Shown piece by piece: positions 1 through 64,000 of a stretch of DNA of 64,000 nt. The notes under the pieces were generated by a model that was given only the letters and a program-made list of their open reading frames with translations, was not told the DNA's origin and ran no database searches. Both the position numbers and the translations under genes were made by a program. Every line of letters starts with the position of its first letter. Position 1 is the stretch's first letter. Source of the DNA: Candidatus Methanoperedentaceae archaeon (GTDB lineage: Archaea; Halobacteriota; Methanosarcinia; Methanosarcinales; Methanoperedenaceae); the NCBI GenBank assembly GCA_003104905.1, contig PQAS01000028.1, positions 1 through 64,000 on the forward strand. Reading direction: 5' to 3'.

Positions 1-134
1 ACTGGTGCATGATAAGGTTTACTGTTTTATTCCAACAAGAAATTAACAATTATCCCTCAAGAACCACTTTTTCTTCTATGATGATGTTCAACACCCAAAC
101 ATTTATCAGGTTTGTTACCAAATCTAATTTGTTC

Positions 135-704
135 ATGTCGGAATTTTATAATATCCTTACAAAAGTACTGGCAAATAAGCAGATGTCCATAAGCAGTATA
201 GCAAGAGAATTGAAAAAGAAAGGATATGACCAGCACAGGTTGATACTTACAGGATATCTTCGGGCTTTGCATGAAATGGGCCACCTGGAAGAGATTGACA
301 TACCTCCTTCAAAAGTATATACTTTAAAATCCGGGATGAAACGCGATGTTTATAGTATCGTGAAAGAGCATTTGAAAGACATTGACATTTCTGAAAGGTT
401 AGAGATAGCAGTATTTATCCTTAACTCTCTTTTCCATCGCCCATGCTTCAAATTCGAACTTGAATTATTGGGGATTGAAGCACGCAAGACGGAAACAGTA
501 AGGGAGTCAAAGGATGCTCGCCTCAAGGAGCACAGGATGGCTGTGACACGCATTAAAATACCCATCGAAGATCCGGCATTTGAGTTGAACGGGGACTCAA
601 GCGATATTCAACTTCGGGGAACTAAAGTCTTGATTGATATAATTAATGATCTGATTGACCTTGATGGGCTGAAGGCAAAATACCAGCAGACAAGACTTGC
701 GTGA
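135..704 (+). CDS. Winged-helix DNA-binding protein, unknown target
   Basis: The first third of the product (from LTKVLANKQMS to KVYTLKSG) reads as a winged helix-turn-helix: three short helices followed by a hydrophobic hairpin ending in YTL. The rest is helical with no motif I recognise. The frame is open upstream to base 9, but the ATG at 135 (MSEFYN) starts just before the wing-helix domain and removes a low-complexity Ser/Met/Phe stretch; I prefer it. It lies alone on the plus strand before the sensory genes, so a regulatory role for them is possible but not shown. Confidence 0.6.
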   Translation: MSEFYNILTKVLANKQMSISSIARELKKKGYDQHRLILTGYLRALHEMGHLEEIDIPPSKVYTLKSGMKRDVYSIVKEHLKDIDISERLEIAVFILNSLFHRPCFKFELELLGIEARKTETVRESKDARLKEHRMAVTRIKIPIEDPAFELNGDSSDIQLRGTKVLIDIINDLIDLDGLKAKYQQTRLA

Positions 705-728
705 ACTACCCTGAAACACAATAAAAAA

Positions 729-756
729 AAATTATATATGAAAACCTATTTAAACG
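729..756 (+). promoter_or_regulatory. Candidate archaeal promoter for the sensory operon
   Basis: An A/T-rich TATA-like segment (ttatatatg, with a second candidate at ctatttaaac) lies 70-95 bases before the kinase start. A purine-rich site aggggaga at 807-813 is correctly spaced before the ATG at 823. This implies a leadered transcript, unlike many neighbours. Confidence 0.4.
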
Positions 757-822
757 CATTAACCCTTATTATGATAATTATAGTTATGATAAACTGCCCT
801 TGTAAAAGGGGAGATAAAACGG

Positions 823-2235
823 ATGAAAAAACTACTTCGCGTATTAATTGTTGAGGATTCCAAATTTGACGCCAGTGTATTGACTGGAGAACTTGAGAAT
901 GGCGGTTACAGGCTGGAACCTGAACTGGTGGATAATCCTGAAGATATGCGAACAGCACTCCAAAAAAATCCTTGGGATATCGTTATCTCCGATTATGTTA
1001 TGCCGAATTTTTCAGGTCTGGATGCGATAAGGATCTTGCAGGAAAGCGGTCTTGACATACCCATAATAATCGTATCCGGAAAGATCGGGGAAGATACTGC
1101 CGTGGAATCTATGAAGGCTGGAGCCCATGACTATATTATAAAAGGAAAACTGGCAAGGCTCATACCTGCCATTGAGAGGGAACTTTTCGAAGCGGAAGAG
1201 CGCAGAAAAAGAAAGCGTGTAGAAGCTGAGCTGAAAAGTACAAAAGAAAAACTTGAATCATTTATTAACAACACCCCTGATGCTATCGTAATCACAGATC
1301 TGGAAAACAAAATCCTGCAGATTAATAAGGGTTTTGAAAAAATATACGGCTGGACTGCAGCCGAAGCTATTGGAATTAATTTACCTGTGATACCTGAAAA
1401 TATAATTCCGGAAACCGAAAAACTTCTGGCGGAGGTAAAATCCGGCAAAGTCATTACTGCTCATGAAACTATAAGAAGACGGAAAGATATGACCCTTTTC
1501 GATGTCAGTGTGACAATTTCACCAATAAAGGACGCAAACGGAAAAGTAGTCGCCTTTGCTGGAATTTCAAGGGATATAACTGAAAGAAAGAGAGCGGAAG
1601 AACAAACGATGTGTTCTTTATTAGAGAAGGAAACCCTTCTTCGGGAAATCCATCACAGAGTCAAAAATAATATGCAGGTCATATCCAGTTTGCTAAGACT
1701 TCAATCAAAATATATCAAAGACAAGGAGGATTTTGAGATTTTCAAGGACAGCCAGAACAGAATCTCTTCAATGTCCCTTGTTCATGAAAAACTTTACCAG
1801 TCCGGCAACTTTACTAAAATAGATTTTAATGTATATGTCAATGACCTGGTAAAAAGCCTGTTTCACTCTTATGGGGCTATTTCGAGCAACATTGTACCAA
1901 ATATAAAAGTAGACAACGTTTCACTCGGTATTGATTCAGCCATTCCTTGCGGTTTGATCATCAATGAACTCGTAACAAATTCCTTAAAACATGCATTTCC
2001 TGATGGCAGAAAAGGTGAGATTAAGGTATTCCTGGAGCAAACAGGCGAAAATGAATTTAAATTAGCAGTATGCGATAATGGGGCAGGCATTGCGCAGGGA
2101 ATCGATTTTGACAAGAGCGACACCCTGGGTTTACACCTTGTTAAAATATTAGCTGAAAACCAGCTTCATGGAGAAATAAACCTGATTAGAAATCACGGTT
2201 CTAAATTTATTATTAATTTTAAAGGAGCTAAATAA
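823..2235 (+). CDS. Hybrid sensor: receiver-PAS-histidine kinase (HisKA_2 type)
   Basis: Domain order: receiver about 5-120 with phospho-acceptor Asp57 in VISDYVMP and Lys107; a coiled linker; a PAS domain about 140-260 ending in the typical DITERKRAEE; then a dimerisation/phosphotransfer helix with REIHHRVKNNMQ (His277/278) and an ATPase domain with N-box ELVTNSLKHAF. The histidine region is the HisKA_2/HWE-like type common in methanogens. There are no membrane segments, so it senses something cytoplasmic through PAS. It is soluble, 470 residues, complete, and overlaps the next gene by one base (TAATG), so the two are translated together. The input receiver probably gates the kinase. Confidence 0.9.
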   Translation: MKKLLRVLIVEDSKFDASVLTGELENGGYRLEPELVDNPEDMRTALQKNPWDIVISDYVMPNFSGLDAIRILQESGLDIPIIIVSGKIGEDTAVESMKAGAHDYIIKGKLARLIPAIERELFEAEERRKRKRVEAELKSTKEKLESFINNTPDAIVITDLENKILQINKGFEKIYGWTAAEAIGINLPVIPENIIPETEKLLAEVKSGKVITAHETIRRRKDMTLFDVSVTISPIKDANGKVVAFAGISRDITERKRAEEQTMCSLLEKETLLREIHHRVKNNMQVISSLLRLQSKYIKDKEDFEIFKDSQNRISSMSLVHEKLYQSGNFTKIDFNVYVNDLVKSLFHSYGAISSNIVPNIKVDNVSLGIDSAIPCGLIINELVTNSLKHAFPDGRKGEIKVFLEQTGENEFKLAVCDNGAGIAQGIDFDKSDTLGLHLVKILAENQLHGEINLIRNHGSKFIINFKGAK

Positions 2236-3056
2236 TGCCCAAAAAGCAAATACTGGTCGTTGAAGATGAAAGTATAGTCGCTGAAGACCTGAGACAAAGT
2301 TTGATCGGTTTAGGATATGCAGTTCCGTCTGTTGAATCTTCAGGGGAAAAAGCCATAAAGAAAATTATGGAATCGCGTCCTGACCTGGTGCTTATGGATA
2401 TTGTTTTATATGGTGAAATGGATGGTATTGACGCTGCAAAGGAAATACATGACAGGTTCGATATTCCAGTCGTATATCTTACTTCATATTCCGATGAAAA
2501 AATCCTTGAAAGAGCAAAAATAACCGAACCCTATTGTTACATAATTAAACCCTTCAAGGAGAGGGAACTTCATATCAATATCGAGATAGCCACCTATAAA
2601 CATAAGATGGAAAAAAAATTAAAAGAAAGTAAACAATGGCTGGATTCAACGATCAAAAGCCTCGGAGAAGCAGTTATTTCAACGGATAAAGAAGGTTTAA
2701 TAAAGACCATGAATCCATTTGCAGAGGCGATGACTGGCTGGAAAAGTAATGAAGCAATATCTAAACCGATTTCGACCGTCTTTAATATAATCAGTGAAAA
2801 ACCCAATGTAAATGTGGAAAATCCGGTGACTAAGGCCATCCGTGAAGGAATGTTCTATGGGCTTGCAGAGCAAACGGTATTGGTTGCAAAAGAGGGAATG
2901 AAAGTGCCTGTTGACATTATTGGCTCCGCGATCAAAGATGATCTGGGAAATATCATGGGTACAGTAATGATCTTTGAGGACATTGTTGAGCGTAAACGAA
3001 TGGAAGAGAGACTCAATAATGCAAATAAATTATCGGCCAATAATGGCAAAAAGTGA
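2235..3056 (+). CDS. Response regulator with PAS domain, no output domain
   Basis: Receiver domain about 5-120 with Asp55 (LVLMDIVL) and Lys105 (IIKPFKER), followed by one PAS domain about 133-255 ending in DIVERKRMEE and a short hydrophilic tail. No DNA-binding or kinase domain follows; the reading frame stops after 273 residues. Family members with REC-PAS usually continue into a HisKA_2 kinase, so this may be a shortened kinase that now acts as a phosphate sink or protein-interaction regulator for the kinase encoded just upstream. Translational coupling through the TAATG overlap supports a pair. Confidence 0.85.
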   Translation: MPKKQILVVEDESIVAEDLRQSLIGLGYAVPSVESSGEKAIKKIMESRPDLVLMDIVLYGEMDGIDAAKEIHDRFDIPVVYLTSYSDEKILERAKITEPYCYIIKPFKERELHINIEIATYKHKMEKKLKESKQWLDSTIKSLGEAVISTDKEGLIKTMNPFAEAMTGWKSNEAISKPISTVFNIISEKPNVNVENPVTKAIREGMFYGLAEQTVLVAKEGMKVPVDIIGSAIKDDLGNIMGTVMIFEDIVERKRMEERLNNANKLSANNGKK

Positions 3057-3086
3057 CTGGAGTCAGACTAAAGAACATGATGGTTT

Positions 3087-3650
3087 TCAGTCCTTTGTTA
3101 CCTGTTCGATCCAGTTAATTTTCCCAGGCAAGAATTCTTCAGGTGTTTTACCAAGTTTTAAATCTTCAATTACTGATATAACGGATTTTACGACAGCTAT
3201 AATATTCATATTCGTAGTATTGATCTCAAATACCGATTTATTTCTCTGTGCCGCTTCCACCAGGATCACATCCAGAGCTTCAGCATCAGCATTTTCCTTC
3301 ACTTTTTGAAATGAGTAATTTTTTCTTTTTCCAAGGCGCTTTCGAAGAGCCACAGGATGTGCCCTCAGAACGATGACGGCATCCGCAGGCAATAAATGGC
3401 AAAGATGCCCTTCCATTATTACATCCCCCGACTTCTTTTCAATTTCCTGTTTCATGCGTTCTCTCAGCTTATCAATATCAGCTTCATAAGTATCCCGCAC
3501 TTCGTCTTTTCCTGTGAACAGCTTTTCATCCAGAATAAGTCTATTCACATCAATAATGCTGTATAGCTTCCTGTAATTTGAGTGCTCTCTTAAAACTTCG
3601 CAGACCGATGTTTTTCCCGTACCCGGCGTACCTGTCAGAGCTATCAGCAT
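3087..3650 (-). CDS. AK6/Fap7-type adenylate kinase-like NMP kinase
   Basis: The product begins with a P-loop, [11 protein letters not shown] (residues 6-16), has an NMP-binding region with [11 protein letters not shown], and the lid-side [11 protein letters not shown]. Length (187) fits the archaeal putative adenylate kinase family homologous to eukaryotic AK6/Fap7, which combines nucleoside monophosphate kinase activity with a role in small-subunit ribosome maturation. It is last of a minus-strand operon; its start overlaps the end of hisC by seven bases. The family call is firm; the in vivo role (ribosome or nucleotide balance) is from family knowledge. Confidence 0.85.
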
Positions 3651-4738
3651 AATATTTCGCGAAATGCATCGATAACTATTTCATTCTGTTCCTGCAATCC
3701 CACAGATATCCTTATCAGCGACTTACCTGCGCCCCTGAAGGACGTGCAATCCCTGACAATTATTCCTTTTTTCAACAGCAATTCGCTGACCTCTTTAGAA
3801 CTTTTCGGGGATACATCTGCAAGGATAAAATTCGCATGTGAAGAATATACTTTACATAAGGTTTCAAGTCCTTTTAAAAGCTGCAATCGCCCCTGTTTCA
3901 CGGTCTTGATACTCTTTTTCAGATGCTCCTTATCGCTAAGAGCTGCCAATCCCGCAGCAGTTGACAATATATCCACTGAAAATGGTGTCATCACTTTCAT
4001 ATATTCCCCTGCTATCCATTCAGGCATAATTGCATAACCCATGCGCATTCCGGCAAGACCGAAGGCTTTTGAGAAAGTGCGCCCCACAATTAGATTTTCA
4101 TATTCCCGGACAAGTGAGGTGATACTGGTGCTGGCAAATTCAACATAAGCTTCATCTATGAATACTATGGCATTCGCAGATTCCAGGATTTTTCGTGCAT
4201 CTTTTTCAGGGATTGAATTGCCTGAAGGGTTGTTAGGAGAGCAAAGAAATATCATTTTTGTATTTGCATTTACTTTGTCAAGGATATTTTCCGGGGCAAT
4301 ATAATAATCAGAATTACGTTCAACGAACACGGGTTTACCACCATTGGAAAGAGTTGCTATTTCATAATAGGAAAATGTTGGTATCGGAATTATTGATTCT
4401 GCCCCTTTCGACATAAAGAGCCGCATTATGGTATCAAGTATTCCGTCCATACCATTCCCCGATACCACGATATTATCGGCAGGATAACCTGTATATTCTC
4501 CGATGGCTTTTCTTAATTCAATCGCATCAGCCTGTGGATACAGGTGTACTTGTCCTGCTTTTTCTTTTATGGCCGCGACAGACCGGGGTGATGGACCAAG
4601 CGGATTTTCATTTGAACCCAATTTGATTATGGAGTCAGGATCAAGCCCATATTTTCCTGCTATCTCCCCGATGGATTTTCCCGGAACATACTCCTTGATA
4701 TCCTTAACTTCAGGCCGAACCAGTTCTTTAAATCCCAT
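3644..4738 (-). CDS. hisC: Histidinol-phosphate aminotransferase
   Basis: Fold-type I PLP aminotransferase of 364 residues that converts imidazole acetol phosphate and glutamate to histidinol phosphate. Seen: SNENPLGPS near 42-50, NNPSGNSIP (169-177), DEAYVEF (195-201) and the PLP lysine Lys224 in [16 protein letters not shown]. These are typical of HisC rather than of aspartate aminotransferases. The gene overlaps argD upstream by 11 bases and the AK6 gene downstream by seven. Cobalamin-type CobD homologues are close relatives, but the full N-terminal arm and substrate motifs favour HisC. Confidence 0.9.
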
Positions 4739-5885
4739 TCAGTACCGACACCACCGTATCAAGCTGTTGTTTTGTTATAGTGAGCGGCGGGACAAAACGA
4801 AGCACAGATTCTGACGTACAGTTAAGAAGAACACCTTTTTCACGGGCATCCGCCACGATATCTTCACACTTTATCGAAAGTTCCATGCCCACCATCAGTC
4901 CTTTGCCCCTGATCTCCAGAATGTAATCCTTGTTGAGCTCATGAAGTTTCTGAACAAGATAATTTCCCATATCATGTGATCTTTTTACAAGTTTCTCCTT
5001 CTTGATAACATCGATATTTGCAAGAGCTGCAGCACAGGCCAGGGCGCTGCCGCCAAAAGTGGAGGCATGGTCACCGCGAACGAAATTTGCCGCTACATCC
5101 TCATGGGCAAGCATTGCGCCCATCGGGAAGCCTCCTCCCATCGCTTTTGCCGTTGTCATTATATCAGGGATGATACCGGAATGCTCTCTTGCGAACCATT
5201 TTCCAGTCCTGCCAAATCCTGTCTGCACCTCATCAAGTATTAACAAAACATCCTTATCATCGCATATCTCCCTGACTTCTTTTAGATAATCATCCGATGG
5301 GATTATCACTCCGCCTTCTCCCTGTATGGGTTCAAGTATTAATCCTGCAGTATTCTCAGTGATCGCAGATCGGATGGCTTCGGTATCATTATATGGGACA
5401 AAAACTGCAGGAGCAAGCGGTTCAAAAGGTTTCCTGTATTTTTCTTTATGTGTGACGCTTAAAGCGCCGCGGGTGCGTCCGTGGAATGCATGTTCTGTCG
5501 CAATGAACTCTTTTTTTCCTGAAGCTTTTCTTGCAAGTTTCAAAGCGCCTTCAACAGCTTCAGCTCCGGAATTGCAGTAAAATACGCGGTCCATACCTGA
5601 AATGCCGGCAAGTTCTTCGGCAAGAAGAGCCTGATTCTCGATATAATAAAGGTTAGAAACATGAATTAACTGCTCTGCCTGCCGTTTTATTTCCTCTACT
5701 ATTGCAGGATGGCAGTGTCCCACATTATTTACAGCTATTCCCGCCACACAGTCAATATATTCTTTTCCATCAACATCCGTGACCAGCGCACCCTTTGCGC
5801 TTTTTATAGCAATGGGCTGGCGGGTATACGTCTGAAATATATATTTTTCATATTTCCGGACTATTTCATCATAATTAAGGGCCAT
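4728..5885 (-). CDS. argD: Acetylornithine aminotransferase
   Basis: Class III PLP aminotransferase, 385 residues. Seen: [16 protein letters not shown] (104-119), the metal/PLP Asp in [16 protein letters not shown] (Asp218), PLP lysine Lys247 in [13 protein letters not shown], and [13 protein letters not shown] further on. The length and the EPIQGEGGV motif fit ArgD in arginine synthesis, N-acetylornithine to the semialdehyde and back; a role in lysine synthesis through N-succinyl intermediates cannot be excluded. First gene of the argD-hisC-AK6 operon. Confidence 0.9.
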
Positions 5886-6009
5886 CTATTGGATTCTCCA
5901 GGATTCCCCGATACCATATGGATTCAGGGTCTGTCATGCTTAATGTCTCTTATCTTTAATATTTCTATTGCTTTTACGCTAATTTCCTTAATGATTAAAA
6001 GCAATTATC

Positions 6010-6213
6010 TCAGGGATGGGCAAGAAATCTATTTTTTGTGAACTCACTTAGAACAAGTTCTTTTACAGGGATATCTTCTTCCTTGCATTTTTCTTCTTTC
6101 CATGCTTCTATAGAACGAAAAATAAAGAACATGCCATCCTTTTTCTTTGAAGCACTAAGATTCGGGTCCTCATCGGCTTCTAAAAATGATTTATATCCGT
6201 CTAATAAGGCCAT
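6010..6213 (-). CDS. Small hypothetical protein, 67 aa
   Basis: A charged, Lys/Glu-rich product (KDGMFFIFRSIEAWKEEKC) lies in the gap between argD and aRF1. There is no Shine-Dalgarno site, but an A/T-rich box (around 6235-6245, read on the minus strand) sits about 25 bases before the ATG, which would suit a leaderless transcript. I do not recognise a family. The composition is protein-like and the neighbouring region has no other gene, so I keep it with moderate confidence. Confidence 0.45.
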   Translation of the reverse strand: MALLDGYKSFLEADEDPNLSASKKKDGMFFIFRSIEAWKEEKCKEEDIPVKELVLSEFTKNRFLAHP

Positions 6214-6349
6214 TCTTGCACAGTAATGTATTAATCAAATATGAATCTTTCTCAAATAAATTCTCCAAATCCCATGACTCAACATTTATCTATGATAGCA
6301 GATATTGAAGAGCCACATCTTCCAATTGCAGGGAAGGAGCTTAATCCAA

Positions 6350-7597
6350 ATGGTCGAATCAGACGCACATAAAAAATACGAATTCAAAAGGACACTTGAG
6401 GCACTCCGCGATAAACGCGGCAGGGGTACCGAACTTATCTCGCTATATATCCCGCATGACAAACAGGTTTCGGATATCACAGGCCAGCTCAGAGAAGAAT
6501 TCGGGCAGGCGTCAAATATTAAGTCCAGGGTCACACGGCAGAATGTGCAGGGTGCCATTGAATCGCTTTTGTCAAGACTTAAACTTATTCCAAAGGCGCC
6601 TGAGAACGGCGTAGTCATTTTTTGCGGAGCTGTGGACATAGGCGCGAATAAGACCGATATGCAAACCTACATAATCGAGCCCCCTGAACCCATAGTTTCA
6701 TACAAATATCACTGCGACTCATCTTTCCTTCTCACGCCGCTTGAGGATATGCTGCACGAACAAAAGACCTATGGCCTCCTTGTTCTTGACAGGCGCGAAG
6801 CCACGGTAGGCATATTGAAAGGAAAGCATATCGAAGAGATGGCACATCTTACTTCCAATGTTCCGGGCAAACAGAGAAAAGGCGGTCAGAGTTCACACAG
6901 GTTCCAGCAACTTCGACTCATTGCCATCAATGATTTCTATACCCGTATAGCGGACGCTGCAAGCGATGTCTTCCGGGGGATAAACATGAAAGATTTTGAG
7001 GGTGTATTCATAGGCGGGCCATCCCCCACAAAAGAAGAATTTGAAGCGGGAGAATTCCTTCATCATGAGATCCAGAAAAAGATACTTGGCCTATTCGATG
7101 TGGCAAACACCGATGAATCGGGTTTGACCGAACTATTCGATCAACTGGGCGATGCTTTGCAGAATGTGGAAGTAGTCCAGGAAAAAAAATACATGGAACG
7201 TTTCCTGAAGGAACTTGTGAATGAATTGGGTCTTGCTTCTTATGGTGAGGAGCAGGTGAGGAAGAACCTCCAGATGGGTTCTGTAGAGACGCTTTTGCTC
7301 TCGGATGAACTGCGAAAGGTGCGGCTTACCATAAAATGCGGCAATTGCGATTTTGAAGATAAAAAAACCATGACCAAAAAACTCGGGGATGATGAATATC
7401 AGCCCGGCAATTGCACAAAGTGCGGGTCAAGCCTGAAGGTAGTGGAATCCGTTGATATCGTGGAGGAGCTTTCAAACATCGCCGACCAGATGGGTACGAA
7501 CATTGCTTTCATTTCAAGTGATTTTGAAGAAGGGAACCAGCTCTTAAGCGCATTTGGCGGGATTGCAGCTATTTTAAGGTTCAAGACGGGGATCTAA
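6350..7597 (+). CDS. prf1: Archaeal peptide chain release factor 1
   Basis: Recognises all three stop codons and triggers peptide release. Seen: NIKS (56-59), the YxCxxxF motif YHCDSSF (120-126), and the catalytic GGQ (178-180) in KQRKGGQSSHRF. The C-terminal domain carries a zinc-knuckle pair KCGNC and CTKCG. An upstream TTG at 6305 would extend the frame, but the ATG at 6350 has a strong ribosome site (ggaaggagc) and gives 415 residues, the normal length of archaeal eRF1-type factors. Monocistronic on the plus strand. Confidence 0.97.
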   Translation: MVESDAHKKYEFKRTLEALRDKRGRGTELISLYIPHDKQVSDITGQLREEFGQASNIKSRVTRQNVQGAIESLLSRLKLIPKAPENGVVIFCGAVDIGANKTDMQTYIIEPPEPIVSYKYHCDSSFLLTPLEDMLHEQKTYGLLVLDRREATVGILKGKHIEEMAHLTSNVPGKQRKGGQSSHRFQQLRLIAINDFYTRIADAASDVFRGINMKDFEGVFIGGPSPTKEEFEAGEFLHHEIQKKILGLFDVANTDESGLTELFDQLGDALQNVEVVQEKKYMERFLKELVNELGLASYGEEQVRKNLQMGSVETLLLSDELRKVRLTIKCGNCDFEDKKTMTKKLGDDEYQPGNCTKCGSSLKVVESVDIVEELSNIADQMGTNIAFISSDFEEGNQLLSAFGGIAAILRFKTGI

Positions 7598-7797
7598 TAT
7601 TTTTTCTTATTAACATTGCATTTGATAATCAGATCGATCGACAGGCCGTTAATTGATTCCTCAGCATCTCGAAGAGTTTCCTTAAAATTGGCATCATCAA
7701 GTACCTTCTGGATCTGGCCTTTTATACGTAAATAGCGGACATACTCGTCAACTGTAAGCTGTTTCTCGTTATTTTCCTCAATCGAGATTGAACTCAT
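7594..7797 (-). CDS. Small hypothetical protein, 67 aa
   Basis: The stop overlaps the end of aRF1 by four bases in convergent orientation. The product is acidic then basic, predicted largely helical (TVDEYVRYLRIKGQIQKVLD) and ends in KKKY. Such short proteins are frequent in archaeal genomes; I do not recognise it. Its open frame fits well between aRF1 and ftsZ, but no clear ribosome site is visible. Confidence 0.5.
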   Translation of the reverse strand: MSSISIEENNEKQLTVDEYVRYLRIKGQIQKVLDDANFKETLRDAEESINGLSIDLIIKCNVNKKKY

Positions 7798-7887
7798 CCA
7801 CGTATTAATATGTGAATGTAAGCAAAATAATTTTTGATAAAAAAAATAGAAATCTTGTGATGTGAAAAACTCACATCACTTCAAATT

Positions 7888-8868
7888 TTACTGTCCTTCC
7901 ATGAATGGACTCTTGACGCCTGTCAAGACTGCCATTACACGTACTCTGCCAGTGAGCTGGTCATCGACTTTTGCGCCCCAGATTACTCTCTTTGTATTCG
8001 GGACTTTGTCCATTATCAATTCGCCTGTGACCGCTACCTCTTCAAGTGTCAGGTCTTCGCCACCAACGATGTGGATTAAAACACCATAGGTTGCTGACAT
8101 ATCGGAAATATCAAGTAATGGGACTGCAAGTGCCTGTGAAACTGCCTTTGCTACCCTGTCCTCACCGTCGCCTTCACCAATGCCTATTGCTGAGACTCCG
8201 CCGCGCTCCATTACTGCGCGAAGGTCTGCGTAATCAAGGTTGATCAGGCTTGGTTGTGTGATCGTTTCGGTAATGTTCTTTACAAATGCGCCTATAAGTG
8301 CATTTGCTACTGCAAGGGCCTCTTTCAAAGGAAGGTTTCCTGCAACTTCTCTTAATTTTCCGTTATCAATGACGATCGTTGCGTCGCAACTTGCTGAGAG
8401 CGCTTTGATAGCTTCTCTTGCTTTCTCTCTTCTGAACTGTTCGATCTTGAATGGGATTGTAACGCAAGCAATTGTGAGGCAGCCAAGTTCTCTTGTTAAT
8501 TCACCAACTACAGGTATTGCTCCTGTACCGGTTCCTCCCCCCAATCCTGCTACAAGGAAAACAAGGTTTGTTCCTTCGAGTTCAGCCCTGATTTCGGTCA
8601 TGTTCTCTTTGGTTGCCTGTGCACCCATTTCCGGGTATCCTCCGCAACCGTGTCCCTTACATAAAGTCTCACCAAGCAGAATCAGCTTATCGGCTTTGCT
8701 CATTGTACTCAAGTGATTTACATCGGTATTGGCTGCGATGATCTTTCCGCCCGCCATTCCTTTTTCTGCGATCCATGTCGTGATATTACATCCTGCGCCA
8801 CCAAGCCCGACTACAGCTACTGATGGCTTTGACGCCTTTACAAACTCTGCTAACTTTTCGTTAACCAT
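7888..8868 (-). CDS. ftsZ: FtsZ family cell-division GTPase
   Basis: Tubulin-like GTPase that polymerises into the division ring. Seen: GLGGAGCN near 21-28, the tubulin signature GGGTGTG (110-116), and the catalytic T7 loop with N210, D212 and D215 in NLDYADLRAVM. The product is 326 residues and ends shortly after the core fold (VLTGVKSPFMEGQ), so it lacks the long linker and C-terminal tail that usually bind SepF or FtsA. The variant CKGHGCGGYPEMG replaces the usual G-AGG-P segment. It may be a short paralogue rather than the main division FtsZ. A ribosome site (gagg) and a TATA-like box (atcatataat) precede the start. Confidence 0.9.
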   Translation of the reverse strand: MVNEKLAEFVKASKPSVAVVGLGGAGCNITTWIAEKGMAGGKIIAANTDVNHLSTMSKADKLILLGETLCKGHGCGGYPEMGAQATKENMTEIRAELEGTNLVFLVAGLGGGTGTGAIPVVGELTRELGCLTIACVTIPFKIEQFRREKAREAIKALSASCDATIVIDNGKLREVAGNLPLKEALAVANALIGAFVKNITETITQPSLINLDYADLRAVMERGGVSAIGIGEGDGEDRVAKAVSQALAVPLLDISDMSATYGVLIHIVGGEDLTLEEVAVTGELIMDKVPNTKRVIWGAKVDDQLTGRVRVMAVLTGVKSPFMEGQ

Positions 8869-8983
8869 ATTAAATGCCTCTTTCGAACCACTTTAGGGCC
8901 CTATTATATGATTACACTCTTAAAGTATATAGATTTGATTGATAAAAAGGTGTGTAAAGAGAGAAAAAAGGTGTGAAGTTTCT

Positions 8984-10393
8984 CTATTTGGGTTTTGGAG
9001 GCCAATTTTTCTCCATCCAGCCCGGTATTCGTCCCGAATCGGGAGGGCCGATCATCACACGAAGTCCTGTCACATCCTCCACATCTCCCTGAAGCCTTGC
9101 GGCAAGACCGGGAAGGATCAGGGTACTATGAGATGTCTTGTCCTTAAATTCGAAATTGGCCTTCTGGAATGTATCTTTTATCTTGGCTGCAGTAAGCTGA
9201 CCTCCAGCGACAGCTGCTTCAACTCCTATACCGTCAGTATCAACCGCCGCGAGATAACAATTTATCTTATTGGAAGAAAGATCACTTTCCACAGTATAGT
9301 ATGTAAGAGCGAAATTCGTAGTAACAATCACAGGTGAATCCTTTGTTGGCGAACCAACCTCATTTACACCCGGAGCCACTTTCACTGGTGTTCGCGGGTC
9401 GGTATAGATAGTATCCCGTATGTGGACTTCAGGCAGCATGGCATACGGTTCAAGGCTGTGAAGTATCAATATGTCACCATACCTTACAGTAAACATCGAA
9501 GCAAGCACTGTTTCCCAGTATGAGGCGGCCACAGCATCCTTAAAAACAAGCCATGCATTAAGAGGAACAGCCATGATCGGATAGGCTATATCCTTCTGTC
9601 CTTCTTTAATCCCTGCTCTTCGAAGTTTTATGAACCTTTCAAAAGTGTCCTTCAATTGTTTACCCTGCGGATATGTGCCAGGGTCAAGAATAAGGTCCTT
9701 TATACCCATTTCCCTGAATGTAAGGGCCATGGATTTTAACTTATCAAGATCCGATGAGTATAATACAACAGGGACCTTGTAATTCAAAGCAAGTTCTGAA
9801 ACTTCAATCCAGTTCTTCTCTGTCGCTGCATAAATCAGAGGATTCTTATCCTTAACAACATCAAGCGCTGCTTTTATTGCTGCCGGATCAAATGAACACA
9901 GTACCAGAGGAAGTTTTGTTGTTTCGCTTACTTTTCTGACCGCAGCTGCAAATTTCAGAGCATCACCCGAAACGCATCTTACGGCTACCATGTCAACTTT
10001 CAGGAATTTGCCCACATAGAATTTTCGGAAATTCTGTATCTTGTTTACTCTTTCTACAAGGTCATTTTCGGGCATTGTGTCCCATACGTCATATGCCAGG
10101 GCGGTGGGATCAAAGAACGTCAGTTGATGACGATAGAGGATATCATCCCCCCCGATCCTTTTTGCATGTTCGCCTGTCCCTATTGTAATTTCATGTATCT
10201 CCGGAGCAAGCAGTGTCTGTAATTCCAGGTATTTTTTCTTGAAATTTTCCTTTAGTATGGGTGGGCAATCATCAATCTTCTTTGACCTGTCGATGAGATG
10301 TGACGCAAAAGCCATGCATGTTGCCTCACCGCATTCTGCGCAATTTGTCTGCGGCAGGTATTTATACACCTGGAGAGGGCTGTTCAGTTTCAT
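8984..10393 (-). CDS. cdhE: CODH/ACS corrinoid iron-sulfur protein, large (gamma) subunit
   Basis: Part of the corrinoid/iron-sulfur protein that passes the methyl group between tetrahydrosarcinapterin and the A-cluster in acetyl-CoA synthesis or cleavage. The N-terminal four-cysteine cluster motif is Cys18, Cys21, Cys26 and Cys43 (CAECGEATC then DDC), followed by a TIM-barrel and a C-terminal corrinoid-binding part. An earlier in-frame start exists at 10414, but the ATG at 10393 overlaps the cdhD stop by one base (TAATG) and gives the family length, 469. Translated together with cdhD. Confidence 0.95.
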   Translation of the reverse strand: MKLNSPLQVYKYLPQTNCAECGEATCMAFASHLIDRSKKIDDCPPILKENFKKKYLELQTLLAPEIHEITIGTGEHAKRIGGDDILYRHQLTFFDPTALAYDVWDTMPENDLVERVNKIQNFRKFYVGKFLKVDMVAVRCVSGDALKFAAAVRKVSETTKLPLVLCSFDPAAIKAALDVVKDKNPLIYAATEKNWIEVSELALNYKVPVVLYSSDLDKLKSMALTFREMGIKDLILDPGTYPQGKQLKDTFERFIKLRRAGIKEGQKDIAYPIMAVPLNAWLVFKDAVAASYWETVLASMFTVRYGDILILHSLEPYAMLPEVHIRDTIYTDPRTPVKVAPGVNEVGSPTKDSPVIVTTNFALTYYTVESDLSSNKINCYLAAVDTDGIGVEAAVAGGQLTAAKIKDTFQKANFEFKDKTSHSTLILPGLAARLQGDVEDVTGLRVMIGPPDSGRIPGWMEKNWPPKPK

Positions 10394-11676
10394 TATACCA
10401 CCGCCGCAATCCAATTATCAATATTCAAGGGCTCAGTTTCTTTCAAACCATACAATGTCTGGGTAATTTCCTTAAGGACCTGCACCGCCGTCGGGTGCAT
10501 CATCATGAAAAGGTCGTTCCCTGCAAGAGATAATGTCAATCCGGTGATAATTTCCCATATCGGTCCTCGATACTCACGAGGTCCCCAGTCAGAATCTTCC
10601 TTCAATGGTGATGCGGTCATCCATGCCTCACGGGCTCCCCATGCATTGGTGGTGCCGCTTGACATCGGGAAATTGAGTTCTGTATCCCCGGAGAGACCTG
10701 CAAGCCTTATCCGTTCCATATTCGTGTAAGCATAATCAAGGCCATATCCAAGAGCAGCGGTGGTCGGGTCCATCAATATATTTTCACGCGCCACACCGCA
10801 TTGTTTCATGAGTTTGCGATTCAATTCTTTTTGCGCATTTATCTCAAGTTGAGTCCATGAAAGTACTACATGGTTATATTTCTTGGCCGCCTCAGCGATC
10901 CTGGCATAATCAAGGTTCAAACTGGCTGATGCAAGAATACACCGTTCGCCTTCCGCAACTTCAGCCGCTTTCTCAAGAACAGCCGGATCTTTCTCAGGAT
11001 TCCCGGAACCTCCGATCACGATTGGAACATCCACAGCCTGTAGAACCTCTTCCACGGTTTTTGCCGCCTGAGCTGGTGATGTGTCCTTGATATTAGGATC
11101 CGTGCTGATAAGATGTATTGTGACCATATCCGCCCCGAAATCCCGGACAACTTTTTTTGCCCATTCTGCAGGAGAATTGATAACATCTTCATAATTGGAT
11201 TTTACTGCTTTTGCCATGTTGATAGGCATATCAAAAACATCCATAGTAATATGATTGCGATGCGGCATCGGGCTGTCAAAATAATAAGGAAGGGCATTTT
11301 CTCCGCCAAGCGTTATTGTACTCTTTCTGCTTCCTCCGTCCGATGAAGTTGCCCCGAGTACCACTTCCTGTATGGGAGTTTTCCATTCCTCTATTTTTCC
11401 CACACTGAATCTCGACTCAATTAATTTATTTAACCTCTTTGGAGCTGCAGGCCCTCCTATCATTTGGTCAACGGGATAACCCAATATTCTTGATATATTC
11501 ATCAGGTGCACGGCCATCTGAGCAGTCTCATGACCTAACGCATAGGCCATCTGGGGATTCATACCTGCCTGTTCGAGGTCTATCTCAACATCACCTTCAA
11601 TTTTTACTCCTTCAAGGGCTTCAATATCGCCGCCAATCAGGCTTCCAAGTTCAGAGAGTTTGATCTTTTTTGTCAT
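10393..11676 (-). CDS. cdhD: CODH/ACS corrinoid protein, small (delta) subunit
   Basis: TIM-barrel subunit (427 residues) that pairs with CdhE to form the methyl carrier. Seen: [20 protein letters not shown] near 60, [20 protein letters not shown], and [14 protein letters not shown], all typical of the delta subunit. It is the first gene of a two-gene operon. No cdhA, B or C lies nearby, unlike the usual five-gene operon of Methanosarcina. The ribosome site gggatg lies before the ATG. Confidence 0.95.
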
Positions 11677-11723
11677 TCTTACATCCCATTTCGCACTATT
11701 AATCGTCTAAATTAGGACTGGTT

Positions 11724-11746
11724 GCATATATATTTTTATATTTCGG
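11724..11746 (-). promoter_or_regulatory. Candidate TATA box for cdhD-cdhE
   Basis: Long A/T run (atataaaaatatatatg on the minus strand) 50-70 bases before cdhD. A plus-strand box (aatttaaatatt, about 11785-11797) serves the divergent Cys-rich gene. The two promoters share the 11677-11850 spacer. Confidence 0.5.
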
Positions 11747-11850
11747 AATGCACAATTTATAAAAAAAATTTACATGCTCATCAAATTTAAATATTAAAAC
11801 ATCGTTTGCAAGGCAAAGAAAAATGGTGGAAAAATATCGGAGAAAAACAG

Positions 11851-12081
11851 ATGGAACTCACAATTGGAAAATGCGGCATTGCCTGTGGATTATGCAAAAA
11901 CTTCAATAACGGATGCCATGGCTGTGAAACCGAGAACTTCTCCAAACCTACCTGCATCATTTTCAAATGTGCCGAACAAAAAAATGTCCGATATTGCCAA
12001 AAGTGTGTGGAGTATCCGTGCAGTCTGATGAGAGGTCTTTCCAAATCATATTGTCCCGTATTCACTTTAATAAAAATATAG
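11851..12081 (+). CDS. Cysteine-rich DUF3795-like protein
   Basis: A 76-residue protein with ten cysteines in pairs: CGIACGLC, GCHGCE, CIIFKC and CQKCVEYPC. The order matches DUF3795, small cytosolic metal-binding proteins common in methanogens whose function is unknown. The frame is open from 11806, but the ATG at 11851 begins the family motif (ELTIGKCGIACGLC) and has ggag about ten bases before it. The C-terminus is a little short compared with typical members. Confidence 0.7.
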   Translation: MELTIGKCGIACGLCKNFNNGCHGCETENFSKPTCIIFKCAEQKNVRYCQKCVEYPCSLMRGLSKSYCPVFTLIKI

Positions 12082-12097
12082 TCGGCACAACCACATG

Positions 12098-12886
12098 TTA
12101 ATATCCAATATTCTTCACATACTCAACCGCATTTCGAAAGATCGCTATTCCTGCACCCTCTTCCGGTAATTCTTCGCGTGTCCATCTGGGATGGTTCGTC
12201 CTGTGCTGGAATGCTTCTGGATGTGGCATCATTCCGAAAACGCGGCCTGTCTTATCGCATATTGCCGCGATATTATTCACCGAGCCATTGGGATTATAGG
12301 GATATCCGGCAGATTTTCCTTCCATATCCACATATTGAAAAACAATATGATTTCCTTTTTTTAACTTTTCAATAACCTGTGGGTTCTTTGTCACGAACTT
12401 ACCCTCTCCGTGGCGCACCGGAAGGTAGATATTTTCAATCCCTTTTGTAAAAACACATTTTGATATTTTATTTAGCTTGAGGTGTACCCATCTGTCCTCG
12501 AATCTTCCCGAATCATTATAGGTAAGTGTTACTTCCTGGGTGGCATAATCTTCATTAAATCCCGGCAGTAAACCCATTTTCACCATAGCCTGGAAACCAT
12601 TACATATACCAAGGATCAATTTTCCCGAATCAATGAACTCCTGTATTTGCTCTCCAATATTATATTTGACCATATTTGCAAGTACTTTGCCGGATGCGAT
12701 ATCATCACCAAATGAAAAGCCGCCGGGAAATGATAGTATATTATAATCGGAAAGTCTTTCTTTTCCATTGATCAGGTCATTGATATGCACACGTTCGGCC
12801 CTGGCTCCGGCGAGTTTGAATGCATGCTTGGTTTCGATATCGCAGTTGATGCCGTAGCCTGTGAGGACAAGAGCTTTTGGGATCAT
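12098..12886 (-). CDS. purQ: FGAM synthetase, glutaminase subunit PurQ
   Basis: Class I glutamine amidotransferase that supplies ammonia to PurL in purine synthesis. Seen: LSFPGGFSFGDD (51-62), the nucleophile Cys95 in GICNGFQAM, and the His-Glu pair in MMPHPEAFQ followed by NHPRW. 262 residues; bacterial PurQ is around 230, and the extra length lies in the middle. It stands alone here; purS and purL are not in the window. Confidence 0.93.
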   Translation of the reverse strand: MIPKALVLTGYGINCDIETKHAFKLAGARAERVHINDLINGKERLSDYNILSFPGGFSFGDDIASGKVLANMVKYNIGEQIQEFIDSGKLILGICNGFQAMVKMGLLPGFNEDYATQEVTLTYNDSGRFEDRWVHLKLNKISKCVFTKGIENIYLPVRHGEGKFVTKNPQVIEKLKKGNHIVFQYVDMEGKSAGYPYNPNGSVNNIAAICDKTGRVFGMMPHPEAFQHRTNHPRWTREELPEEGAGIAIFRNAVEYVKNIGY

Positions 12887-12993
12887 TGATTTTCCAGATA
12901 TTTTTGGTTTTTCCTGTATATTGAATTAATCCATAATAAGGTCACCGGGGGAGCCTATCCGGAAAGTTCAGCTGCTGTAATCCAAATAAAAAA

Positions 12994-13428
12994 GTGAACT
13001 GCTACGGGCTAAACAGGCTGTCCGATATCACTTTTCAAATTATCTTCATTATTTTTCTTACAATTGCTAACGGTGTTTTTTCCATATCTGAGATTTCGGC
13101 ACGCAAGGCGCGTCTTCAAAAATGGGTCAATGAAGGAACTGCAATGGGCGGTTTCAACATATTCGGTTCACTGGGTTTTGCAATAGGCCCATTCATAGGT
13201 GGGCTGATCGCAGATATGTACGGTTTTCAGGTAAGCTTTGCTGTTGCTGGATCTGCTGTATTAGTGATAGCTATAATATTCCTGCCTTTCTTATTAAAAA
13301 TAAAAAAAAATGTGCTTGAAAGATTATTCACAAGAAAGGCTGATCTGAAGCCATTTTTTTTGCTTTTTTCTCAAGAATTGACCGTGAAGTTTAAATATTT
13401 TGTCATAATTAATAATATTAACCAATAG
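12994..13428 (+). pseudogene. Remnant of a major facilitator superfamily transporter
   Basis: The frame reads as the end of an MFS permease: a membrane segment (FQIIFIIFLTIANGVFSI), then RKARLQKWV, then GTAMGGFNIFGSLGFAIGP typical of TM11, and IGGLIADMYGFQ before a last membrane segment. Only about four of twelve segments remain, and no ribosome site precedes the first codon. The tail after KKNVLERL runs into the promoter-like repeat at 13388. I take it as a decayed fragment. Confidence 0.6.
13388..13427 (+). promoter_or_regulatory. Promoter-like segment, copy 1
   Basis: The segment agtttaaatattttgtcata... (TATA-like tttaaatatttt) lies 30-70 bases before the small acidic gene at 13458. It is about 85 percent identical by eye to copy 2 at 13744, which precedes the gamma carbonic anhydrase. 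Two genes with the same promoter suggests shared regulation or duplication. Confidence 0.5.
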
Positions 13429-13457
13429 ATTGAAAATTCAAATCAAAGGAGCAAAAT

Positions 13458-13655
13458 ATGGTTTTAGATATTTTAGAAGACCTTTTCGAAGGGGACGATG
13501 ACGAGAAAACAAAGAGAAGGGGAAACAGGGATAGGGATAAAGAAGATCATTTTGAAAATGACGACGATGAATATAATAGTGAGATAAGAGACAGGGATGA
13601 AGATCCCGGGAAGAAAAGAGGATTTTTCGACAGGATAACAGAGCTGTTCGAGTAA
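13458..13655 (+). CDS. Small highly charged protein with amphipathic ends
   Basis: A 65-residue protein with a very strong ribosome site (aaaggagcaaaat before ATG). The N-terminus (MVLDILEDLFEG) and the C-terminus (FFDRITELFE) can each form a short amphipathic helix of similar sequence; between them is a run of Asp, Glu, Arg and Lys. No family recognised. Twin amphipathic ends around a charged linker would suit membrane or partner tethering, but this is inference. It is not a membrane protein. Confidence 0.75.
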   Translation: MVLDILEDLFEGDDDEKTKRRGNRDRDKEDHFENDDDEYNSEIRDRDEDPGKKRGFFDRITELFE

Positions 13656-13743
13656 AATAAATCCAATCCATAACAGACTCTGTTGTTCAAGCATCATTTT
13701 TTCTCCATGTATAGTTTTTGTTTAGGTCCAGTTCAAACAGTAT

Positions 13744-13784
13744 AGTTTAAATATTTTATCATAATTACTAATATAAACTAATAA
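13744..13784 (+). promoter_or_regulatory. Promoter-like segment, copy 2
   Basis: Second copy of the segment at 13388, here agtttaaatattttatcata..., placed 35-75 bases before the carbonic anhydrase-like gene. The TATA-like core is unchanged while the downstream part has a few changes. Confidence 0.5.
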
Positions 13785-13818
13785 AAAGATATGGCAAATA
13801 TGCGGACGTGATAGTAGA

Positions 13819-14361
13819 ATGATATTAAAAAATCCGGCTGGAGAATTTCCAAGAATAAGCGAAAGTGCATACGTATGCGAATCTGCTGTGATAACAGGAA
13901 ATGTCATAATTGGAGAAAACGTATTCATAGCCCCTCATTCCAGCATTCGTGCTGATGAACCGGATTCCAAAGTTATTATAAAGAACAATTGCAATATTCA
14001 GGATAATGTAACCGTCCATTCTCTAGCAAATACAACAGCGATAATTGATGATTTTACTTCACTTGCTCATGGCTGTATTGTACATGGGCCGATCAAAATA
14101 GGGAAGAATTGTTTTATCGGATTCAATTCTGTAGTATATGCCTCTTCAATCGGCGACAGGTGCTTTATTTCACATAGGGCTCTGGTGAAAGATGTCAGGA
14201 TTCCTGACAATAGAGTTGTAGAAGATGGATGGATAATTAACAGACAGGATTATGTAAATAAACTTGAGAAAATTACGGATGAACTGATAGAATTCGCAAA
14301 TAATGTAGCGCACACAAATATAATGCTTACAAAATATTATTCCAAGATCAGGGATGTATAG
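13819..14361 (+). CDS. Gamma-class carbonic anhydrase-like hexapeptide protein
   Basis: Left-handed beta-helix protein (180 residues) with hexapeptide repeats such as VITGNVIIGENVFI. The three zinc ligands of the gamma class are present: His67 (TVHSL), His84 and His89 (AHGCIVHG, spacing of five). Arg44, Asp46 and Glu47 (SIRADE) match the Arg59/Asp61/Glu62 set of Cam, and Gln61-Asp62 follows. The acidic proton-shuttle loop of Cam between the first and second histidines is absent, as in CamH-type members. A role in bicarbonate/CO2 exchange is likely; activity is unproven. A helical tail (about 150-175) closes the trimer. Confidence 0.85.
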   Translation: MILKNPAGEFPRISESAYVCESAVITGNVIIGENVFIAPHSSIRADEPDSKVIIKNNCNIQDNVTVHSLANTTAIIDDFTSLAHGCIVHGPIKIGKNCFIGFNSVVYASSIGDRCFISHRALVKDVRIPDNRVVEDGWIINRQDYVNKLEKITDELIEFANNVAHTNIMLTKYYSKIRDV

Positions 14362-14425
14362 GATTTGTGCTTGAGATTTTCAAACGTATTACAAAGGATT
14401 ATTATTAAATACATATATTATTGTG

Positions 14426-14704
14426 ATGATGGAATTGGATGAACTTACTAAATGGGTATTGAGCGTGGACAGAAGAATACTTGTAATGAAGGAAATCCAT
14501 GAAAATGAACTGATAAAAACAGCAAAGATCGCTGAAAAAACGGGCAGATCGTTGCAGAACATCAGTCATGCCTTAAAGGAGCTGGAAGGACATGGGCTTA
14601 TAGAATGCCTAACTCCTGAAAAACATACCTGGAAGAGGTATATTCTAACTGAAAAGGGCATACAGATATTCGAAAAAATCAAGAAGAAGCATTTATTTAA
14701 TTAA
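14426..14704 (+). CDS. Small winged-helix transcriptional regulator
   Basis: About 92 residues: helix-turn-helix TAKIAEKTGRSLQNISHALKE, then a wing with ECLTPEKHTWKRYILTEKG. The layout matches archaeal MarR/ArsR-like one-domain regulators with a PhoU-like CLTP motif; a related protein is encoded at 22085. GTG at 14423, ATG at 14426 and ATG at 14429 are all possible starts. The A/T-rich box at 14402-14418 is close, so the transcript is probably leaderless. Confidence 0.75.
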   Translation: MMELDELTKWVLSVDRRILVMKEIHENELIKTAKIAEKTGRSLQNISHALKELEGHGLIECLTPEKHTWKRYILTEKGIQIFEKIKKKHLFN

Positions 14705-14770
14705 TGATATAAAATTTATGCTTTTAATATGAGGAGAATATTGCATTATGGATTTGTAGGAATTATTTAG

Positions 14771-14855
14771 CGCCGAGGGGGAGATTTGAACTCCCGCTGT
14801 GCGTAGCACAACCGGTTTTCAAGACCGGCGCCTTAGGCCGCTGGGCTACCTCGGC
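14771..14855 (-). tRNA. tRNA-Ser (anticodon UGA)
   Basis: Read on the minus strand: acceptor GCCGAGG pairs with CCTCGGC, D arm AGCCCAGCGGCCTAAGGC, anticodon stem CCGGT/ACCGG with loop CTTGAAA (anticodon TGA), a long variable arm (ttgtgctacgcaca) that marks a class II serine tRNA, and a T arm GGGAGTTCAAATCTCCC. Discriminator G; no CCA is encoded and no intron is seen. 85 bases. Confidence 0.97.
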
Positions 14856-14973
14856 ATATTTCCTGCGGAATGGTCGGCATGGTTTATTAATATTGCCTAT
14901 ATGGAAACATTTAAACTCATTCGATAATTATTGACCATACAATAGAATCCATAATTGAATTACAGAGGAAAAA

Positions 14974-15297
14974 ATGACAAATTTATTACTTGTCCTTTCA
15001 AAGGACCCGCACACTACAGAAACACCCGACCTCGTACTTGATATCGGGAGCAACGCAAAGGAAAAAGGAAACAATGTCTCATTTTATTTAATAGAAGACG
15101 GCATAACAGCTGCAAGAAAATCGGATTTCGGGAATAAACTGGCAGCGGCTCAAAAGAAAGGCATCAAGATATTTGCAGATGATAAATCGGTACTTTCAAG
15201 AGCGCTTACTGACAAATTAATTGACGGGGTTGAAATAAAAGAAATCGGAACACTTCTTGATTATATCATGGAATATGATAGAGTCGTGTGGTTTTAG
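14974..15297 (+). CDS. DsrE-family protein (DsrH/TusB-like)
   Basis: First gene of a four-gene operon. 107 residues, Rossmann-like, with LIEDGITAA near 42-50, GIKIFADDKSVLSR, and a C-terminal DRVVWF that resembles the end of DsrH/TusB. It has no cysteine, as expected for the non-catalytic subunit of a DsrEFH/TusBCD-type complex. A good ribosome site (agagga) precedes the ATG. The role in sulfur transfer is inferred from the family. Confidence 0.7.
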   Translation: MTNLLLVLSKDPHTTETPDLVLDIGSNAKEKGNNVSFYLIEDGITAARKSDFGNKLAAAQKKGIKIFADDKSVLSRALTDKLIDGVEIKEIGTLLDYIMEYDRVVWF

Positions 15298-15305
15298 GTG
15301 ATATT

Positions 15306-15674
15306 ATGACAGGAAAACAGCTTACCATAGTTTCAATAAACGGTCCCTACAGAGATGAAGGTGTATTTACAATGATCAGGCTTGCCCATGCGGCAAAACA
15401 AAAAGGAATAACGCTCAATTTCTTCAACTACCTGGATGCCACAGTGATTGCTCACAGGGACCAGGCGCCAAAAGAGTTTCCCCCCATAGAGACAATTTTT
15501 GGGACAATTGTCAAAAAAGGCATAAAGCAGCCTAAAGCTGACGCCATCGCATGCATAAAATGCACGGATGCAAGGGGTGTAACAAAGCAGCAGACTGAAG
15601 GCGTCATAATAGGCGGACTTTATGACCTTGGCGAATGGACCGGAGAATCGGATAAAACAATACTCATAGGGTGA
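15306..15674 (+). CDS. DsrE/TusD-like sulfur carrier
   Basis: 122 residues from the ATG at 15306, nine bases after the preceding stop, with ggtgat as ribosome site. The segment AIACIKCTDARGV contains Cys83 and Cys86; the first sits where the persulfide-carrying cysteine of DsrE/TusD lies (A-C-x-x-x-x-x-R-G-V). This is the likely catalytic subunit of the trio. It may carry sulfur for tRNA thiolation or for a dissimilatory or assimilatory route; the window does not decide. Confidence 0.75.
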   Translation: MTGKQLTIVSINGPYRDEGVFTMIRLAHAAKQKGITLNFFNYLDATVIAHRDQAPKEFPPIETIFGTIVKKGIKQPKADAIACIKCTDARGVTKQQTEGVIIGGLYDLGEWTGESDKTILIG

Positions 15675-15679
15675 TCAAA

Positions 15680-16054
15680 ATGAGCAAGAAAGTAAATGTT
15701 ATCGTAACACAGCCTCCTTATGGAAAAGAAGATGCATTTTCGGCAGTCCCGCTGGCTGCTTCGCAGGTTGCCGCAGGGAATGAAGCCTCATTGATCTTCG
15801 TAAGCGGGGGTGTCCATTCAATAGTGAAAGGACAAAAAACAGGATATGGTGACCTTGCAACGTGGTTTAAAGATGTCCCATCAGTGGAAGCTGAAATCAC
15901 CAAAAACATAGAACTTGTGAGTTTCTATGCACTTGACAGAGATATGACAAAACGCAACATAGCTGATTCCGAGATCATTTCAGGGATAAAAAAGATAACT
16001 CTTCCCGAATTGACGGATATGATACTTAAGGCGGATGTGAACCTGGTATTTTGA
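15680..16054 (+). CDS. DsrE-family protein (DsrF/TusC-like)
   Basis: Third member of the trio, 124 residues from the ATG at 15680. It begins VNVIVTQPPYGKEDAFSAVP, a DsrE-like first strand and loop, then LASQVAAGNEASLIFVSGGV, and ends in LTDMILKADVNLVF, resembling the DsrH-type tail. No cysteine is seen. The start lies five bases after the stop of the previous gene, so the three genes are co-translated. Confidence 0.7.
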   Translation: MSKKVNVIVTQPPYGKEDAFSAVPLAASQVAAGNEASLIFVSGGVHSIVKGQKTGYGDLATWFKDVPSVEAEITKNIELVSFYALDRDMTKRNIADSEIISGIKKITLPELTDMILKADVNLVF

Positions 16055-16064
16055 AGAAACAAAT

Positions 16065-16379
16065 ATGAGAACTCTCTCCGACCTGGATAAAAAGATTCTC
16101 GCAAAACTTGCGCCTGAACTTGAAGGCGCAACAGGTCCTGCACCGGGGCATGACTACAAGTTCATCCTGCTTCCGGTCTCACATAAATTATCAGAATCCT
16201 CGCAGGACTTTGCGAACAGGGCAAACAGGTTGACGGATGATGAGCTTGTTTACCTGGTCGATCTTATTTTGCAGGGTGAAGAGGATGTGCGCTCACTGGC
16301 AGAAGGGGATTATGATACGCTTATTGAGATGATAGAAAAAAGGCTGCCGGAAAAGGCCAAAGAACTAAAAGATCTATGA
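16065..16379 (+). CDS. Hypothetical protein in the DsrE-family operon
   Basis: 104 residues, ten bases after the third DsrE-family gene on the same strand. It is acidic and helical (TDDELVYLVDLILQGEEDVR) with no cysteine and no motif that I recognise. Its stop touches the stop of the convergent SAM synthetase gene with no gap. Position suggests a partner of the sulfur-relay set; no function is proposed. Confidence 0.7.
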   Translation: MRTLSDLDKKILAKLAPELEGATGPAPGHDYKFILLPVSHKLSESSQDFANRANRLTDDELVYLVDLILQGEEDVRSLAEGDYDTLIEMIEKRLPEKAKELKDL

Positions 16380-17579
16380 TCAGCATACAGGTATTTTCCC
16401 GTATGCCAGTTCCATGCAGAACTTTTGGATATTCGAAAGTTCCCTGTCTATGACCTCATTGATTTCTTTCTCCACGGTTTCAAGCGTTCCTCTCTCCATG
16501 ATGACCTGCGCCGCAGCTATCTTTGGCTTGTCGATGGGCTCCCCTATCTGGCTCAAAAGCCAGACATAGACTTCATTGATATCAGGGACATTGACATATA
16601 TTTCATTTGCTATCCTGTGGCTTAAGACGTTGTAGATCTTTCCCACATGACTCACAGGATTTTTTCCCGCAGCAGCTTCACTGCTCACTGGCCTGTTAAG
16701 CGGAATGATACCATTCACACGATTTCCGCGCCCCACCTGGCCCGAATCTGCGTCCTCCGCAGAAGTTCCTGTTACAGTAAGATAAATACCGCCCATGCCA
16801 CGTCCTTCCCTGTCAAGCGTGTTCAGGGAAACGGATGATTCTAATCCCGTTCTCCCGATGACATACATTTTTATTTCTTCAAGAAGTTCATCTTTTTTCC
16901 TGAAATACTCTGATTCGGATTCGATGAACATATCGATAAGGGGGTCTGCAATGGTCAGATTGAGTTTATTTTTTTCCCGCAAACCCATGACTTTGATGTC
17001 CTCGCCGGATTCGGGAAATCTTTTTTTGAAATCCGCTGAGTTCAAATATCGTTCTGTCTCAAGCACCAGGGTTTCCGTGGGCGACATGGGGGCATATCCA
17101 ACAGCTGCCGATGTATCATTCGCGCCGAGTATCGAATCTTTTCTCTTGAATATGTCAGTAAGTTCTGATGAACCCCTGGCAATCTCAACTTGATATTCAA
17201 TAGAATCAGCGTTTACAAACCGCAGGTTATTTTTTATCCATTTTTTTGCAGCATCTATCGCGATATTATTAACATCAATGACCTCATCCCCAACCTCAAA
17301 AGTAGCCCTGTCCCCAAAAATGATACGGATGGGTTTCAAGATCACACCACCCTGGAATTTTGTTTTCACTTCACCTGCAACAAGCATCCCCTTATCGATA
17401 TTATGGTGCATTACCGCGCCGAACCTGTCAATGTATTCCTTACATAGATCGACTGAAACCTGGTTCATTATGGAATCGCAAATATAATCAGGATGACCAA
17501 GTCCTTTTCGTTCGACGACTTCGACTTTGCGGCCTGTAACTGGTGTTGCGCCGAGTTCTTCGATTTCGATGTTTCGCAT
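16380..17579 (-). CDS. mat: Archaeal S-adenosylmethionine synthetase
   Basis: Makes SAM from ATP and methionine. 399 residues; the motifs [17 protein letters not shown] near 28, [14 protein letters not shown] and [15 protein letters not shown] belong to the archaeal class, which is unlike bacterial MetK in sequence. The frame opens with a TTG at 17594 but the ATG at 17579 is preceded by ggaggt, a strong ribosome site, and begins [10 protein letters not shown] as in relatives. Monocistronic, convergent with the DsrE-family operon. Confidence 0.95.
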
Positions 17580-17698
17580 CCTTCCAACCTCCAATCAATA
17601 AATGAAACTGCATGCATAAATAGGTGATTTATTTTGGGGATTTTCTAATAAATAACAAACACTTCTTTTCGAAGCTGTTTGATTAGCCCCAGGATTAC

Positions 17699-17815
17699 AT
17701 CCAGCAACATTATGAAGCACCGGGAATCAATGGATTTGAGGTGCGCCGATGTTTCAGTGAAATAAAGAGCTGATAGGGAGTGTAATCACATTCCGGCGCA
17801 AAATTATTGGAAAAA
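17699..17815 (+). repeat. Dispersed repeat, divergent copy A
   Basis: Non-coding stretch with gaagcaccgggaatcaatgg, gatgtttcagtgaaataaag and gtaatcacattccggcgcaa. Each piece recurs at 18447-18575 and, in part, at 18679, 19679 and 20030. It is the leftmost and most diverged member. Confidence 0.55.
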
Positions 17816-17823
17816 TATGGTAT

Positions 17824-18180
17824 CTACATTCGGATATCCTTTATTTTAAAAACCTTGTCTTTCAAAACAATAAATTTCTTATTGACTTCTGTCGATTTCA
17901 ACAATATTTCAAGCAAATGCATCCTTATAGCACTATTTGTGGTTGAAGCCCTGATTAATATTACTCCACTTGATGGTTTCTCCAATCTGAAAACAAGTTC
18001 ACCAAAATCCTTATCATCGGTTATCAAGACTCTTCCCTCTTTGTTTGCTTTGTCCAGAACCTCTTCATCAGATGCAGATGGTTTCCAATCACCCACAAAA
18101 ATAACATCATATCCTGCTGCATTCAATAAATTTGAAAGTCTCTTGCCTGTGCATTCATCTACCAGAAATTTGACTTTCAA
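17824..18180 (-). CDS. DUF5615 PIN-like toxin
   Basis: 118 residues that begin KVKFLVDECTGKRL (Asp8, Glu9) and contain VGDWKPSASDEEVL and RVLITDDKDFGELV. The scattered acidic residues match the DUF5615 (Mut7-C-like PIN) ribonuclease fold. It overlaps the upstream DUF433 gene by four bases; the two families form a known toxin-antitoxin pairing in archaea and cyanobacteria. RNase activity is inferred, not shown. Confidence 0.85.
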   Translation of the reverse strand: MKVKFLVDECTGKRLSNLLNAAGYDVIFVGDWKPSASDEEVLDKANKEGRVLITDDKDFGELVFRLEKPSSGVILIRASTTNSAIRMHLLEILLKSTEVNKKFIVLKDKVFKIKDIRM

Positions 18181-18428
18181 GCCGTTTCCACCATCGGTAT
18201 AATTTGTTCTCCGGCTATGACCTCAGAAACATAAGTTAGTACTGCCCTGATATCTTCTTCTGTAATATTCGGATATTCTTCCAGGATATCGCTTATGCTC
18301 ATCCCATCCGCCAGTCTTTTAAGTATCGCATCTACAGGAATCCTGGTACCTTTAATAATAGGTTTTCCAACCATTATTTTGGGGTTTACTACTATTCTTT
18401 CTTCCATCTCTATAATAGTTGGATTCAA
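18177..18428 (-). CDS. DUF433 antitoxin
   Basis: 83 residues, with the typical RIVVNPKIMVGKPIIKGTRI near 11-30 and the helix-turn-helix-like MSISDILEEYPNITEEDIRAV. Pairs with the DUF5615 gene downstream. A later start (MEERIVVN) is possible. No clear ribosome site is visible. Confidence 0.85.
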   Translation of the reverse strand: MNPTIIEMEERIVVNPKIMVGKPIIKGTRIPVDAILKRLADGMSISDILEEYPNITEEDIRAVLTYVSEVIAGEQIIPMVETA

Positions 18429-18446
18429 ATCTATTATAGTTTTGTG

Positions 18447-18575
18447 TTACGTCCGCTATGAAGCGCGGGAATTCAAAAGATATGATGAGCTCCGAGGTTT
18501 CAGCGAAAATAAAGAGCTCTGACGACTTGAAACCGCAGATGTGAAATCACATTCCAGCGCAAATATTTTTTGGAA
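18447..18575 (+). repeat. Dispersed repeat, copy B
   Basis: Contains tacgtccgctatgaagcgcg, gaggtttcagcgaaaataaa, gactgaaa-like gacttgaaaccgcagatgtg and gaaatcacattccagcgcaa. It lacks the GC-rich core found in C, D and E. Confidence 0.6.
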
Positions 18576-18678
18576 AGAAATCCTGCTTTGCGACCTCACT
18601 CTCTTTGAGGCAAAGCGCCATAAATATATCATCTTATTAATATTAATTTTTGACGCTAACATGCTGACCGATGACGAC

Positions 18679-18866
18679 ATGAATTAAAACCAGAGTCTAT
18701 TTCGACAGGATGGACAGGATTTACAGGGTTCGAACCGTAGCTTTCATGAAATCCCCAGGCGGCGCGCCCCTCATGTCCCATAGCCGCCCCGGGGTACGCC
18801 TGCTGTGACGCGCCGGGAATCAATTGAGTCGATGGGTTTCAGCGAGAATGATGCGCTCTGGGAATT
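18679..18866 (+). repeat. Dispersed repeat with GC-rich core, copy C
   Basis: Runs from catgaattaaaaccagagtc through gacaggatttacagggttcg to a core that begins ggcggcgcgcccctcatgtc (18759) and ends gacgcgccgggaatcaa. The core is essentially identical to copy D. GC blocks ggcggcgcgcccc and ggggtacgcc could pair, so a folded RNA or DNA is possible. Confidence 0.75.
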
Positions 18867-18986
18867 ATAAATTGCAAATAAAAAAATCATTACGTACATA
18901 AATGCAAATTAAATTCTAAATACCACTATAATAGGGAAGGATTATTAATCTTAAGGACGTATAATTATATCAAAGAGATTGATCAG

Positions 18987-19232
18987 ATGACAGAAGCCAA
19001 CATCATTGATGAAAAAGCAAGACACATCTATGAAACGCATAGGGAAGAATGGGAGAAATTGTATAGTGGAAAGATTATTGCCATAGATATCGAGGAGAAT
19101 AACCTCGTATCTGTTGGAGAACACATCAGTGATGTCGATTTCGAAGCTAGGAAAAGGCGACCGGGTCACAGGCTTTTCATGCGGAGGGTAGGCAATAATC
19201 CAGCTACAGTAAGGCTAAGAAAATATGCCTGA
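18987..19232 (+). CDS. DUF5678-like small protein
   Basis: 81 residues. The segment EKLYSGKIIAIDIEENNLVS then VGEHISDVDFEARKRRPGHR followed by FMRRVG resembles DUF5678-type proteins, whose one-line theme is Y-x-G-K-[W/I]-[V/I]-A. Probably leaderless: TATA-like box 25 bases before the ATG. It overlaps the next gene by eight bases. Small proteins of this type are often the upstream partner of a retropepsin-like protease. Confidence 0.7.
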   Translation: MTEANIIDEKARHIYETHREEWEKLYSGKIIAIDIEENNLVSVGEHISDVDFEARKRRPGHRLFMRRVGNNPATVRLRKYA

Positions 19233-19596
19233 AAAAGCATCATTCGATTATATTGATAACGATCCTCTTGTATCAGTTACTCTTATCAACCCAGTTACTA
19301 AAAAGAAGATAAAAGCTTTTGCCTATCTCGATACGGGTTCGGATACAGTTGTCATACCAAGGGAACTTTGGTTGAAGCTGGGGCTGGAAATGCTTTATCG
19401 CTCCAATGTTTGCGCGGTGGGAGGAATAGTCACTGCATGGTATACCCGAATAAACATGGAATTCCATGATGATGAACACAAAGAAATCATCGTTTTCTAT
19501 CAGGATGAGGGAGATGTTCTGATCGGGCGAAATGTCATCGATGAGTATTCAATTACATTTGATGGCAGAAACTCGATTTTAACAATAAATCCATGA
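19225..19596 (+). CDS. Clan AA (retropepsin-like) aspartic protease
   Basis: Single-domain protein of 123 residues with the active-site motif AYLDTGSDTVVIP (DTGS near 37-40), a flap-like CAVGGIV, and the second motif DVLIGRNVIDEY. This is the layout of half of a viral-type dimeric aspartic protease. There is no transmembrane segment or signal. It is co-translated with the small upstream protein. Substrate unknown. Confidence 0.85.
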   Translation: MPEKASFDYIDNDPLVSVTLINPVTKKKIKAFAYLDTGSDTVVIPRELWLKLGLEMLYRSNVCAVGGIVTAWYTRINMEFHDDEHKEIIVFYQDEGDVLIGRNVIDEYSITFDGRNSILTINP

Positions 19597-19678
19597 TTTA
19601 CTGCAACGAATGGATGCTGAATGAATATGTTTATTATAATAACTATTCCGGCGCCGACATATTTCCGAAATAGCCGGC

Positions 19679-19895
19679 ATGAATCAAAACCGGAGCAAGA
19701 GCCTATTTGGACAGGATTTACAGGGTTCGAACCGTAGCTTTCATGAAATCCCCAGGCGGCGCGCCCCTCATGTCCCATAGCCGCCCCGGGGTACGCCTGC
19801 TGTGACGCGCCGGGAATCAACTGAGTTGATAAGCGCCGAGGTTTCAGTGAAAAAGAGCCTTTACAATTTGAAACCGCTGAGAATCCAACAGTATC
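19679..19895 (+). repeat. Dispersed repeat with GC-rich core, copy D
   Basis: Same order as copy C: atgaatcaaaaccggagcaa, gacaggatttacagggttcg, the GC-rich core ggcggcgcgcccctcatgtc, gacgcgccgggaatcaactg, then gaggtttcagtgaaaaagag and gaaaccgctgag. The core region (about 19729-19820) matches C almost base for base. Confidence 0.75.
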
Positions 19896-20011
19896 GACCG
19901 GGAACAAGGATTACACGGATCGGACGGATTAACACGGATAATCATATCCGTGCGTATCCGCGTAATCCGCGCCATCCGTGTGCTATCGGAAATGCTGAAG
20001 ACTCAGACATG
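19896..20011 (+). repeat. ATCCG-rich repeat block 1
   Basis: A run rich in cggat/atccg words (cacggatcggacggattaac then tatccgcgtaatccgcgcca and ccatccgtgtgctatcggaa). Direct and inverted words lie next to each other and could fold back. A second copy is at 20256-20345 and a looser one at 43889. Confidence 0.65.
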
Positions 20012-20029
20012 CCCCGAAACAGCCAATTC

Positions 20030-20250
20030 GAATCAAAATCAGAGCAAGAGTCTATTTCGACAGGATGGACAGGATTTACAGGATTCGAACCGCAGCTTTC
20101 ATGAAAACACCAGGCGGCGCGCCCCTCATATCCCATAGCCGCCCGGGGGTACGTCCGCTGTGACGCGCCGGGAATCAACAGAGTCGATGCGCGCCGATTT
20201 TTTAACAAGAAAAAGCTTTGGAAATTTGAAATCACTGAGAATATAAAAAT
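20030..20250 (+). repeat. Dispersed repeat with GC-rich core, copy E
   Basis: Third member: gaatcaaaatcagagcaaga, cgacaggatggacaggattt, core with a few changes (aaacaccaggcggcgcgccc), gacgcgccgggaatcaacag and a tail gaaatttgaaatcactgag. More diverged than C and D. Confidence 0.7.
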
Positions 20251-20255
20251 ATCGA

Positions 20256-20345
20256 CCGGGAACACAGATGACACGGATCGGACGGATTTTCACGGATAAT
20301 CGTATCCGTACCATCCGTGTGCTATCGGAAATGCTGATGGACTCA
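20256..20345 (+). repeat. ATCCG-rich repeat block 2
   Basis: Shorter copy of block 1: tcgaccgggaacacagatga, acacggatcggacggatttt, ataatcgtatccgtaccatc and gtgtgctatcggaaatgctg. It follows repeat E as block 1 follows repeat D, so the pair D+1 and E+2 looks like a tandem duplication of about 350 bases. Confidence 0.6.
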
Positions 20346-20590
20346 GATGTTTTGAAATCACTAGCTAGCGCAAATATTTGTATTAAACGCGCTCAAGCTT
20401 TGCAAACTTTGCGGTGTAAGGCAGCCCATATTTATGGATAATTTAATATAATTTATTCGTTGGCTCAATATATTGCTCTCTCCCTAGTCCCTACTTTCCT
20501 TCCCATGGGTTACTCTGGCGTAAACAGCGCTGCAAATATATCACTTTTCACTATTTAAGTCCAAGCGTGCATCATACTTAATTTACATAA

Positions 20591-20635
20591 TGGTTTAAAT
20601 TTAATTACAATGGTATCGTAATTAAATTGTAATTA
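20591..20635 (+). promoter_or_regulatory. Shared upstream element, copy 1
   Basis: tggtttaaa followed 27 bases later (start to start) by gtaattaaattgtaa. The same two words at exactly the same spacing occur at 22392-22433, with attaca in between in both. It lies just before the TATA-like box (tataaatata at 20648) of the gene at 20667. Candidate operator for the island regulator at 22085. Confidence 0.55.
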
Positions 20636-20666
20636 ATTATAACATACTATAAATATATTTATTAGC

Positions 20667-21191
20667 ATGAAGTTTACGCGTGACGGTAAAGAACATATTG
20701 CTATTAAAAAGATTTGCCTGAATGACGATACAGTTATTGGTGTTTTTGAGGGAAGTAGGGGGGCAAATCCAGACCATGATATTCTTATCAAGTACCAAGA
20801 AAATGGTAAGCGATTGAGAACCCCTAAGCATATTCATTGGGTTATTGATTTACTTATCAAGAAAGAACATAATCGAGATCTTACTTTAGAGTTCATGAAG
20901 TATTTGCGGAGTATGTATGATAAGGTTGAACAGTTTAAGAGCAAAGAAGATAGAAATAAGTGCACTCTAAGTCAGACTACTCATGAAAAACTAAAACCAT
21001 TTCAGGAATTAAATAAGTTTGGAGAATACAAGGTGGATTTTATCGGGAATCTTATTGAGTTAATGATAAAGATGGAAAAGAACACTCCTCCAGAAAAACC
21101 AGCAAGAGTTTTCAAAGAGTTAATGGACGCCATGATTGCGGAAAAAGAAATCTTTGTTATTGTCAGTAAGGCTACGCAAATTGGTCGATAA
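20667..21191 (+). CDS. Hypothetical protein of the methylase island
   Basis: 174 residues, Lys-rich and A/T-rich in codon use. PDHDILIKYQ near 37-46 followed by KRLRTPKHIHWVIDLLIKK is reminiscent of a restriction-like acidic/Lys motif, but I cannot confirm a nuclease fold. It is convergent with the dam-like gene, and its promoter carries the shared element. A restriction partner of the methylase is possible from position alone; no function is claimed. Confidence 0.65.
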   Translation: MKFTRDGKEHIAIKKICLNDDTVIGVFEGSRGANPDHDILIKYQENGKRLRTPKHIHWVIDLLIKKEHNRDLTLEFMKYLRSMYDKVEQFKSKEDRNKCTLSQTTHEKLKPFQELNKFGEYKVDFIGNLIELMIKMEKNTPPEKPARVFKELMDAMIAEKEIFVIVSKATQIGR

Positions 21192-21210
21192 TGCTTTTTT
21201 AAAATAAAAT

Positions 21211-22095
21211 TCAATAATTTAAAATCACTGCTTCAGCTATTGCTCCTCTTCCATTGCCATTGCAGTTTATCATCCTCTTGGCACTTACTTTCTCAATTCT
21301 ATAATCACTATACAATTCCAAAATAAAGTCTGAATAACTGTTGCTCAACATTAGTTTGCATCCTTTTTTATCAAGTTCGCGATAAACATCTGCGAGACGA
21401 CTCTGGTCTTTTTCTGAGAAGGAACTGCTTGTATAACTTGTGAAACTGGAAGTTTGAGATAGTGGATGATATGGGGGATCGAAATACACGAAATCTTTTT
21501 GCTGTGCTATATTGATTATTTCCTCGAAAGGCATTGTTTTTAATGTAACACCCTGAAGAAGCCTTTGCGCTTCTTTTAAATCTTTTTCCTGAAAAACGGA
21601 TGGATTTTTATAGCTCCCTATAGGTACATTAAATTTCCCTTTAGAGTTCACGCGATAAAGACCGTTAAAGCAAGTTTTGTTTAAATATATGAAACGTGCT
21701 ACAGACTCCATTTTTGATAAATTCTTTATATCTAAACCCCGTTGAAAATAATAATGTTCTTTACAATGTTTTGATCTATGATCTTTCAATAAATCTAATA
21801 ACCCTTCTGCATCATATTTTATAATTTCATAGCAATTTATAAGTTCCTGGTTATTATCAGAAAGAAAAAATTCTTTATCAGGATAGGAATTTTTTATATA
21901 GAAAAATACTGCGCCGCTTCCTAAGAAAGGTTCAAAATATTTATTGAATTGTTTTGGGAAGAAATCTACAAATTGGCTCAATAATTGTGTTTTGCCACCA
22001 GCCCATTTTATAAATGTAGGAATCGTATTATTTATTTGGTGTTTTTTTAAAGATCTTTCAGGAAACCCTTGTTTTTGTAAAGTTTCACTCATCAA
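21211..22095 (-). CDS. dam: Dam-type N6-adenine DNA methyltransferase
   Basis: D12 class methyltransferase of 294 residues. Seen: WAGGKTQLL (31-39, SAM-binding start), FEPFLGSGAVFF (55-66) and catalytic DPPY (206-209) in FVYFDPPYHPLS, with TSFTSYTSSSFSEKDQ after it as in Dam/DpnM. Members methylate adenine in GATC or related sites. It overlaps the upstream winged-helix gene by 11 bases, so regulator and methylase are one transcript. Confidence 0.9.
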   Translation of the reverse strand: MMSETLQKQGFPERSLKKHQINNTIPTFIKWAGGKTQLLSQFVDFFPKQFNKYFEPFLGSGAVFFYIKNSYPDKEFFLSDNNQELINCYEIIKYDAEGLLDLLKDHRSKHCKEHYYFQRGLDIKNLSKMESVARFIYLNKTCFNGLYRVNSKGKFNVPIGSYKNPSVFQEKDLKEAQRLLQGVTLKTMPFEEIINIAQQKDFVYFDPPYHPLSQTSSFTSYTSSSFSEKDQSRLADVYRELDKKGCKLMLSNSYSDFILELYSDYRIEKVSAKRMINCNGNGRGAIAEAVILNY

Positions 22096-22369
22096 CTATG
22101 TTTCCCCCAGTAATTTCATCAATTTTGGATAAAACTTTTAGTCCTTTATCAGTTATTTTGAATAACTTGGTTTTTCTTCTTTCGGGCGTTAGGCAAATGA
22201 CTATTTTATTTTCTATTAGTTCACTCAATGTACTGCTTACGTGACTAATCGGAATGCTCAGATTTGTTGAAATGTCGCTTGGAGTAAATACTGAATTCTT
22301 TAGTAGTGATAAAATACGAAGCCTCTTATCACTTGATTTTACAAAGCTGATTAAATCCCAATCGTTCAT
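22085..22369 (-). CDS. Winged-helix regulator of the methylase island
   Basis: 94 residues with TPSDISTNLSIPISHVSSTL as recognition helices and a wing IVICLTPERRKTKLFKITDKG. It resembles the protein at 14426 in layout and in the CLTPE motif. Co-transcribed with dam, and the shared element lies just before its start, so it may control its own operon, like controller proteins of restriction-modification systems. Confidence 0.8.
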   Translation of the reverse strand: MNDWDLISFVKSSDKRLRILSLLKNSVFTPSDISTNLSIPISHVSSTLSELIENKIVICLTPERRKTKLFKITDKGLKVLSKIDEITGGNIVDE

Positions 22370-22391
22370 TGACTTGATTTAGGTTACAAAC

Positions 22392-22433
22392 TGGTTTAAA
22401 CATAGTTACAAAATAATTGTAATTAAATTGTAA
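22392..22433 (+). promoter_or_regulatory. Shared upstream element, copy 2
   Basis: tggtttaaa and gtaattaaattgtaa with the same spacing as copy 1, in the space between the divergent regulator/dam operon and the gene at 22517. Further A/T words (tgtaattaaataataattaa) follow. A looser third match lies at 23514-23555, before the methylase at 23591. Confidence 0.55.
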
Positions 22434-22516
22434 ATATTAATTTTTTAAGTACTATGTAATTAAATAATAATTAAAATGTAACTATATTTATTTAGTCTCC
22501 GAAATATATTTTAAGT

Positions 22517-23047
22517 ATGGTAAAAAAACCTGCAATTTATAGTGCCAAGCTTAATAAAACACCGTTAAGAATTCGAAATGCTACAAGAGAAGAATTCCGA
22601 AAAAAACTCGTAGAAATTCCATTTAGTGGATATGAGGTAGAAACCCTTTCCGATGGAAGAAAAATTTGTATAACAAAACCTGGCGGAAAAAATGTTTACG
22701 GACGAATGCAAATTCATGATTTCATGGTTTGGATTCATGATGAATCTAATAATGAACTCTGGAGAATAAGTCATGAAGAAATATTTAATGATCTCAAAAA
22801 TAAAATGAACCAAAATATTACCGAAGCCAAAAAAGTCATTTTAGCTCTAAAAAGGGTTCATGCAGGAGAGGAGCCTGAAGAAGTATTAAGTGAAAATGCA
22901 AAATTGGGCAAATCATTACAGGGTTATGCTCCAGATTTAATTCTCAAAGTCTACAAGTGGATATGGGGGCAGGAAGATTGTAATTATCCTAAAGGCGAAG
23001 GTAGAAATATGTCTATGAATGCAATTATGGACGAAATATATAGATAA
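22517..23047 (+). CDS. Hypothetical protein of the methylase island
   Basis: 176 residues, Lys/Asn-rich, with an N-terminal beta-rich half (GYEVETLSDGRKICITKPGG, MQIHDFMVWIHD) and a helical C-terminal half (EAKKVILALKRVHAGEEPEE). I do not recognise a family. It is transcribed away from the regulator/dam operon from a shared intergenic region, which is the usual position of a restriction or accessory gene. Confidence 0.65.
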   Translation: MVKKPAIYSAKLNKTPLRIRNATREEFRKKLVEIPFSGYEVETLSDGRKICITKPGGKNVYGRMQIHDFMVWIHDESNNELWRISHEEIFNDLKNKMNQNITEAKKVILALKRVHAGEEPEEVLSENAKLGKSLQGYAPDLILKVYKWIWGQEDCNYPKGEGRNMSMNAIMDEIYR

Positions 23048-23053
23048 ACATTC

Positions 23054-23302
23054 TCACTTTTTTTGATGCATTAAAGTTACTTTCCCTTCTCGAATGGATT
23101 CTTGCTCATCAATTTGACTTCCACAATCACGGCAGAAAATTCGCAAATCCTTTTTATTTATGCCTTCCATTTTGACTTCTTCAAATTTGCCGTCAATAAA
23201 TTCCAGGATTTGATATTGATTTGGTTCAGTATCAAAAAATCCAAAACCACATTTTGGACACTTATTTTTCCCGACTCTTTTCATAAACCACTCATTCCTC
23301 AA
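23054..23302 (-). CDS. Small zinc-ribbon protein
   Basis: 82 residues with CPKCGFGFF and CRDCGSQ, two CxxC knuckles that would bind one zinc ion. An in-frame second methionine (MKRVGKNKCPKC) is an alternative start at 23284. It overlaps the small gene at 23292 by 11 bases. Function unknown. Confidence 0.65.
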   Translation of the reverse strand: MRNEWFMKRVGKNKCPKCGFGFFDTEPNQYQILEFIDGKFEEVKMEGINKKDLRIFCRDCGSQIDEQESIREGKVTLMHQKK

Positions 23303-23474
23303 GCATATCAGCGAGATAGTACATTACTTTCCCCATACTGATTTTTTCCCAAGATTTTTCTTGTTTTTTTCCATTGATAACATTTACGACTTCAATTGGA
23401 AGAAACATCTGCCTATTTTCAAAATCCTTTGACGCTTCACGTAACAGATTTACTAAATCATTTATATTCATCAT
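23292..23474 (-). CDS. Small hypothetical protein, 60 aa
   Basis: Begins MMNINDLVNLLREASKDFEN, mostly helical, ends in YYLADMLEE. The overlap with the downstream zinc-ribbon gene and A/T-rich codon use like its neighbours support it as a real island gene. No family recognised. Confidence 0.55.
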   Translation of the reverse strand: MMNINDLVNLLREASKDFENRQMFLPIEVVNVINGKKQEKSWEKISMGKVMYYLADMLEE

Positions 23475-23590
23475 ATCATCGCAGTCTTAAAGGTCTTTGA
23501 AGTATAAATATTTACAGTTTAATTACAAATTATGTACAATTAAATGCAAATGAAAACAAATATTAACAGCCAGTAAAATTTAAGGTTGAA

Positions 23591-24544
23591 ATGGTAACAA
23601 AAAATTCAAAGCCAGAGCAAGAACAGAAACCAGTTCATATTTCTATGAAAGAAATAACTCATCAAGACCATTTGAAATTTTTGAAAAAACATGATCACGT
23701 TGTTATTGATAACGTAAAAGTCCCCCTTAATGCAAATAGTAAGATAAAAAAATTCGCCCCCTCCACCTTCACCCCTGAAACCACCACAGTCTGGAGCTTC
23801 CCCGACCGCGGCGATTGGGCGACGCACATAGGTAACTACAGGGGGAACTGGTCGCCCTACATCCCGCGCAACCTCATTCTTCGCTATACGGCGCCCGGTG
23901 AGCTTGTGCTTGACCAGATGGCCGGCTCAGGCACAACGCTTGTTGAATGCAAACTCCTGGGGCGGCGCGCCGTGGGCGTGGACATCAATCCTGATGCGGT
24001 CATGGTGGCGCGAAACCGTCTGGACTTTTCTTATGCGACCCTGGATGCTGATTATACGGCGCCGGAAATAAAAACGTATGCCGGTGATGCGCGCTGCCTT
24101 GACCTCATCGGAAACGAGACCATTGACCTCATAGCAACACATCCACCTTATGCCAGCATCATCCCTTATTCCCATGACCGCGAGGGTGATTTATCAAGAG
24201 TTCATAACATTGCCGAGTTTGCTGATGAAATGCGCCGGGTAGCGGTTGAGTGCATGCGCGTCCTCAAACAGGGAAAGCACTGCGCCATCCTCATGGGCGA
24301 TTCGCGGCGCAACAAGCATTTCATTCCAATAACTCCGCGGGTGCTGATGAGCTTCCTTGAGGCGGGTTTCATTCTCAGGGAAGATATTATAAAGATGCAG
24401 TGGAAGATGAAAAGCACCAGGGAGAAGTGGTTCGGGAAGAAGTACGATTTTTACCTTATAGGGCATGAGCACCTGTATGTGTTCAGGAAACCGGATGCGG
24501 AGGAGAGGATGGCGAAGTTCAAGGAGAGTATGAAGTGGTGGTAG
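23591..24544 (+). CDS. DNA N4-cytosine/N6-adenine methyltransferase (beta-type), composite 5' end
   Basis: 317 residues. Motif I is LDQMAGSGTTLVEC (108-121) and motif IV THPPYASI (183-190), the order of the alpha/beta-type DNA methylases; SAM binding follows DINPDAV. Residues 1-54 are A/T-rich and Lys-rich, while from FAPSTFTPE (base 23752) on the gene is GC-rich, a sharp break. The same 71-base stretch recurs at 24901. The gene therefore looks spliced together from two sources, or its start region was replaced. It is probably active as the two catalytic motifs are intact. Confidence 0.85.
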   Translation: MVTKNSKPEQEQKPVHISMKEITHQDHLKFLKKHDHVVIDNVKVPLNANSKIKKFAPSTFTPETTTVWSFPDRGDWATHIGNYRGNWSPYIPRNLILRYTAPGELVLDQMAGSGTTLVECKLLGRRAVGVDINPDAVMVARNRLDFSYATLDADYTAPEIKTYAGDARCLDLIGNETIDLIATHPPYASIIPYSHDREGDLSRVHNIAEFADEMRRVAVECMRVLKQGKHCAILMGDSRRNKHFIPITPRVLMSFLEAGFILREDIIKMQWKMKSTREKWFGKKYDFYLIGHEHLYVFRKPDAEERMAKFKESMKWW

Positions 24545-24569
24545 ACGCATTCTATTCTCTTGATATTAA

Positions 24570-24821
24570 TTAGGCAGCGACCTGGAAAGATTGTCCGATG
24601 GGTTGGAAATTGGCTACTTCTTTGCGTTCTAATTTCTTCCTGATCTCGTCAAAACGTTTTACAATTTCCTGCGAATAGAGCCGTTCTCCGCAATGCAGAC
24701 AAACCTCTGCCTTGACTTTTAGAATCGCTGTATTAACACCTCCACGTAATAATTTCTCAACCTCTTTTTCTGTAAGCTCTCCGCCGCAAACGGGACACTT
24801 TTCAAATGGTTTTGTTAGCAT
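24570..24821 (-). CDS. YgiT-type zinc-finger protein (MqsA-like antitoxin half)
   Basis: 83 residues from the ATG at 24821. CPVCGGELTEKEVE and CLHCGERLYSQEIV are the two zinc-binding pairs of YgiT-type antitoxin N-domains; there is no HTH domain after them. A related gene sits at 46279 beside a DUF4258 toxin. No toxin gene is visible here, so it is an orphan. An A/T box precedes the start. Confidence 0.8.
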   Translation of the reverse strand: MLTKPFEKCPVCGGELTEKEVEKLLRGGVNTAILKVKAEVCLHCGERLYSQEIVKRFDEIRKKLERKEVANFQPIGQSFQVAA

Positions 24822-24833
24822 TTTGAATATCAT

Positions 24834-25296
24834 TGATTTCCATTTATTATTCCTTTGGCATTCTTATATAATTTTATACTTCATATAATATACTCTCTCA
24901 ATTCGCCTCCTCCACCTTCACCCCCGAAACCACCACCATCTGGAGCTTCCCCGACCGCGGCGACTGGGCGATGTATAGTTCACTATAGTGGATACTATCT
25001 TTTTATATCGTTTAAGTATGGAGAATCGTAAAAATATACAACCGGTGATTTCATGTTAACCCCCGCCAGCGGCGGCGCATCCGCCGGGGTCTGGGGTCGA
25101 AACCCCAGCGCCGTTAAGATAATGTTGAACGAAACTGTTAACGCTCTATTTTGACTAATTGGAGATGCGCACCTATCGCACACTTGCTATATATGGATGC
25201 GATGTCAACTGGTGCAATGGTTGTCGGTATTACAGAGGCAACTGGAATGCTTCCTGAACGGTACGCTGTGGATATAAATTCACATTCTTCAAGATA
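24834..25296. other. Gene-free spacer with decayed gene pieces
   Basis: No intact gene. It contains a 71-base piece of a methylase gene (24901-24971), a palindrome-like ctatagttcactatag stretch near 24974-24990, a GC-rich hairpin (ctggggt-cgaa-accccag, about 25090-25107), and a short coding-like remnant 25150-25265 (MDAMSTGAMVVGITEAT) that could derive from an aldehyde ferredoxin oxidoreductase-type gene; that last guess is weak. Confidence 0.5.
24901..24971 (+). pseudogene. Methylase gene fragment (71 bases)
   Basis: Almost identical to bases 23752-23822 of the methylase: attcgcctcctccaccttca, then tctggagcttccccgaccgc, about five mismatches. It would encode the segment SSTFTPETTTIW, then a few residues later ends abruptly. 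It is a leftover of a second, related methylase gene. Confidence 0.8.
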
Positions 25297-26436
25297 TCAG
25301 CAAGATCTACCAGCCATCTCCATCACAATCCTCTTTATCTCCTCCATCCCTGCATCCGTCTTGAATGAAATCCCAGAAAAATGCGTTCGTGAAGCCTGAA
25401 AGCCTTTCTCCTTCAAGGCAGAAACGAGGGCTGCTGTGGACATCGCAGTTATTCCGAGGAGCTTGCACACCTTATGGAGATCGTAATGCATTGGGATATC
25501 AAGCTCATCCCTGCATGAAGCGATCAATTTGCGCACGTCTTTGAATTCCCTCTGTTGGGCATCATCAAACAGCTTCTGGCAAAACTCCCGATCATGAAGT
25601 TTCCCCAGCCACAGCGGCCCTGCAAGTGATGTCTTGTGCGCGCATACGGGACATTTTTCTTCCATATGGACTGCAAGCCCAAACTTCCAGTTTCTTTCCC
25701 CGCAATTGAAACAATGAGAGAGAAATCCAATGTTCTTCAAACATTCATCCGCTTCTTTGATGCCCTTTTTCACCGATACAAAGAGCCTGACATAATGCGC
25801 GCTGGCATATGAAAGCAGAGGCGTCATGGCCTTATCATATTTTGCCAGCGTCCTTGCCGCAGCGCCCATCAATATCCTTACTCCCATCTCAGGGTAGTAT
25901 TCGGTCTTAAGAGGTACAGCTGAATAGTTCCTGATGCCTGCTTTCTTATGGGCGCCGCAAAGGGGCGCCGTATCCGTGGCAGTAATGCAAAGCAATCGTT
26001 TTGTTGAGAAACAGGCCGCATCCAGAAACGGCGCAGGGGTCCCGAACGGGTCAAGATCAATTATATCAAAACTATTATCCAGCATCACTACATTAGCGTT
26101 CCTCTTCAATGCAGTGCAATTTGAGAGCTTATTAAGGTCGATATTTCTTTTTATCAATCCATATGAAGCTTCTTCCCAGTCGCTCATCGTGGTGTTAAGA
26201 CCAACTTCCCCTGCAATACGAAGTCCCCGGATACCTGATGCGCAAAGGGCATCAAGATACGTGTAATCTGGATTATCTCTTGAAAAGCATGCTATTGCCG
26301 CCACTGCCATATCCCTGTTAGTCCTCATTGCAGGATTGTAGAATACCTGGACCGATGAAGGCGGGAAATTTGAATTCTCGTCCGGAACGGGTACCTCGAC
26401 CTTTGTGGTGCCTTCAGTGATAATTTTTGTCAGCAT
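25297..26436 (-). CDS. trm1: tRNA (guanine26-N2)-dimethyltransferase
   Basis: 379 residues. Dimethylates G26 of tRNA using SAM. Seen: VFYNPAMRTNRDMA (31-44), LDALCASGIRGLR, the catalytic IIDLDPFGTPAPFLD (126-140), and a zinc-binding part CFNCGERNW and CPVCAHKT. Length and motifs match archaeal Trm1. It is alone on the minus strand upstream of hdrCBA, and its end is shared with a degraded region. Confidence 0.95.
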   Translation of the reverse strand: MLTKIITEGTTKVEVPVPDENSNFPPSSVQVFYNPAMRTNRDMAVAAIACFSRDNPDYTYLDALCASGIRGLRIAGEVGLNTTMSDWEEASYGLIKRNIDLNKLSNCTALKRNANVVMLDNSFDIIDLDPFGTPAPFLDAACFSTKRLLCITATDTAPLCGAHKKAGIRNYSAVPLKTEYYPEMGVRILMGAAARTLAKYDKAMTPLLSYASAHYVRLFVSVKKGIKEADECLKNIGFLSHCFNCGERNWKFGLAVHMEEKCPVCAHKTSLAGPLWLGKLHDREFCQKLFDDAQQREFKDVRKLIASCRDELDIPMHYDLHKVCKLLGITAMSTAALVSALKEKGFQASRTHFSGISFKTDAGMEEIKRIVMEMAGRSC

Positions 26437-26473
26437 GCGATTGCCACATTTGGCGGGAATTCCTTATATAATG

Positions 26474-28828
26474 TTATGATGCCAGTTCCTCTTTATCCGA
26501 AATTTCCTCTTTTTCTTTCCGGCTCATTTTCTGCGCTTTCGCTCCCGCCTGCGAAGCGAACACATTCAGGAGGTCTGTCAATTTTTCATACTGCGCGGTC
26601 TCAATATGCGAATACCGGATCGGTTTTTTGTGTTTTCTTGTCTCTTTCTTGAGCTTCTTATAAAGGTCATCAGAGCGCGTTGTAAGTTTCTCATCTGTTA
26701 TCCCTTCGATGAGCAAAACGCCTGTCGCGCCGTACTCAAATGCTGCATTTACCACATCAGCATCCAGGATATGTACGGAGGGAACGCTCACCAGTCTGAT
26801 AAGAGAAGAATACTGCTTCCGGTTAACTCCTGCGATATCGGCGGCTGCATATGCATACGGATCGATGAATACAATAACACCCGGAGCTTCACTTAGAATT
26901 CCTTTTAGCTGCGCTTTCAACTGTTCTCGCGTGAAATTTCGTATCTCGATGCCTTTGATGGGGCAGGCTGGTACACAGATGCCACAGCCTGTGCAGGCCA
27001 GAGGGGATAACAGAGCTTTTCCTCCCTCCAGGGTAAGCGCATTATATGGGCAGGCTTTCACACAATCCCCGCACCCATTACATTCTAGTATCACTGGCTT
27101 CTCAGGCGGGATGAGTATCACGCCTTTTCCAAGAAACTGTGAAACTTTATGGGCAGCGCTTATTCCTTCAGTTACAGAATCATGGATATCTTTGGGACCA
27201 AGTACGCATCCTGCCGCAAACACTGACTGGTTAAGCGTATTCACAGGGTCAAGCTTTACATGCTTTTCCTCAATAAAACCATCATCGCCCATAGGTACAC
27301 CAAGCTTATCCGCAATTTCTTTTGTACCGGTTGAGGGTATCAGGGCAGGACACAGTACGACCATGTCAAATATTTCGCGTCCTTTCCTGCCAAGGTTGGT
27401 ATCCTCATACTGGACCATGAGAGTGCCATCGGGTCCGGGGAGGATTTCCGCGACTTTTCCTCGCACGTAATTGACACCTTTTTCCTGCGTGTGATGATAA
27501 AATTCCTCAAACCTCCGTCCGGAACTGCGCATATCGATGTAAAATATCCATGCTTCCGATTCTTCTTTCATCTTCTTCACAAGCTGTGCCTGCTTCTGGG
27601 AGTAAATGCAGCAGACCTTAGAGCAGTGTTTTCTTCCTTTTCCTGTAAAATCCCTGCTTCCCGCACAAAGCACGAATGCGACCCGATTGGGGAATGTCCC
27701 GTCAGCTTTCTGTAATCTCATCCCGGTCTTGCTCTTAGCAGATAGCATTTCCTCAAATTCAATAGCAGTGAGGATGTTTGGGGATGGATAATTATATTCT
27801 TCGATAAATGATAAGTCAATAGGCTCAAATCCGGTTGCAATTGCAACGGCCCCAACTGAAATCAAACTTGTTTCTTTTTTTTCTTCAAGGTTGATAGCAT
27901 CGCGCGGACATACTTTTACGCATGCACCGCAATTACTGCATTTTGACATGTCGATCATGTAGGCCTGTGGAACCGCCTGAACAAATGGAAGAAATATTGC
28001 CCCTGTCGGGCATTTTTTTGTGCATGCACCGCAGTTTATGCATTTCCTGATATCAACATAACGCGGGCTGTGTTCCAGTGTAATTGAATAATCTCCGGGG
28101 CTTCCCTGAACATCTGCAACCTCGGTCTGCGTTAACATGGAGATCCTGGGATTATTGTGAACAGCAACCATCCTGGGTGTAAGAATGCACTGGGAACAGT
28201 CAAGCGTGGGGAATGTTTTGGAAAGACCTATCATATGCCCGCCAAGATATGGTTTTTTTTCTATCAATATTACATCATGGGAATCAGAAAGCTCAAGCGC
28301 CGTGGTTATCCCGGCTATGCCGCCGCCTATGACAAGCGTCCTGTCCACAAGTGACTTTGCAAGAGGTGAAAGCGGCTCTATAGAATCCATGCGTGCGGCA
28401 GCTCCTTTGATCAGGCCCTTTGCTTTTGAGGTCACACCTGTCTTATCCTCTTTGTCATGTACCCAGCTTGCCTGCTCGCGTATATTGGTTATCTCAAGAA
28501 GACCGGGGTTAAGCCCTGCATTTTTCGCCATGCTCCGGAAAGTTTCAAGATGCAGTTTGGGCGAGCATGAACCTATGACAACCCGGTCAACTTTCCCCTT
28601 CTCGATATCATTCTTTATTTTATCCTGCCCGACACTGCTGCACAGGTAATCCTGGATATTTACAGTAATGTTCTTATCTTCTTTGAGATTATCCCCAACT
28701 GCTTGAAGGTCAACCACATCCGCGATATTACCTCCACATCTGCAAAGATACACACCTATCCTGTTTGATCCTTTTTTTGCTGATTCCTCTTTTTGTTCTG
28801 TCACAAGAGTAGGTTCATTTTCCATCAT
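26474..28828 (-). CDS. hdrA: Heterodisulfide reductase subunit A with degenerate MvhD-like tail
   Basis: 784 residues, FAD-based electron bifurcation or confurcation subunit. N-terminal iron-sulfur part with LCRCGGNIADV, FAD site VIGGGIAGITTAL (167-179), TLDCSQC near 208, two ferredoxin motifs at 263-274 and 297-308, and a further pair CNGCGDCVKACP (583-594) and CTGCGICVPACP (612-623). The last region (648-715) has the fold pattern of MvhD/HdrA2 C-domain, VIVFIDPYAYAAADIAGVNR, but every expected cysteine is replaced. So the cluster-binding FeS delivery domain is kept in shape only. It overlaps hdrB by four bases. Confidence 0.93.
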   Translation of the reverse strand: MMENEPTLVTEQKEESAKKGSNRIGVYLCRCGGNIADVVDLQAVGDNLKEDKNITVNIQDYLCSSVGQDKIKNDIEKGKVDRVVIGSCSPKLHLETFRSMAKNAGLNPGLLEITNIREQASWVHDKEDKTGVTSKAKGLIKGAAARMDSIEPLSPLAKSLVDRTLVIGGGIAGITTALELSDSHDVILIEKKPYLGGHMIGLSKTFPTLDCSQCILTPRMVAVHNNPRISMLTQTEVADVQGSPGDYSITLEHSPRYVDIRKCINCGACTKKCPTGAIFLPFVQAVPQAYMIDMSKCSNCGACVKVCPRDAINLEEKKETSLISVGAVAIATGFEPIDLSFIEEYNYPSPNILTAIEFEEMLSAKSKTGMRLQKADGTFPNRVAFVLCAGSRDFTGKGRKHCSKVCCIYSQKQAQLVKKMKEESEAWIFYIDMRSSGRRFEEFYHHTQEKGVNYVRGKVAEILPGPDGTLMVQYEDTNLGRKGREIFDMVVLCPALIPSTGTKEIADKLGVPMGDDGFIEEKHVKLDPVNTLNQSVFAAGCVLGPKDIHDSVTEGISAAHKVSQFLGKGVILIPPEKPVILECNGCGDCVKACPYNALTLEGGKALLSPLACTGCGICVPACPIKGIEIRNFTREQLKAQLKGILSEAPGVIVFIDPYAYAAADIAGVNRKQYSSLIRLVSVPSVHILDADVVNAAFEYGATGVLLIEGITDEKLTTRSDDLYKKLKKETRKHKKPIRYSHIETAQYEKLTDLLNVFASQAGAKAQKMSRKEKEEISDKEELAS

Positions 28829-29673
28829 GGCCTGCCTCCGATCTTAGCGATCAATTTATCGGTGGGAACAAGATGTTGGGAAAGCCCCAATTCCTTCGGG
28901 TCAAAACCCATGGCAAGACCCATGAGCTGGGTAAAATAAATGACCGGCAGGTCGATCTTAATATTGAATTTGGACTCTACCGCTTTTTGTTTTGCATCCA
29001 GCTGCAAATGACACATCGGGCATGTGACAACTACACAATCTGCACCTGTTTCTTTAGCCATAACAAGCAGTTCCTTTGCCAGACCAAGGGCAAGTTCCTC
29101 ATCCGTAATCAGTATCGGACCTCCACAGCATTTGGTTTTATAATAATATTTTGCAGGCTCGGCCCCAAGGCTCAAAATGAGTTCATCGAGTGATTTTGGA
29201 TTCTGGGGGCTGTCAAAATCGTTTTCGGGGCGTGTCAGGAGGCAGCCATAATAGGGAACAGCTTTGATCTTAAGAGGTTTTTTCACATGCTCGGTGAGTT
29301 TTGGCAATCCCAGATCTTTAACAATCACTTCCAGGAGATGTTTTGGTTTTGCATTACCATCATATTTTTCAGTGAGGGCCTCGTTGACGATTGTTCTAAG
29401 AGCACTGTCTTCCAGAGCTGCGTGCGCACGCATGAGGTTTGAATAACACAGGTTGCATGGCGTTGCCATGTCAAGCCCTTTTGCTGATGCCAGGGTTCTC
29501 GCAGACAGGCCGGTCTTTACCGTCCTGTCAGGCACGTGCAAAGCGCCGCAGCAGTTCCAGTTCTTTACTTCTTCAAGATCAATGCCAAGCCTGCCAAATA
29601 CAGCCTCTACGGAAATGCGGTAGTCAACTGCAGTTCCATGCTGTGCGCAGCCGGGATAATAAGAATATTTCAT
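28825..29673 (-). CDS. hdrB: Heterodisulfide reductase subunit B
   Basis: 282 residues with two cysteine-rich CCG domains: YYPGCAQHGTAVD and WNCCGALH in the first, YYGCLLTRP and CCGGPILITDEE in the second, and CPMCHLQLD. These bind the noncubane [4Fe-4S] clusters that cleave the CoM-S-S-CoB disulfide. It overlaps both neighbours by four bases, so hdrC-hdrB-hdrA is one translated unit. Confidence 0.95.
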   Translation of the reverse strand: MKYSYYPGCAQHGTAVDYRISVEAVFGRLGIDLEEVKNWNCCGALHVPDRTVKTGLSARTLASAKGLDMATPCNLCYSNLMRAHAALEDSALRTIVNEALTEKYDGNAKPKHLLEVIVKDLGLPKLTEHVKKPLKIKAVPYYGCLLTRPENDFDSPQNPKSLDELILSLGAEPAKYYYKTKCCGGPILITDEELALGLAKELLVMAKETGADCVVVTCPMCHLQLDAKQKAVESKFNIKIDLPVIYFTQLMGLAMGFDPKELGLSQHLVPTDKLIAKIGGRP

Positions 29674-30233
29674 TTCTTCTCCCTGGATTTTTCTCCAAGC
29701 TTAAAAATAGTCCCCAATTCTTTTGTATTTTCCATTCGATCGACTGATAGCGGAAGTTTTCTTTTTGCCATCATTGACAGTCCAAAAGGCAGCTGTTTTA
29801 TCATCCCGGGTTCTGTCATGCTGTATTTGGAAATCAGAAGGAATTCGGAAGCTCTTCCATTAGTCTTTATTACATCTGAGAAAACAGTATCGAATTTTAC
29901 ATTCCTGTTCGTTATTCCTTCTGCTATAGCTATTGGTTTTAAGGTTTCCATGAGTTCAGTTGGATGAATGCCCCTTGGACACCTGACTGAGCATGAGAAG
30001 CAGGTTGTGCATATCCATATCGTGTTGCTTGAGAGTACCTCTTTCTTGAGGCCAAGCTGCACCATGCGTACAAGTTGACGTGGTGAATAGTCCATTTCCT
30101 GGCTGACCGGACAGGAGCCTGAGCATATCCCGCATTGCATGCAGGTGAGGATTTTTTCTCCGACTGGTGTCTTTAAGACCTGCTCCCTGAAAGCAGAATC
30201 TTTCGATTCCGGAATTATTGGTTCCTTTTTCAT
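29670..30233 (-). CDS. hdrC: Heterodisulfide reductase subunit C
   Basis: 187 residues with two 4Fe-4S motifs: Cys31, 34, 37 and 41 (CMQCGICSGSC) and Cys75, 78, 81 and 85 (CTTCFSCSVRC). It relays electrons from HdrA to HdrB. The ribosome site aggag and an A/T-rich TATA-like box (aatttatatac near 30270-30285) precede the start. First gene of the hdrCBA operon. Confidence 0.95.
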   Translation of the reverse strand: MKKEPIIPESKDSAFREQVLKTPVGEKILTCMQCGICSGSCPVSQEMDYSPRQLVRMVQLGLKKEVLSSNTIWICTTCFSCSVRCPRGIHPTELMETLKPIAIAEGITNRNVKFDTVFSDVIKTNGRASEFLLISKYSMTEPGMIKQLPFGLSMMAKRKLPLSVDRMENTKELGTIFKLGEKSREKK

Positions 30234-30267
30234 AATTGCTCCTAAGAGGAAATTCGATGAAGAGTTA

Positions 30268-30288
30268 ATAGTATATAAATTTTATTCA
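30268..30288 (-). promoter_or_regulatory. Candidate promoter of hdrCBA
   Basis: The segment aatttatatactattaact read on the minus strand is a TATA-like box about 35-50 bases before the hdrC ATG. Nothing else lies between it and the gene. Confidence 0.45.
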
Positions 30289-30358
30289 AAATAAATCTTG
30301 CGGAAGTAAGTGAAAAGTCCGCTGAAATGTTTTGATAGTTATGAATATCAAAACAATA

Positions 30359-30724
30359 TTAAATATATTCGGAATTTGAATTTCTTATGCTTCTAAAGAT
30401 AACATAGACAAAAGCCATCAGAATTAAGATAAGTAACAATCCAAAAATTTTTTGTAGATCATATATAAAAGAAAAACCAAAAGATAAAAAATGTGGTATA
30501 TAAATTAAAGCTACATGTAAAATCAATATAAAGGCAAATGCTAACAATAGTACGAAAGCTTTTTTTATTTCATTATATTTCAAGAAAATCCTTGACCGAA
30601 TCACATCAGGATCCTTTTTCCAGAGATATAATACTATGGAAATCAGTAGAAAGAAAGTAATAATCGCTATTGGCAAAACCAGTACTTCATTTACTACTTC
30701 CAAAACGTTTTTTACATCTGTCAT
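30359..30724 (-). CDS. Small three-segment membrane protein
   Basis: About 121 residues from the ATG at 30724 (frame is open to 30778). Three hydrophobic segments: LPIAIITFFLLISIVLYLW, AFVLLLAFAFILILHVALIY and FGLLLILILMAFVYVIF. It ends with a short charged tail. No family recognised. Position between hdr and heme genes gives no clear role. Confidence 0.65.
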   Translation of the reverse strand: MTDVKNVLEVVNEVLVLPIAIITFFLLISIVLYLWKKDPDVIRSRIFLKYNEIKKAFVLLLAFAFILILHVALIYIPHFLSFGFSFIYDLQKIFGLLLILILMAFVYVIFRSIRNSNSEYI

Positions 30725-30825
30725 ATTAATATAATTGCATGAACGTATTTGAGTTTTATCTCCTATCCACTCATACAAACAACGAACATATATATGAATA
30801 TTTCTAAAATAAATAACCTGATAAT

Positions 30826-31284
30826 ATGGACAAAATTGATTTGAAATTATTAAAAACTATCCAGGACGGAATTCCAATCGTATCAGAACCATTCAAGCAT
30901 ATTGCAGCCCAGGTAGGGCTTTCGGAAACTGAGGTCCTGGAACGTCTGCATAAACTGGGAAAAGAAGGTGCAATAAGACGTTTTGGGGCTTCGATAGGAC
31001 ACAGGTCAATTGGAATAACCGCAAATGCAATGTGCACATGGAACGTTCCCGATGAGAAAGTGGAGGAAGTAGGAGCCATTATGGCAGGCTTTCCCGAAGT
31101 AACGCATTGTTATGAACGACCGCGGTATCCCGATTGGAAGTATAATCTTTTTACCATGGTCCATGCATACTCTCATCAGGAATGCGAAAAAATTGCAAAA
31201 GAGATCTCCATTGCTACCGGTATAAAGGATTATAGTATCCTTTTCAGTGAACGGGAGTTCAAAAAAACAGGCGTGAGATTATGA
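30826..31284 (+). CDS. ahbB: Siroheme decarboxylase subunit (AhbA/AhbB-type)
   Basis: 152 residues, Lrp/AsnC-like: helix-turn-helix FKHIAAQVGLSETEVLERLH, then the typical AIRRFGASIGHRSIG and CYERPRYPDWKYNLFTMVH (residues about 100-118). This RRFG and His-rich pattern is the Ahb siroheme decarboxylase signature, converting siroheme to 12,18-didecarboxysiroheme in the alternative heme route. A or B cannot be fixed from one copy. Leaderless start from the TATA-like acatatatatg at 30786. Co-transcribed with sirC and hemA. Confidence 0.85.
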   Translation: MDKIDLKLLKTIQDGIPIVSEPFKHIAAQVGLSETEVLERLHKLGKEGAIRRFGASIGHRSIGITANAMCTWNVPDEKVEEVGAIMAGFPEVTHCYERPRYPDWKYNLFTMVHAYSHQECEKIAKEISIATGIKDYSILFSEREFKKTGVRL

Positions 31285-31916
31285 GTGTTTTTCTACCTCT
31301 TATGCTGGACCTGAATGAAAAAGAGATATTGATCTTTGGTGGTGGAGAGGTGGGTGAACGAAAAGCCTCTCTTTTTTGTGAGCATGCAAAAGTAACGGTC
31401 GTGAGTAAGGAATTTACACCCGGATTGACAAGGTTTCATGATACAGGAAGGATAAAACTCATAAAAGTTAAAGATCTGCATGAAAAAGGTATCTCCACTT
31501 TTTTGAAAAATGCTTTTATTGTAATTCCAGCTACAAATGATGCAAAATTGAATGAAAAGATAGCAGGGATCGCAAAAGACAGCAAGATATTAGTAAATCG
31601 TGTGGATGATATCGGAGACATATTAATTCCCTCAGTAATCAGGAGAGGCGATATTGTAATCGGTATTTCCACCGGCGGTCAAAGTCCTGCCCTTTCAAAA
31701 TATATTCGGCAAAAAACGGAAGAAGTGATAACACCTGAATTTGCACAAATGTCAAGACTTCAAAACGAAATTCGCGAAGTATTGAAATCCTCAGTGAATG
31801 ACCAAAAAAAACGCAAGGAAATACTCTGGAGTATAATCAATGATAATGATGTTTGGAAAGCTTTTGAAGAATCGTATGAAAAAGCATATATGAAAGCATC
31901 AAAGCATATAATGTAA
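31281..31916 (+). CDS. sirC: Precorrin-2 dehydrogenase (SirC/Met8-type)
   Basis: 211 residues. N-terminal NAD-binding fold ILIFGGGEVGERKASLF (residues about 16-32), catalytic-type Asp in VPATNDAKLN, and DIVIGISTGGQSPALSKYIR near 130. It oxidises precorrin-2 to sirohydrochlorin; whether it also inserts iron is not clear. Overlaps the upstream gene by four bases and hemA follows 20 bases later. Confidence 0.9.
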   Translation: MSVFLPLMLDLNEKEILIFGGGEVGERKASLFCEHAKVTVVSKEFTPGLTRFHDTGRIKLIKVKDLHEKGISTFLKNAFIVIPATNDAKLNEKIAGIAKDSKILVNRVDDIGDILIPSVIRRGDIVIGISTGGQSPALSKYIRQKTEEVITPEFAQMSRLQNEIREVLKSSVNDQKKRKEILWSIINDNDVWKAFEESYEKAYMKASKHIM

Positions 31917-31936
31917 AAACATTAGGTAGGAAATCA

Positions 31937-33190
31937 ATGACCGAAATATCAAGCATGCTAATAACGCACACCAAGGCGACCATTGTGGAAATGGAAAGCG
32001 CATGGCATGGAGGCATAGACCAGCTTCTGGTGCATCTTAAGTCACACGAACTTGTAGAGGAATGCGCAGTACTTAAGACCTGCAACCGGGTAGAAGTTTA
32101 TGTTGTCTCACCAAAAGGAAGCAAGGTACTTTTTGAATTTGCAAAACACATGAAAGTTTCATCAAGGATTATTGATTTCCTTGATCATGAGGAATCGCTG
32201 AGGCATCTTTTGCGCCTTACTTCCGGCCTTGAGTCAATGATAGTTGGTGAAGACCAGATCCTTGGCCAGGTAAAAGAATTATTCCTGATGGCAAAAAAAG
32301 CCGGTGCTGTTGGTAAGACCCTTGATACTGCATTCAATAAGGCAATCCAGGTAGGAAAGCGGACGCGAAATGAGACGGGAATAAATAAAGGTTCCGTTTC
32401 CATTGGTTCAGCCGCAGTGGAATTGGCAGAGAAGGAATTAGGCGGGCTAGAAGGAAAGACAATTTTGGTTATCGGGGCAGGAGAAATGGGAACGCTTGTG
32501 GCAAAAGCGCTCGCAAATAAGGATATTAAGGTTATCTATGTGGCGAACAGGACATTTGAAAAAGCACAGGCTCTTGCATGCGAATTAAATGGTGAAGCGT
32601 GTCCATATGAAGAAATGGAAAAATACATCCCAAAATCAGATGTTGTGATAAGCGCCACAAAGGCCCCTCATTTTGTTCTGACAACAGAAATAATGTCAAG
32701 AATAATGGGGGAAAAAATGGAGATCATGCTAATAGATATTGGAAATCCCAGGAATATCGAAAGCGGTGTAGGGGATTTACCGGGTGTGAGCCTTCATAAT
32801 ATCGACAGCTTAAGAAGCATCAGCGAGGCAAACCTGGATAAAAGAAGGGTTGAGGCAAAAAAAGCGGAGATCATTATTGAAGAGGAATTGGGGCTTCTTA
32901 AACGGCAATACAAGCGCCAGATGGCGGATAATATTATTTCAGCTCTTTATTCGAAAATAGAAAAAATCCGTGAACAGGAACGGGAAGCTGCTATCAATAA
33001 ATTAAAATCAAGACACACGATAGGGGATATAGAACGTGAAGTCCTGGATGACATGACAAATTCTTTTGCCAAGCAGATCCTTGCTGAACCTACAAAGATA
33101 CTCAGGAATGCAGCAGAACATGATGATGAGAGATTTTTGGATACAGTTGCGGAGTTATTTAAACTAAATGGGAAAAAAGAAAAGAAGTGA
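31937..33190 (+). CDS. hemA: Glutamyl-tRNA reductase
   Basis: 417 residues. Reduces glutamyl-tRNA to glutamate-1-semialdehyde, first step of tetrapyrrole synthesis. Seen: nucleophile Cys49 in LKTCNRVEVY, GLESMIVGEDQILGQVK, and NADPH-binding ILVIGAGEMGTLVAKAL. The C-terminal dimerisation helices are full length. Third gene of the ahb-sirC-hemA operon; hemL, hemB and others are not in the window. Confidence 0.97.
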   Translation: MTEISSMLITHTKATIVEMESAWHGGIDQLLVHLKSHELVEECAVLKTCNRVEVYVVSPKGSKVLFEFAKHMKVSSRIIDFLDHEESLRHLLRLTSGLESMIVGEDQILGQVKELFLMAKKAGAVGKTLDTAFNKAIQVGKRTRNETGINKGSVSIGSAAVELAEKELGGLEGKTILVIGAGEMGTLVAKALANKDIKVIYVANRTFEKAQALACELNGEACPYEEMEKYIPKSDVVISATKAPHFVLTTEIMSRIMGEKMEIMLIDIGNPRNIESGVGDLPGVSLHNIDSLRSISEANLDKRRVEAKKAEIIIEEELGLLKRQYKRQMADNIISALYSKIEKIREQEREAAINKLKSRHTIGDIEREVLDDMTNSFAKQILAEPTKILRNAAEHDDERFLDTVAELFKLNGKKEKK

Positions 33191-33191
33191 A

Positions 33192-33794
33192 CTATTCTGA
33201 TATGAATATCAACGAAGCTATCTTTTCAGGATAAAATGATAAAACATTTCCCAATGTAATGAATATCACACCAAACCAGAAAATCAAGAGGTGATAAGGA
33301 CTATCCCTGAGACCCACAAAATTCAACATAATCACAACAAGCCCAAGATGCAGGAGCGATGAGCCCATTCTTGCAATAAATCCTTCCTTTTCAAACCTGA
33401 TAGATTTGCTCTTTCTTATCGTCATTATAAGAACAACGGACTGTACGACAGTCATCAAAATAAGAATAAAACCCAATCCTGTTTCAATAGTTGAAAAAAT
33501 TGTGAGGATTACTGTTATTCCAAGGATGATTGCGCTGAATTTTAGCAGAACATCCTGTTCAAAGAGCCTTTTAGGAATACATAGACCCAGTGAAATAAGA
33601 AGCAATACAAGGAACGGATAAAGGTATGAATCCATTCCATCAATGTACTGGCTATATTGTGCGGTCTTTGTCCACCCGGAATCCACTGCAAGATAGTTGT
33701 AATAAGTTATTCCGTAAAGGCTTACTGCTCCTATCATAAAAAGAATGAGTGTTGTAAGGATAATCAAATAGTAGTCGTAATTTTTAAACTTCAT
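33192..33794 (-). CDS. Split CcmF-like protein, C-terminal half
   Basis: 200 residues with five or six membrane segments. The motif SSLLHLGLVVIMLNFVGLRD resembles the HLG region of the CcmF C-terminal part. It starts at 33794, in a four-base ATGA overlap with the upstream CcmF-like gene, giving a co-translated pair. Likely part of heme delivery to apocytochrome c. The frame is open to 33896 but the ATG at 33794 is better placed. Confidence 0.7.
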   Translation of the reverse strand: MKFKNYDYYLIILTTLILFMIGAVSLYGITYYNYLAVDSGWTKTAQYSQYIDGMDSYLYPFLVLLLISLGLCIPKRLFEQDVLLKFSAIILGITVILTIFSTIETGLGFILILMTVVQSVVLIMTIRKSKSIRFEKEGFIARMGSSLLHLGLVVIMLNFVGLRDSPYHLLIFWFGVIFITLGNVLSFYPEKIASLIFISE

Positions 33795-34777
33795 GGCTGC
33801 ACCACCGAATGGATTCCCGGAACAATATAGGTAAGAAGATATGTGAATACCAGTGATGCAAAACAGAGTATGCCGAGATATGCGGTGGTTCGCCACATCT
33901 TGCCTTTGCTGATATAAATACGGGAGTGCAGGTATGCGCTATAAAGCACCCACATCATTATCGAACCACTGATCTTGGGGTCCCACCACCATGCGCTGTC
34001 CTTCCATGCTTCTACAGCCCAGGGATATCCCATAAGCATACCGGTAGTAAGTAGAATGTAACCTATTTTCGCGTAACTGTAAGCTATTTCCTCATAGAGC
34101 TTATCCTTTTTGAATAACATATAAACACATGCGGCAAAAGTGATGATGAGTGAAGCATACGCTAAAAAGAGCATGGGTGGATGCGTCCACATATATGTTG
34201 AGTTATAATAATAGGTCACCCGGCCATATAGTGTCCCTGCCAACTGGAAAATGCCCATATCTCCTGATGAAAGCGCTGCATACCAGCGCGTTATTTCGCT
34301 ATTGACTATGGGAAGAGGATCTTTGAAAGGATTTGAGAAGAAATAAACGGTCAGGGAAAAAATTGATAATATTATTCCTATTAGAGCCATAATATCTTTC
34401 CTTTTCTTCACTGTCAAAGAAAATGCGCACGCGCACATTGCCCAGAAGTACAATTTTTCCGACTCTATCCACAAAGGAGCAGCTATACGGCTGTTTTCAA
34501 CAGGTATCATCTGCCTTAATGCAGCGGGATACTCGATCAAAACCGTATTGTATATTTGTATGTGTAACCAGGCAAGAGTTAAAAATCCGATGAAATAGAG
34601 CCCTGTTGAAATATACAGGCATTTTATCAGATAATCAAAATATCTGTTATCTTTTCTTAATAAACAAAGAATTGAAAAAATCCCCTGGAATAATGATATT
34701 ATCAGAATATATGTTATTATGGGCCGCCCGACCATTTCCAGGAATTCCCGGGCCCCGAGATATTCCGCATAACCCAT
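33791..34777 (-). CDS. ccmF: Cytochrome c assembly protein, CcmF-like N-terminal half
   Basis: 328 residues with about eight to nine membrane segments. Seen: THPPMLFLAYASL as the histidine-containing HPP segment, and the WWD heme-handling motif KDSAWWWDPKISGSIMMW followed by SAYLHSR. It is of the CcmC/CcmF/CcsA superfamily. It binds heme at the outer face and ligates it to cytochrome c. It pairs with the next gene. The UPF0201 gene stop shares its first base. Confidence 0.85.
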   Translation of the reverse strand: MGYAEYLGAREFLEMVGRPIITYILIISLFQGIFSILCLLRKDNRYFDYLIKCLYISTGLYFIGFLTLAWLHIQIYNTVLIEYPAALRQMIPVENSRIAAPLWIESEKLYFWAMCACAFSLTVKKRKDIMALIGIILSIFSLTVYFFSNPFKDPLPIVNSEITRWYAALSSGDMGIFQLAGTLYGRVTYYYNSTYMWTHPPMLFLAYASLIITFAACVYMLFKKDKLYEEIAYSYAKIGYILLTTGMLMGYPWAVEAWKDSAWWWDPKISGSIMMWVLYSAYLHSRIYISKGKMWRTTAYLGILCFASLVFTYLLTYIVPGIHSVVQP

Positions 34778-35199
34778 TACAGGTCGATCTCCTCAACAGG
34801 TTTTCCGTCTATTGTCTCTGGAACAAGCCAGTCAATAACTTTAAGGAGGTCACGAATATTTTCGGCGGATATTTCTACATGGATAGAACCAAGACTTTCC
34901 TCTCCTGGCGGAAAATTCAATTTGCCAATACAAGCGACCTGTTTGTTCAATCGGAATCTTGTAGTATCACCATTTATTCCATTCAAAAATATCTTACGTG
35001 CAGTATCAAGTATCCGCTCTTCTCTCAAACGCAAGTGCAGTGTCCTTAAGCTTTCAAGATCGCCATCGCCAGACAATTCCTGTATTTCGGAGCCCTGAAG
35101 TTTGAGTTCAACCGGAAAGAAATTCATTATGGCTTTTTCAACTTTACCCTGGATTTCCGTTGGATTAACCGGAGCCAGGATTTTTACTGATATGTTCAT
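34777..35199 (-). CDS. UPF0201 RNA-binding-like protein
   Basis: 140 residues, archaeal family with a ribosomal L5-like fold expected. Seen: ISVKILAPVNPTEIQGKVE, RTLHLRLREERILDTAR and FPPGEESLGSIHVEI. Function unknown. It overlaps the UPF0200 gene by four bases, and this pair is a conserved neighbourhood in methanogens. Confidence 0.85.
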   Translation of the reverse strand: MNISVKILAPVNPTEIQGKVEKAIMNFFPVELKLQGSEIQELSGDGDLESLRTLHLRLREERILDTARKIFLNGINGDTTRFRLNKQVACIGKLNFPPGEESLGSIHVEISAENIRDLLKVIDWLVPETIDGKPVEEIDL

Positions 35200-35735
35200 A
35201 AATTTCCCAGCAGTTGTTCTATTTCCTTCTGGAAAATCCCGATAGTATCGATGTTGTCGATAGTTAAATCGGCTTTTTCTATGGCCTTATCCAGCCCCCA
35301 TCCTTTTTCCCTTTCATCCCGCCTTTTTAATTCATCCATGCTATTCATATCATCAGACCTGGCGCGCTTTCTCGCCCTCTCAAACCGGATCTCAAAAGGT
35401 GTATGGATAGCTATTAGCTTGAAATCATTACCGAATTCTTTTTTAAAATATTCAATTTCGTTTATATTTCGTATCCCATCCACAACTACTACGGGAGTTT
35501 TGATCAAATGTATTTTCGGGACACATCTTTTTGCAATTGCATCCATCCCTTCTATCTGTCGCAGCCGGGTTCCTGTGCCCCCTATATTTTCATCTGTCGG
35601 AGGCAAACCCTGTCCGGATGTTTCTTCCCTTACCACATCCCCCATATTCACAACAGGTATGCCCAGCTTTTTTGCTATAGCCGCCGCTTCTGATTTTCCC
35701 GATGCAGGCATTCCTACAAATGCAATTAGTTTCAT
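35196..35735 (-). CDS. UPF0200 P-loop kinase-like protein
   Basis: 180 residues from the ATG at 35735 (the frame is open to 35822, but the P-loop starts right after this methionine). Walker A GMPASGKSEAA, then VVNMGDVVREE, DGIRNINEIEYF and RFERARKRARSDDMN. Dephospho-CoA kinase-like fold. Substrate unknown. Its start is divergent from PAN, and the intervening DNA carries both promoters. Confidence 0.85.
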   Translation of the reverse strand: MKLIAFVGMPASGKSEAAAIAKKLGIPVVNMGDVVREETSGQGLPPTDENIGGTGTRLRQIEGMDAIAKRCVPKIHLIKTPVVVVDGIRNINEIEYFKKEFGNDFKLIAIHTPFEIRFERARKRARSDDMNSMDELKRRDEREKGWGLDKAIEKADLTIDNIDTIGIFQKEIEQLLGNL

Positions 35736-35943
35736 GGAATCGATTAATTTAGCTGGAACATATTGAATTACTCCGCCATAAGGATTGGAGCTTCTTACGA
35801 CCGCCCGAAGGCTTGGAGTCACAACACATACCAGAACAGGGAAGGAAAGATGTTGTGGGTTCCACTTTATGTAAACCCTTATCCCAAGGGCGACCTGTTA
35901 GCTCCTTAAATAATTTTGATATTAATATACCTATCGCTACTAC

Positions 35944-35957
35944 TAAAATATATATGG
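35944..35957 (+). promoter_or_regulatory. Candidate TATA box of PAN
   Basis: aaaatatatatgg is centred about 30 bases before the ATG at 35981, with no ribosome site in between, as expected for a leaderless transcript. Confidence 0.5.
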
Positions 35958-35980
35958 TAATAGTCAAGAGTATAGCATAT

Positions 35981-37192
35981 ATGAATGATGCAATAGCAAA
36001 GTCCCCGGTTGCCGGGGGAACATTAAAAAATGATGCCGATAACGAAATAGCCCAGCTGCAAGAAAATATTAAAATGCTGAAGGGCCAGGTTAAAGACATG
36101 CATTCAAGGCTTCTCGAAGCTGCGGTCCTGAACAATAAATATATCCAGACGATCCAGGAATACCAGACACAGATAGAACAATTAAAAAAGCCCCCTCTTT
36201 TTATTTGCAGTGTTGTCGAGGTACTTGGGGATATGGCGTTATTAAGACAGCATGGCAGCAACCAGGAAGTTGTAACAAAGATCCCGGATGATATCCTGCC
36301 CGATATTGAATCAGGAGCCCGTGTTGCAGTAACAGGCAATCTGTCGATTGTCAGAGTAATGTCAAAATCAGTTGATGTAAGGGCAAGGGTTATGGAACTC
36401 ATCGAAAGCCCGAATATCGATTACGATATGATAGGAGGATTGAAAAAACAGATAGAAGAAGTCATAGAGACTCTTGAGCTTCCTCTTACCAACCCTGAGC
36501 TTTTTATTGATGTGGGTGTTGAACCTCCACATGGCATTATGCTTTATGGCCCCCCCGGAAACGGTAAGACGCTTGTTGCAAAAGCTGTGGCACACAGGGC
36601 AAAAGCGACTTTTATCAGGATGAGCGGCAGTGAACTTGTCCAGAAATATATCGGAGAAGGCGCCAGGCTCGTGAGGGATGTTTTCGAAATGGCCAGGGAG
36701 AAAGCGCCCAGTATTGTTTTTATTGATGAGATCGATTCAGTGGGGAGTAGAAGGACTTATGATGGCACTACGGGTTCATCTGAAGTGAACCGGACAATGG
36801 TGCAGTTACTTGCTGAACTTGATGGTTTTGATGCCCGCGGGGATGTAAAAATAGTGGCGGCTACAAATCGTATCGATCTTCTTGACCCTGCGCTTTTGCG
36901 CCCCGGAAGGTTTGACAGGATAATCGAGATTCCTTCGCCTGATGCAGAAGGAAGAAAGGAAATATTCACGATTCACACAAGGAACATGAAACTTGAGGAC
37001 GTGGATTTCGATGAACTTGTGGGACTGACCGATGGTTTAAGCGGAGCCGAATTGAAGGCGATCGTCACTGAAGCCGGTATGTTCGTAATAAGACGAAAAG
37101 GAAAAGCAGTTACCATGCAGGACTTCAAGGATGCTTATAATAAGCTGATCATCAAGGAAACAAGAGAAGAAGTAGCGGGAATGTTCGTGTGA
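35981..37192 (+). CDS. pan: Proteasome-activating nucleotidase
   Basis: 403 residues from the leaderless ATG at 35981 (frame open from 35813). N-terminal coiled coil ([19 protein letters not shown]), OB domain, then the AAA+ module: Walker A GPPGNGKT, Walker [12 protein letters not shown] region [12 protein letters not shown]. It unfolds substrates for the 20S proteasome. The C-terminus is MFV rather than the usual hydrophobic-Tyr-X, so the gate-opening tail is a Phe variant. Proteasome genes are not in the window. Confidence 0.95.
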
Positions 37193-37204
37193 AATAATAT
37201 TTAA

Positions 37205-37690
37205 TTATTTTATCTTTCCCTCTATTTTTTCCGCCAGCATGGTAAGATGGTCAACATTATCGGGCATGTCTTTCTTGTATTTGGCGCTGACCGCGGCAAA
37301 AACATTATTTTTTAAAAATAAAAGATTATAGGTGATCCCATCAGTATCTTTTTTCTTTATCATTATGGAGGATTCACCGATAGTTTTTGTTGTTACTTGT
37401 TTCCCATATCCGTGATGTTTTAGATATTTGGAGTCAGATTCATAGGCCTTTTTTGCACCTTCATTATCCTGATATGTTGTAATCACCTGTATGATTGTAT
37501 CCTTCTGGTCTTTTAATAAACAGCTAAAACATCCTTCCGAAAAACCCCACTTCTTAAGGTCATCCGTTGTTGCATAATTAAAACATAATTCCGGTTCTGT
37601 TGAAAGTGTACATACATTTTCATAAACTATTTCTGTTTTTTCTCCTGCCTCAGCCTGGGTCAGGGCGATATCAATAGAACGTCCTGTCAT
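37205..37690 (-). CDS. Hypothetical protein, possible truncated secreted domain
   Basis: 161 residues from the ATG at 37690 (TTG at 37699 possible). Two cysteine-rich spots (VCTLSTEPELCF and GCFSCLLKD), then a beta-rich domain with TTKTIGESSIMIKKKD and FLKNNVFAAVSAKY that resembles PsbP-like or lipoprotein domains in methanogens. No signal peptide or lipobox is visible, so the 5' part may be lost or the protein is cytoplasmic. Confidence 0.55.
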   Translation of the reverse strand: MTGRSIDIALTQAEAGEKTEIVYENVCTLSTEPELCFNYATTDDLKKWGFSEGCFSCLLKDQKDTIIQVITTYQDNEGAKKAYESDSKYLKHHGYGKQVTTKTIGESSIMIKKKDTDGITYNLLFLKNNVFAAVSAKYKKDMPDNVDHLTMLAEKIEGKIK

Positions 37691-37803
37691 GTTTTGCAAT
37701 AAATGCAGAGGATGGATATGAAAGTATCGACTTTTAATAGATAGAATAAAATAGAGAGAATTACCTATTAATGCCCAACACGGTTTAAAAGAGGAAGAAT
37801 AAA

Positions 37804-38541
37804 ATGTTTAAGGCATTAATAGGCGCGGAAAAACTGAAAGATTCCATAGAATCGATATCCACACTAGTAGATGAAGCGAGATTCAGAATTACGCCTGAGG
37901 GTTTATCAGTAAAGGCAGTCGACCCGGCAAATGTCGCCATGGTGAGTTTTGAGCTTTCAAAAGATGCTTTTGATTCATTTGAGGCAACGGAAGGGGAACT
38001 TGGCATCGACCTCACAAAATTGACCGGAGTAATGGAGATGGCAGACAAGAGCGATCTCATTGAGATTGAGCTTGATGAGGCCAGCCATAAACTCATTGTC
38101 AGGATGCGCGGGCTTGCCTACACAATGTCCCTGCTTGATCCTTCATCCATAAGGAAAGAACCAAAAGTTCCCAGCCTTGATCTTCCTGCACATATCGTTA
38201 TACGGGGCGAGGATATAAAAAGGGCTGTAAAAGCCGCTGAAAAAGTTAGCGACTACATGTCCATGGGAGTCAGAGGAAATATTTTCTTCATGGAAGCAGA
38301 AGGAGATACGGATAAGGTACTTGTGGAATTGGGAAAAGAGCAGTTGATAGACCTCCAGGCCACCGATGCGAAATCATTATTCTCCCTTGATTACCTCTCC
38401 GACATGAGTAAAATCCTTGGGAAATCAGGTGAAGTTACGATAGATCTGGGCAAGGATTTTCCCCTGAAGATAAGGATAAAGATCGCTGAAGGCCACGGCG
38501 AAGTAAGTTATATGCTGGCTCCCAGGGTCGAATCAGAATAG
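37804..38541 (+). CDS. pcn: Sliding clamp PCNA
   Basis: 245 residues; trimeric ring that tethers DNA polymerase. Begins MFKALIGAEKLKDSIESIST, has the conserved LTKLTGVMEMADKSD-like region, and the C-terminal DFPLKIRIKIAEGHGEVSYMLAPRVE. A good ribosome site (aagaggaaga) precedes the ATG. Followed by priL two bases after its stop. Confidence 0.96.
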   Translation: MFKALIGAEKLKDSIESISTLVDEARFRITPEGLSVKAVDPANVAMVSFELSKDAFDSFEATEGELGIDLTKLTGVMEMADKSDLIEIELDEASHKLIVRMRGLAYTMSLLDPSSIRKEPKVPSLDLPAHIVIRGEDIKRAVKAAEKVSDYMSMGVRGNIFFMEAEGDTDKVLVELGKEQLIDLQATDAKSLFSLDYLSDMSKILGKSGEVTIDLGKDFPLKIRIKIAEGHGEVSYMLAPRVESE

Positions 38542-38543
38542 GC

Positions 38544-39560
38544 ATGGATGTCTTCAAGTTTGCTTATTTTCCTTTTGTCAATGCTGCCGCAAAATATGTA
38601 GAAGCGCTGGATTTCAAACTTGATGAACTTTTTTCTGAAAGGGTATTTGAACAGGTTCGGGAACGTGGAAAGAACCGGGTGCTGGAATCAATCGGGGAGG
38701 GCATCACCCGAAATGTATCTCCTGACAGGGTGAGCTCAGAAAAAGAACTTCTCTCATATCCTGTTGCAAGAATTCTTGTCTCGTGCGTCAATGACGGATA
38801 CCTGATAAAGCGATATGCACTTTCGGAAGCAAAATCAGCTTTTGAGGCTGTAAGAGAACTCCGGGAAGATGAGCTTAAGGAATTTGCGCTGGATTTTGAT
38901 ATAAACGCTGTTCCCTGCGAGAAGGGGATTGAGATTCATTTTACCGATTATATACGCTATGCCAGCGTGATCCATGAACCCAAATGGAAGCTTGTGAACA
39001 GGAATATTGATAATGGAAGAGTGTCCCTTTCCAGGGAAGACTTCTCAAGATTAATGGAAGAAGCTATCCGGAAAAAGATTGAACATGGGCTTCCGCTTTC
39101 AGTTCCGCCGGAGATATGCGCCTCTATGGGACAATATCTTGAGGAAATAAGGAACGCGCTGGCCTCGAGAAAATCCGAGTTCAGTATAGAGGAATTCAAA
39201 GAGATAATGCCTGATTGTTTTCCGCCATGCATGATTTATGCTATTTCAAGTGCCAGGGCAGGCGTGAACCTGCCTCATTCCATGCGCTTTGCACTTGTCT
39301 CATACCTGCTTAATATCGGGATGAACACCGATGGGATCGTTGAACTTTTCAAGGTGTCACCTGATTTCGATGAAGAGCGCACCAGATACCAGGTGAATCA
39401 TATTCACGGCGCGACCGGAAATACATATACATCTCCTTCATGCGCCACCATGGTAACATACGGTAATTGTTATGGAAAAGAGGCGCTTTGTGAGAGGATA
39501 TCGCATCCGCTGTCGTTTTATAGGAAAAAAGCATGGATTTTGAAGAAAGGACAGCATTAA
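38544..39560 (+). CDS. priL: DNA primase large subunit PriL
   Basis: 338 residues. The C-terminal iron-sulfur region has spaced cysteines: FPPCMIY, SPSCATMVTYGNC and EALCERISHPLSFY, which bind a [4Fe-4S] cluster in the initiation domain. N-terminal helical part contacts PriS. It is in an operon with PCNA; priS is not here. Confidence 0.93.
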   Translation: MDVFKFAYFPFVNAAAKYVEALDFKLDELFSERVFEQVRERGKNRVLESIGEGITRNVSPDRVSSEKELLSYPVARILVSCVNDGYLIKRYALSEAKSAFEAVRELREDELKEFALDFDINAVPCEKGIEIHFTDYIRYASVIHEPKWKLVNRNIDNGRVSLSREDFSRLMEEAIRKKIEHGLPLSVPPEICASMGQYLEEIRNALASRKSEFSIEEFKEIMPDCFPPCMIYAISSARAGVNLPHSMRFALVSYLLNIGMNTDGIVELFKVSPDFDEERTRYQVNHIHGATGNTYTSPSCATMVTYGNCYGKEALCERISHPLSFYRKKAWILKKGQH

Positions 39561-39577
39561 AATTTTAAAAACCGAAC

Positions 39578-39610
39578 AAGCAGAAGCACAATTCGACAGG
39601 ATAACAGGAT
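39578..39610 (+). repeat. Inverted repeat arm, 33 bases
   Basis: aagcagaagcacaattcgac then aggataacaggat; the exact reverse complement is at 51699-51731. It lies in the spacer between priL and the SDR gene, followed by aatctgtaaatcctgtctga which is similar to the neighbouring repeat at 51660. Confidence 0.85.
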
Positions 39611-39739
39611 ATCCAATCTGTAAATCCTGTCTGAAAGGTTTATTTTAGATTTTAAAGCTATCAGGTTCGCCTTAGGCTCAACTCTCTTGAGTTCGTATTC
39701 GTTCATTTATGTTTGTTGTTTTCAATAAATCAATACTAA

Positions 39740-40642
39740 TCAAACTTTAGTAGTTTGAATAATTGTTCTTCTAAGGCTTTCTTTGAAAGGAACCGGTTCA
39801 AATCCGAATATCTTGTTAAGATCATTGCCTTCGCAGACCATGTTATTCTGCAATGACTCTATCAGCCAGTAGACTACATTGGGATTTACCGGGGAAAGCT
39901 TTCCCAGCACAAATGACGATATCCAGTGCCACGAACCCGGGATGCGAATGTACTTTCTTTTCAATCCCAGTTCTTCTGCGTATGTTTGTATCAATTCTTT
40001 ATATGTTAGAACCTGTGAACATCCGATATCATAACATTTATTAAGTGTCTCTTTTTTTTCCAGACATTCAACAAGATATTTTATGACGTCCTCAATGAAT
40101 ATGGGCTGCACATGTGTGTCTTCCCAGTCAAAAACCGGGATTATGGGGAACTTCTTGACGGCTGTATCCAGGATATCAAAAGCTGCACCGCCATGTCCGA
40201 TGATCATTGAAGCCCTGAAAACCGTATAGCTTATTCCGCTATTCCTTATGATGTCCTCAACTTCTTTCCTGCTCCTTAAGTGATGGGAAAGTTTTTCAGT
40301 CTCATTTCTCATTCCAGTAAGATGAATTATCCTTTTGACCCCATTGATTTTGCAGGCCGCTGCCATGTTTTCGATGGCAATCCTGTCAAGAACATCGAAT
40401 TTTTTCTGTTCACCTTTTGGCTGGTTTCCCATCATGTGAATAAAATAATATACCGTTTCAACACCTTTTGTGGCCAGGATAAGAGAATCGCGATCAAGGA
40501 CATCACCTATGGCATAAGTGATGTTCGGATTCTGTGAAGTTTTTTGTTTCCTGACAAGGCACCTTACTTTCATGTTCTTCAGGGATAAAGCCTGTAAGAC
40601 TCGGTTTCCAATAAAACCTGTGGCACCTGTGAGTAAAATCAT
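39740..40642 (-). CDS. NAD(P)-binding SDR/NmrA-like protein
   Basis: 300 residues of the atypical SDR type. Rossmann motif GATGFIGNRVLQAL (6-19), then RCLVRKQ and YAIGDVLDRDSL, YFIHMMGNQPK and RIIHLTGMRNE. It resembles complex I 39-kDa subunit-like/YbjT proteins. Substrate unknown. The TATA-like tactatattattg region is near its start. Confidence 0.85.
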   Translation of the reverse strand: MILLTGATGFIGNRVLQALSLKNMKVRCLVRKQKTSQNPNITYAIGDVLDRDSLILATKGVETVYYFIHMMGNQPKGEQKKFDVLDRIAIENMAAACKINGVKRIIHLTGMRNETEKLSHHLRSRKEVEDIIRNSGISYTVFRASMIIGHGGAAFDILDTAVKKFPIIPVFDWEDTHVQPIFIEDVIKYLVECLEKKETLNKCYDIGCSQVLTYKELIQTYAEELGLKRKYIRIPGSWHWISSFVLGKLSPVNPNVVYWLIESLQNNMVCEGNDLNKIFGFEPVPFKESLRRTIIQTTKV

Positions 40643-40721
40643 ATAGTATTATTATTGTTTGTTTTGAGTATTTAACACGTGGTTGAAATGTTACTTTTCG
40701 AAAGGAAGGGTAGTTACTCCG

Positions 40722-41096
40722 TTACTTCCTTAACACTTCAAAAAGCATTATGATGCCAAGGATCAGAATCGCGGCTGCCCATAATGAAAGATTGAAATTG
40801 ATAAATTTCGCTATCCCGAATAATAATCCGATCGCGCCAAGCCATGTAGTGAATTTACTGATATCCATCTTCCAGGCTATCCGCATCAAGTTCAACAGAA
40901 GCAGGATGAAACCGGATCCTGCGTAAATAATTCCCCATTTTTGGGAGTAATCTATTTTTCCGAGGCTCTCTAGCATCCAGCTTCCCCCTATAAGAATCAA
41001 AAATAGCGCCCATGATAGTTTCACAAGCTTGAAGTTGAGCATATGCCTGGCATGCAGTATCTTTTCATCCATCAGGACTTCCACTTTCATAGGCAT
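40722..41096 (-). CDS. Small four-segment membrane protein
   Basis: 124 residues. Hydrophobic segments: LSWALFLILIGGSWML, WGIIYAGSGFILLLLNLMRI, TWLGAIGLLFGIAKF and LWAAAILILGIIMLFEVL. N-terminal cytoplasmic part is charged. No family recognised; similar DUF5668-like proteins exist, but the link is weak. Confidence 0.65.
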   Translation of the reverse strand: MPMKVEVLMDEKILHARHMLNFKLVKLSWALFLILIGGSWMLESLGKIDYSQKWGIIYAGSGFILLLLNLMRIAWKMDISKFTTWLGAIGLLFGIAKFINFNLSLWAAAILILGIIMLFEVLRK

Positions 41097-41177
41097 TATA
41101 ATAAACGGCTAAAACTTTAATCTTCCTGTGCATAAGATTGATATGATGTAAGATTCATTAACGGCGCTGGTGATAAT

Positions 41178-41420
41178 ATGAGTGAATGTTTCTTATGTCA
41201 TACTGCTCTTGAACCCGTTAACGACGCTGAATTAGAAGGCGTGGACCTGTGCGTGGATTGCTGCGAAAATATGGATGCCATTATAAGGGATTACATATCA
41301 TCAAGTCCTGGCGGGTTGGATCTTGTACTTGATATAATCGCAGATGAAATTTCAAACCCTGAAAGCAGGCTCAGGGAAGCTCTGAAAGATGTTACTCGTG
41401 AAGTAATGTCTGAGAAATAA
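41178..41420 (+). CDS. Small zinc-ribbon protein
   Basis: 80 residues with CFLCHTALEP and CVDCCENMD at the N-terminus, then a helix (GGLDLVLDIIADEISNPESR). A ribosome site ggtgat precedes the ATG. Function unknown; typical small archaeal zinc-binding protein. Confidence 0.75.
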   Translation: MSECFLCHTALEPVNDAELEGVDLCVDCCENMDAIIRDYISSSPGGLDLVLDIIADEISNPESRLREALKDVTREVMSEK

Positions 41421-41481
41421 GAAAAATTCTAAAATGCAATAATATAGATATATTATTGCAAACGTTTTTTAAAAATTTTGG

Positions 41482-41595
41482 CTAATTAGGCACCTGGTAG
41501 AACAGTTTAAAGAAACCATATACTATCAGTAAAATAATTACTATTAGCAGAACAATAATTATATCATCTTTATCGCGACTTGTTTTTTCGTTCAT
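41482..41595 (-). CDS. 37-residue single-pass membrane peptide
   Basis: Charged head MNEKTSRDKDD, one hydrophobic segment IIIVLLIVIILLIVYGFF, and a short tail. The start is preceded by caggtggataa, a strong ribosome site. It lies 22 bases after the stop of the HD phosphohydrolase on the same strand, so is likely co-transcribed. Too short for most gene finders. Confidence 0.75.
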   Translation of the reverse strand: MNEKTSRDKDDIIIVLLIVIILLIVYGFFKLFYQVPN

Positions 41596-41617
41596 TTATC
41601 CACCTGTATTTCATTCT

Positions 41618-43423
41618 TTACTTTTTTAAGGTATATAAAATCATCCTCCTATATCTTCTCGATGCCACACTTAACATATCCCTTGGAATGGAATGTTTGT
41701 TGACATTCAAAAAATTCTTAATTATTAAAAGTTCATTCTGATAGGCTGATGCGATCGATTCCGCATATGAAAGACCATCGCTTGTAAGGACATATTCATA
41801 TCTTTGCTGCCATCTCCCTTTGTTTTCAAAATACCGCAGGTCTTCATCCACCATTCCCATTGCAACAAGGAGCTGGATATCCTCGAAAAGCCTGTCGCTA
41901 TATGAAAAGCCATAATCCGTATGGAACCTGTAATCAAATAGATTCTTCAATTTTTCATCTTTTCCAAGTTCCCTTACGAGATAATAGATCTTTGCAATAT
42001 TTCGAAGCCTTGGCATGTTGATCATTCCTTCCCCCTCGATGCTAAACAACCTGTGGGCGCTGTAAAAGATAAGAAGAAGCCCTTCGATCGGAAGGTAATT
42101 TTCATTCCTGATAAAGCGCAAAAGGTCCGGGGATAGATTTTCAATGCCCAGGAGGAAATCATGCGATGCCTGAGCGGGATTATCTTCCGTCTTTGAGAAT
42201 ACGCAGAGGGAAATCTGGCGTGAGATGGCCCTCACAAGACCGTTGGCAAGAGCTGATTCATCGTACAGGAAACTTTCCCCGTCCTGTGTTTTTAGGCGGG
42301 TGCTTTTAGGAATCCCGCCCGCAACATCGAGGTCAACAAGAACAGAGGCACCATATTTATCCGCAAAACGTTTTGCAAGCCCGTCCTCGAACATCTTCTT
42401 GGCAACCCCGTTCCTTGCAATAGTGGAAAGCGCCATCCTTGTTCTGGGGTTGAGGTTTTTATGTGTAAAACGCGAAATAGCTGTGCAGATGCTGGCATTT
42501 CGTATATTAGCTATCAATTTCCTTGAGTTTTCATCTCCATTGGCTTCTATGAAATTCAAAAGATCGCTATCATTGTATGATGTAAAGAATTTCAATACGG
42601 CAGCTTTTACATCATTCCCTGACTCTTTATACCTTGAAAGTGTTTTTTCAAGTGCATGAAGCAGCATGACCCTTGCACCCTGTGTCATTGGATTATGGAT
42701 TATCGCAGAATAGTGATGTGCTCTCGCGATCAGCATAGATTCAGCAGCGATAAGCGCCATATCTTCGTCATAACTGAGAGTACCGCCAAGAACGATCCTT
42801 CCATTATGGACAGACATGCTTGCGATTATCTGGTCAACATCCACAAGCCCGAAAGAAACGCCAGTGTGATATGAATCACGCAGCAGGAAATCGATCCTGT
42901 CAGCGTCAATATCATTTGAGATGATTTGTGTCAGATATGGCTTCGAAACACCTTCAAGATCTCCCGTTGCCATTTTTGAGATATCCCGGAAGAACGAAGC
43001 ATCCGCATGCGATGCAATTTCCGGCTTATTATGGAATGAATGAGCGATCACAAATCTGGTGAACATCTCATGAGCAAGGAAATTCCTTCCAGCCAGGACG
43101 GGCTGGTACTGCGGATTGCGTTTCAGGATGCTTTCAACCACATGTGAAAAAGCGCAGTGCCCGATGTCATGAAGGAGAGCCGCGAGTCTCACTTTCAAAA
43201 TCTCCTCTTCATCCAGACCCAGCGAACGAGCGATCTTATCAGCAATGAACAATGTTCCCACACTGTGTTCAAAGCGCGTATGGTTCGCTCCAGGAAATGC
43301 GAACTCAGCAAGACCGAGCTGCGAAATGCGGCGCAATCGCGCCATTTCAGGCGTGCTGATGATTAGCTGCTCAAAGCTGGTAATTGCCACATGACCATAG
43401 ATGGGGTCGATGATAGAGGGCAT
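41618..43423 (-). CDS. HD-domain phosphohydrolase, SAMHD1/dGTPase-type
   Basis: 601 residues. Metal ligands: His53 (HTRFEHSVGTLF), His85-Asp86 (LLHDIGHCAFSH), and Asp in DADRIDFLLRDSYHTG near 195. The N-terminal 350 residues fit the SAMHD1-like dNTP triphosphohydrolase fold; the C-terminal about 250 residues are helical with no family I recognise. Substrate may be dNTPs. A second family member is at 52517. Confidence 0.85.
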   Translation of the reverse strand: MPSIIDPIYGHVAITSFEQLIISTPEMARLRRISQLGLAEFAFPGANHTRFEHSVGTLFIADKIARSLGLDEEEILKVRLAALLHDIGHCAFSHVVESILKRNPQYQPVLAGRNFLAHEMFTRFVIAHSFHNKPEIASHADASFFRDISKMATGDLEGVSKPYLTQIISNDIDADRIDFLLRDSYHTGVSFGLVDVDQIIASMSVHNGRIVLGGTLSYDEDMALIAAESMLIARAHHYSAIIHNPMTQGARVMLLHALEKTLSRYKESGNDVKAAVLKFFTSYNDSDLLNFIEANGDENSRKLIANIRNASICTAISRFTHKNLNPRTRMALSTIARNGVAKKMFEDGLAKRFADKYGASVLVDLDVAGGIPKSTRLKTQDGESFLYDESALANGLVRAISRQISLCVFSKTEDNPAQASHDFLLGIENLSPDLLRFIRNENYLPIEGLLLIFYSAHRLFSIEGEGMINMPRLRNIAKIYYLVRELGKDEKLKNLFDYRFHTDYGFSYSDRLFEDIQLLVAMGMVDEDLRYFENKGRWQQRYEYVLTSDGLSYAESIASAYQNELLIIKNFLNVNKHSIPRDMLSVASRRYRRMILYTLKK

Positions 43424-43621
43424 GATGATTAGATAAGGTTCGAAGATATTAAAATCCTTTCTTGAATCAATAATTTCTCTTTATGGATTACATTTCCTTT
43501 ATGGGGAAATAGTGAGATTTGTTATCCGAAATGGGATAAAAATCAAGCTTAAATTATCCAAAAGGGAAAGATTAATAAGGTCTTTTAGACTACTATTTAA
43601 GTGGGATTCAAAAGAGATAAA

Positions 43622-43825
43622 ATGAAAGAAAATCATAAGGATTATATTTCTGAAATCAAAAAAAATTTGTTCGGGATAATAAGAAAAGCCAGTCAGCTTG
43701 TCAGAGATATAGATATTTATGGTATCATTTGCCCTTTATGCAGGAAAGAGCTTTCTCCTGATGAAGCTAAAAAATGCACTGTTGAGAAAAGGGGATGTTG
43801 TTTGATCTTGAGCAATTTTTTATAA
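43622..43825 (+). CDS. Small hypothetical protein, possible truncated zinc-binding protein
   Basis: 67 residues from the ATG at 43622 (GTG at 43601 possible). Contains YGIICPLCRKELSPDEAKKC with a CxxC pair and a further pair of cysteines. It ends in LILSNFL just before the repeat-rich region, so its end may be cut. Confidence 0.45.
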   Translation: MKENHKDYISEIKKNLFGIIRKASQLVRDIDIYGIICPLCRKELSPDEAKKCTVEKRGCCLILSNFL

Positions 43826-44130
43826 GTTATTTAAGTAGGAAAGGTCTGCTGACAAGAGGGGGGATGAGATGCAAATTTGGGGGGCTGGGATTCCGATAAC
43901 GGAACTCGGATTTCGCGGATGATGCGGATAAGCGCGGATCCGTGAAAATCCGTGACAACATGTTAATGCTTTTCTAGAACCCTTTTTTGGGTGCGTGGTA
44001 CGGTCCGCAATAGAACATGGCCAAATCGGCCGACTCTGTGACTGGACCCCTTCCGCGCCGCTGTTGTAATGCACAATTTGCGTGCGAATGGCTGTATGCT
44101 GCGATAAACCACATTAAAGGAGGCAAAACA
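43826..44130. other. Gene-free spacer: repeat and IS110 left end
   Basis: Contains the ATCCG-type block at 43889-43965 and, from about 43970, the likely non-coding left end of the IS110 element. Confidence 0.5.
43889..43965 (-). repeat. ATCCG-rich repeat block 3
   Basis: ccgataacggaactcggatt, cgcggatgatgcggataagc, gcggatccgtgaaaatccgt. The words match blocks 1 and 2 at 19896 and 20256 best when reverse complemented. A loose copy near the IS110 element. Confidence 0.45.
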
Positions 44131-45190
44131 ATGGAGGAAACATATGTTGGAATAGACATCCATCGCGACTATGGCGTGGCTTGTGTACGTGATTTGAAAG
44201 GAGAAATAGTGGATGAATTTCAATTTGGGAACAATATCGAAGGAATACAAAAAGTAAGAGAGAAGCTTGGAGAAAACAATGTTCATGTGGCAATAGAGTC
44301 AACCGGCAACATGTGGGTTGTATTGTGGGATACTCTTGAAGAAAATAAATTGGATCTTCATCTGGTCCATCCTCTTAAAACGAAGGCAATAGCATCCAAT
44401 AAATTGAAGAACGATAAACTCGATGCAAAGATGTTGTCTAGATTGTTAAGAGGTGATCTATTGGTCTGCTCATATGTTCCCCCTCGCGATGTGCGTGATG
44501 AGAGGGAAATAGTCCGTCTGCGGGCTTCACTTGTACGGCTGAGGACTCAGGTAATTAATAAGCTACGGTCGATTCTTCACAAATACTGTATTAGGTACAA
44601 AGGGTCACTTCGGCAAAATGCTGGAATTGAGTTTCTAAGTAGTCTTGAGATTCGACCTGTGGACAAATCAGCAGTTCAAAGTTATTTGGAAACCCTGAAG
44701 ACTTTGAATTCTGAGATTGCTTCTGTAAACGCACAGATAGCTAAAAACGAAAAAGAAGAAATCCGACTATTGATGTCAATTCCAGGGATTGATTATTATA
44801 GTGCCGTTCTTATAAACTCTGAGATCGGAGATATTTCACGGTTCCCAAGCCATAATAAATTAGCATCATGGGCCGGTCTGGTACCTTCGATGCATCAATC
44901 CGGAACAACCTTCTATAACGGAAATATAACAAAAGAGGGCTCAAAAAGATTAAGATGGATCCTTGTCCAATGCGCTCACGCATCTATAAAAACCAATTCG
45001 AAAATAAACGAGTTCTATAGCAAAATTGCCAAACGGAGAGGCGATAATAAAGCTATAGTAGCGGTTGCCAGAAAACTCGTGAAGATTATTTATGCCGTGC
45101 TTTCCTCCGGCAATCCTTCTTTATACGGTGATCCAAAAAAGACTGAAACGAAGATCAAAAGAATGAGGACAATAGCAGAAAAATAATTGA
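43970..45190 (+). mobile_element. IS110-family element (ends not defined)
   Basis: Single transposase gene with a roughly 160-base non-coding 5' stretch containing a hairpin (ggccaaatcggcc near 44020) and a strong ribosome site. IS110 elements have no clear terminal repeats and carry a bridge RNA in a non-coding end, so the left stretch is the likely place. Boundaries are estimated only. Confidence 0.6.
44131..45186 (+). CDS. IS110-family DEDD transposase/recombinase
   Basis: 351 residues from the ATG at 44131, with aaaggaggcaaaaca before it (the open frame extends back to 44017 but the earlier part is not family-like). N-terminal RuvC-like DEDD domain with TYVGIDIHRDYGVACV and VAIESTGNMWVVLW; C-terminal Transposase_20 domain with LLMSIPGIDYYSAVL and ASWAGLVPSMHQSG. 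Looks intact. Confidence 0.92.
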   Translation: MEETYVGIDIHRDYGVACVRDLKGEIVDEFQFGNNIEGIQKVREKLGENNVHVAIESTGNMWVVLWDTLEENKLDLHLVHPLKTKAIASNKLKNDKLDAKMLSRLLRGDLLVCSYVPPRDVRDEREIVRLRASLVRLRTQVINKLRSILHKYCIRYKGSLRQNAGIEFLSSLEIRPVDKSAVQSYLETLKTLNSEIASVNAQIAKNEKEEIRLLMSIPGIDYYSAVLINSEIGDISRFPSHNKLASWAGLVPSMHQSGTTFYNGNITKEGSKRLRWILVQCAHASIKTNSKINEFYSKIAKRRGDNKAIVAVARKLVKIIYAVLSSGNPSLYGDPKKTETKIKRMRTIAEK

Positions 45191-45419
45191 ACAGACTTGG
45201 AAAAATATATCGCTATTTTTTTCATTAATAGCTTCAGCGCCGCAGCTTCACTGCGGAGGGAATAAGCATCACAACGGATAAAATATATTAACTAGCGATG
45301 CTATATTGGATTTTGCCCAACTGAGGTTAGAAGTTGAGCATTAACATGGCTGTTCTCTAGCTTCTTTTATATGTAACGCATCGCTTCTGTGGCTGTGCCG
45401 GGATTTGATCTGGATTGAA

Positions 45420-45647
45420 TCATAGCAATTCCAATAAATCATCTCTGCTCAATCCTGTTTGATGAAGAATATCTATTAGTGTTCCTATTGCGAGTTCTCT
45501 ATGCAATGGAATAACAGTCTTGTAGGTTATTTCTGAAGTGACCTTTTGAAGCGATACATGGCTCCCCTTGTGTCGAACCTCCACAAATCCTGCCTTTTTC
45601 AGGGCCGCTACTAGCTCTTTACCGGAAATAACAGGTAGTTTAGGCAT
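45420..45647 (-). CDS. hicA: HicA toxin (mRNA interferase)
   Basis: 75 residues from the internal ATG at 45647, beginning MPKLPVISGKELVAALKKAG, with catalytic-type His in RHKGSHVSLQK. The length fits HicA with its double-stranded RNA-binding fold. It overlaps hicB by eight bases. Confidence 0.9.
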   Translation of the reverse strand: MPKLPVISGKELVAALKKAGFVEVRHKGSHVSLQKVTSEITYKTVIPLHRELAIGTLIDILHQTGLSRDDLLELL

Positions 45648-45852
45648 AGGCAACTTCGACTGTGGTCCAGAAGGGTTTTGATGTTTCACGAGGTAAATCT
45701 TCTCCGAAACTTTCAATATAAAGTTCTATGGCATCTTTGATGTTCGCTTGCGCTTCTTCAAGAGACTTTCCCTGTGAGGTCACGCCAAGTTCAGGACATC
45801 GCGCAACAAAGAATTTATCCTCTTTCTGAATTGAAACCAGAAATGTTCTCAT
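45640..45852 (-). CDS. hicB: HicB-type antitoxin
   Basis: 70 residues from ATG at 45852 (the frame is open to 45876). RTFLVSIQKEDKFFVARCPE then LGVTSQGKSLEEAQANIKDA, the short HicB partial RNase H-like domain. No helix-turn-helix is attached. Upstream gene of the pair hicB-hicA. Confidence 0.88.
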   Translation of the reverse strand: MRTFLVSIQKEDKFFVARCPELGVTSQGKSLEEAQANIKDAIELYIESFGEDLPRETSKPFWTTVEVAYA

Positions 45853-45876
45853 ATACTCCTCTTTTTTGTTTTTCAC

Positions 45877-46278
45877 ATAAATAAATCATCTCATGAATTA
45901 CCTTCGGTTTTCATTTCCATGATGATCTTATCGATATATTTGGGGCTTATAATAATTCGAGGACGACACCTGCCCCTCACCCTTCTAAGGCGCCGTCGGT
46001 TGCCGATGAGAGGGGGCTGGGTTATGTTATGCGCCTGGTTTTTATAAATTAAATGCAATAAATTTTCAGACTTTTATCCAAGAAGATGAACTCATAGCAA
46101 TATATAAAGAAACCGCAGATGAACGCCGATCAACGCAGATTTATTGCACCGGAAATGATACCGTAAAAGGTATAAATCAAAGCGCCCCCCACCAATCGTT
46201 CCCGTGGCGGCGCCGGGATTTGCGTAAAGGGAAGGGGCGAGGAGGAAGCAAGAGTGGGGAACTGAAATTTGATACCGA
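45877..46278. other. Gene-free spacer with repeat
   Basis: Contains the repeat at 46089-46240; no gene is evident otherwise. The stretch 45900-46060 has a few cgccgtcggttgccgatgag-like GC-rich words but no coding frame. Confidence 0.5.
46089..46240 (+). repeat. Dispersed direct repeat, copy 1
   Basis: aactcatagcaatatataaa, aaccgcagatgaacgccgat, cagatttattgcaccggaaa, and gtggcggcgccgggatttgc. A second copy in the same orientation is at 51810-51950 with about 85 percent identity by eye. Confidence 0.8.
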
Positions 46279-46539
46279 CTAACTGACAGCCTCTGCTTCG
46301 TCTGTAAACCTCTTCAAAGACATGACAGGAACAACCATTGTTTCATCAGGTTTTGATTTTTCCTTTAGAAGCTTGTCAATAAGACTATATATTTTAGAAG
46401 AAAAGTATTTCTCACCGCATTGTTCGCATACTTTGGCGGGTACATTCTTGAACACATACAATTTTTCCTTCCTCCATAGGTCAAGGCTGACCGTTTTTTT
46501 TTCTACAGTCCCGCCACAAAATTGACATTTCTCTTTCAT
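46279..46539 (-). CDS. YgiT-type antitoxin
   Basis: 86 residues. CQFCGGTVEKKTVSLDL and CEQCGEKYFSSKIYSLID carry the two CxxC pairs. It starts immediately after the stop of the DUF4258 gene (TAG-ATG), so the pair is toxin-antitoxin in one operon. Confidence 0.85.
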   Translation of the reverse strand: MKEKCQFCGGTVEKKTVSLDLWRKEKLYVFKNVPAKVCEQCGEKYFSSKIYSLIDKLLKEKSKPDETMVVPVMSLKRFTDEAEAVS

Positions 46540-46789
46540 CTATTTTCTCCTTTTGTATTCTATCCATTTATTTTCATCGGGATGATAAATAGTTATCACC
46601 CGGATGGTCGAGGAAAAAGCACAAACTATATGGATTGGATCTCCTTTCTTATCTTTCCCGTATATCAGGCAAGATGGATATGGTTTATCTTCTTCATATT
46701 CTTCTATGATCTCACCATGAATTATTGCATGTTCAATATCTGCTTTCCAAATATCACGCTCTAAAGCTCTTTCAAGTGCATGTTGATTT
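46540..46789 (-). pseudogene. DUF4258 toxin gene, 5'-truncated by IS21
   Basis: The open frame on the minus strand reads HALERALERDIWKADIEHA, then IIEEYEEDKPYPSCLIYGKD, HIVCAFSSTIRVITIYHPDE and NKWIEYKRRK before the stop: the DUF4258 pattern. The first dozen residues, including the start, are missing because the IS21 left end begins at 46790. Presumed inactive. The partner antitoxin remains intact. Confidence 0.85.
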
Positions 46790-46877
46790 TGTCAATAGCG
46801 GTCTAATTTTCCCCATTTTCAGCGGGATAAAAATCCCCATGTAACAATCTTGGGTAAAATCCCCGGATTGGAAAACT

Positions 46878-48116
46878 ATGCTTGAAATTGAGGAATACAT
46901 TATGATAAGAGAACTACACGCACAGGGTTTTAGCATCACTGACATATCGGATAAAACAGGATATGACAGGAAGACCGTAAAGAAATATTTGAATTTGACA
47001 ACAATACCGGAACCAAAACAACGGGCAAAAAAAGCAAGTATGCTTGATCAATACAAAGATCACATCATCAAGAAACTAAACGAAGCTCCCTTCACCGCTT
47101 CCCGTCTATTTAGGGAAATACAGGAAATGGGGTTTAAAGGAAAATGCACAATAGTAAGGGATTTTGTCAGAAAAGTCCGACCTGAGACGGGAGTCCAGGC
47201 CGTTTACAGATACGAAACAAAACCCGGAGTACAGGCACAGGTTGACTGGTCAGAATTCGGAAAAGCCGATATAGATGGTAAAAATCTGAAATTGTATTGC
47301 TTCAATATGATACTTGGCTACTCAAGAATGCGGTATATCGAATTTACACTGAGTATTGATGTATATACACTGATTCAGTGCCATCTGAATGCATTTCGTT
47401 ACTTCGGAGGATACACTGAAAAGATACTCTATGATAATATGAAACAGGTGGTGATAAAACGAGCAATGATCTCCACAGAATCAGAATGGAATTCCAAATT
47501 TGAAGATTTTTCCAAGCATTATGGATTTCTTCCTCATTTATGCCGACCATATCGACCTCAGACAAAAGGCAAAATAGAAAACAATGTCGGTTATGTAAAA
47601 AGAGACTTCTTCCTCGGAAGAAACTTTAGCTCATTTTCTGATATTAATTCTCAGGCACTTACATGGCTAAAAAGGGTCAATTCAGAAGTCCATGGAACAA
47701 CACACGAAATACCTCTTGATCGTCTCAAATTGGAAGGACTAAAACCATTAAACGGAGTGGCTGAATATCTTATTATCCGTGAAGAAAAAAGGACAATATC
47801 AAAAGATTGCTTTATTTCATACCTTGGGAATTTCTATTCCATCCCATATCGATTTGCAGGCAGAGAGGCAACACTTCAGATAATCGGTATCAAATTTAAG
47901 GTAATTGTAGGCGATGAGCAGGTCTGCGAACATGAAATACTTGCGGGAAGAGCAAGGGTATCAAGAGTTAAAGAGCACTTCAAAGGACTGCTAAGTGAAA
48001 TCCAGAATGAAAATAAAGCTGCCATGAATACATCAGGGCAAACGATATTGAAATTCGAAAACGTTGAAGTGGAAAAACGTTCTCTTTCGGTTTATGACTC
48101 GTTGATTGAGGGGTAA
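46878..48116 (+). CDS. istA: IS21 transposase IstA
   Basis: 412 residues. N-terminal HTH (MIRELHAQGFSITDISDKTG), then the DDE integrase core with VDWSEFG (Asp), ILYDNMK and later KGKIENNVGYVKRDFF (Glu). Complete. Confidence 0.95.
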   Translation: MLEIEEYIMIRELHAQGFSITDISDKTGYDRKTVKKYLNLTTIPEPKQRAKKASMLDQYKDHIIKKLNEAPFTASRLFREIQEMGFKGKCTIVRDFVRKVRPETGVQAVYRYETKPGVQAQVDWSEFGKADIDGKNLKLYCFNMILGYSRMRYIEFTLSIDVYTLIQCHLNAFRYFGGYTEKILYDNMKQVVIKRAMISTESEWNSKFEDFSKHYGFLPHLCRPYRPQTKGKIENNVGYVKRDFFLGRNFSSFSDINSQALTWLKRVNSEVHGTTHEIPLDRLKLEGLKPLNGVAEYLIIREEKRTISKDCFISYLGNFYSIPYRFAGREATLQIIGIKFKVIVGDEQVCEHEILAGRARVSRVKEHFKGLLSEIQNENKAAMNTSGQTILKFENVEVEKRSLSVYDSLIEG

Positions 48117-48120
48117 ATCC

Positions 48121-48888
48121 ATGACTAATCTTGTTTATGAAAGACTACATGAAAATTTGGCTAAACTAAAACTGAATACTGTTGGCACTATTCTGGATAA
48201 CTATCTTGAAATTGCTGCAAAGGAAGGAAAGACTACACTTGAAGTTCTTGATTATCTGATGGATCAGGAAAAACATGCCAAGGATGCTTCATCACGGGAA
48301 ACAAAAATGAGACTTGCAGGATTTCCTGTGAAAAAGAGGCTTGAGGATTTTGATTTTGAATTTCAGCCTTCGATTGATAAAACAGTTATCAGCGACCTTG
48401 CTTTGTTGAGATTTGTCTATAATGCAGAGAATGTGGTTTTCCTTGGTCCTCCTGGTGTGGGGAAGTCTCATCTGGCAGTTGCTCTAGGTATTGAAGCTAT
48501 TAAATCCGGTCTTTCAGTGTATTTTGCCAATGCAGGAATACTCATTGAAAGATTGAAAAAAGCAAACGGAGAGGGCTTACTTGAGGATAAACTCAGGACT
48601 CTGGCAAAGTACAAATTGTTGATAATCGATGAGATGGGATATTTGCCTTTCGATAGTGACGGGGCTCATTGTTTTTTCCAGCTTGTGTCAAAACGATATG
48701 AGAAGACTTCGATTATTTTTACATCAAATAAATCATATGGTGATTGGGGTGAGATATTTCATGATCCGGTTATTGCCGCAGCTATCCTTGATAGGATCTT
48801 ACACCATTGTACCACGATAAATATCAAAGGGGAAAGTTACAGGCTTAAGGAACGGAAAAAACATGGATTGACAATTCCACGGAAATAG
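48121..48888 (+). CDS. istB: IS21 helper ATPase IstB
   Basis: 255 residues from the ATG at 48121, with gattgagggg as ribosome site; an upstream TTG is an unlikely start. Walker A FLGPPGVGKSHLA, Walker B LLIIDEMGYLPF, and sensor motif TSNKSYGDWGE. It regulates IstA assembly at target DNA. Confidence 0.95.
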   Translation: MTNLVYERLHENLAKLKLNTVGTILDNYLEIAAKEGKTTLEVLDYLMDQEKHAKDASSRETKMRLAGFPVKKRLEDFDFEFQPSIDKTVISDLALLRFVYNAENVVFLGPPGVGKSHLAVALGIEAIKSGLSVYFANAGILIERLKKANGEGLLEDKLRTLAKYKLLIIDEMGYLPFDSDGAHCFFQLVSKRYEKTSIIFTSNKSYGDWGEIFHDPVIAAAILDRILHHCTTINIKGESYRLKERKKHGLTIPRK

Positions 48889-48991
48889 GGGTTACTTCTT
48901 GTTAGAAAATTTGAAAGTTGAGAGGAAACTTTATAAGTGGATGGGGAAATTTAGACCGCTGAATTTGGGGATTTTTATACCGTTGTTGACA

Positions 48992-50112
48992 GCGATAATG
49001 CTACTGATATTTTCAGTAAATTTATCGATGGATTTCTTGGACGGTTTGACAAGAAGTTTACCGTTGTATTTTCTGAAGTTCCATCCTAGAAAATCAAAGC
49101 CTTCGTCAATATGTGTTATCAATGTTTTCTCATCCGAAAGTTCCAAACCTCTGTCTCTCAGGAATTCTTTTATCAGTTCTTTAACTTCTTTTGCAATTTC
49201 CTCAGTTTTGGCAGTAACAATAAAATCATCAGCGTATCGGCAAAAATTTACTTTGTATTTTGCCGCATGTTTATTGTTTATTCTTCCATTTTTAATCTTG
49301 TGATATTTATCATCAAGTATATCCTCAATCCCATCCAATGTTAGATTGGCAAGGATTGGCGAGACAATACCACCTTGTGGAGTTCCTGCCTCTGTAGGGA
49401 ATAAATGCCGTTCAAATATATAACCAGCTTTCAAAAATTGTTTTAGAACTGTTTTGTCCATTTGGACATTGTTTATTAACCACTGATGAGAGATCGAATC
49501 AAAACATCCTTTGATATCACCTTCCAGTATCCATACAGGAGAATTCTCCTTGCACAGATAAAGATGGACTTGTTGACAGGCGTCATGTGTACTTCTAAAT
49601 TTCCTGAAGCCAAATGACCTCTTATCAGCTATGGTTTCTGCAATCGGTTCTAATGCCAATGCATAGAGGGATTGCATAGCCCTATCGTACATTGTGGGGA
49701 TAACAAGAGGTCGTTTCTTCTTTTTCCCAGGTTTTTCAATGAAAACACGCTTCAGTGGCTTTGCGACATATTTTTCATCCGATAGTCTGAGAGCGGCCTT
49801 CATTTTGGTTTCAGGTGATGACCATGTTTCACCGTCGACACCAGCCGTTCTTTTGCCCTTATTTTGAGTGGGTCTCCTAACTGCTAATAGTTTTGCATAA
49901 TAGGAGTGGGTTAAGAGATACTGCAACCTTTTTACCAGATACCATTTACCTTCTTTAACTGCCTTTGTTATCCTGACCTGCAGCCTATTTACAAGTTTCT
50001 CAGCCTTCTTCCAGTCGATTGAGTTCCACTGGTGTCTAAGTTGCTTGTTTGCAAGCTTCTCATCTTTCGATGTAATTGAATTTCCTGCGTTCATAGGTTT
50101 GCCTTCATTCAA
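48992..50112 (-). pseudogene. Group II intron reverse transcriptase, C-terminally truncated
   Basis: RT domains present: MNEGKPMNAG start, GVDGETWSS, RPLVIPTMYDRAMQSLY, GDIKGCFDSISH, TPQGGIVSPILANL, and the catalytic CRYADDFIVTA (YADD). After KSIDKFTENISSIIA the frame enters IS21 sequence. The maturase and DNA endonuclease parts are lost; splicing function is probably gone. Confidence 0.88.
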
Positions 50113-50591
50113 ACAATCAAATACTAATGATAAGTCAGCACATTTTCATGTTGAGGCAAGTACCTCTATTCGATTCGTTACAGATCGACATTCGCTTTTT
50201 ATCATATCCTCTACCCTCTGTGCCTTCGTAACCCCTTGTGATATGTTAGGGAGCACATCGGGCTTACCAAGTTCTACATTACAAATATTTATGAATACTT
50301 TAGAAGCCACCTCTAAGCCGAAAACCATTCGTCCATTTTTCTGTAATGTCGACAAAGCTATTACAGCCTGATTTTGTACCTTTTGGTTTAAGCGTGTGAC
50401 AGTCCTTTTCGCTTATCGCTGCTGACGACTCTTACGGTGATTCAGCATATGCTTCTCCTTGATATTCTTACCCTAACGGATAGTTCGAATTGGACTTTCA
50501 AATTTCTCCATATTGTCCTGAGGGCTTTACACGAAAACGTTACCATTTTCGCATACCTTAGTAGGGTCGTCCCAAATGGAAGGAACGGCAC
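48992..50591 (-). mobile_element. Group II intron 1, 3'-truncated by IS21
   Basis: The 5' end on the minus strand starts GTGCCGTTCC at 50591; the following RNA region has words shared with intron 2 such as gtaaagccctcaggacaata and ggagaaatttgaaagtcc. The intron includes an RT gene and is cut at 48992 by the IS21 right end, so the RT C-terminus, maturase X domain and intron domains V and VI are missing. Confidence 0.75.
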
Positions 50592-50628
50592 ATTGGCAAT
50601 TCATAATGCAGCTTATCTTGTCGCACTT
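50592..50628 (-). repeat. Intron target-like segment between introns 1 and 2
   Basis: On the minus strand gcgacaagataagctgcatt then atgaattgcc. The 5' flank of intron 2 (51621-51652) reads gacaagaagttacatcataa then attgcc: same words with a two-base gap. Both introns therefore follow the same kind of target site. Confidence 0.6.
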
Positions 50629-51240
50629 GTCAAAACAGCCTTTGATATCTCCTTCCAGCACCCACCGGGCAGAATTCTTTTTGCTTAGACAGTTAAATGC
50701 TTGCTCACAGGCATCATGAGTGCTTCTGTTTTTACGGAAGCCAAACGATGCCCTGTCAGCGGTTGCTTCTGCGACAGGGTTTAATGCAAATGCGTATAAT
50801 GCTTGCATTGCCCTGTCGTGCATGGTTGGGATACTTAAAGGTCGTTTTTCCTTCTTACCATATTTCTCAATGTAGACTCTACGTAGTGGTTCTGCTTTAT
50901 ATTTCTTGTCAGATAGATTAAGGGCAGCGTTCATTTTGGCTTCGGGTGTTGTCCACTTTTCGCCATCGATTCCCGCTGTTCTTGTACCCTTATTTTGAGT
51001 TACTTTCTTTATTGCCAACAATTTCGCATAAAACGAATGGGTTAGCAGATATTGTAGTCTTTTAACTGAATGCCTATTTCCTTGATTCACTGCTTTTGTA
51101 ATCCTGACTTGCAACCGATTAACATTATCTGTGACTGTTTTCCAATTGATATCTTCCCATTGGATTTTTAGTTGTGTGTTTGCAAGTCTCTCACCTGTTG
51201 GTGTCGTTGAATTACTTGCATTCATCGGGTTTGCCTCCAT
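50629..51240 (-). pseudogene. Group II intron RT fragment (second copy)
   Basis: Residues 1-204 match the first RT at about 65 percent by eye: TQNKGTRTAGIDGEKW, RPLSIPTMHDRAMQALY, SFGFRKNRSTHDACEQ, WVLEGDIKGCFD. After GCFD the frame continues into foreign sequence. No YADD box is present. Confidence 0.85.
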
Positions 51241-51620
51241 TCATACAATGAAACACCTCCGGTAAGTCAGCCCCCTTTCGGGTTGAAGGCAAATTTTGAA
51301 CCTCTATACAACTCATTACAAATTGTCATTCGCTTTTTACCGTTTCCTATACCCTCTGTACCATCGTCCCTCCTCACGGAGTTCCTAACCATCATGTCCT
51401 GATTCCGTACCTTTTGGTCTAAGCGTTTCAGTCCATTTCGCTTATTTCCTGTAACGGCTCTTGCAATGATTCAACGTTAGTTTCTCCATTGTGTTCTTAT
51501 CCTAACAGATTGTTTGATTTAGACTGTCAAATTTCTCCATATTGTCCTGAGGGCTTTACACCCCAGCATTACTGCCGACGCATACCTCAGTAGGATTACC
51601 CCAAACGGAAGGGGCAGCAC
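50629..51620 (-). mobile_element. Group II intron 2, truncated
   Basis: 5' end on the minus strand at 51620 (GTGCTGCCCC). Its leading RNA region shares gtaaagccctcaggacaata and gaaatttgacagtctaaat-like words with intron 1. It contains the first 204 codons of an RT and ends after GCFD at 50629, where a 37-base segment leads into intron 1. Confidence 0.75.
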
Positions 51621-51659
51621 GAGGCAATTTATGATGTAACTTCTTGTCACAAAGGATTT

Positions 51660-51735
51660 ACAGGATCGACAGGATTGGATTGAAAAGTTATCCTGTAAAT
51701 CCTGTTATCCTGTCGAATTGTGCTTCTGCTTGTAA
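51660..51735 (-). repeat. Inverted repeat arm region, with 33-base match to 39578
   Basis: 51699-51731 is the exact reverse complement of 39578-39610. The neighbouring part 51655-51685 (ggatttacaggatcgacagg) and 51690-51700 (tcctgtaaat) form a small inverted pair around it. Confidence 0.8.
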
Positions 51736-51809
51736 TTTTTTATGAAAATAAGTGTCTATTTTGCTTATAATTAGAAAAAAAAGAATTCTAACAAATTTGC
51801 CACATGCTC

Positions 51810-51950
51810 AACTCATAGCACTTTATAAAGAAACCGCAGATGAACGCCGATAAACGCAGATTTATTGCACCGGAAAAAGTACAAATCAAAGCGCTCTCCA
51901 CCAATCGTTCCTGTGGCGGCGCCGGGGTTTGCGTGACGGAAAGGGAGAGT
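51810..51950 (+). repeat. Dispersed direct repeat, copy 2
   Basis: aactcatagcactttataaa, aaccgcagatgaacgccgat, cagatttattgcaccggaaa, and gtggcggcgccggggtttgc. Same order as copy 1 at 46089. Confidence 0.8.
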
Positions 51951-51977
51951 TTTCATCGATATTGGGAGGAGCTGAAC

Positions 51978-52520
51978 TTATATATCCTGCGATTCTTCAA
52001 TGAAATTATCAAGTACATTGACAGCATCACGTGCTTCATCCAGAGAAACATGTGGTTTCAGCTTATGGATACATTGCGCTCTGGCTTCAATACTATTATC
52101 CGTTTCTATTTCACGAGTGACATAAAGTGCTGTGGCTAAACGTTCAAGCTCTGTAACACCTTTATCTCCAAGTTTATTTGCAATGAATTTCACCATTGGA
52201 TTGTACTTTTTCAAAGTTTTTGGATAACGCTTTTTTATTAATTTGCTGCCTCTACCATGAATAAAGCTGGGACCATAAGGGTATAGTTGAGGTTGTAATT
52301 TGAGGAGTGCATCTGCCCGCATTGCTGTCAATTCATCACTCAGATCAAATGAATACGGCCCATGTTTATACAGAACAAATTCAAATTCCAGGGGAACCCT
52401 GAGCAATTCCTGAACGAAATATGTTGCTTTTTGAATGTGGGTTTCCCCGCACCAGCTTCCTTTTGCCCTGAGATTTTCTATCAACGATAATATCACAGCA
52501 TCCCGCTGTAATCTTTTCAT
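51978..52520 (-). CDS. YwgA-like protein
   Basis: 180 residues with GSWCGETHIQKATYFVQELL (21-40), FVLYKHGPYSFDLSDEL and HGRGSKLIKKRYP. The pattern is typical of YwgA-type proteins, related to the SocA/GepA-like family. It overlaps the HD gene by four bases. In Bacillus, ywgA is adjacent to ywfO, also an HD dNTPase-like gene, so the pairing is old and wide. Role unknown; a regulator of the HD enzyme is a reasonable guess. Confidence 0.75.
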   Translation of the reverse strand: MKRLQRDAVILSLIENLRAKGSWCGETHIQKATYFVQELLRVPLEFEFVLYKHGPYSFDLSDELTAMRADALLKLQPQLYPYGPSFIHGRGSKLIKKRYPKTLKKYNPMVKFIANKLGDKGVTELERLATALYVTREIETDNSIEARAQCIHKLKPHVSLDEARDAVNVLDNFIEESQDI

Positions 52521-53821
52521 ATTTTTTCTACCTCCTTCTTTGTAATTATTTTTTCACGCTCTTCTTTTAACCATTTTTCAGCCTCTTTTCGATAATCAGG
52601 ATTGATAAATACATAATCTACTGCGACAATAGGAACAGTCTTTAAAACCTCAGACATTGCCAGAGATGATGATATTCGGCCATCTATTAGTATGGGAAAG
52701 TTGAGACCACTGCCTTTTTGCTTGTAGGTATCAAATCGCATATTTGCCTCACCGAACTTTTTGCGTGCTGCATCGAAGATTAATTTTCCAGCTTCGGGAT
52801 TTTTTTGGATGTCATTGGGGTTCCTCTGATACCACAATTTGAAATGCTCTCGATCAATTATTCGTCTTGCTGAATCATGTCCTGGATGCTCTTCGTGTCT
52901 GGCTGCCTTAAATAAATCTACTGATATTTCATTGTCGGTCATCTTTAGATGTTCCTCGACATCAATAGGTAAGTATCCGCCGGGGAACCATTTCTTGAGG
53001 AAGTCCCTCAAATGAATATCATATATTCGCCTGACATGATGATAATAAACTTGTGTATACATAAAGTATCTTGCCAATACCAATGCTTCCGCGGAGTGCA
53101 AACCACCTTCTTCTATGCCAAGAGCAGGTTCTGCAGAACCACCCTCTTCTTTGGGTAGAATACGCATAGTATCAATAAGTCGATAATGATCGAACTTCCC
53201 GTAAGCTACTCCCACATGGTGAGAATCTCGAATCAAGTAGTCCATTCGGTCAACTCCAAAAGCATCACCCACGATAATTTCTGAAAGAATTGCTTCCCAA
53301 TCCGTAAAAGCAGAATCTTTGTATTTTTTAGGACCTACAGCAAGTTTAGCAACATCATCTGATTGTATTTTAATCTCCTTCCAAATAGGCTCAAGTTCAT
53401 CGCTGCGAATAATCTCCAAAGTGAGGCGTTCATGGTCCCAGCCATCAGGTAGCAAATCTTCGGCTGAATGGGAAAAAGGAAGGTGCCCTATGTCATGGCA
53501 TAAAGCCGCCATGCGAAGAACGCGGCGCCAATATGGATGTTCATATGAATTATGCGCAGGCACAACATTTTTTACGGATTCATGGGAAATATTGGATGGA
53601 TCAGTTACAGTATCATAGACTCTTCCAGCCAACTCCATAACACCCAGCGAGTGCTCAAACCGTCTATGAGTTGCTCCAGGATATAGAAGATATGTTAGAC
53701 CAAGCTGATGAATATGACGAAGTCGTTGGAATGGACGGGTTTTAAGTACCTTCCTTTCATTCGAATCGAGGCGAATGAAAACATGCAGTGGATCGCGGAT
53801 TTCATGCATGTGTTTTGCCAT
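52517..53821 (-). CDS. HD-domain dNTPase-like protein (YwfO/SAMHD1-type)
   Basis: 434 residues. Metal ligands in HRRFEHSLGVM, LCHDIGHLPFSH and VDRMDYLIRDSHHVG. Core fold is that of SAMHD1-type dNTP triphosphohydrolases; C-terminal part has GSGLNFPILIDGRISS. Preceded by a TATA-like box (ctatataagc near 53960, minus strand) and a ribosome site gaggtga. dNTP hydrolysis is inferred. Confidence 0.85.
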   Translation of the reverse strand: MAKHMHEIRDPLHVFIRLDSNERKVLKTRPFQRLRHIHQLGLTYLLYPGATHRRFEHSLGVMELAGRVYDTVTDPSNISHESVKNVVPAHNSYEHPYWRRVLRMAALCHDIGHLPFSHSAEDLLPDGWDHERLTLEIIRSDELEPIWKEIKIQSDDVAKLAVGPKKYKDSAFTDWEAILSEIIVGDAFGVDRMDYLIRDSHHVGVAYGKFDHYRLIDTMRILPKEEGGSAEPALGIEEGGLHSAEALVLARYFMYTQVYYHHVRRIYDIHLRDFLKKWFPGGYLPIDVEEHLKMTDNEISVDLFKAARHEEHPGHDSARRIIDREHFKLWYQRNPNDIQKNPEAGKLIFDAARKKFGEANMRFDTYKQKGSGLNFPILIDGRISSSLAMSEVLKTVPIVAVDYVFINPDYRKEAEKWLKEEREKIITKKEVEKI

Positions 53822-53994
53822 TAGTTTTTCACCTCAATGACAAATATGAGCCAATTTAGCGCAGTCAGGCGCCCCTCAAATAGCATGCTATATTTCGACT
53901 TGATGGATGTATAGAGGAGTGTATTAGAGTGCATGATTATGGGTTATTTTGCTTATATAGGGATGTGTAAGTATTCAGAATGCTGATTCGATTG

Positions 53995-55113
53995 TCAACG
54001 TGTCATTATAATATCAATCTCACCTTTTTCCTTTGAAGTATTCCCATGCATTTCCGTTTGAGTTTTCTTTACAAATGGTCTATCGGTGATTTCTGTCTTG
54101 TGTTTTGGGAAGTGTAACTGCAAGATTTCAAGTGTTGAGTTGAAAGTAAATTCGCGTCTGTCTGTCCGAACGTAGATTGTACTGTTCTCGTCCATTAAAG
54201 CAGCACAATTACCAAAAACGGTGTCAAGGAGATTGTAATAGTTTTCTTTGGAAACAAAACGTCCTTTGTGTTTCTCTTGATTCGATTTCGGTATCTCTGA
54301 TCCACCGAGCAACCATAGTCGTAACCACTGGTCAGCGTAGTAATTAGTCACAGAGCAGTAGGGTGGAGAAGTTAACAGTAATGAAAAACGAATGCCAGTT
54401 TCCTGGGATTTCTGAACAACTTTGTATAATTCAATAGTGCTATCTCCGAAAATTACTTGACTCTCGAATACTTTTGGTATTCCCTTTTCGTATCGCCAAT
54501 CCAGTTTCTTTGTGACAAAGTCCACAGGGTTGATTTCTGGCGGTTTTGTCATTTTGTGTTTTGTCCACCAATTCACCGAGTAATTGATGCCCATTGCTTT
54601 GGTCATTTTCATTTGATTGGAGAGTCCTTCGCCTAATTTGCCGTGCAGATAGACCAACAATATTGACATTAGTGTTGCATCAATGCTGTTCATTTTCCAA
54701 TTCAAATGCTTCCTTGCTGATAATAGGAATTTTAAAACCTCATCGCAATAACACATTCGGTAGAATAAAGGCATCATTTCAATTGCTTGATTGTAGTAGT
54801 TTCTTTTGGAGTAAATTTCTAATAAGCGGTCGGTTACTTCTGCTTTATCAGCAGGTTGGAGTTTGACAGTTCCGTAAAGCCAACCGACAGGATTGATTTC
54901 AATTCCTAAGCTGTGGCGACCTAAAACGCCGCCGGCATAAATGCTGGAACATCTACCTGCAAACGGATCGATAATATAATCGCCCTCTTTTGAGTACTGT
55001 TCAACCACTTCAAAAGCAAAGTCAAGTGGGAACATAGCATAATAAGGCCCTAACCTCGCCCAGCGAGATTCAGGGGTTTTAAATCCTTTTAATATGTCCT
55101 CAATATTCATCAT
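53995..55113 (-). CDS. DNA methyltransferase of the HerA-NurA operon
   Basis: 372 residues. Motif I IIDPFAGRCSSIY (47-59), SAM acidic LGIEINPVGW, and catalytic TSPPYCSVTNYY (248-259) with S/T-P-P-Y. Order I then IV fits beta-type methylases modifying N4-C or N6-A. It overlaps nurA by four bases. Role in self-marking is inferred. Confidence 0.85.
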   Translation of the reverse strand: MMNIEDILKGFKTPESRWARLGPYYAMFPLDFAFEVVEQYSKEGDYIIDPFAGRCSSIYAGGVLGRHSLGIEINPVGWLYGTVKLQPADKAEVTDRLLEIYSKRNYYNQAIEMMPLFYRMCYCDEVLKFLLSARKHLNWKMNSIDATLMSILLVYLHGKLGEGLSNQMKMTKAMGINYSVNWWTKHKMTKPPEINPVDFVTKKLDWRYEKGIPKVFESQVIFGDSTIELYKVVQKSQETGIRFSLLLTSPPYCSVTNYYADQWLRLWLLGGSEIPKSNQEKHKGRFVSKENYYNLLDTVFGNCAALMDENSTIYVRTDRREFTFNSTLEILQLHFPKHKTEITDRPFVKKTQTEMHGNTSKEKGEIDIIMTR

Positions 55114-56495
55114 GTCCGTAATGATTTGTCTCGGATTTCTCTTGCAATCTCATCAAAAATTCTTTTGCCAAGATTCAATGGAATAGCTGCTTCTGCATGT
55201 GCGGAGACCAAAGGTGAAACAGAGTTGGGATAGCGGCTGGAAACCAATTCATCAAGAACATTCATTAAATCAGCCAATCTTGGGTACTGGTCTGTTCTTG
55301 CTGTTGCCAAATTCTGTTGATGGTCGTTGAAGAAGGCAAGCACAGGGACAATTCTGTATCCTGTCTTTGTTTTGTAAAACAGTTTTCTGCCGAAATAGGT
55401 GTCTTGACCATACGGTTTGTAGCTTTCAGAAAATATGATATTCCTTTTGATGTAGCCATCTGAAAGCAGAAACGCAGACTGGTTCGGAAAGCGATCGGTT
55501 GTGCCATCCGCTTTGGTATCAACCTCCTCAAAATGATTGTAGAAAGTGCCTGATTTTTCAATGCCAAATATCAAAAATTCTTTCTCTGTCTGTTTCTTTT
55601 GAAGTTTATTTATACGAGCAAGTTCTGTAATGATAGATTTGTTAATCCAAGACCATGTACTGAAACAAGCTAACGGGCCATCAAGTACAAAGGCAACTCT
55701 GTCCAATAGGTTTAGCCAATCTTTTTTTTCAAATGACCTCAATATGTGAATAAGCCAGAGCTTCTCAAACATCTGCATTATCTGGCCATACATTTCGCCA
55801 TTTGTGCTGCTCGGATTCATTAGTTCGTGTAAGCGCATTGCATCTGTTGAGTACAATGGTTCTCCGCTATGTGGGCAGGTGTATTGACCAAAATCGTAGG
55901 TCATTTCTTGGTCAACTTCATCAATAGGACTTCTTGGTTTTCTTCTATCTCCAAGTTCTTTATCCTTTTCGAGTTTGATTCGAAAAAGGTGTTCATAGGT
56001 TTCAAGTAAAGTTTCGCCTTCTTCAAACACTCTCGTATTTTGAAGTTTCTCAAACAACTTCTTACGCATCGACGCTTTGGCTGATTTCTCATCATCAATG
56101 ACGACATTACAGCCAGGAATTGCTGTCTCAAATGAAGATGGCTTCTCGGTTTCCCTGAACCTCTTTGGATCAATAAATTCTTGCCTGGCAAATTCCCTGA
56201 CAGATCTTTCAATTATCAGAACAGCAGAAATGGTGATCCAACCATACTCGACACAGGGAAATCCGTTTTCGATTTTTGATGGCTGGTAACTTCCATCAAT
56301 GGCAATAACGTAATCAGGAATGAAATCGCTCGCCAGGTCAGACTTATGGATGATGTTGCCTTCAAATTCTTCTTGTCCGTTTTCTTGTTCGCCTCTTTTC
56401 CTTATTCGCAATCGTTTCTGTAGTAATTGGACTTCGGGGCTGTCCAGTATTCTACGGAGCGATTCATAACTTGCAAATTCGTTTTCAAATCCCAT
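55110..56495 (-). CDS. nurA: NurA-domain nuclease
   Basis: 461 residues. VIAIDGSYQPSK (Asp67, RNase H-like first strand), VAFVLDGPLACFST near 268 and VSAHAEAAIPLNLGKRIF at the end match the NurA layout. Longer than NurA of DNA repair (about 340-400). It has an insertion in the middle (about 115-260, with TCPHSGEPLYS). Partner of the HerA ATPase; 5' to 3' exonuclease activity is the family expectation. Confidence 0.85.
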   Translation of the reverse strand: MGFENEFASYESLRRILDSPEVQLLQKRLRIRKRGEQENGQEEFEGNIIHKSDLASDFIPDYVIAIDGSYQPSKIENGFPCVEYGWITISAVLIIERSVREFARQEFIDPKRFRETEKPSSFETAIPGCNVVIDDEKSAKASMRKKLFEKLQNTRVFEEGETLLETYEHLFRIKLEKDKELGDRRKPRSPIDEVDQEMTYDFGQYTCPHSGEPLYSTDAMRLHELMNPSSTNGEMYGQIMQMFEKLWLIHILRSFEKKDWLNLLDRVAFVLDGPLACFSTWSWINKSIITELARINKLQKKQTEKEFLIFGIEKSGTFYNHFEEVDTKADGTTDRFPNQSAFLLSDGYIKRNIIFSESYKPYGQDTYFGRKLFYKTKTGYRIVPVLAFFNDHQQNLATARTDQYPRLADLMNVLDELVSSRYPNSVSPLVSAHAEAAIPLNLGKRIFDEIAREIRDKSLRT

Positions 56496-56509
56496 ATTAT
56501 AGACTCAAA

Positions 56510-58627
56510 TCAGGCAATTACATTAAACTTATCCACCTGTACAGGAATGACAAATGGATTGCTCAATGTCTTAACTCGTAAAAATCCTTTATCCTGTGCA
56601 CGTCTTATTGACGGCTCGAAATCGGCAAAATCATAATACTTGCAGAGTTCTTTAGTTTCGTCCGTGTTATTTAAGTGAGAAATAAACCAGTTTGCAGTAT
56701 TCCGCAAGATATTTTTTTGAATACTACTGACTTCCTGAGTGGCATAAACCATCCCAATTCTGTATTTTGCTCCTTCCTTAGCCGTTCTGACCCAAATATC
56801 AGTTAAATCCAAGTCATTTCCTGCAGGAAGAATATTGTGTGCTTCTTCAATGTAAACCAAGATTTCAGGGATGTTAGTTACCCCCTGAATAAACTTACTT
56901 TGATTTTTTCGGAAAATTTCTGTCATTATTCTGTTTGCAGATGACTTGTTCAATTCTGGCTCACCACTGGATTGGTCAATAATAACAAGTTTACCTGCAA
57001 CCAAGTGGTTATAAATCTCCACTGAATAATCTTTTCCTGTGTCCTCACTGTGTTGGGCTACTGCCTTTCCAATCTTTTTTGTTCCATTAGGGTACTGGAA
57101 AATTCCGATGATTTTCTTAAAATCCTCATCAGCCCAATTGCCTGAATGTTTCTTTACATATTCATCATCAAATGCCTTATAACCATTTTTTTGGTCTCGA
57201 ATGAATCTATCCAATGCGTCAAAAGCATTTCCAAGCTGTTCCCAACTTGGGTTTGGGTTTGAGAAAACTTGTGCTGCCGATTTGTATTTGTCCGAATTAT
57301 CACCTTTACTATTCTGCATAGCTTCCAGCAATTCCGGATTGAATAGTCCTCTTGTACTTGCCTGCAAGCCCCGTGGAACTGTAAAACCAGCCCTTGCCAA
57401 AATTGCTCTGTATGCTAATACCCTTCGGTTATATCTTGTCAATGCACTACGGTCTTCAGGATCAGGTTCTTCAAATACTACATCACGGAAGACATTTATG
57501 TAAGTGACTTTATCATCCGCAAAAATACCATCAATAATTTGTTTTCCAATCTGAAGGTTTTCATCGGTATAGAAATTCAGGAGCATTAAAATCCGGTCGG
57601 GGTCACTTGGGTGTTTGGTTATCCCGTAGGTAACGACTTCATCTGCTTTCTTGGCCCCTTTGCGTATTTCCCAAATATTCTTCAAGGCGTTTGGATTGTT
57701 TTTACCATCTTTGTCCTGTATGTTTTCATTTGCATATTCTCCGTTAGGGTCGAATACAATTTGGCCTATTCTTAATTCCTTGTCCCCTGAGTTTTTAGGA
57801 TAGCGCAATTCATAAACCGACTTTGCAATGATTTTGGTAGTATTCGACTTGCCTGTCCTTGTCATGCCAAATAAGGCGGATTTTTGAGAGAGCAGGTCAG
57901 CGGGGTAGATGTGCACAGGAACATCATCAATCTCTTGGAATTTTCGGTTTGTTGATGCATACCTGATGAATCCAAGTTTCACTTTTTCGGTTGTTCCATA
58001 TTTTTCGATGTGTTCTTGCCTGTTGCTCGGGTCTGTATAATTTACTATTAGCTCCAGTGCTTTGCCATTTGGCTTGTAAACTTTTAGTCCCCTATTCGGA
58101 TAAAAGTTGGAGAGGTCGCTGCCAAATTTTAAATGCAACCGACTATTTCCATTTTGTTCTTCGGTTTGTGTATCCAGATAAAATGTTCCAATGATTCTAC
58201 ATTGAACTCCAGCATAACCTAAATAGACACGTGTTTTCGCGTCCATTATTCCATCTCCGTCCCAATGCTTGTCAGTATCTCCACTAACCCGCTGGGCAGT
58301 CTCAACTCTTATTCTTTCTGCTTCGGAACTATTTGGTAATTGTGCTGCATCCATTACGCGAAGTAGAATAAATGAAGAGTCCTCCTCTTTGAAGTTAATC
58401 TCTGATTTATCCGGGTCAATGCGTGTGGCAATAAGAAAACTCAAACTCGGTATTCCTCCAACATTTTTTCTCTCATTGTCGTGTATTTGGATTTTAGCAT
58501 TTTCGTAGTTTATGGAGAAAAGTTCTCCAACGTACTCATTCTTTTGAATGAGTTGCTGAAACAATTTTTGCGCATTTTTTTTTTGTCTGGATTCAAGGTC
58601 TTCAGTTATGCCTTTTTCTATTTTCAT
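56510..58627 (-). CDS. herA: HerA-family DNA translocase/helicase
   Basis: 705 residues from the ATG at 58627 (frame open to 58684; the upstream part has no family features). Ribosome site gggg. N-terminal about 250 residues are beta-rich (HAS-barrel-like), then Walker [13 protein letters not shown] (254-262), Walker [13 protein letters not shown], and the arginine region [13 protein letters not shown]. HerA pumps DNA through a hexamer and works with NurA. First gene of the operon. Confidence 0.93.
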
Positions 58628-58687
58628 ATTTTTCCCCGTTTGTAAAAAATAATATTTAGTCCGCGCATATTCCCCCCACTTCACCCT

Positions 58688-58933
58688 CTAACATCCCGTA
58701 TATCCGCGTCCATGCGGGATAGATGACACAATCTTCTTCGCAAGCCATGTCCTTTCTTCTTTATGCATATCCTGCAGGTTTGCCGTATCGATATAAGATA
58801 TTTCCTCATCAGTTGTTCCAACTGTGGATGCTATCTGCTTTGCCATTTCTATCCGTTCTCTCTTCGTGGCTTTCCATAACCATGAGTCATCAGCTTTACT
58901 GGCAAAGATGAAGCATCCCTTCATCTCAGTCAT
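58688..58933 (-). CDS. Small hypothetical protein downstream of nrdD
   Basis: 81 residues, start ATG overlaps the nrdD stop in an ATGA. Contains FIFASKADDSWLWKATKRER and a helical EERTWLAKKIVSSI. GC-rich codons like nrdD, unlike the HerA gene 60 bases downstream. No family recognised. Confidence 0.65.
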   Translation of the reverse strand: MTEMKGCFIFASKADDSWLWKATKRERIEMAKQIASTVGTTDEEISYIDTANLQDMHKEERTWLAKKIVSSIPHGRGYTGC

Positions 58934-61323
58934 GCGCCCACCCCATATCTCTTCCTGTCCTTGAGCTCCTGCTTCTTCCCCTCATTCCACCCTGAGACAG
59001 CCTGGATATAGCCTGTCACCCTGCTCAGATGCTCCACATTTTCGCTCTCGCAATTGGGGCACTCATCAAGCAGACCTGATGCCACATGGAAATCATCCAT
59101 GCACACGGTCATGTCCTTGGTGAATGCAAAATAGCCCACCTGCGTATTCCTGGCAAGGTTCATGGCAAATTCCTTGAGGCCGTGCGGGTCAGGCGCCGCT
59201 TCACCGAGCCAGATATGAAGGATATTGCCTCCATCCACTATGGGGAAGAAAGTCTCTTCAAGCTTGATGCGCTGCGGGAGGGATACATCCGCATTGGGAG
59301 GGATGTGAGTGCCATTGGTATAATAGATAGGCAGGTCCCTTGTTTCCGAGATGTGTCTCAATGCTTCCTGAACATTCCCTTTGATTATGGGTTCTGCGCA
59401 TTTCCTGTATTCCTTGTGCAGGATATCGGATACTGCGAATCTCTGGGCTGTGGTCTCGGCCGGTGTTCTTGCAAGCGCTATTTCCATACCGTACTTCTGG
59501 GATAGTTCCTTTGCATAGAACTTCATCTCGAACATGGCGCGAATAGCCAGGCGCCGCGCTTCCTCGCTCTCATGTATCTGCTTTCCGATATGGTGCTGGA
59601 CCATCTCATTAATTCCTATGACTCCAATTGTATAGACAAGCCCCTTTGTATCCACTGCTATCTGCCCGTGGGTCATTGTGAAGGGATCTTTTGGTCTTTG
59701 AGTGACGAAGGGCATCCTTCCGTTCCCGATCACGATATCCATCCACTTCCTCTTCACCTTGAAGAGCTCCATGCACAGGTCCATCATGTTCTTCAATTCC
59801 CGGAACAGCACTTCGTCGTCCTTCTTTGCTTTGTAGGCCGCCCGCGGGCAGTTGAGGGACACAACCTGCCATGCTCCCATCGAGAAATGCTTTCCATCAC
59901 GGAAATACAGCTTGTCCTCGAACTCGCTGTCCTTATCGTGTGATGAAGAGAAATTATAAGCACAGCACTGATAGCAGCTTATGCCCTTTCCTGCGCCCCT
60001 GTATTCGGGAAGCTGGTTATCAAAATAAGGCGTGCCATAGCGCGCAGCAAGCTCAAATGCTTTAGTATAGAGTTCATGGTAGCTCAAAAGCTCAGGATGG
60101 GCGCGGTTGAATTCTTCATCCTCGGTCATGAAATCCGGCTCGATGCTTATCTCAGGTTTTGGGAAATTGAAAGGCTTTCCCCAGTAATCACCCTTTAGCA
60201 TCACGTTCATCATAGCTTCAAAACCAAGCCGCACCTCGCGCTCGAACTCACCATAGGTCCGCTTTGGAGCCTGCCTGCCATCCCAGACACTTCCTTTATA
60301 AACAACGGGTTTATCACGCCAGAGTAAAGGGACACCGGGAGAGAGCTGGACGGAGGAGAAGACCAGTTGCCCCCCTCGGGCCACCATCATCTGGGTCATT
60401 TCATAAACGAACATCTGTGTCAGCTGCTCAATCTCATTGTAGCTCATGCCTTCAAAATAAGGCGCCATAAATGTAAGGAAATTATAGAAACCCTGGCCGC
60501 CCGCGAAATTCGTCTGCGCACTTCCAAGGGCTTTCACCGCATGGAGTATTGCAACTTCGGCTTTCTTTGCGGGTCCTGCAACACTCGCCTTTGTGCCGCT
60601 GCCATCCGGCATGAGGCCGTAGTAGAAGAAATACCGCAGGTCCCAGTCCTGGCAAAACGCGCGCGTCCCGAAATATTCCAGGTCATGGATATGGATATCG
60701 CCATTCAGATGCGAATCGGCAAGTTTTGGCGGGATCATGAGAAGGTACTGTTCCTTGCTCATCTTATCCGCTTTTTTCTTGTGGCTTGTCTCTGCGTTCT
60801 CCTGAAGATTTGCATTGTCGCGGGCCTCAAATCCTGAACCCATATCTATGCGATAAGCATCAAAAACAGGAGTTCCCACTCTTGTTGAGATGTTTCGCCA
60901 TTCAGTATGGCCATGCTCAAGCAATATAATATTGACCAGTTCCCGGACAAGAGGACCTGAAAGGAACTTTACGTTCATGTCCTTTATTCTTCTCTCGGTT
61001 TCTCTGGCGATCAATTTCGCCTCTTCTTCCGTTATCCCCTCAGTTCCATAGAACTGTTGACATAGCTTTGTTTCTTTAAGAAGCTGGCTTACAATCGTAT
61101 TCCTGTCCCAATCCATAAGGTGGCCGTCTGTCGTCCTTACCTTCGGGATGGTTGAGACAAGGGAACCCCCGAGTGTTTTCTGTATCGTCTGTATTTCTTT
61201 TGTTTTTTGTTTCGGTTCAAAATTAGCCTGTTTCTGCTTTTTTTCCATAGCAAAAGCATTATACAGTTCTTCCTTATGTTCTTCCATAAGATTCAATATC
61301 TGTACGTCTATATATTTGCCCAT
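58930..61323 (-). CDS. nrdD: Anaerobic ribonucleoside-triphosphate reductase
   Basis: 797 residues, class III RNR. ATP-cone at the N-terminus (about 45-125, VRTTDGHLMDWDRNTI), catalytic cysteine region GISCYQCCAYNFSS, and a glycyl-radical tail with HLSRVTGYIQAV (Gly771). The zinc site at ECPNCESEN has a CxxC; the second pair typical of bacterial NrdD is not visible. Ribosome site gaggtg. The NrdG activase is not in the window. Confidence 0.95.
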   Translation of the reverse strand: MGKYIDVQILNLMEEHKEELYNAFAMEKKQKQANFEPKQKTKEIQTIQKTLGGSLVSTIPKVRTTDGHLMDWDRNTIVSQLLKETKLCQQFYGTEGITEEEAKLIARETERRIKDMNVKFLSGPLVRELVNIILLEHGHTEWRNISTRVGTPVFDAYRIDMGSGFEARDNANLQENAETSHKKKADKMSKEQYLLMIPPKLADSHLNGDIHIHDLEYFGTRAFCQDWDLRYFFYYGLMPDGSGTKASVAGPAKKAEVAILHAVKALGSAQTNFAGGQGFYNFLTFMAPYFEGMSYNEIEQLTQMFVYEMTQMMVARGGQLVFSSVQLSPGVPLLWRDKPVVYKGSVWDGRQAPKRTYGEFEREVRLGFEAMMNVMLKGDYWGKPFNFPKPEISIEPDFMTEDEEFNRAHPELLSYHELYTKAFELAARYGTPYFDNQLPEYRGAGKGISCYQCCAYNFSSSHDKDSEFEDKLYFRDGKHFSMGAWQVVSLNCPRAAYKAKKDDEVLFRELKNMMDLCMELFKVKRKWMDIVIGNGRMPFVTQRPKDPFTMTHGQIAVDTKGLVYTIGVIGINEMVQHHIGKQIHESEEARRLAIRAMFEMKFYAKELSQKYGMEIALARTPAETTAQRFAVSDILHKEYRKCAEPIIKGNVQEALRHISETRDLPIYYTNGTHIPPNADVSLPQRIKLEETFFPIVDGGNILHIWLGEAAPDPHGLKEFAMNLARNTQVGYFAFTKDMTVCMDDFHVASGLLDECPNCESENVEHLSRVTGYIQAVSGWNEGKKQELKDRKRYGVGA

Positions 61324-61402
61324 CTTTTTTGCACCTCTTCATATTTCCGTCATGCGGGGCTGTAAAGAACCAGTACCCTTAGGTTCGCTGCCCTATGTGG
61401 CA

Positions 61403-61690
61403 TCATTTGACCAGGGATTCAATCTTATCCTGGTTGATCCTATCTTGCGTGAACAACTCATTATATGTATGGAATTTATTGCCTATTTGCAGCACCGGCG
61501 CAGCCATCGTGAATACGCCGTTCATCCTCAGTTCTGTCAATGCCGCCGGGGTAGCCATATCTACCTCTGTGAATTGTACCTTTACGTTTTCCAGGAATTG
61601 CTTCAGTACCCTGCAATTCGGACAGTTTTTTGTTGAATATATAATGATGCCCTGCACGCTTTTAATCTCCTTGCGAAACCAATTATTCAT
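61403..61690 (-). CDS. nrdH: Glutaredoxin/NrdH-like redoxin
   Basis: 95 residues with the active site IIYSTKNCPNCRVLKQFL (CPNC) and the TrxA/Grx-like TMAAPVLQIGNKF. Eighty bases before nrdD on the same strand, so probably its electron donor, as reported for methanogen NrdD partners. GTG starts inside are possible. Confidence 0.85.
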   Translation of the reverse strand: MNNWFRKEIKSVQGIIIYSTKNCPNCRVLKQFLENVKVQFTEVDMATPAALTELRMNGVFTMAAPVLQIGNKFHTYNELFTQDRINQDKIESLVK

Positions 61691-61873
61691 TTCAAACCTT
61701 ATAACGGTTTTTCAAACTACATCTGGATACTAATTGTCATCGTTTGTGACCATATACTTTATCAAATTGGATTCTATAATATTCTGGTCTGTTATCATAT
61801 TAACTATCAGATTGGATAAAAGAATAACTTGAGGAAAAATTATCTACTTAGATTGTGTGTAAACCTTGATTTT

Positions 61874-63589
61874 ATGTTCCTTAAATTCAAAGATGAAGTT
61901 TCATTGATATTATCAAGCGCCGTTGAAAAAGCAGGATTCGAGACAGACGACCTTGCTTTAACAGAATCGCCTCATGCAGACCTTGCGTCTTCTGTTGGAT
62001 TCAAAATGGCGCCGAAATATAAGAAAAGCCCTAAAGAAATCAGTGAAAAAATTTACAAAAATATTGCAATACAGACGGATTCATATGTCGCCAGGGCTGA
62101 AATGGCAGGCCCGTATATCAACTTTTTCATGAGCCGTACTTTCCTGAATGAAACCGTCCTTCGCATACTCCTTGACAGGGAGAATTTCGGAAAGCTGGAT
62201 AATAAGGGAAAAATTATCCTGGAGCATACTTCAGCAAATCCCGATGGTCCTTTGCATATCGGCCATATAAGGAATTCGGTAATAGGCGATACCCTTGCCA
62301 GGATCCTCAAGCATGCAGGATACGACGTGGAGACACAATATTATATAAACGATATGGGGCGACAGATCGCAGTTGTTGTGTGGGGGCTTGAAAATTTCCA
62401 GTTCGACAGTACCAAAAAGAAAGACCATGCCATCGCAGAAGTTTATATTAATGCCAATAAGTCGCTGGTTGATGAAAAGGAGCATTCGCCCCAGGTGGAT
62501 GCCATAATGAAAAAATATGAAGCAGGTGACCCGGAAATTGAAGGGAAATTCAAAAATGCCATCGATACTTGTATGGAAGGGATAAAAGAATCACTGTCCC
62601 GCATGAATATACATCATGACAAATTCATCTGGGAATCACAATTCGTTCGCACAGGGGAAGTTACAAGGATCATGGACCGGGTCAAGGCACTTGACCGCTG
62701 TGAACTTAAGGATGGGGCGATCATGGTTGACCTGAAAGATATGGGAATCCAGAAGTCATTGGTTATCCAGCGCTCGGACGGGACTTCTCTGTACACCACC
62801 CGCGACCTCTCATACCACAACTGGAAAGCCTCACAATGCGACAGGATGATCGACATACTGGGCGCAGACCACAAGCTCATTTCATCACAACTAAAAGCGG
62901 TACTCAGGATCCTGGGTCATAAAGAACCCCAGATCGTTATTTTTGAGTTCGTATCCCTGCCTGAAGGTTCCATGAGCACGAGGCGCGGTGTTTTCATTTC
63001 GGCTGATGAACTGATCGATGAAGTTGAAAAAGCAGCTTTTGAAGTAGTAGATAAAAAACTTCCGGATAAAGATGCGGAATTTAAAAAGAAAGTGTCTGCC
63101 TTTGTTAGCATCGGAGCTGTTAGATATGATATTATCAGGATATCCCCAGAAAAGGCCACGGTATTTGACTGGAAGGAAGCCGTGGACTTTGAGAAACAGG
63201 GAGCGCCATTCATTCAGTATGCCCATGCAAGAGCCTGCAGTATCATGAAGAACGCAATGGATTCATACTATGGGGCTTTCTCCGATAGGAATAGTCCCCC
63301 GTTTGATCCCAATGTACTGCTTGAGGCGCAGGAAATAGCGCTCATCAAGAAATTATCCGTTTTTGAACGCATCATCGACGATGCTTCACGGGAATTGAAA
63401 CCAAATCTTCTTGCAATATATGCAAGAGAACTGGCGGATTCTTTCAACCAGTTCTACAGGTTCGTACCGGTTCTTTCGGCAGAGCCTCCAGAGTTCAGGG
63501 CAGCTCGTCTTGCTCTTGTAGATTGTTCCCGCATAGTTCTTGCAAACGCACTTGACAAACTCGGGATCATTGCTCCTGAATCGATGTAA
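61874..63589 (+). CDS. argS: Arginyl-tRNA synthetase
   Basis: 571 residues from the ATG at 61874 (TTG at 61829 is an alternative). Class Ia: HIGH-box PLHIGHIRNS (127-136), the second signature as GSMSTRRGVFIS (KMSKS-like, first Lys replaced by Gly/Ser), and the anticodon-binding C-terminal helix bundle FNQFYRFVPVLS. N-terminal Add1 domain is present. Complete. Confidence 0.96.
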   Translation: MFLKFKDEVSLILSSAVEKAGFETDDLALTESPHADLASSVGFKMAPKYKKSPKEISEKIYKNIAIQTDSYVARAEMAGPYINFFMSRTFLNETVLRILLDRENFGKLDNKGKIILEHTSANPDGPLHIGHIRNSVIGDTLARILKHAGYDVETQYYINDMGRQIAVVVWGLENFQFDSTKKKDHAIAEVYINANKSLVDEKEHSPQVDAIMKKYEAGDPEIEGKFKNAIDTCMEGIKESLSRMNIHHDKFIWESQFVRTGEVTRIMDRVKALDRCELKDGAIMVDLKDMGIQKSLVIQRSDGTSLYTTRDLSYHNWKASQCDRMIDILGADHKLISSQLKAVLRILGHKEPQIVIFEFVSLPEGSMSTRRGVFISADELIDEVEKAAFEVVDKKLPDKDAEFKKKVSAFVSIGAVRYDIIRISPEKATVFDWKEAVDFEKQGAPFIQYAHARACSIMKNAMDSYYGAFSDRNSPPFDPNVLLEAQEIALIKKLSVFERIIDDASRELKPNLLAIYARELADSFNQFYRFVPVLSAEPPEFRAARLALVDCSRIVLANALDKLGIIAPESM

Positions 63590-63608
63590 TGATTTTAATA
63601 TCAGGTTT

Positions 63609-64000
63609 ATGAAAATAATATCTGTCGTGGGTTATAAAAAAACAGGAAAAACCACTTTAGTAGGACATCTGATAAAAGCATTAAAAAAACACGGTTCTGT
63701 GGGAACGATAAAACATCTCAATGAACACAATATCAATGCTAAGGATACTGATACCTGGAAACATGCACAGGCTGGCGCTGATGTTGTAGTTGCTGTTACT
63801 CCGAATGAGCTTGTGAAATTTTCACGCAACAACGACCTTGAAAGTGCATTGGATGAGCTTGCAAATGCAGGAGTGGATTTTGCGATTGTGGAAGGATTCA
63901 AGGACAGCAAATTACCTAAAATAGCGCTCGGCGAAGTTCCGGCAAGTGAAATTGTGAAAAGATTGGACACATTTGAAAGTGCAGATATCGATGAACTCAT
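63609..64000 (+). CDS. mobB: Molybdopterin-guanine dinucleotide synthesis protein MobB (partial)
   Basis: Open frame from ATG at 63609, ribosome site aggt, to the window edge. Walker A SVVGYKKTGKTTLVGHL, then GTIKHLNEHN with the family His, DTDTWKHAQAGADVVVAV and VEGFKDSKLPKIAL. GTP-binding protein that supports MoCo maturation for enzymes such as formate dehydrogenase or formylmethanofuran dehydrogenase. Continues beyond 64000. Confidence 0.9.
   Translation, partial: MKIISVVGYKKTGKTTLVGHLIKALKKHGSVGTIKHLNEHNINAKDTDTWKHAQAGADVVVAVTPNELVKFSRNNDLESALDELANAGVDFAIVEGFKDSKLPKIALGEVPASEIVKRLDTFESADIDEL

Follow-up and report, generated by a model that had tools for sequence, protein, structure and literature searches.

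A HerA-NurA-methyltransferase cassette beside nrdD in a Methanoperedenaceae archaeon, a probable mobile restriction-modification-like module

The window analysed here, a 64,000-nucleotide stretch of contig PQAS01000028.1 from a Candidatus Methanoperedentaceae archaeon, contains five minus-strand genes upstream of which lies nrdD, and their open reading frames coincide in position and strand with those of the preliminary description. In the direction of reading, they encode a HerA-family hexameric ATPase/DNA translocase (56510‒58627, 705 residues), a NurA-family nuclease (55110‒56495, 461 residues), an amino-type DNA methyltransferase (m6A or m4C; 53995‒55113, 372 residues), a SAMHD1/YwfO-like HD phosphohydrolase (52517‒53821, 434 residues), and a YwgA-like protein that weakly resembles the C-terminal part of DarG (51978‒52520, 180 residues). 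The four-base overlaps described for nurA/methyltransferase and HD/ywgA are both real, and a gap does separate the methyltransferase and HD genes, although its length is 173 bases rather than 174. The HerA reading frame opens at a GTG at 58684, but the start is probably the ATG at 58627, because the homologues begin there.

HerA matches the DUF87/HerA domain of Pfam at 43 bits, above the curated cut-off, and the reported Walker A motif, GMTRTGKS, is preserved in all homologues whose HerA spans that region (24-row alignment A3). The best sequence match in the PDB is the TdpA translocase (8wet, 62 bits). A Foldseek search with the predicted HerA model returned HerA-NurA, TdpAB, and SIR2-HerA complexes; this AlphaFold model is of low confidence (pLDDT 66) and serves for family-level matching only. 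PADLOC-DB 2.0 gave only generic matches of at most 50 bits for HerA, none for NurA, and no complete matching system.

The NurA domain scores 88 bits, also above its curated Pfam cut-off. Asp67, Gly68, Asp218, Asp272, Gly273, and His433 are invariant among 29 homologues, and Asp67, Asp218, His223, and Asp272-Gly-Pro are invariant across the whole clade. These residues are candidate metal ligands, and NurA is a predicted nuclease in the same operon as the methyltransferase. The protein had been described as enlarged, and it is longer than the housekeeping copy of the same genome (461 versus 382 residues); it carries a clade-specific, cysteine-containing (zinc-ribbon-like) insert. A PDB sequence search with NurA, including the clade profile at E values up to 10, found no relative. 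In the methyltransferase, which matches N6_N4_Mtase (PF01555) at 46.5 bits and above the curated cut-off, a DPFAG motif precedes SPPY, and DPFAGR and TSPPY are invariant in 29 homologues. The Foldseek matches of its AlphaFold model (pLDDT 80.7) are methyltransferases, E. coli Dam among them; they are generic and compatible with either m4C or m6A.

The HD protein matches HD (36 bits) and HD_assoc_2 (59 bits), both above the curated Pfam cut-offs, and its PDB matches are 2hek, 2o6i, and SAMHD1. With the motifs HRRFEHS, HDIGH, and DRMD present and the H..HD..D residues intact, its domains and motifs suggest a SAMHD1/YwfO-like HD dNTPase. Its partner, the YwgA-like protein, has no Pfam match and gives weak, sub-threshold DarG matches of 34‒36 bits; at 34.5 bits against a DarG cut-off of 250, assignment of this gene to DarTG was rejected.

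Comparison with other genomes of the genus by blastn divides this region into cassettes. The HD/YwgA cassette (51990‒53987, minus strand) is shared with congener G003, which lacks the HerA-NurA-methyltransferase trio, and homology to the G003 locus (L122) ends at 53987. The trio cassette (53990‒58684, minus strand) is common to the trio loci of congeners and missing from the empty site: homology of three congeners to the trio starts at 53990‒53991, and homology of G012 and G004, both without the trio, resumes at 58684‒58685. The trio is found without HD/YwgA in G005, G024, and G027, whereas G003 and G025 keep the HD/YwgA pair but lack the trio; G030, also trio-less, has only a remnant of the pair. 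As judged from these alignments, HD/YwgA and the trio are two separate cassettes, since they merely abut at 53987/53990 and each is found alone in congeners. The two cassettes form one end of a variable segment of 11.9 kb (46786‒58684), which also contains IS21 and reverse-transcriptase genes and is replaced by about 440 bp in G012 (L124). It is flanked by a small minus-strand gene (58688‒58933), a conserved flank in several congeners, and by nrdD (58930‒61323, minus strand), the chromosomal anchor of the hotspot, which is present in 25 of the 31 genomes of the genus. The nrdD hotspot of relatives is either empty or occupied by restriction-modification together with Lamassu-like genes, by Gabija/OLD-like genes, or by Argonaute genes, which supports the proposed placement of the trio in a defence island.

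The trio is distinct from the housekeeping HerA-NurA pair, which the same genome carries elsewhere, in an mre11-rad50-nurA-X-herA operon on contig C41. Mre11 and rad50 both sit with that copy and not beside the trio, and the A/T-rich codons noted earlier are reflected in the GC content at third codon positions, which is 36‒40% in the trio and 45‒46% in the housekeeping nurA and herA. In a phylogenetic tree, the trio NurA falls into a clade of its own with support 100/99, and 29 housekeeping NurAs, all of them archaeal, lie outside it. Within 12-kb loci, a DNA methyltransferase lies beside NurA in 46 of 47 trio-clade loci but in only one of 21 housekeeping loci, 14 of which contain both mre11 and rad50. 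The C41 operon, the separate NurA clade, and the methyltransferase partner together exclude the trio as the housekeeping repair copy. It is neither the sole HerA-NurA pair of the organism, set beside mre11/rad50, nor a pair with which a methylase never co-occurs. The non-housekeeping nature of the trio, its linkage to a methylase, and its defence hotspot thus stand from the preliminary description, whereas the membership of HD/YwgA in the same system does not.

The three genes occur in the same order and on the same strand in all 30 close loci found, and their carriers comprise Methanoperedens-type archaea and several bacterial phyla, so that the co-occurrence extends to unrelated genomes. Close copies are present in only 4 of the 34 genomes of the family. 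Across the NurA clade, the loci pair with two unrelated methyltransferase classes, the SPPY type (PF01555) and Dam/D12 (PF02086), in several gene orders. Trio-type modules ride as cargo in temperate Vibrio phages, where they adjoin the integrase, and are also found on plasmids; a Tolypothrix plasmid copy lacks the methyltransferase. A NurA-pattern search of viral contigs found no type A trio, and a comparison of the Psychrobacter trio with E. coli genomes at the DNA level gave no match. The majority of loci have the trio by itself in a chromosomal setting, and many show no obvious element genes; type I and III restriction-modification, DndC, and PtuA genes lie near it in other phyla. The HerA-NurA-methyltransferase trio is a self-contained, horizontally mobile three-gene unit. 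Because it moves as one between distantly related microbes and also reaches phages, it probably represents an uncharted self/non-self system that would degrade unmarked viral DNA; a literature search found no paper on a HerA-NurA-methyltransferase defence system. More loosely associated with the trio is another dGTPase-type HD gene, distinct from that of HD/YwgA, a short way downstream in four other loci.

Several known systems share parts of this composition. TdpABC likewise combines a DNA modification enzyme, a HerA-type hexamer (TdpA; structures 8wet and 8wfd), and a partner, and its modification reportedly blocks the translocase-nuclease. However, the modification there is sulfur-based (phosphorothioation, TdpC), while the third gene of the trio encodes a methyltransferase, and sequence comparison of the trio-clade NurA with the TdpB chains gave no match. 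In the ICETh1 operon of Thermus thermophilus, a type IIG enzyme, NurA, and TdtA (HerA/FtsK) are encoded together with a methylase; DNA donation depends on the first three, and the methylase has only a minor effect (PMC5365140, PMC7767461). Compared by operon composition, the trio and ICETh1 both place a HerA/FtsK ATPase, a NurA-like nuclease, and a methylase in one mobile operon. They differ in gene order (NurA-TdtA in ICETh1), in the ICE location and tested function (DNA donation) of ICETh1, and in its type IIG restriction-modification enzyme, which is absent from the neighbourhood of the trio in the window and from its recurrent neighbours. SIR2-HerA (Nezha) and DUF4297-HerA protect against phage by means of a HerA hexamer paired with a nuclease-type effector (PMC11291478). 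The trio resembles them in this pairing and in its Foldseek matches but has NurA as effector and an added methyltransferase, and a domain search of the five proteins gave neither SIR2 nor DUF4297. The housekeeping HerA-NurA-Mre11-Rad50 set contains the same two protein families, from which the trio departs by its NurA clade, its methylase, and the lack of mre11/rad50. DndFGH capture systems also recruit a HerA/FtsK ATPase to a defence apparatus (PMC10853773), but the trio has no Dnd or Orc/Cdc6 components, and the text describing these systems does not mention NurA.

We consider that the trio is probably a mobile, restriction-modification-like antiviral module; in the broad sense of restriction-modification, its operon holds both a methyltransferase and a predicted nuclease. 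Its most likely mode of action, akin to TdpABC or the ICETh1 TdtA operon, is methylation-gated restriction by a translocase-nuclease. The methyltransferase would mark host DNA at its recognition sequence with m6A or m4C, and a HerA ring with a NurA dimer would load onto unmarked foreign DNA, at ends or unmethylated sites. HerA would then pump the duplex into NurA for degradation of both strands. Methylation, sensed by the methyltransferase or by the translocase-nuclease itself, would block loading or translocation and spare the host. On this view, HD/YwgA shares the hotspot as an independent unit. The methyltransferase could alternatively act in epigenetic regulation or element protection rather than self-marking. 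More tentatively, the clade may represent a widespread, undescribed methylation-gated defence without a classical restriction endonuclease, in which two unrelated methyltransferase families would have been independently paired with one dedicated HerA-NurA clade; the methyltransferase might double as a sensor that loads the ring translocase where DNA is unmethylated, so that both strands are degraded processively, in some cases with a dNTP-depleting dGTPase cassette in support.

HerA-NurA has long been regarded as an end-resection pair. A 2026 study reports cleavage of both strands and argues for a possible antiviral role instead (PMC12977600). The trio locus offers a clean test case, a NurA clade distinct from the repair copies that is nearly always accompanied by a DNA methyltransferase, both in archaea and bacteria and on plasmids and temperate phages. 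Should the translocase-nuclease prove to be gated by methylation, these loci would constitute a restriction-modification class with a processive shredder in place of a site-specific endonuclease, and the cultured carriers Psychrobacter lutiphocae and Sediminibacterium roseum make direct testing possible.

The classical role of the pair and the preserved catalytic motifs could also suit a duplicate for double-strand-break repair with a methylase next to it by accident, but this is highly improbable and largely contradicted already by the separate NurA clade, the absence of adjacent mre11/rad50, the sparse occurrence in the family, and a methylase in every close locus. A single five-gene system, with HD/YwgA as a dNTP-limiting second arm, would account for adjoining genes on one strand and for the dGTPase-type HD gene downstream of the trio in the four other loci; the independent occurrence of both cassettes and the homology boundaries at 53987/53990 led us to reject it, and it seems very unlikely.

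A function in DNA transfer, in which HerA would drive donor DNA into a neighbouring cell, with NurA trimming its ends and the methylase protecting or marking it, agrees with the mobility of the trio and with the requirement for TdtA, the type IIG enzyme, and NurA in ICETh1 donation (PMC5365140, PMC7767461). We regard it as unlikely, as the type IIG enzyme is not among the recurrent neighbours, the trio mostly stands alone among chromosomal genes, its hotspot in this genus also houses defence systems, and the methylase, of minor effect in ICETh1, is its constant partner. Quite unlikely, too, is a selfish or anti-defence cargo whose methyltransferase protects the mobile element against host restriction and whose HerA-NurA eliminates competing elements (superinfection exclusion). 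Carriage by plasmids and by temperate phages beside the integrase would fit such a role, but the trio is mostly chromosomal, lies in a host defence hotspot, and often has no obvious element genes around it. Mechanistically, this selfish-cargo explanation overlaps with the restriction-modification-like one.

The five minus-strand genes named in the preliminary description were confirmed as herA, nurA and a DNA methyltransferase (MTase) gene (together 53995-58627; hereafter the trio), followed by a SAMHD1-like HD gene (52517-53821) and a YwgA-like gene (51978-52520). The four-base overlaps of nurA with the MTase gene and of the HD gene with the YwgA-like gene hold, while the gap between the MTase and HD genes is 173 bases, not 174. 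The HerA start should be the ATG at 58627. HerA (DUF87), NurA, N6_N4_Mtase, and HD plus HD_assoc_2 were matched in Pfam above the curated cut-offs, and the YwgA-like protein resembles, below threshold, only the C-terminal part of DarG. The MTase carries DPFAG and SPPY motifs, as in amino-MTases (m4C or m6A).

A close NurA is present in only 4 of 34 family genomes, including the window genome; all three trio proteins are 85‒91% identical in the three congeners that have it, and their gene order is unchanged. When public genomes were scanned with a NurA alignment of six rows, 41 loci were obtained. The HerA-NurA-MTase order on a single strand was found at 30 of 30 loci (28 at 51‒88% NurA identity, the congener G005, and the window), and the trio co-occurs in unrelated genomes. 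The host labels span Nitrospirota, Cloacimonadota, KSB1, Bacteroidota/Ignavibacteria, Gammaproteobacteria, Campylobacterota, and Caldiserica, several of them resting on short contigs from metagenomes, where mis-binning is possible; isolates among the carriers are Bacteroides fragilis, Psychrobacter lutiphocae, and Sediminibacterium roseum. A few copies appear to be damaged or truncated: HerA is split into two ORFs at L042 and L046, NurA is split in two at L052, and genes are cut at contig ends at other loci. In two Bacteroidales trios (L047, 9144-9989, and L052), a GIY-YIG/DUF4357 gene sits between herA and nurA. A gene of 285‒287 aa, unassigned to a family, lies immediately upstream of herA at two loci with different host labels (L029:6934-7791 and L030:6071-6934).

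In a maximum-likelihood tree of 56 NurAs, the trio-type proteins form one clade (support 100/99), apart from the copy on contig C41 of the window genome and the other housekeeping NurAs, all archaeal in this tree; the long branch c_L141 at the base of the clade should be read with care. An MTase gene accompanies 46 of 47 clade loci after removal of three duplicates (49 of 50 before). Of 21 loci with housekeeping NurAs, each at most 13 kb long, only one has an MTase-like match and 14 have both Mre11 and Rad50. Clade NurAs share a cysteine-containing, zinc-ribbon-like insert, N-terminal to the invariant D218/H223 pair, and D67 and D272-G-P are also invariant.

The segment downstream of nrdD (58930-61323) is a defence hotspot of the genus (window 46786-58930; L124, L125, L127, L129, L130, and L131), in agreement with the defence-island placement proposed earlier. 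In congeners, nrdD marks the edge of a variable segment, and in several of them it is followed by a small gene. The hotspot holds the trio in the window, G005, G024, and G027, a BsoBI-type restriction-modification pair with a LmuB-like gene in G030, a GajA/OLD-like gene in G009, and a class I Argonaute with an associated REase in G001 and G016. It is essentially empty in G012, where ~440 bp correspond to window 46786-58684 (11.9 kb). IS21 istA/istB (46878-48888) lie next to two truncated reverse-transcriptase genes in tandem (48931-51240, DNA repeated at 70‒79%), probably of group II intron type. A repeat of ~140 bases with 87‒96% identity surrounds this segment (46089-46236 and 51810-51945), and similar sequence occurs in congeners.

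The closest PDB match of the window HerA profile is TdpA, whose system is blocked on phosphorothioated self DNA. The modification there is a phosphorothioate, whereas the trio has an MTase as its third gene; by analogy, the MTase would most likely supply the self mark, which might be read by the MTase itself, by HerA, or by NurA. In Thermococcus kodakarensis, the HerA hexamer delivers duplex DNA to a dimer of NurA and both strands are cut, for which an antiviral role was proposed (PMC12977600), and HerA with SIR2 or DUF4297 acts in anti-phage defence (PMC11291478). HerA, NurA, MTase, and the principle are already known, but their combination appears not to be. No PADLOC 2.0 model matches the trio NurA, and a full-text literature search, with subscription papers and newer defence catalogues outside its reach, found no description of the system.

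A duplication of repair genes is a less likely explanation. In the 2.9-Mb genome (59 contigs), there are two matches to NurA and four to DUF87, and since C41 carries an mre11-rad50-nurA-X-herA operon, the trio is an additional HerA-NurA copy, consistent with the earlier view of its HerA as non-housekeeping. No mre11 or rad50 adjoins the trio, and its GC3 is 36‒40% (AT-rich), versus 45‒46% for the housekeeping nurA/herA and 57% for nrdD. A five-gene system, in which HD/YwgA belongs to the same module as first described, is likewise less likely. The trio loci of G005, G024, and G027 are homologous to the window from 53990-53991, and homology to the HD/YwgA locus of G003, which lacks the trio, stops at 53987. 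HD/YwgA is likewise found without the trio in G025, and G030, also lacking the trio, has YwgA with an HD remnant. The trio and HD/YwgA therefore form two separate cassettes within a single hotspot.

The most serious rival to a defence role is DNA donation of the ICETh1 kind (PMC5365140, PMC7767461); carriage as selfish cargo is less likely. A Halorarius plasmid has the HerA-NurA-MTase order, and a Tolypothrix plasmid has HerA-NurA without an MTase. A Deferribacter megaplasmid has the MTase-HerA-NurA order with herA interrupted by an IS200/IS605-TnpB element (L164:1955-5753), so this copy is probably inactive. Two temperate Vibrio phages matched, and in the one read (PQ189353; L161 1-6053), HerA as two overlapping ORFs, NurA, and a D12 MTase occupy an accessory stretch between integrase and excisionase. 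At 24‒30% identity, the D12-type MTase-HerA-NurA order extends to Leptospiraceae, Dehalococcoidia, Blastocatellia, Gloeomargarita, Atribacteria, Anaerolineaceae, Heimdallarchaeota, and other archaea. The MTases of trio-type operons belong to two Pfam families, PF01555 and PF02086.

A dGTPase-type HD gene, different from the window HD gene, lies downstream of the trio at four loci: G005, G024, contig L033 (Nitrospirota), and contig L041 (Ignavibacteria), where it lies 6 bases after the MTase gene. We infer that 4 of 30 trio loci exceeds chance (a few such genes per ~3000 per genome), though defence islands attract such genes anyway. In Methanoperedens, this gene has a nucleoside 2-deoxyribosyltransferase-like gene as its partner, and the pair, possibly a nucleotide-depleting defence pair, also adjoins a truncated D12-lineage NurA in G008. 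It recurs beside both HerA-NurA lineages in this genus (L016:5986-7655, L015:6229-7904, and L018:5634-7321). Elsewhere in the window, MTases of the D12 class (219 bits) and the N6_N4 type (101 bits) are close neighbours at 21211-24544, with two small unassigned ORFs (20667-21191 and 22517-23047), possibly another R-M locus. A second HD/HD_assoc_2 protein of 601 aa (41618-43423) is probably chromosomal background, given comparable genes close to nrdD in G012 and G013.
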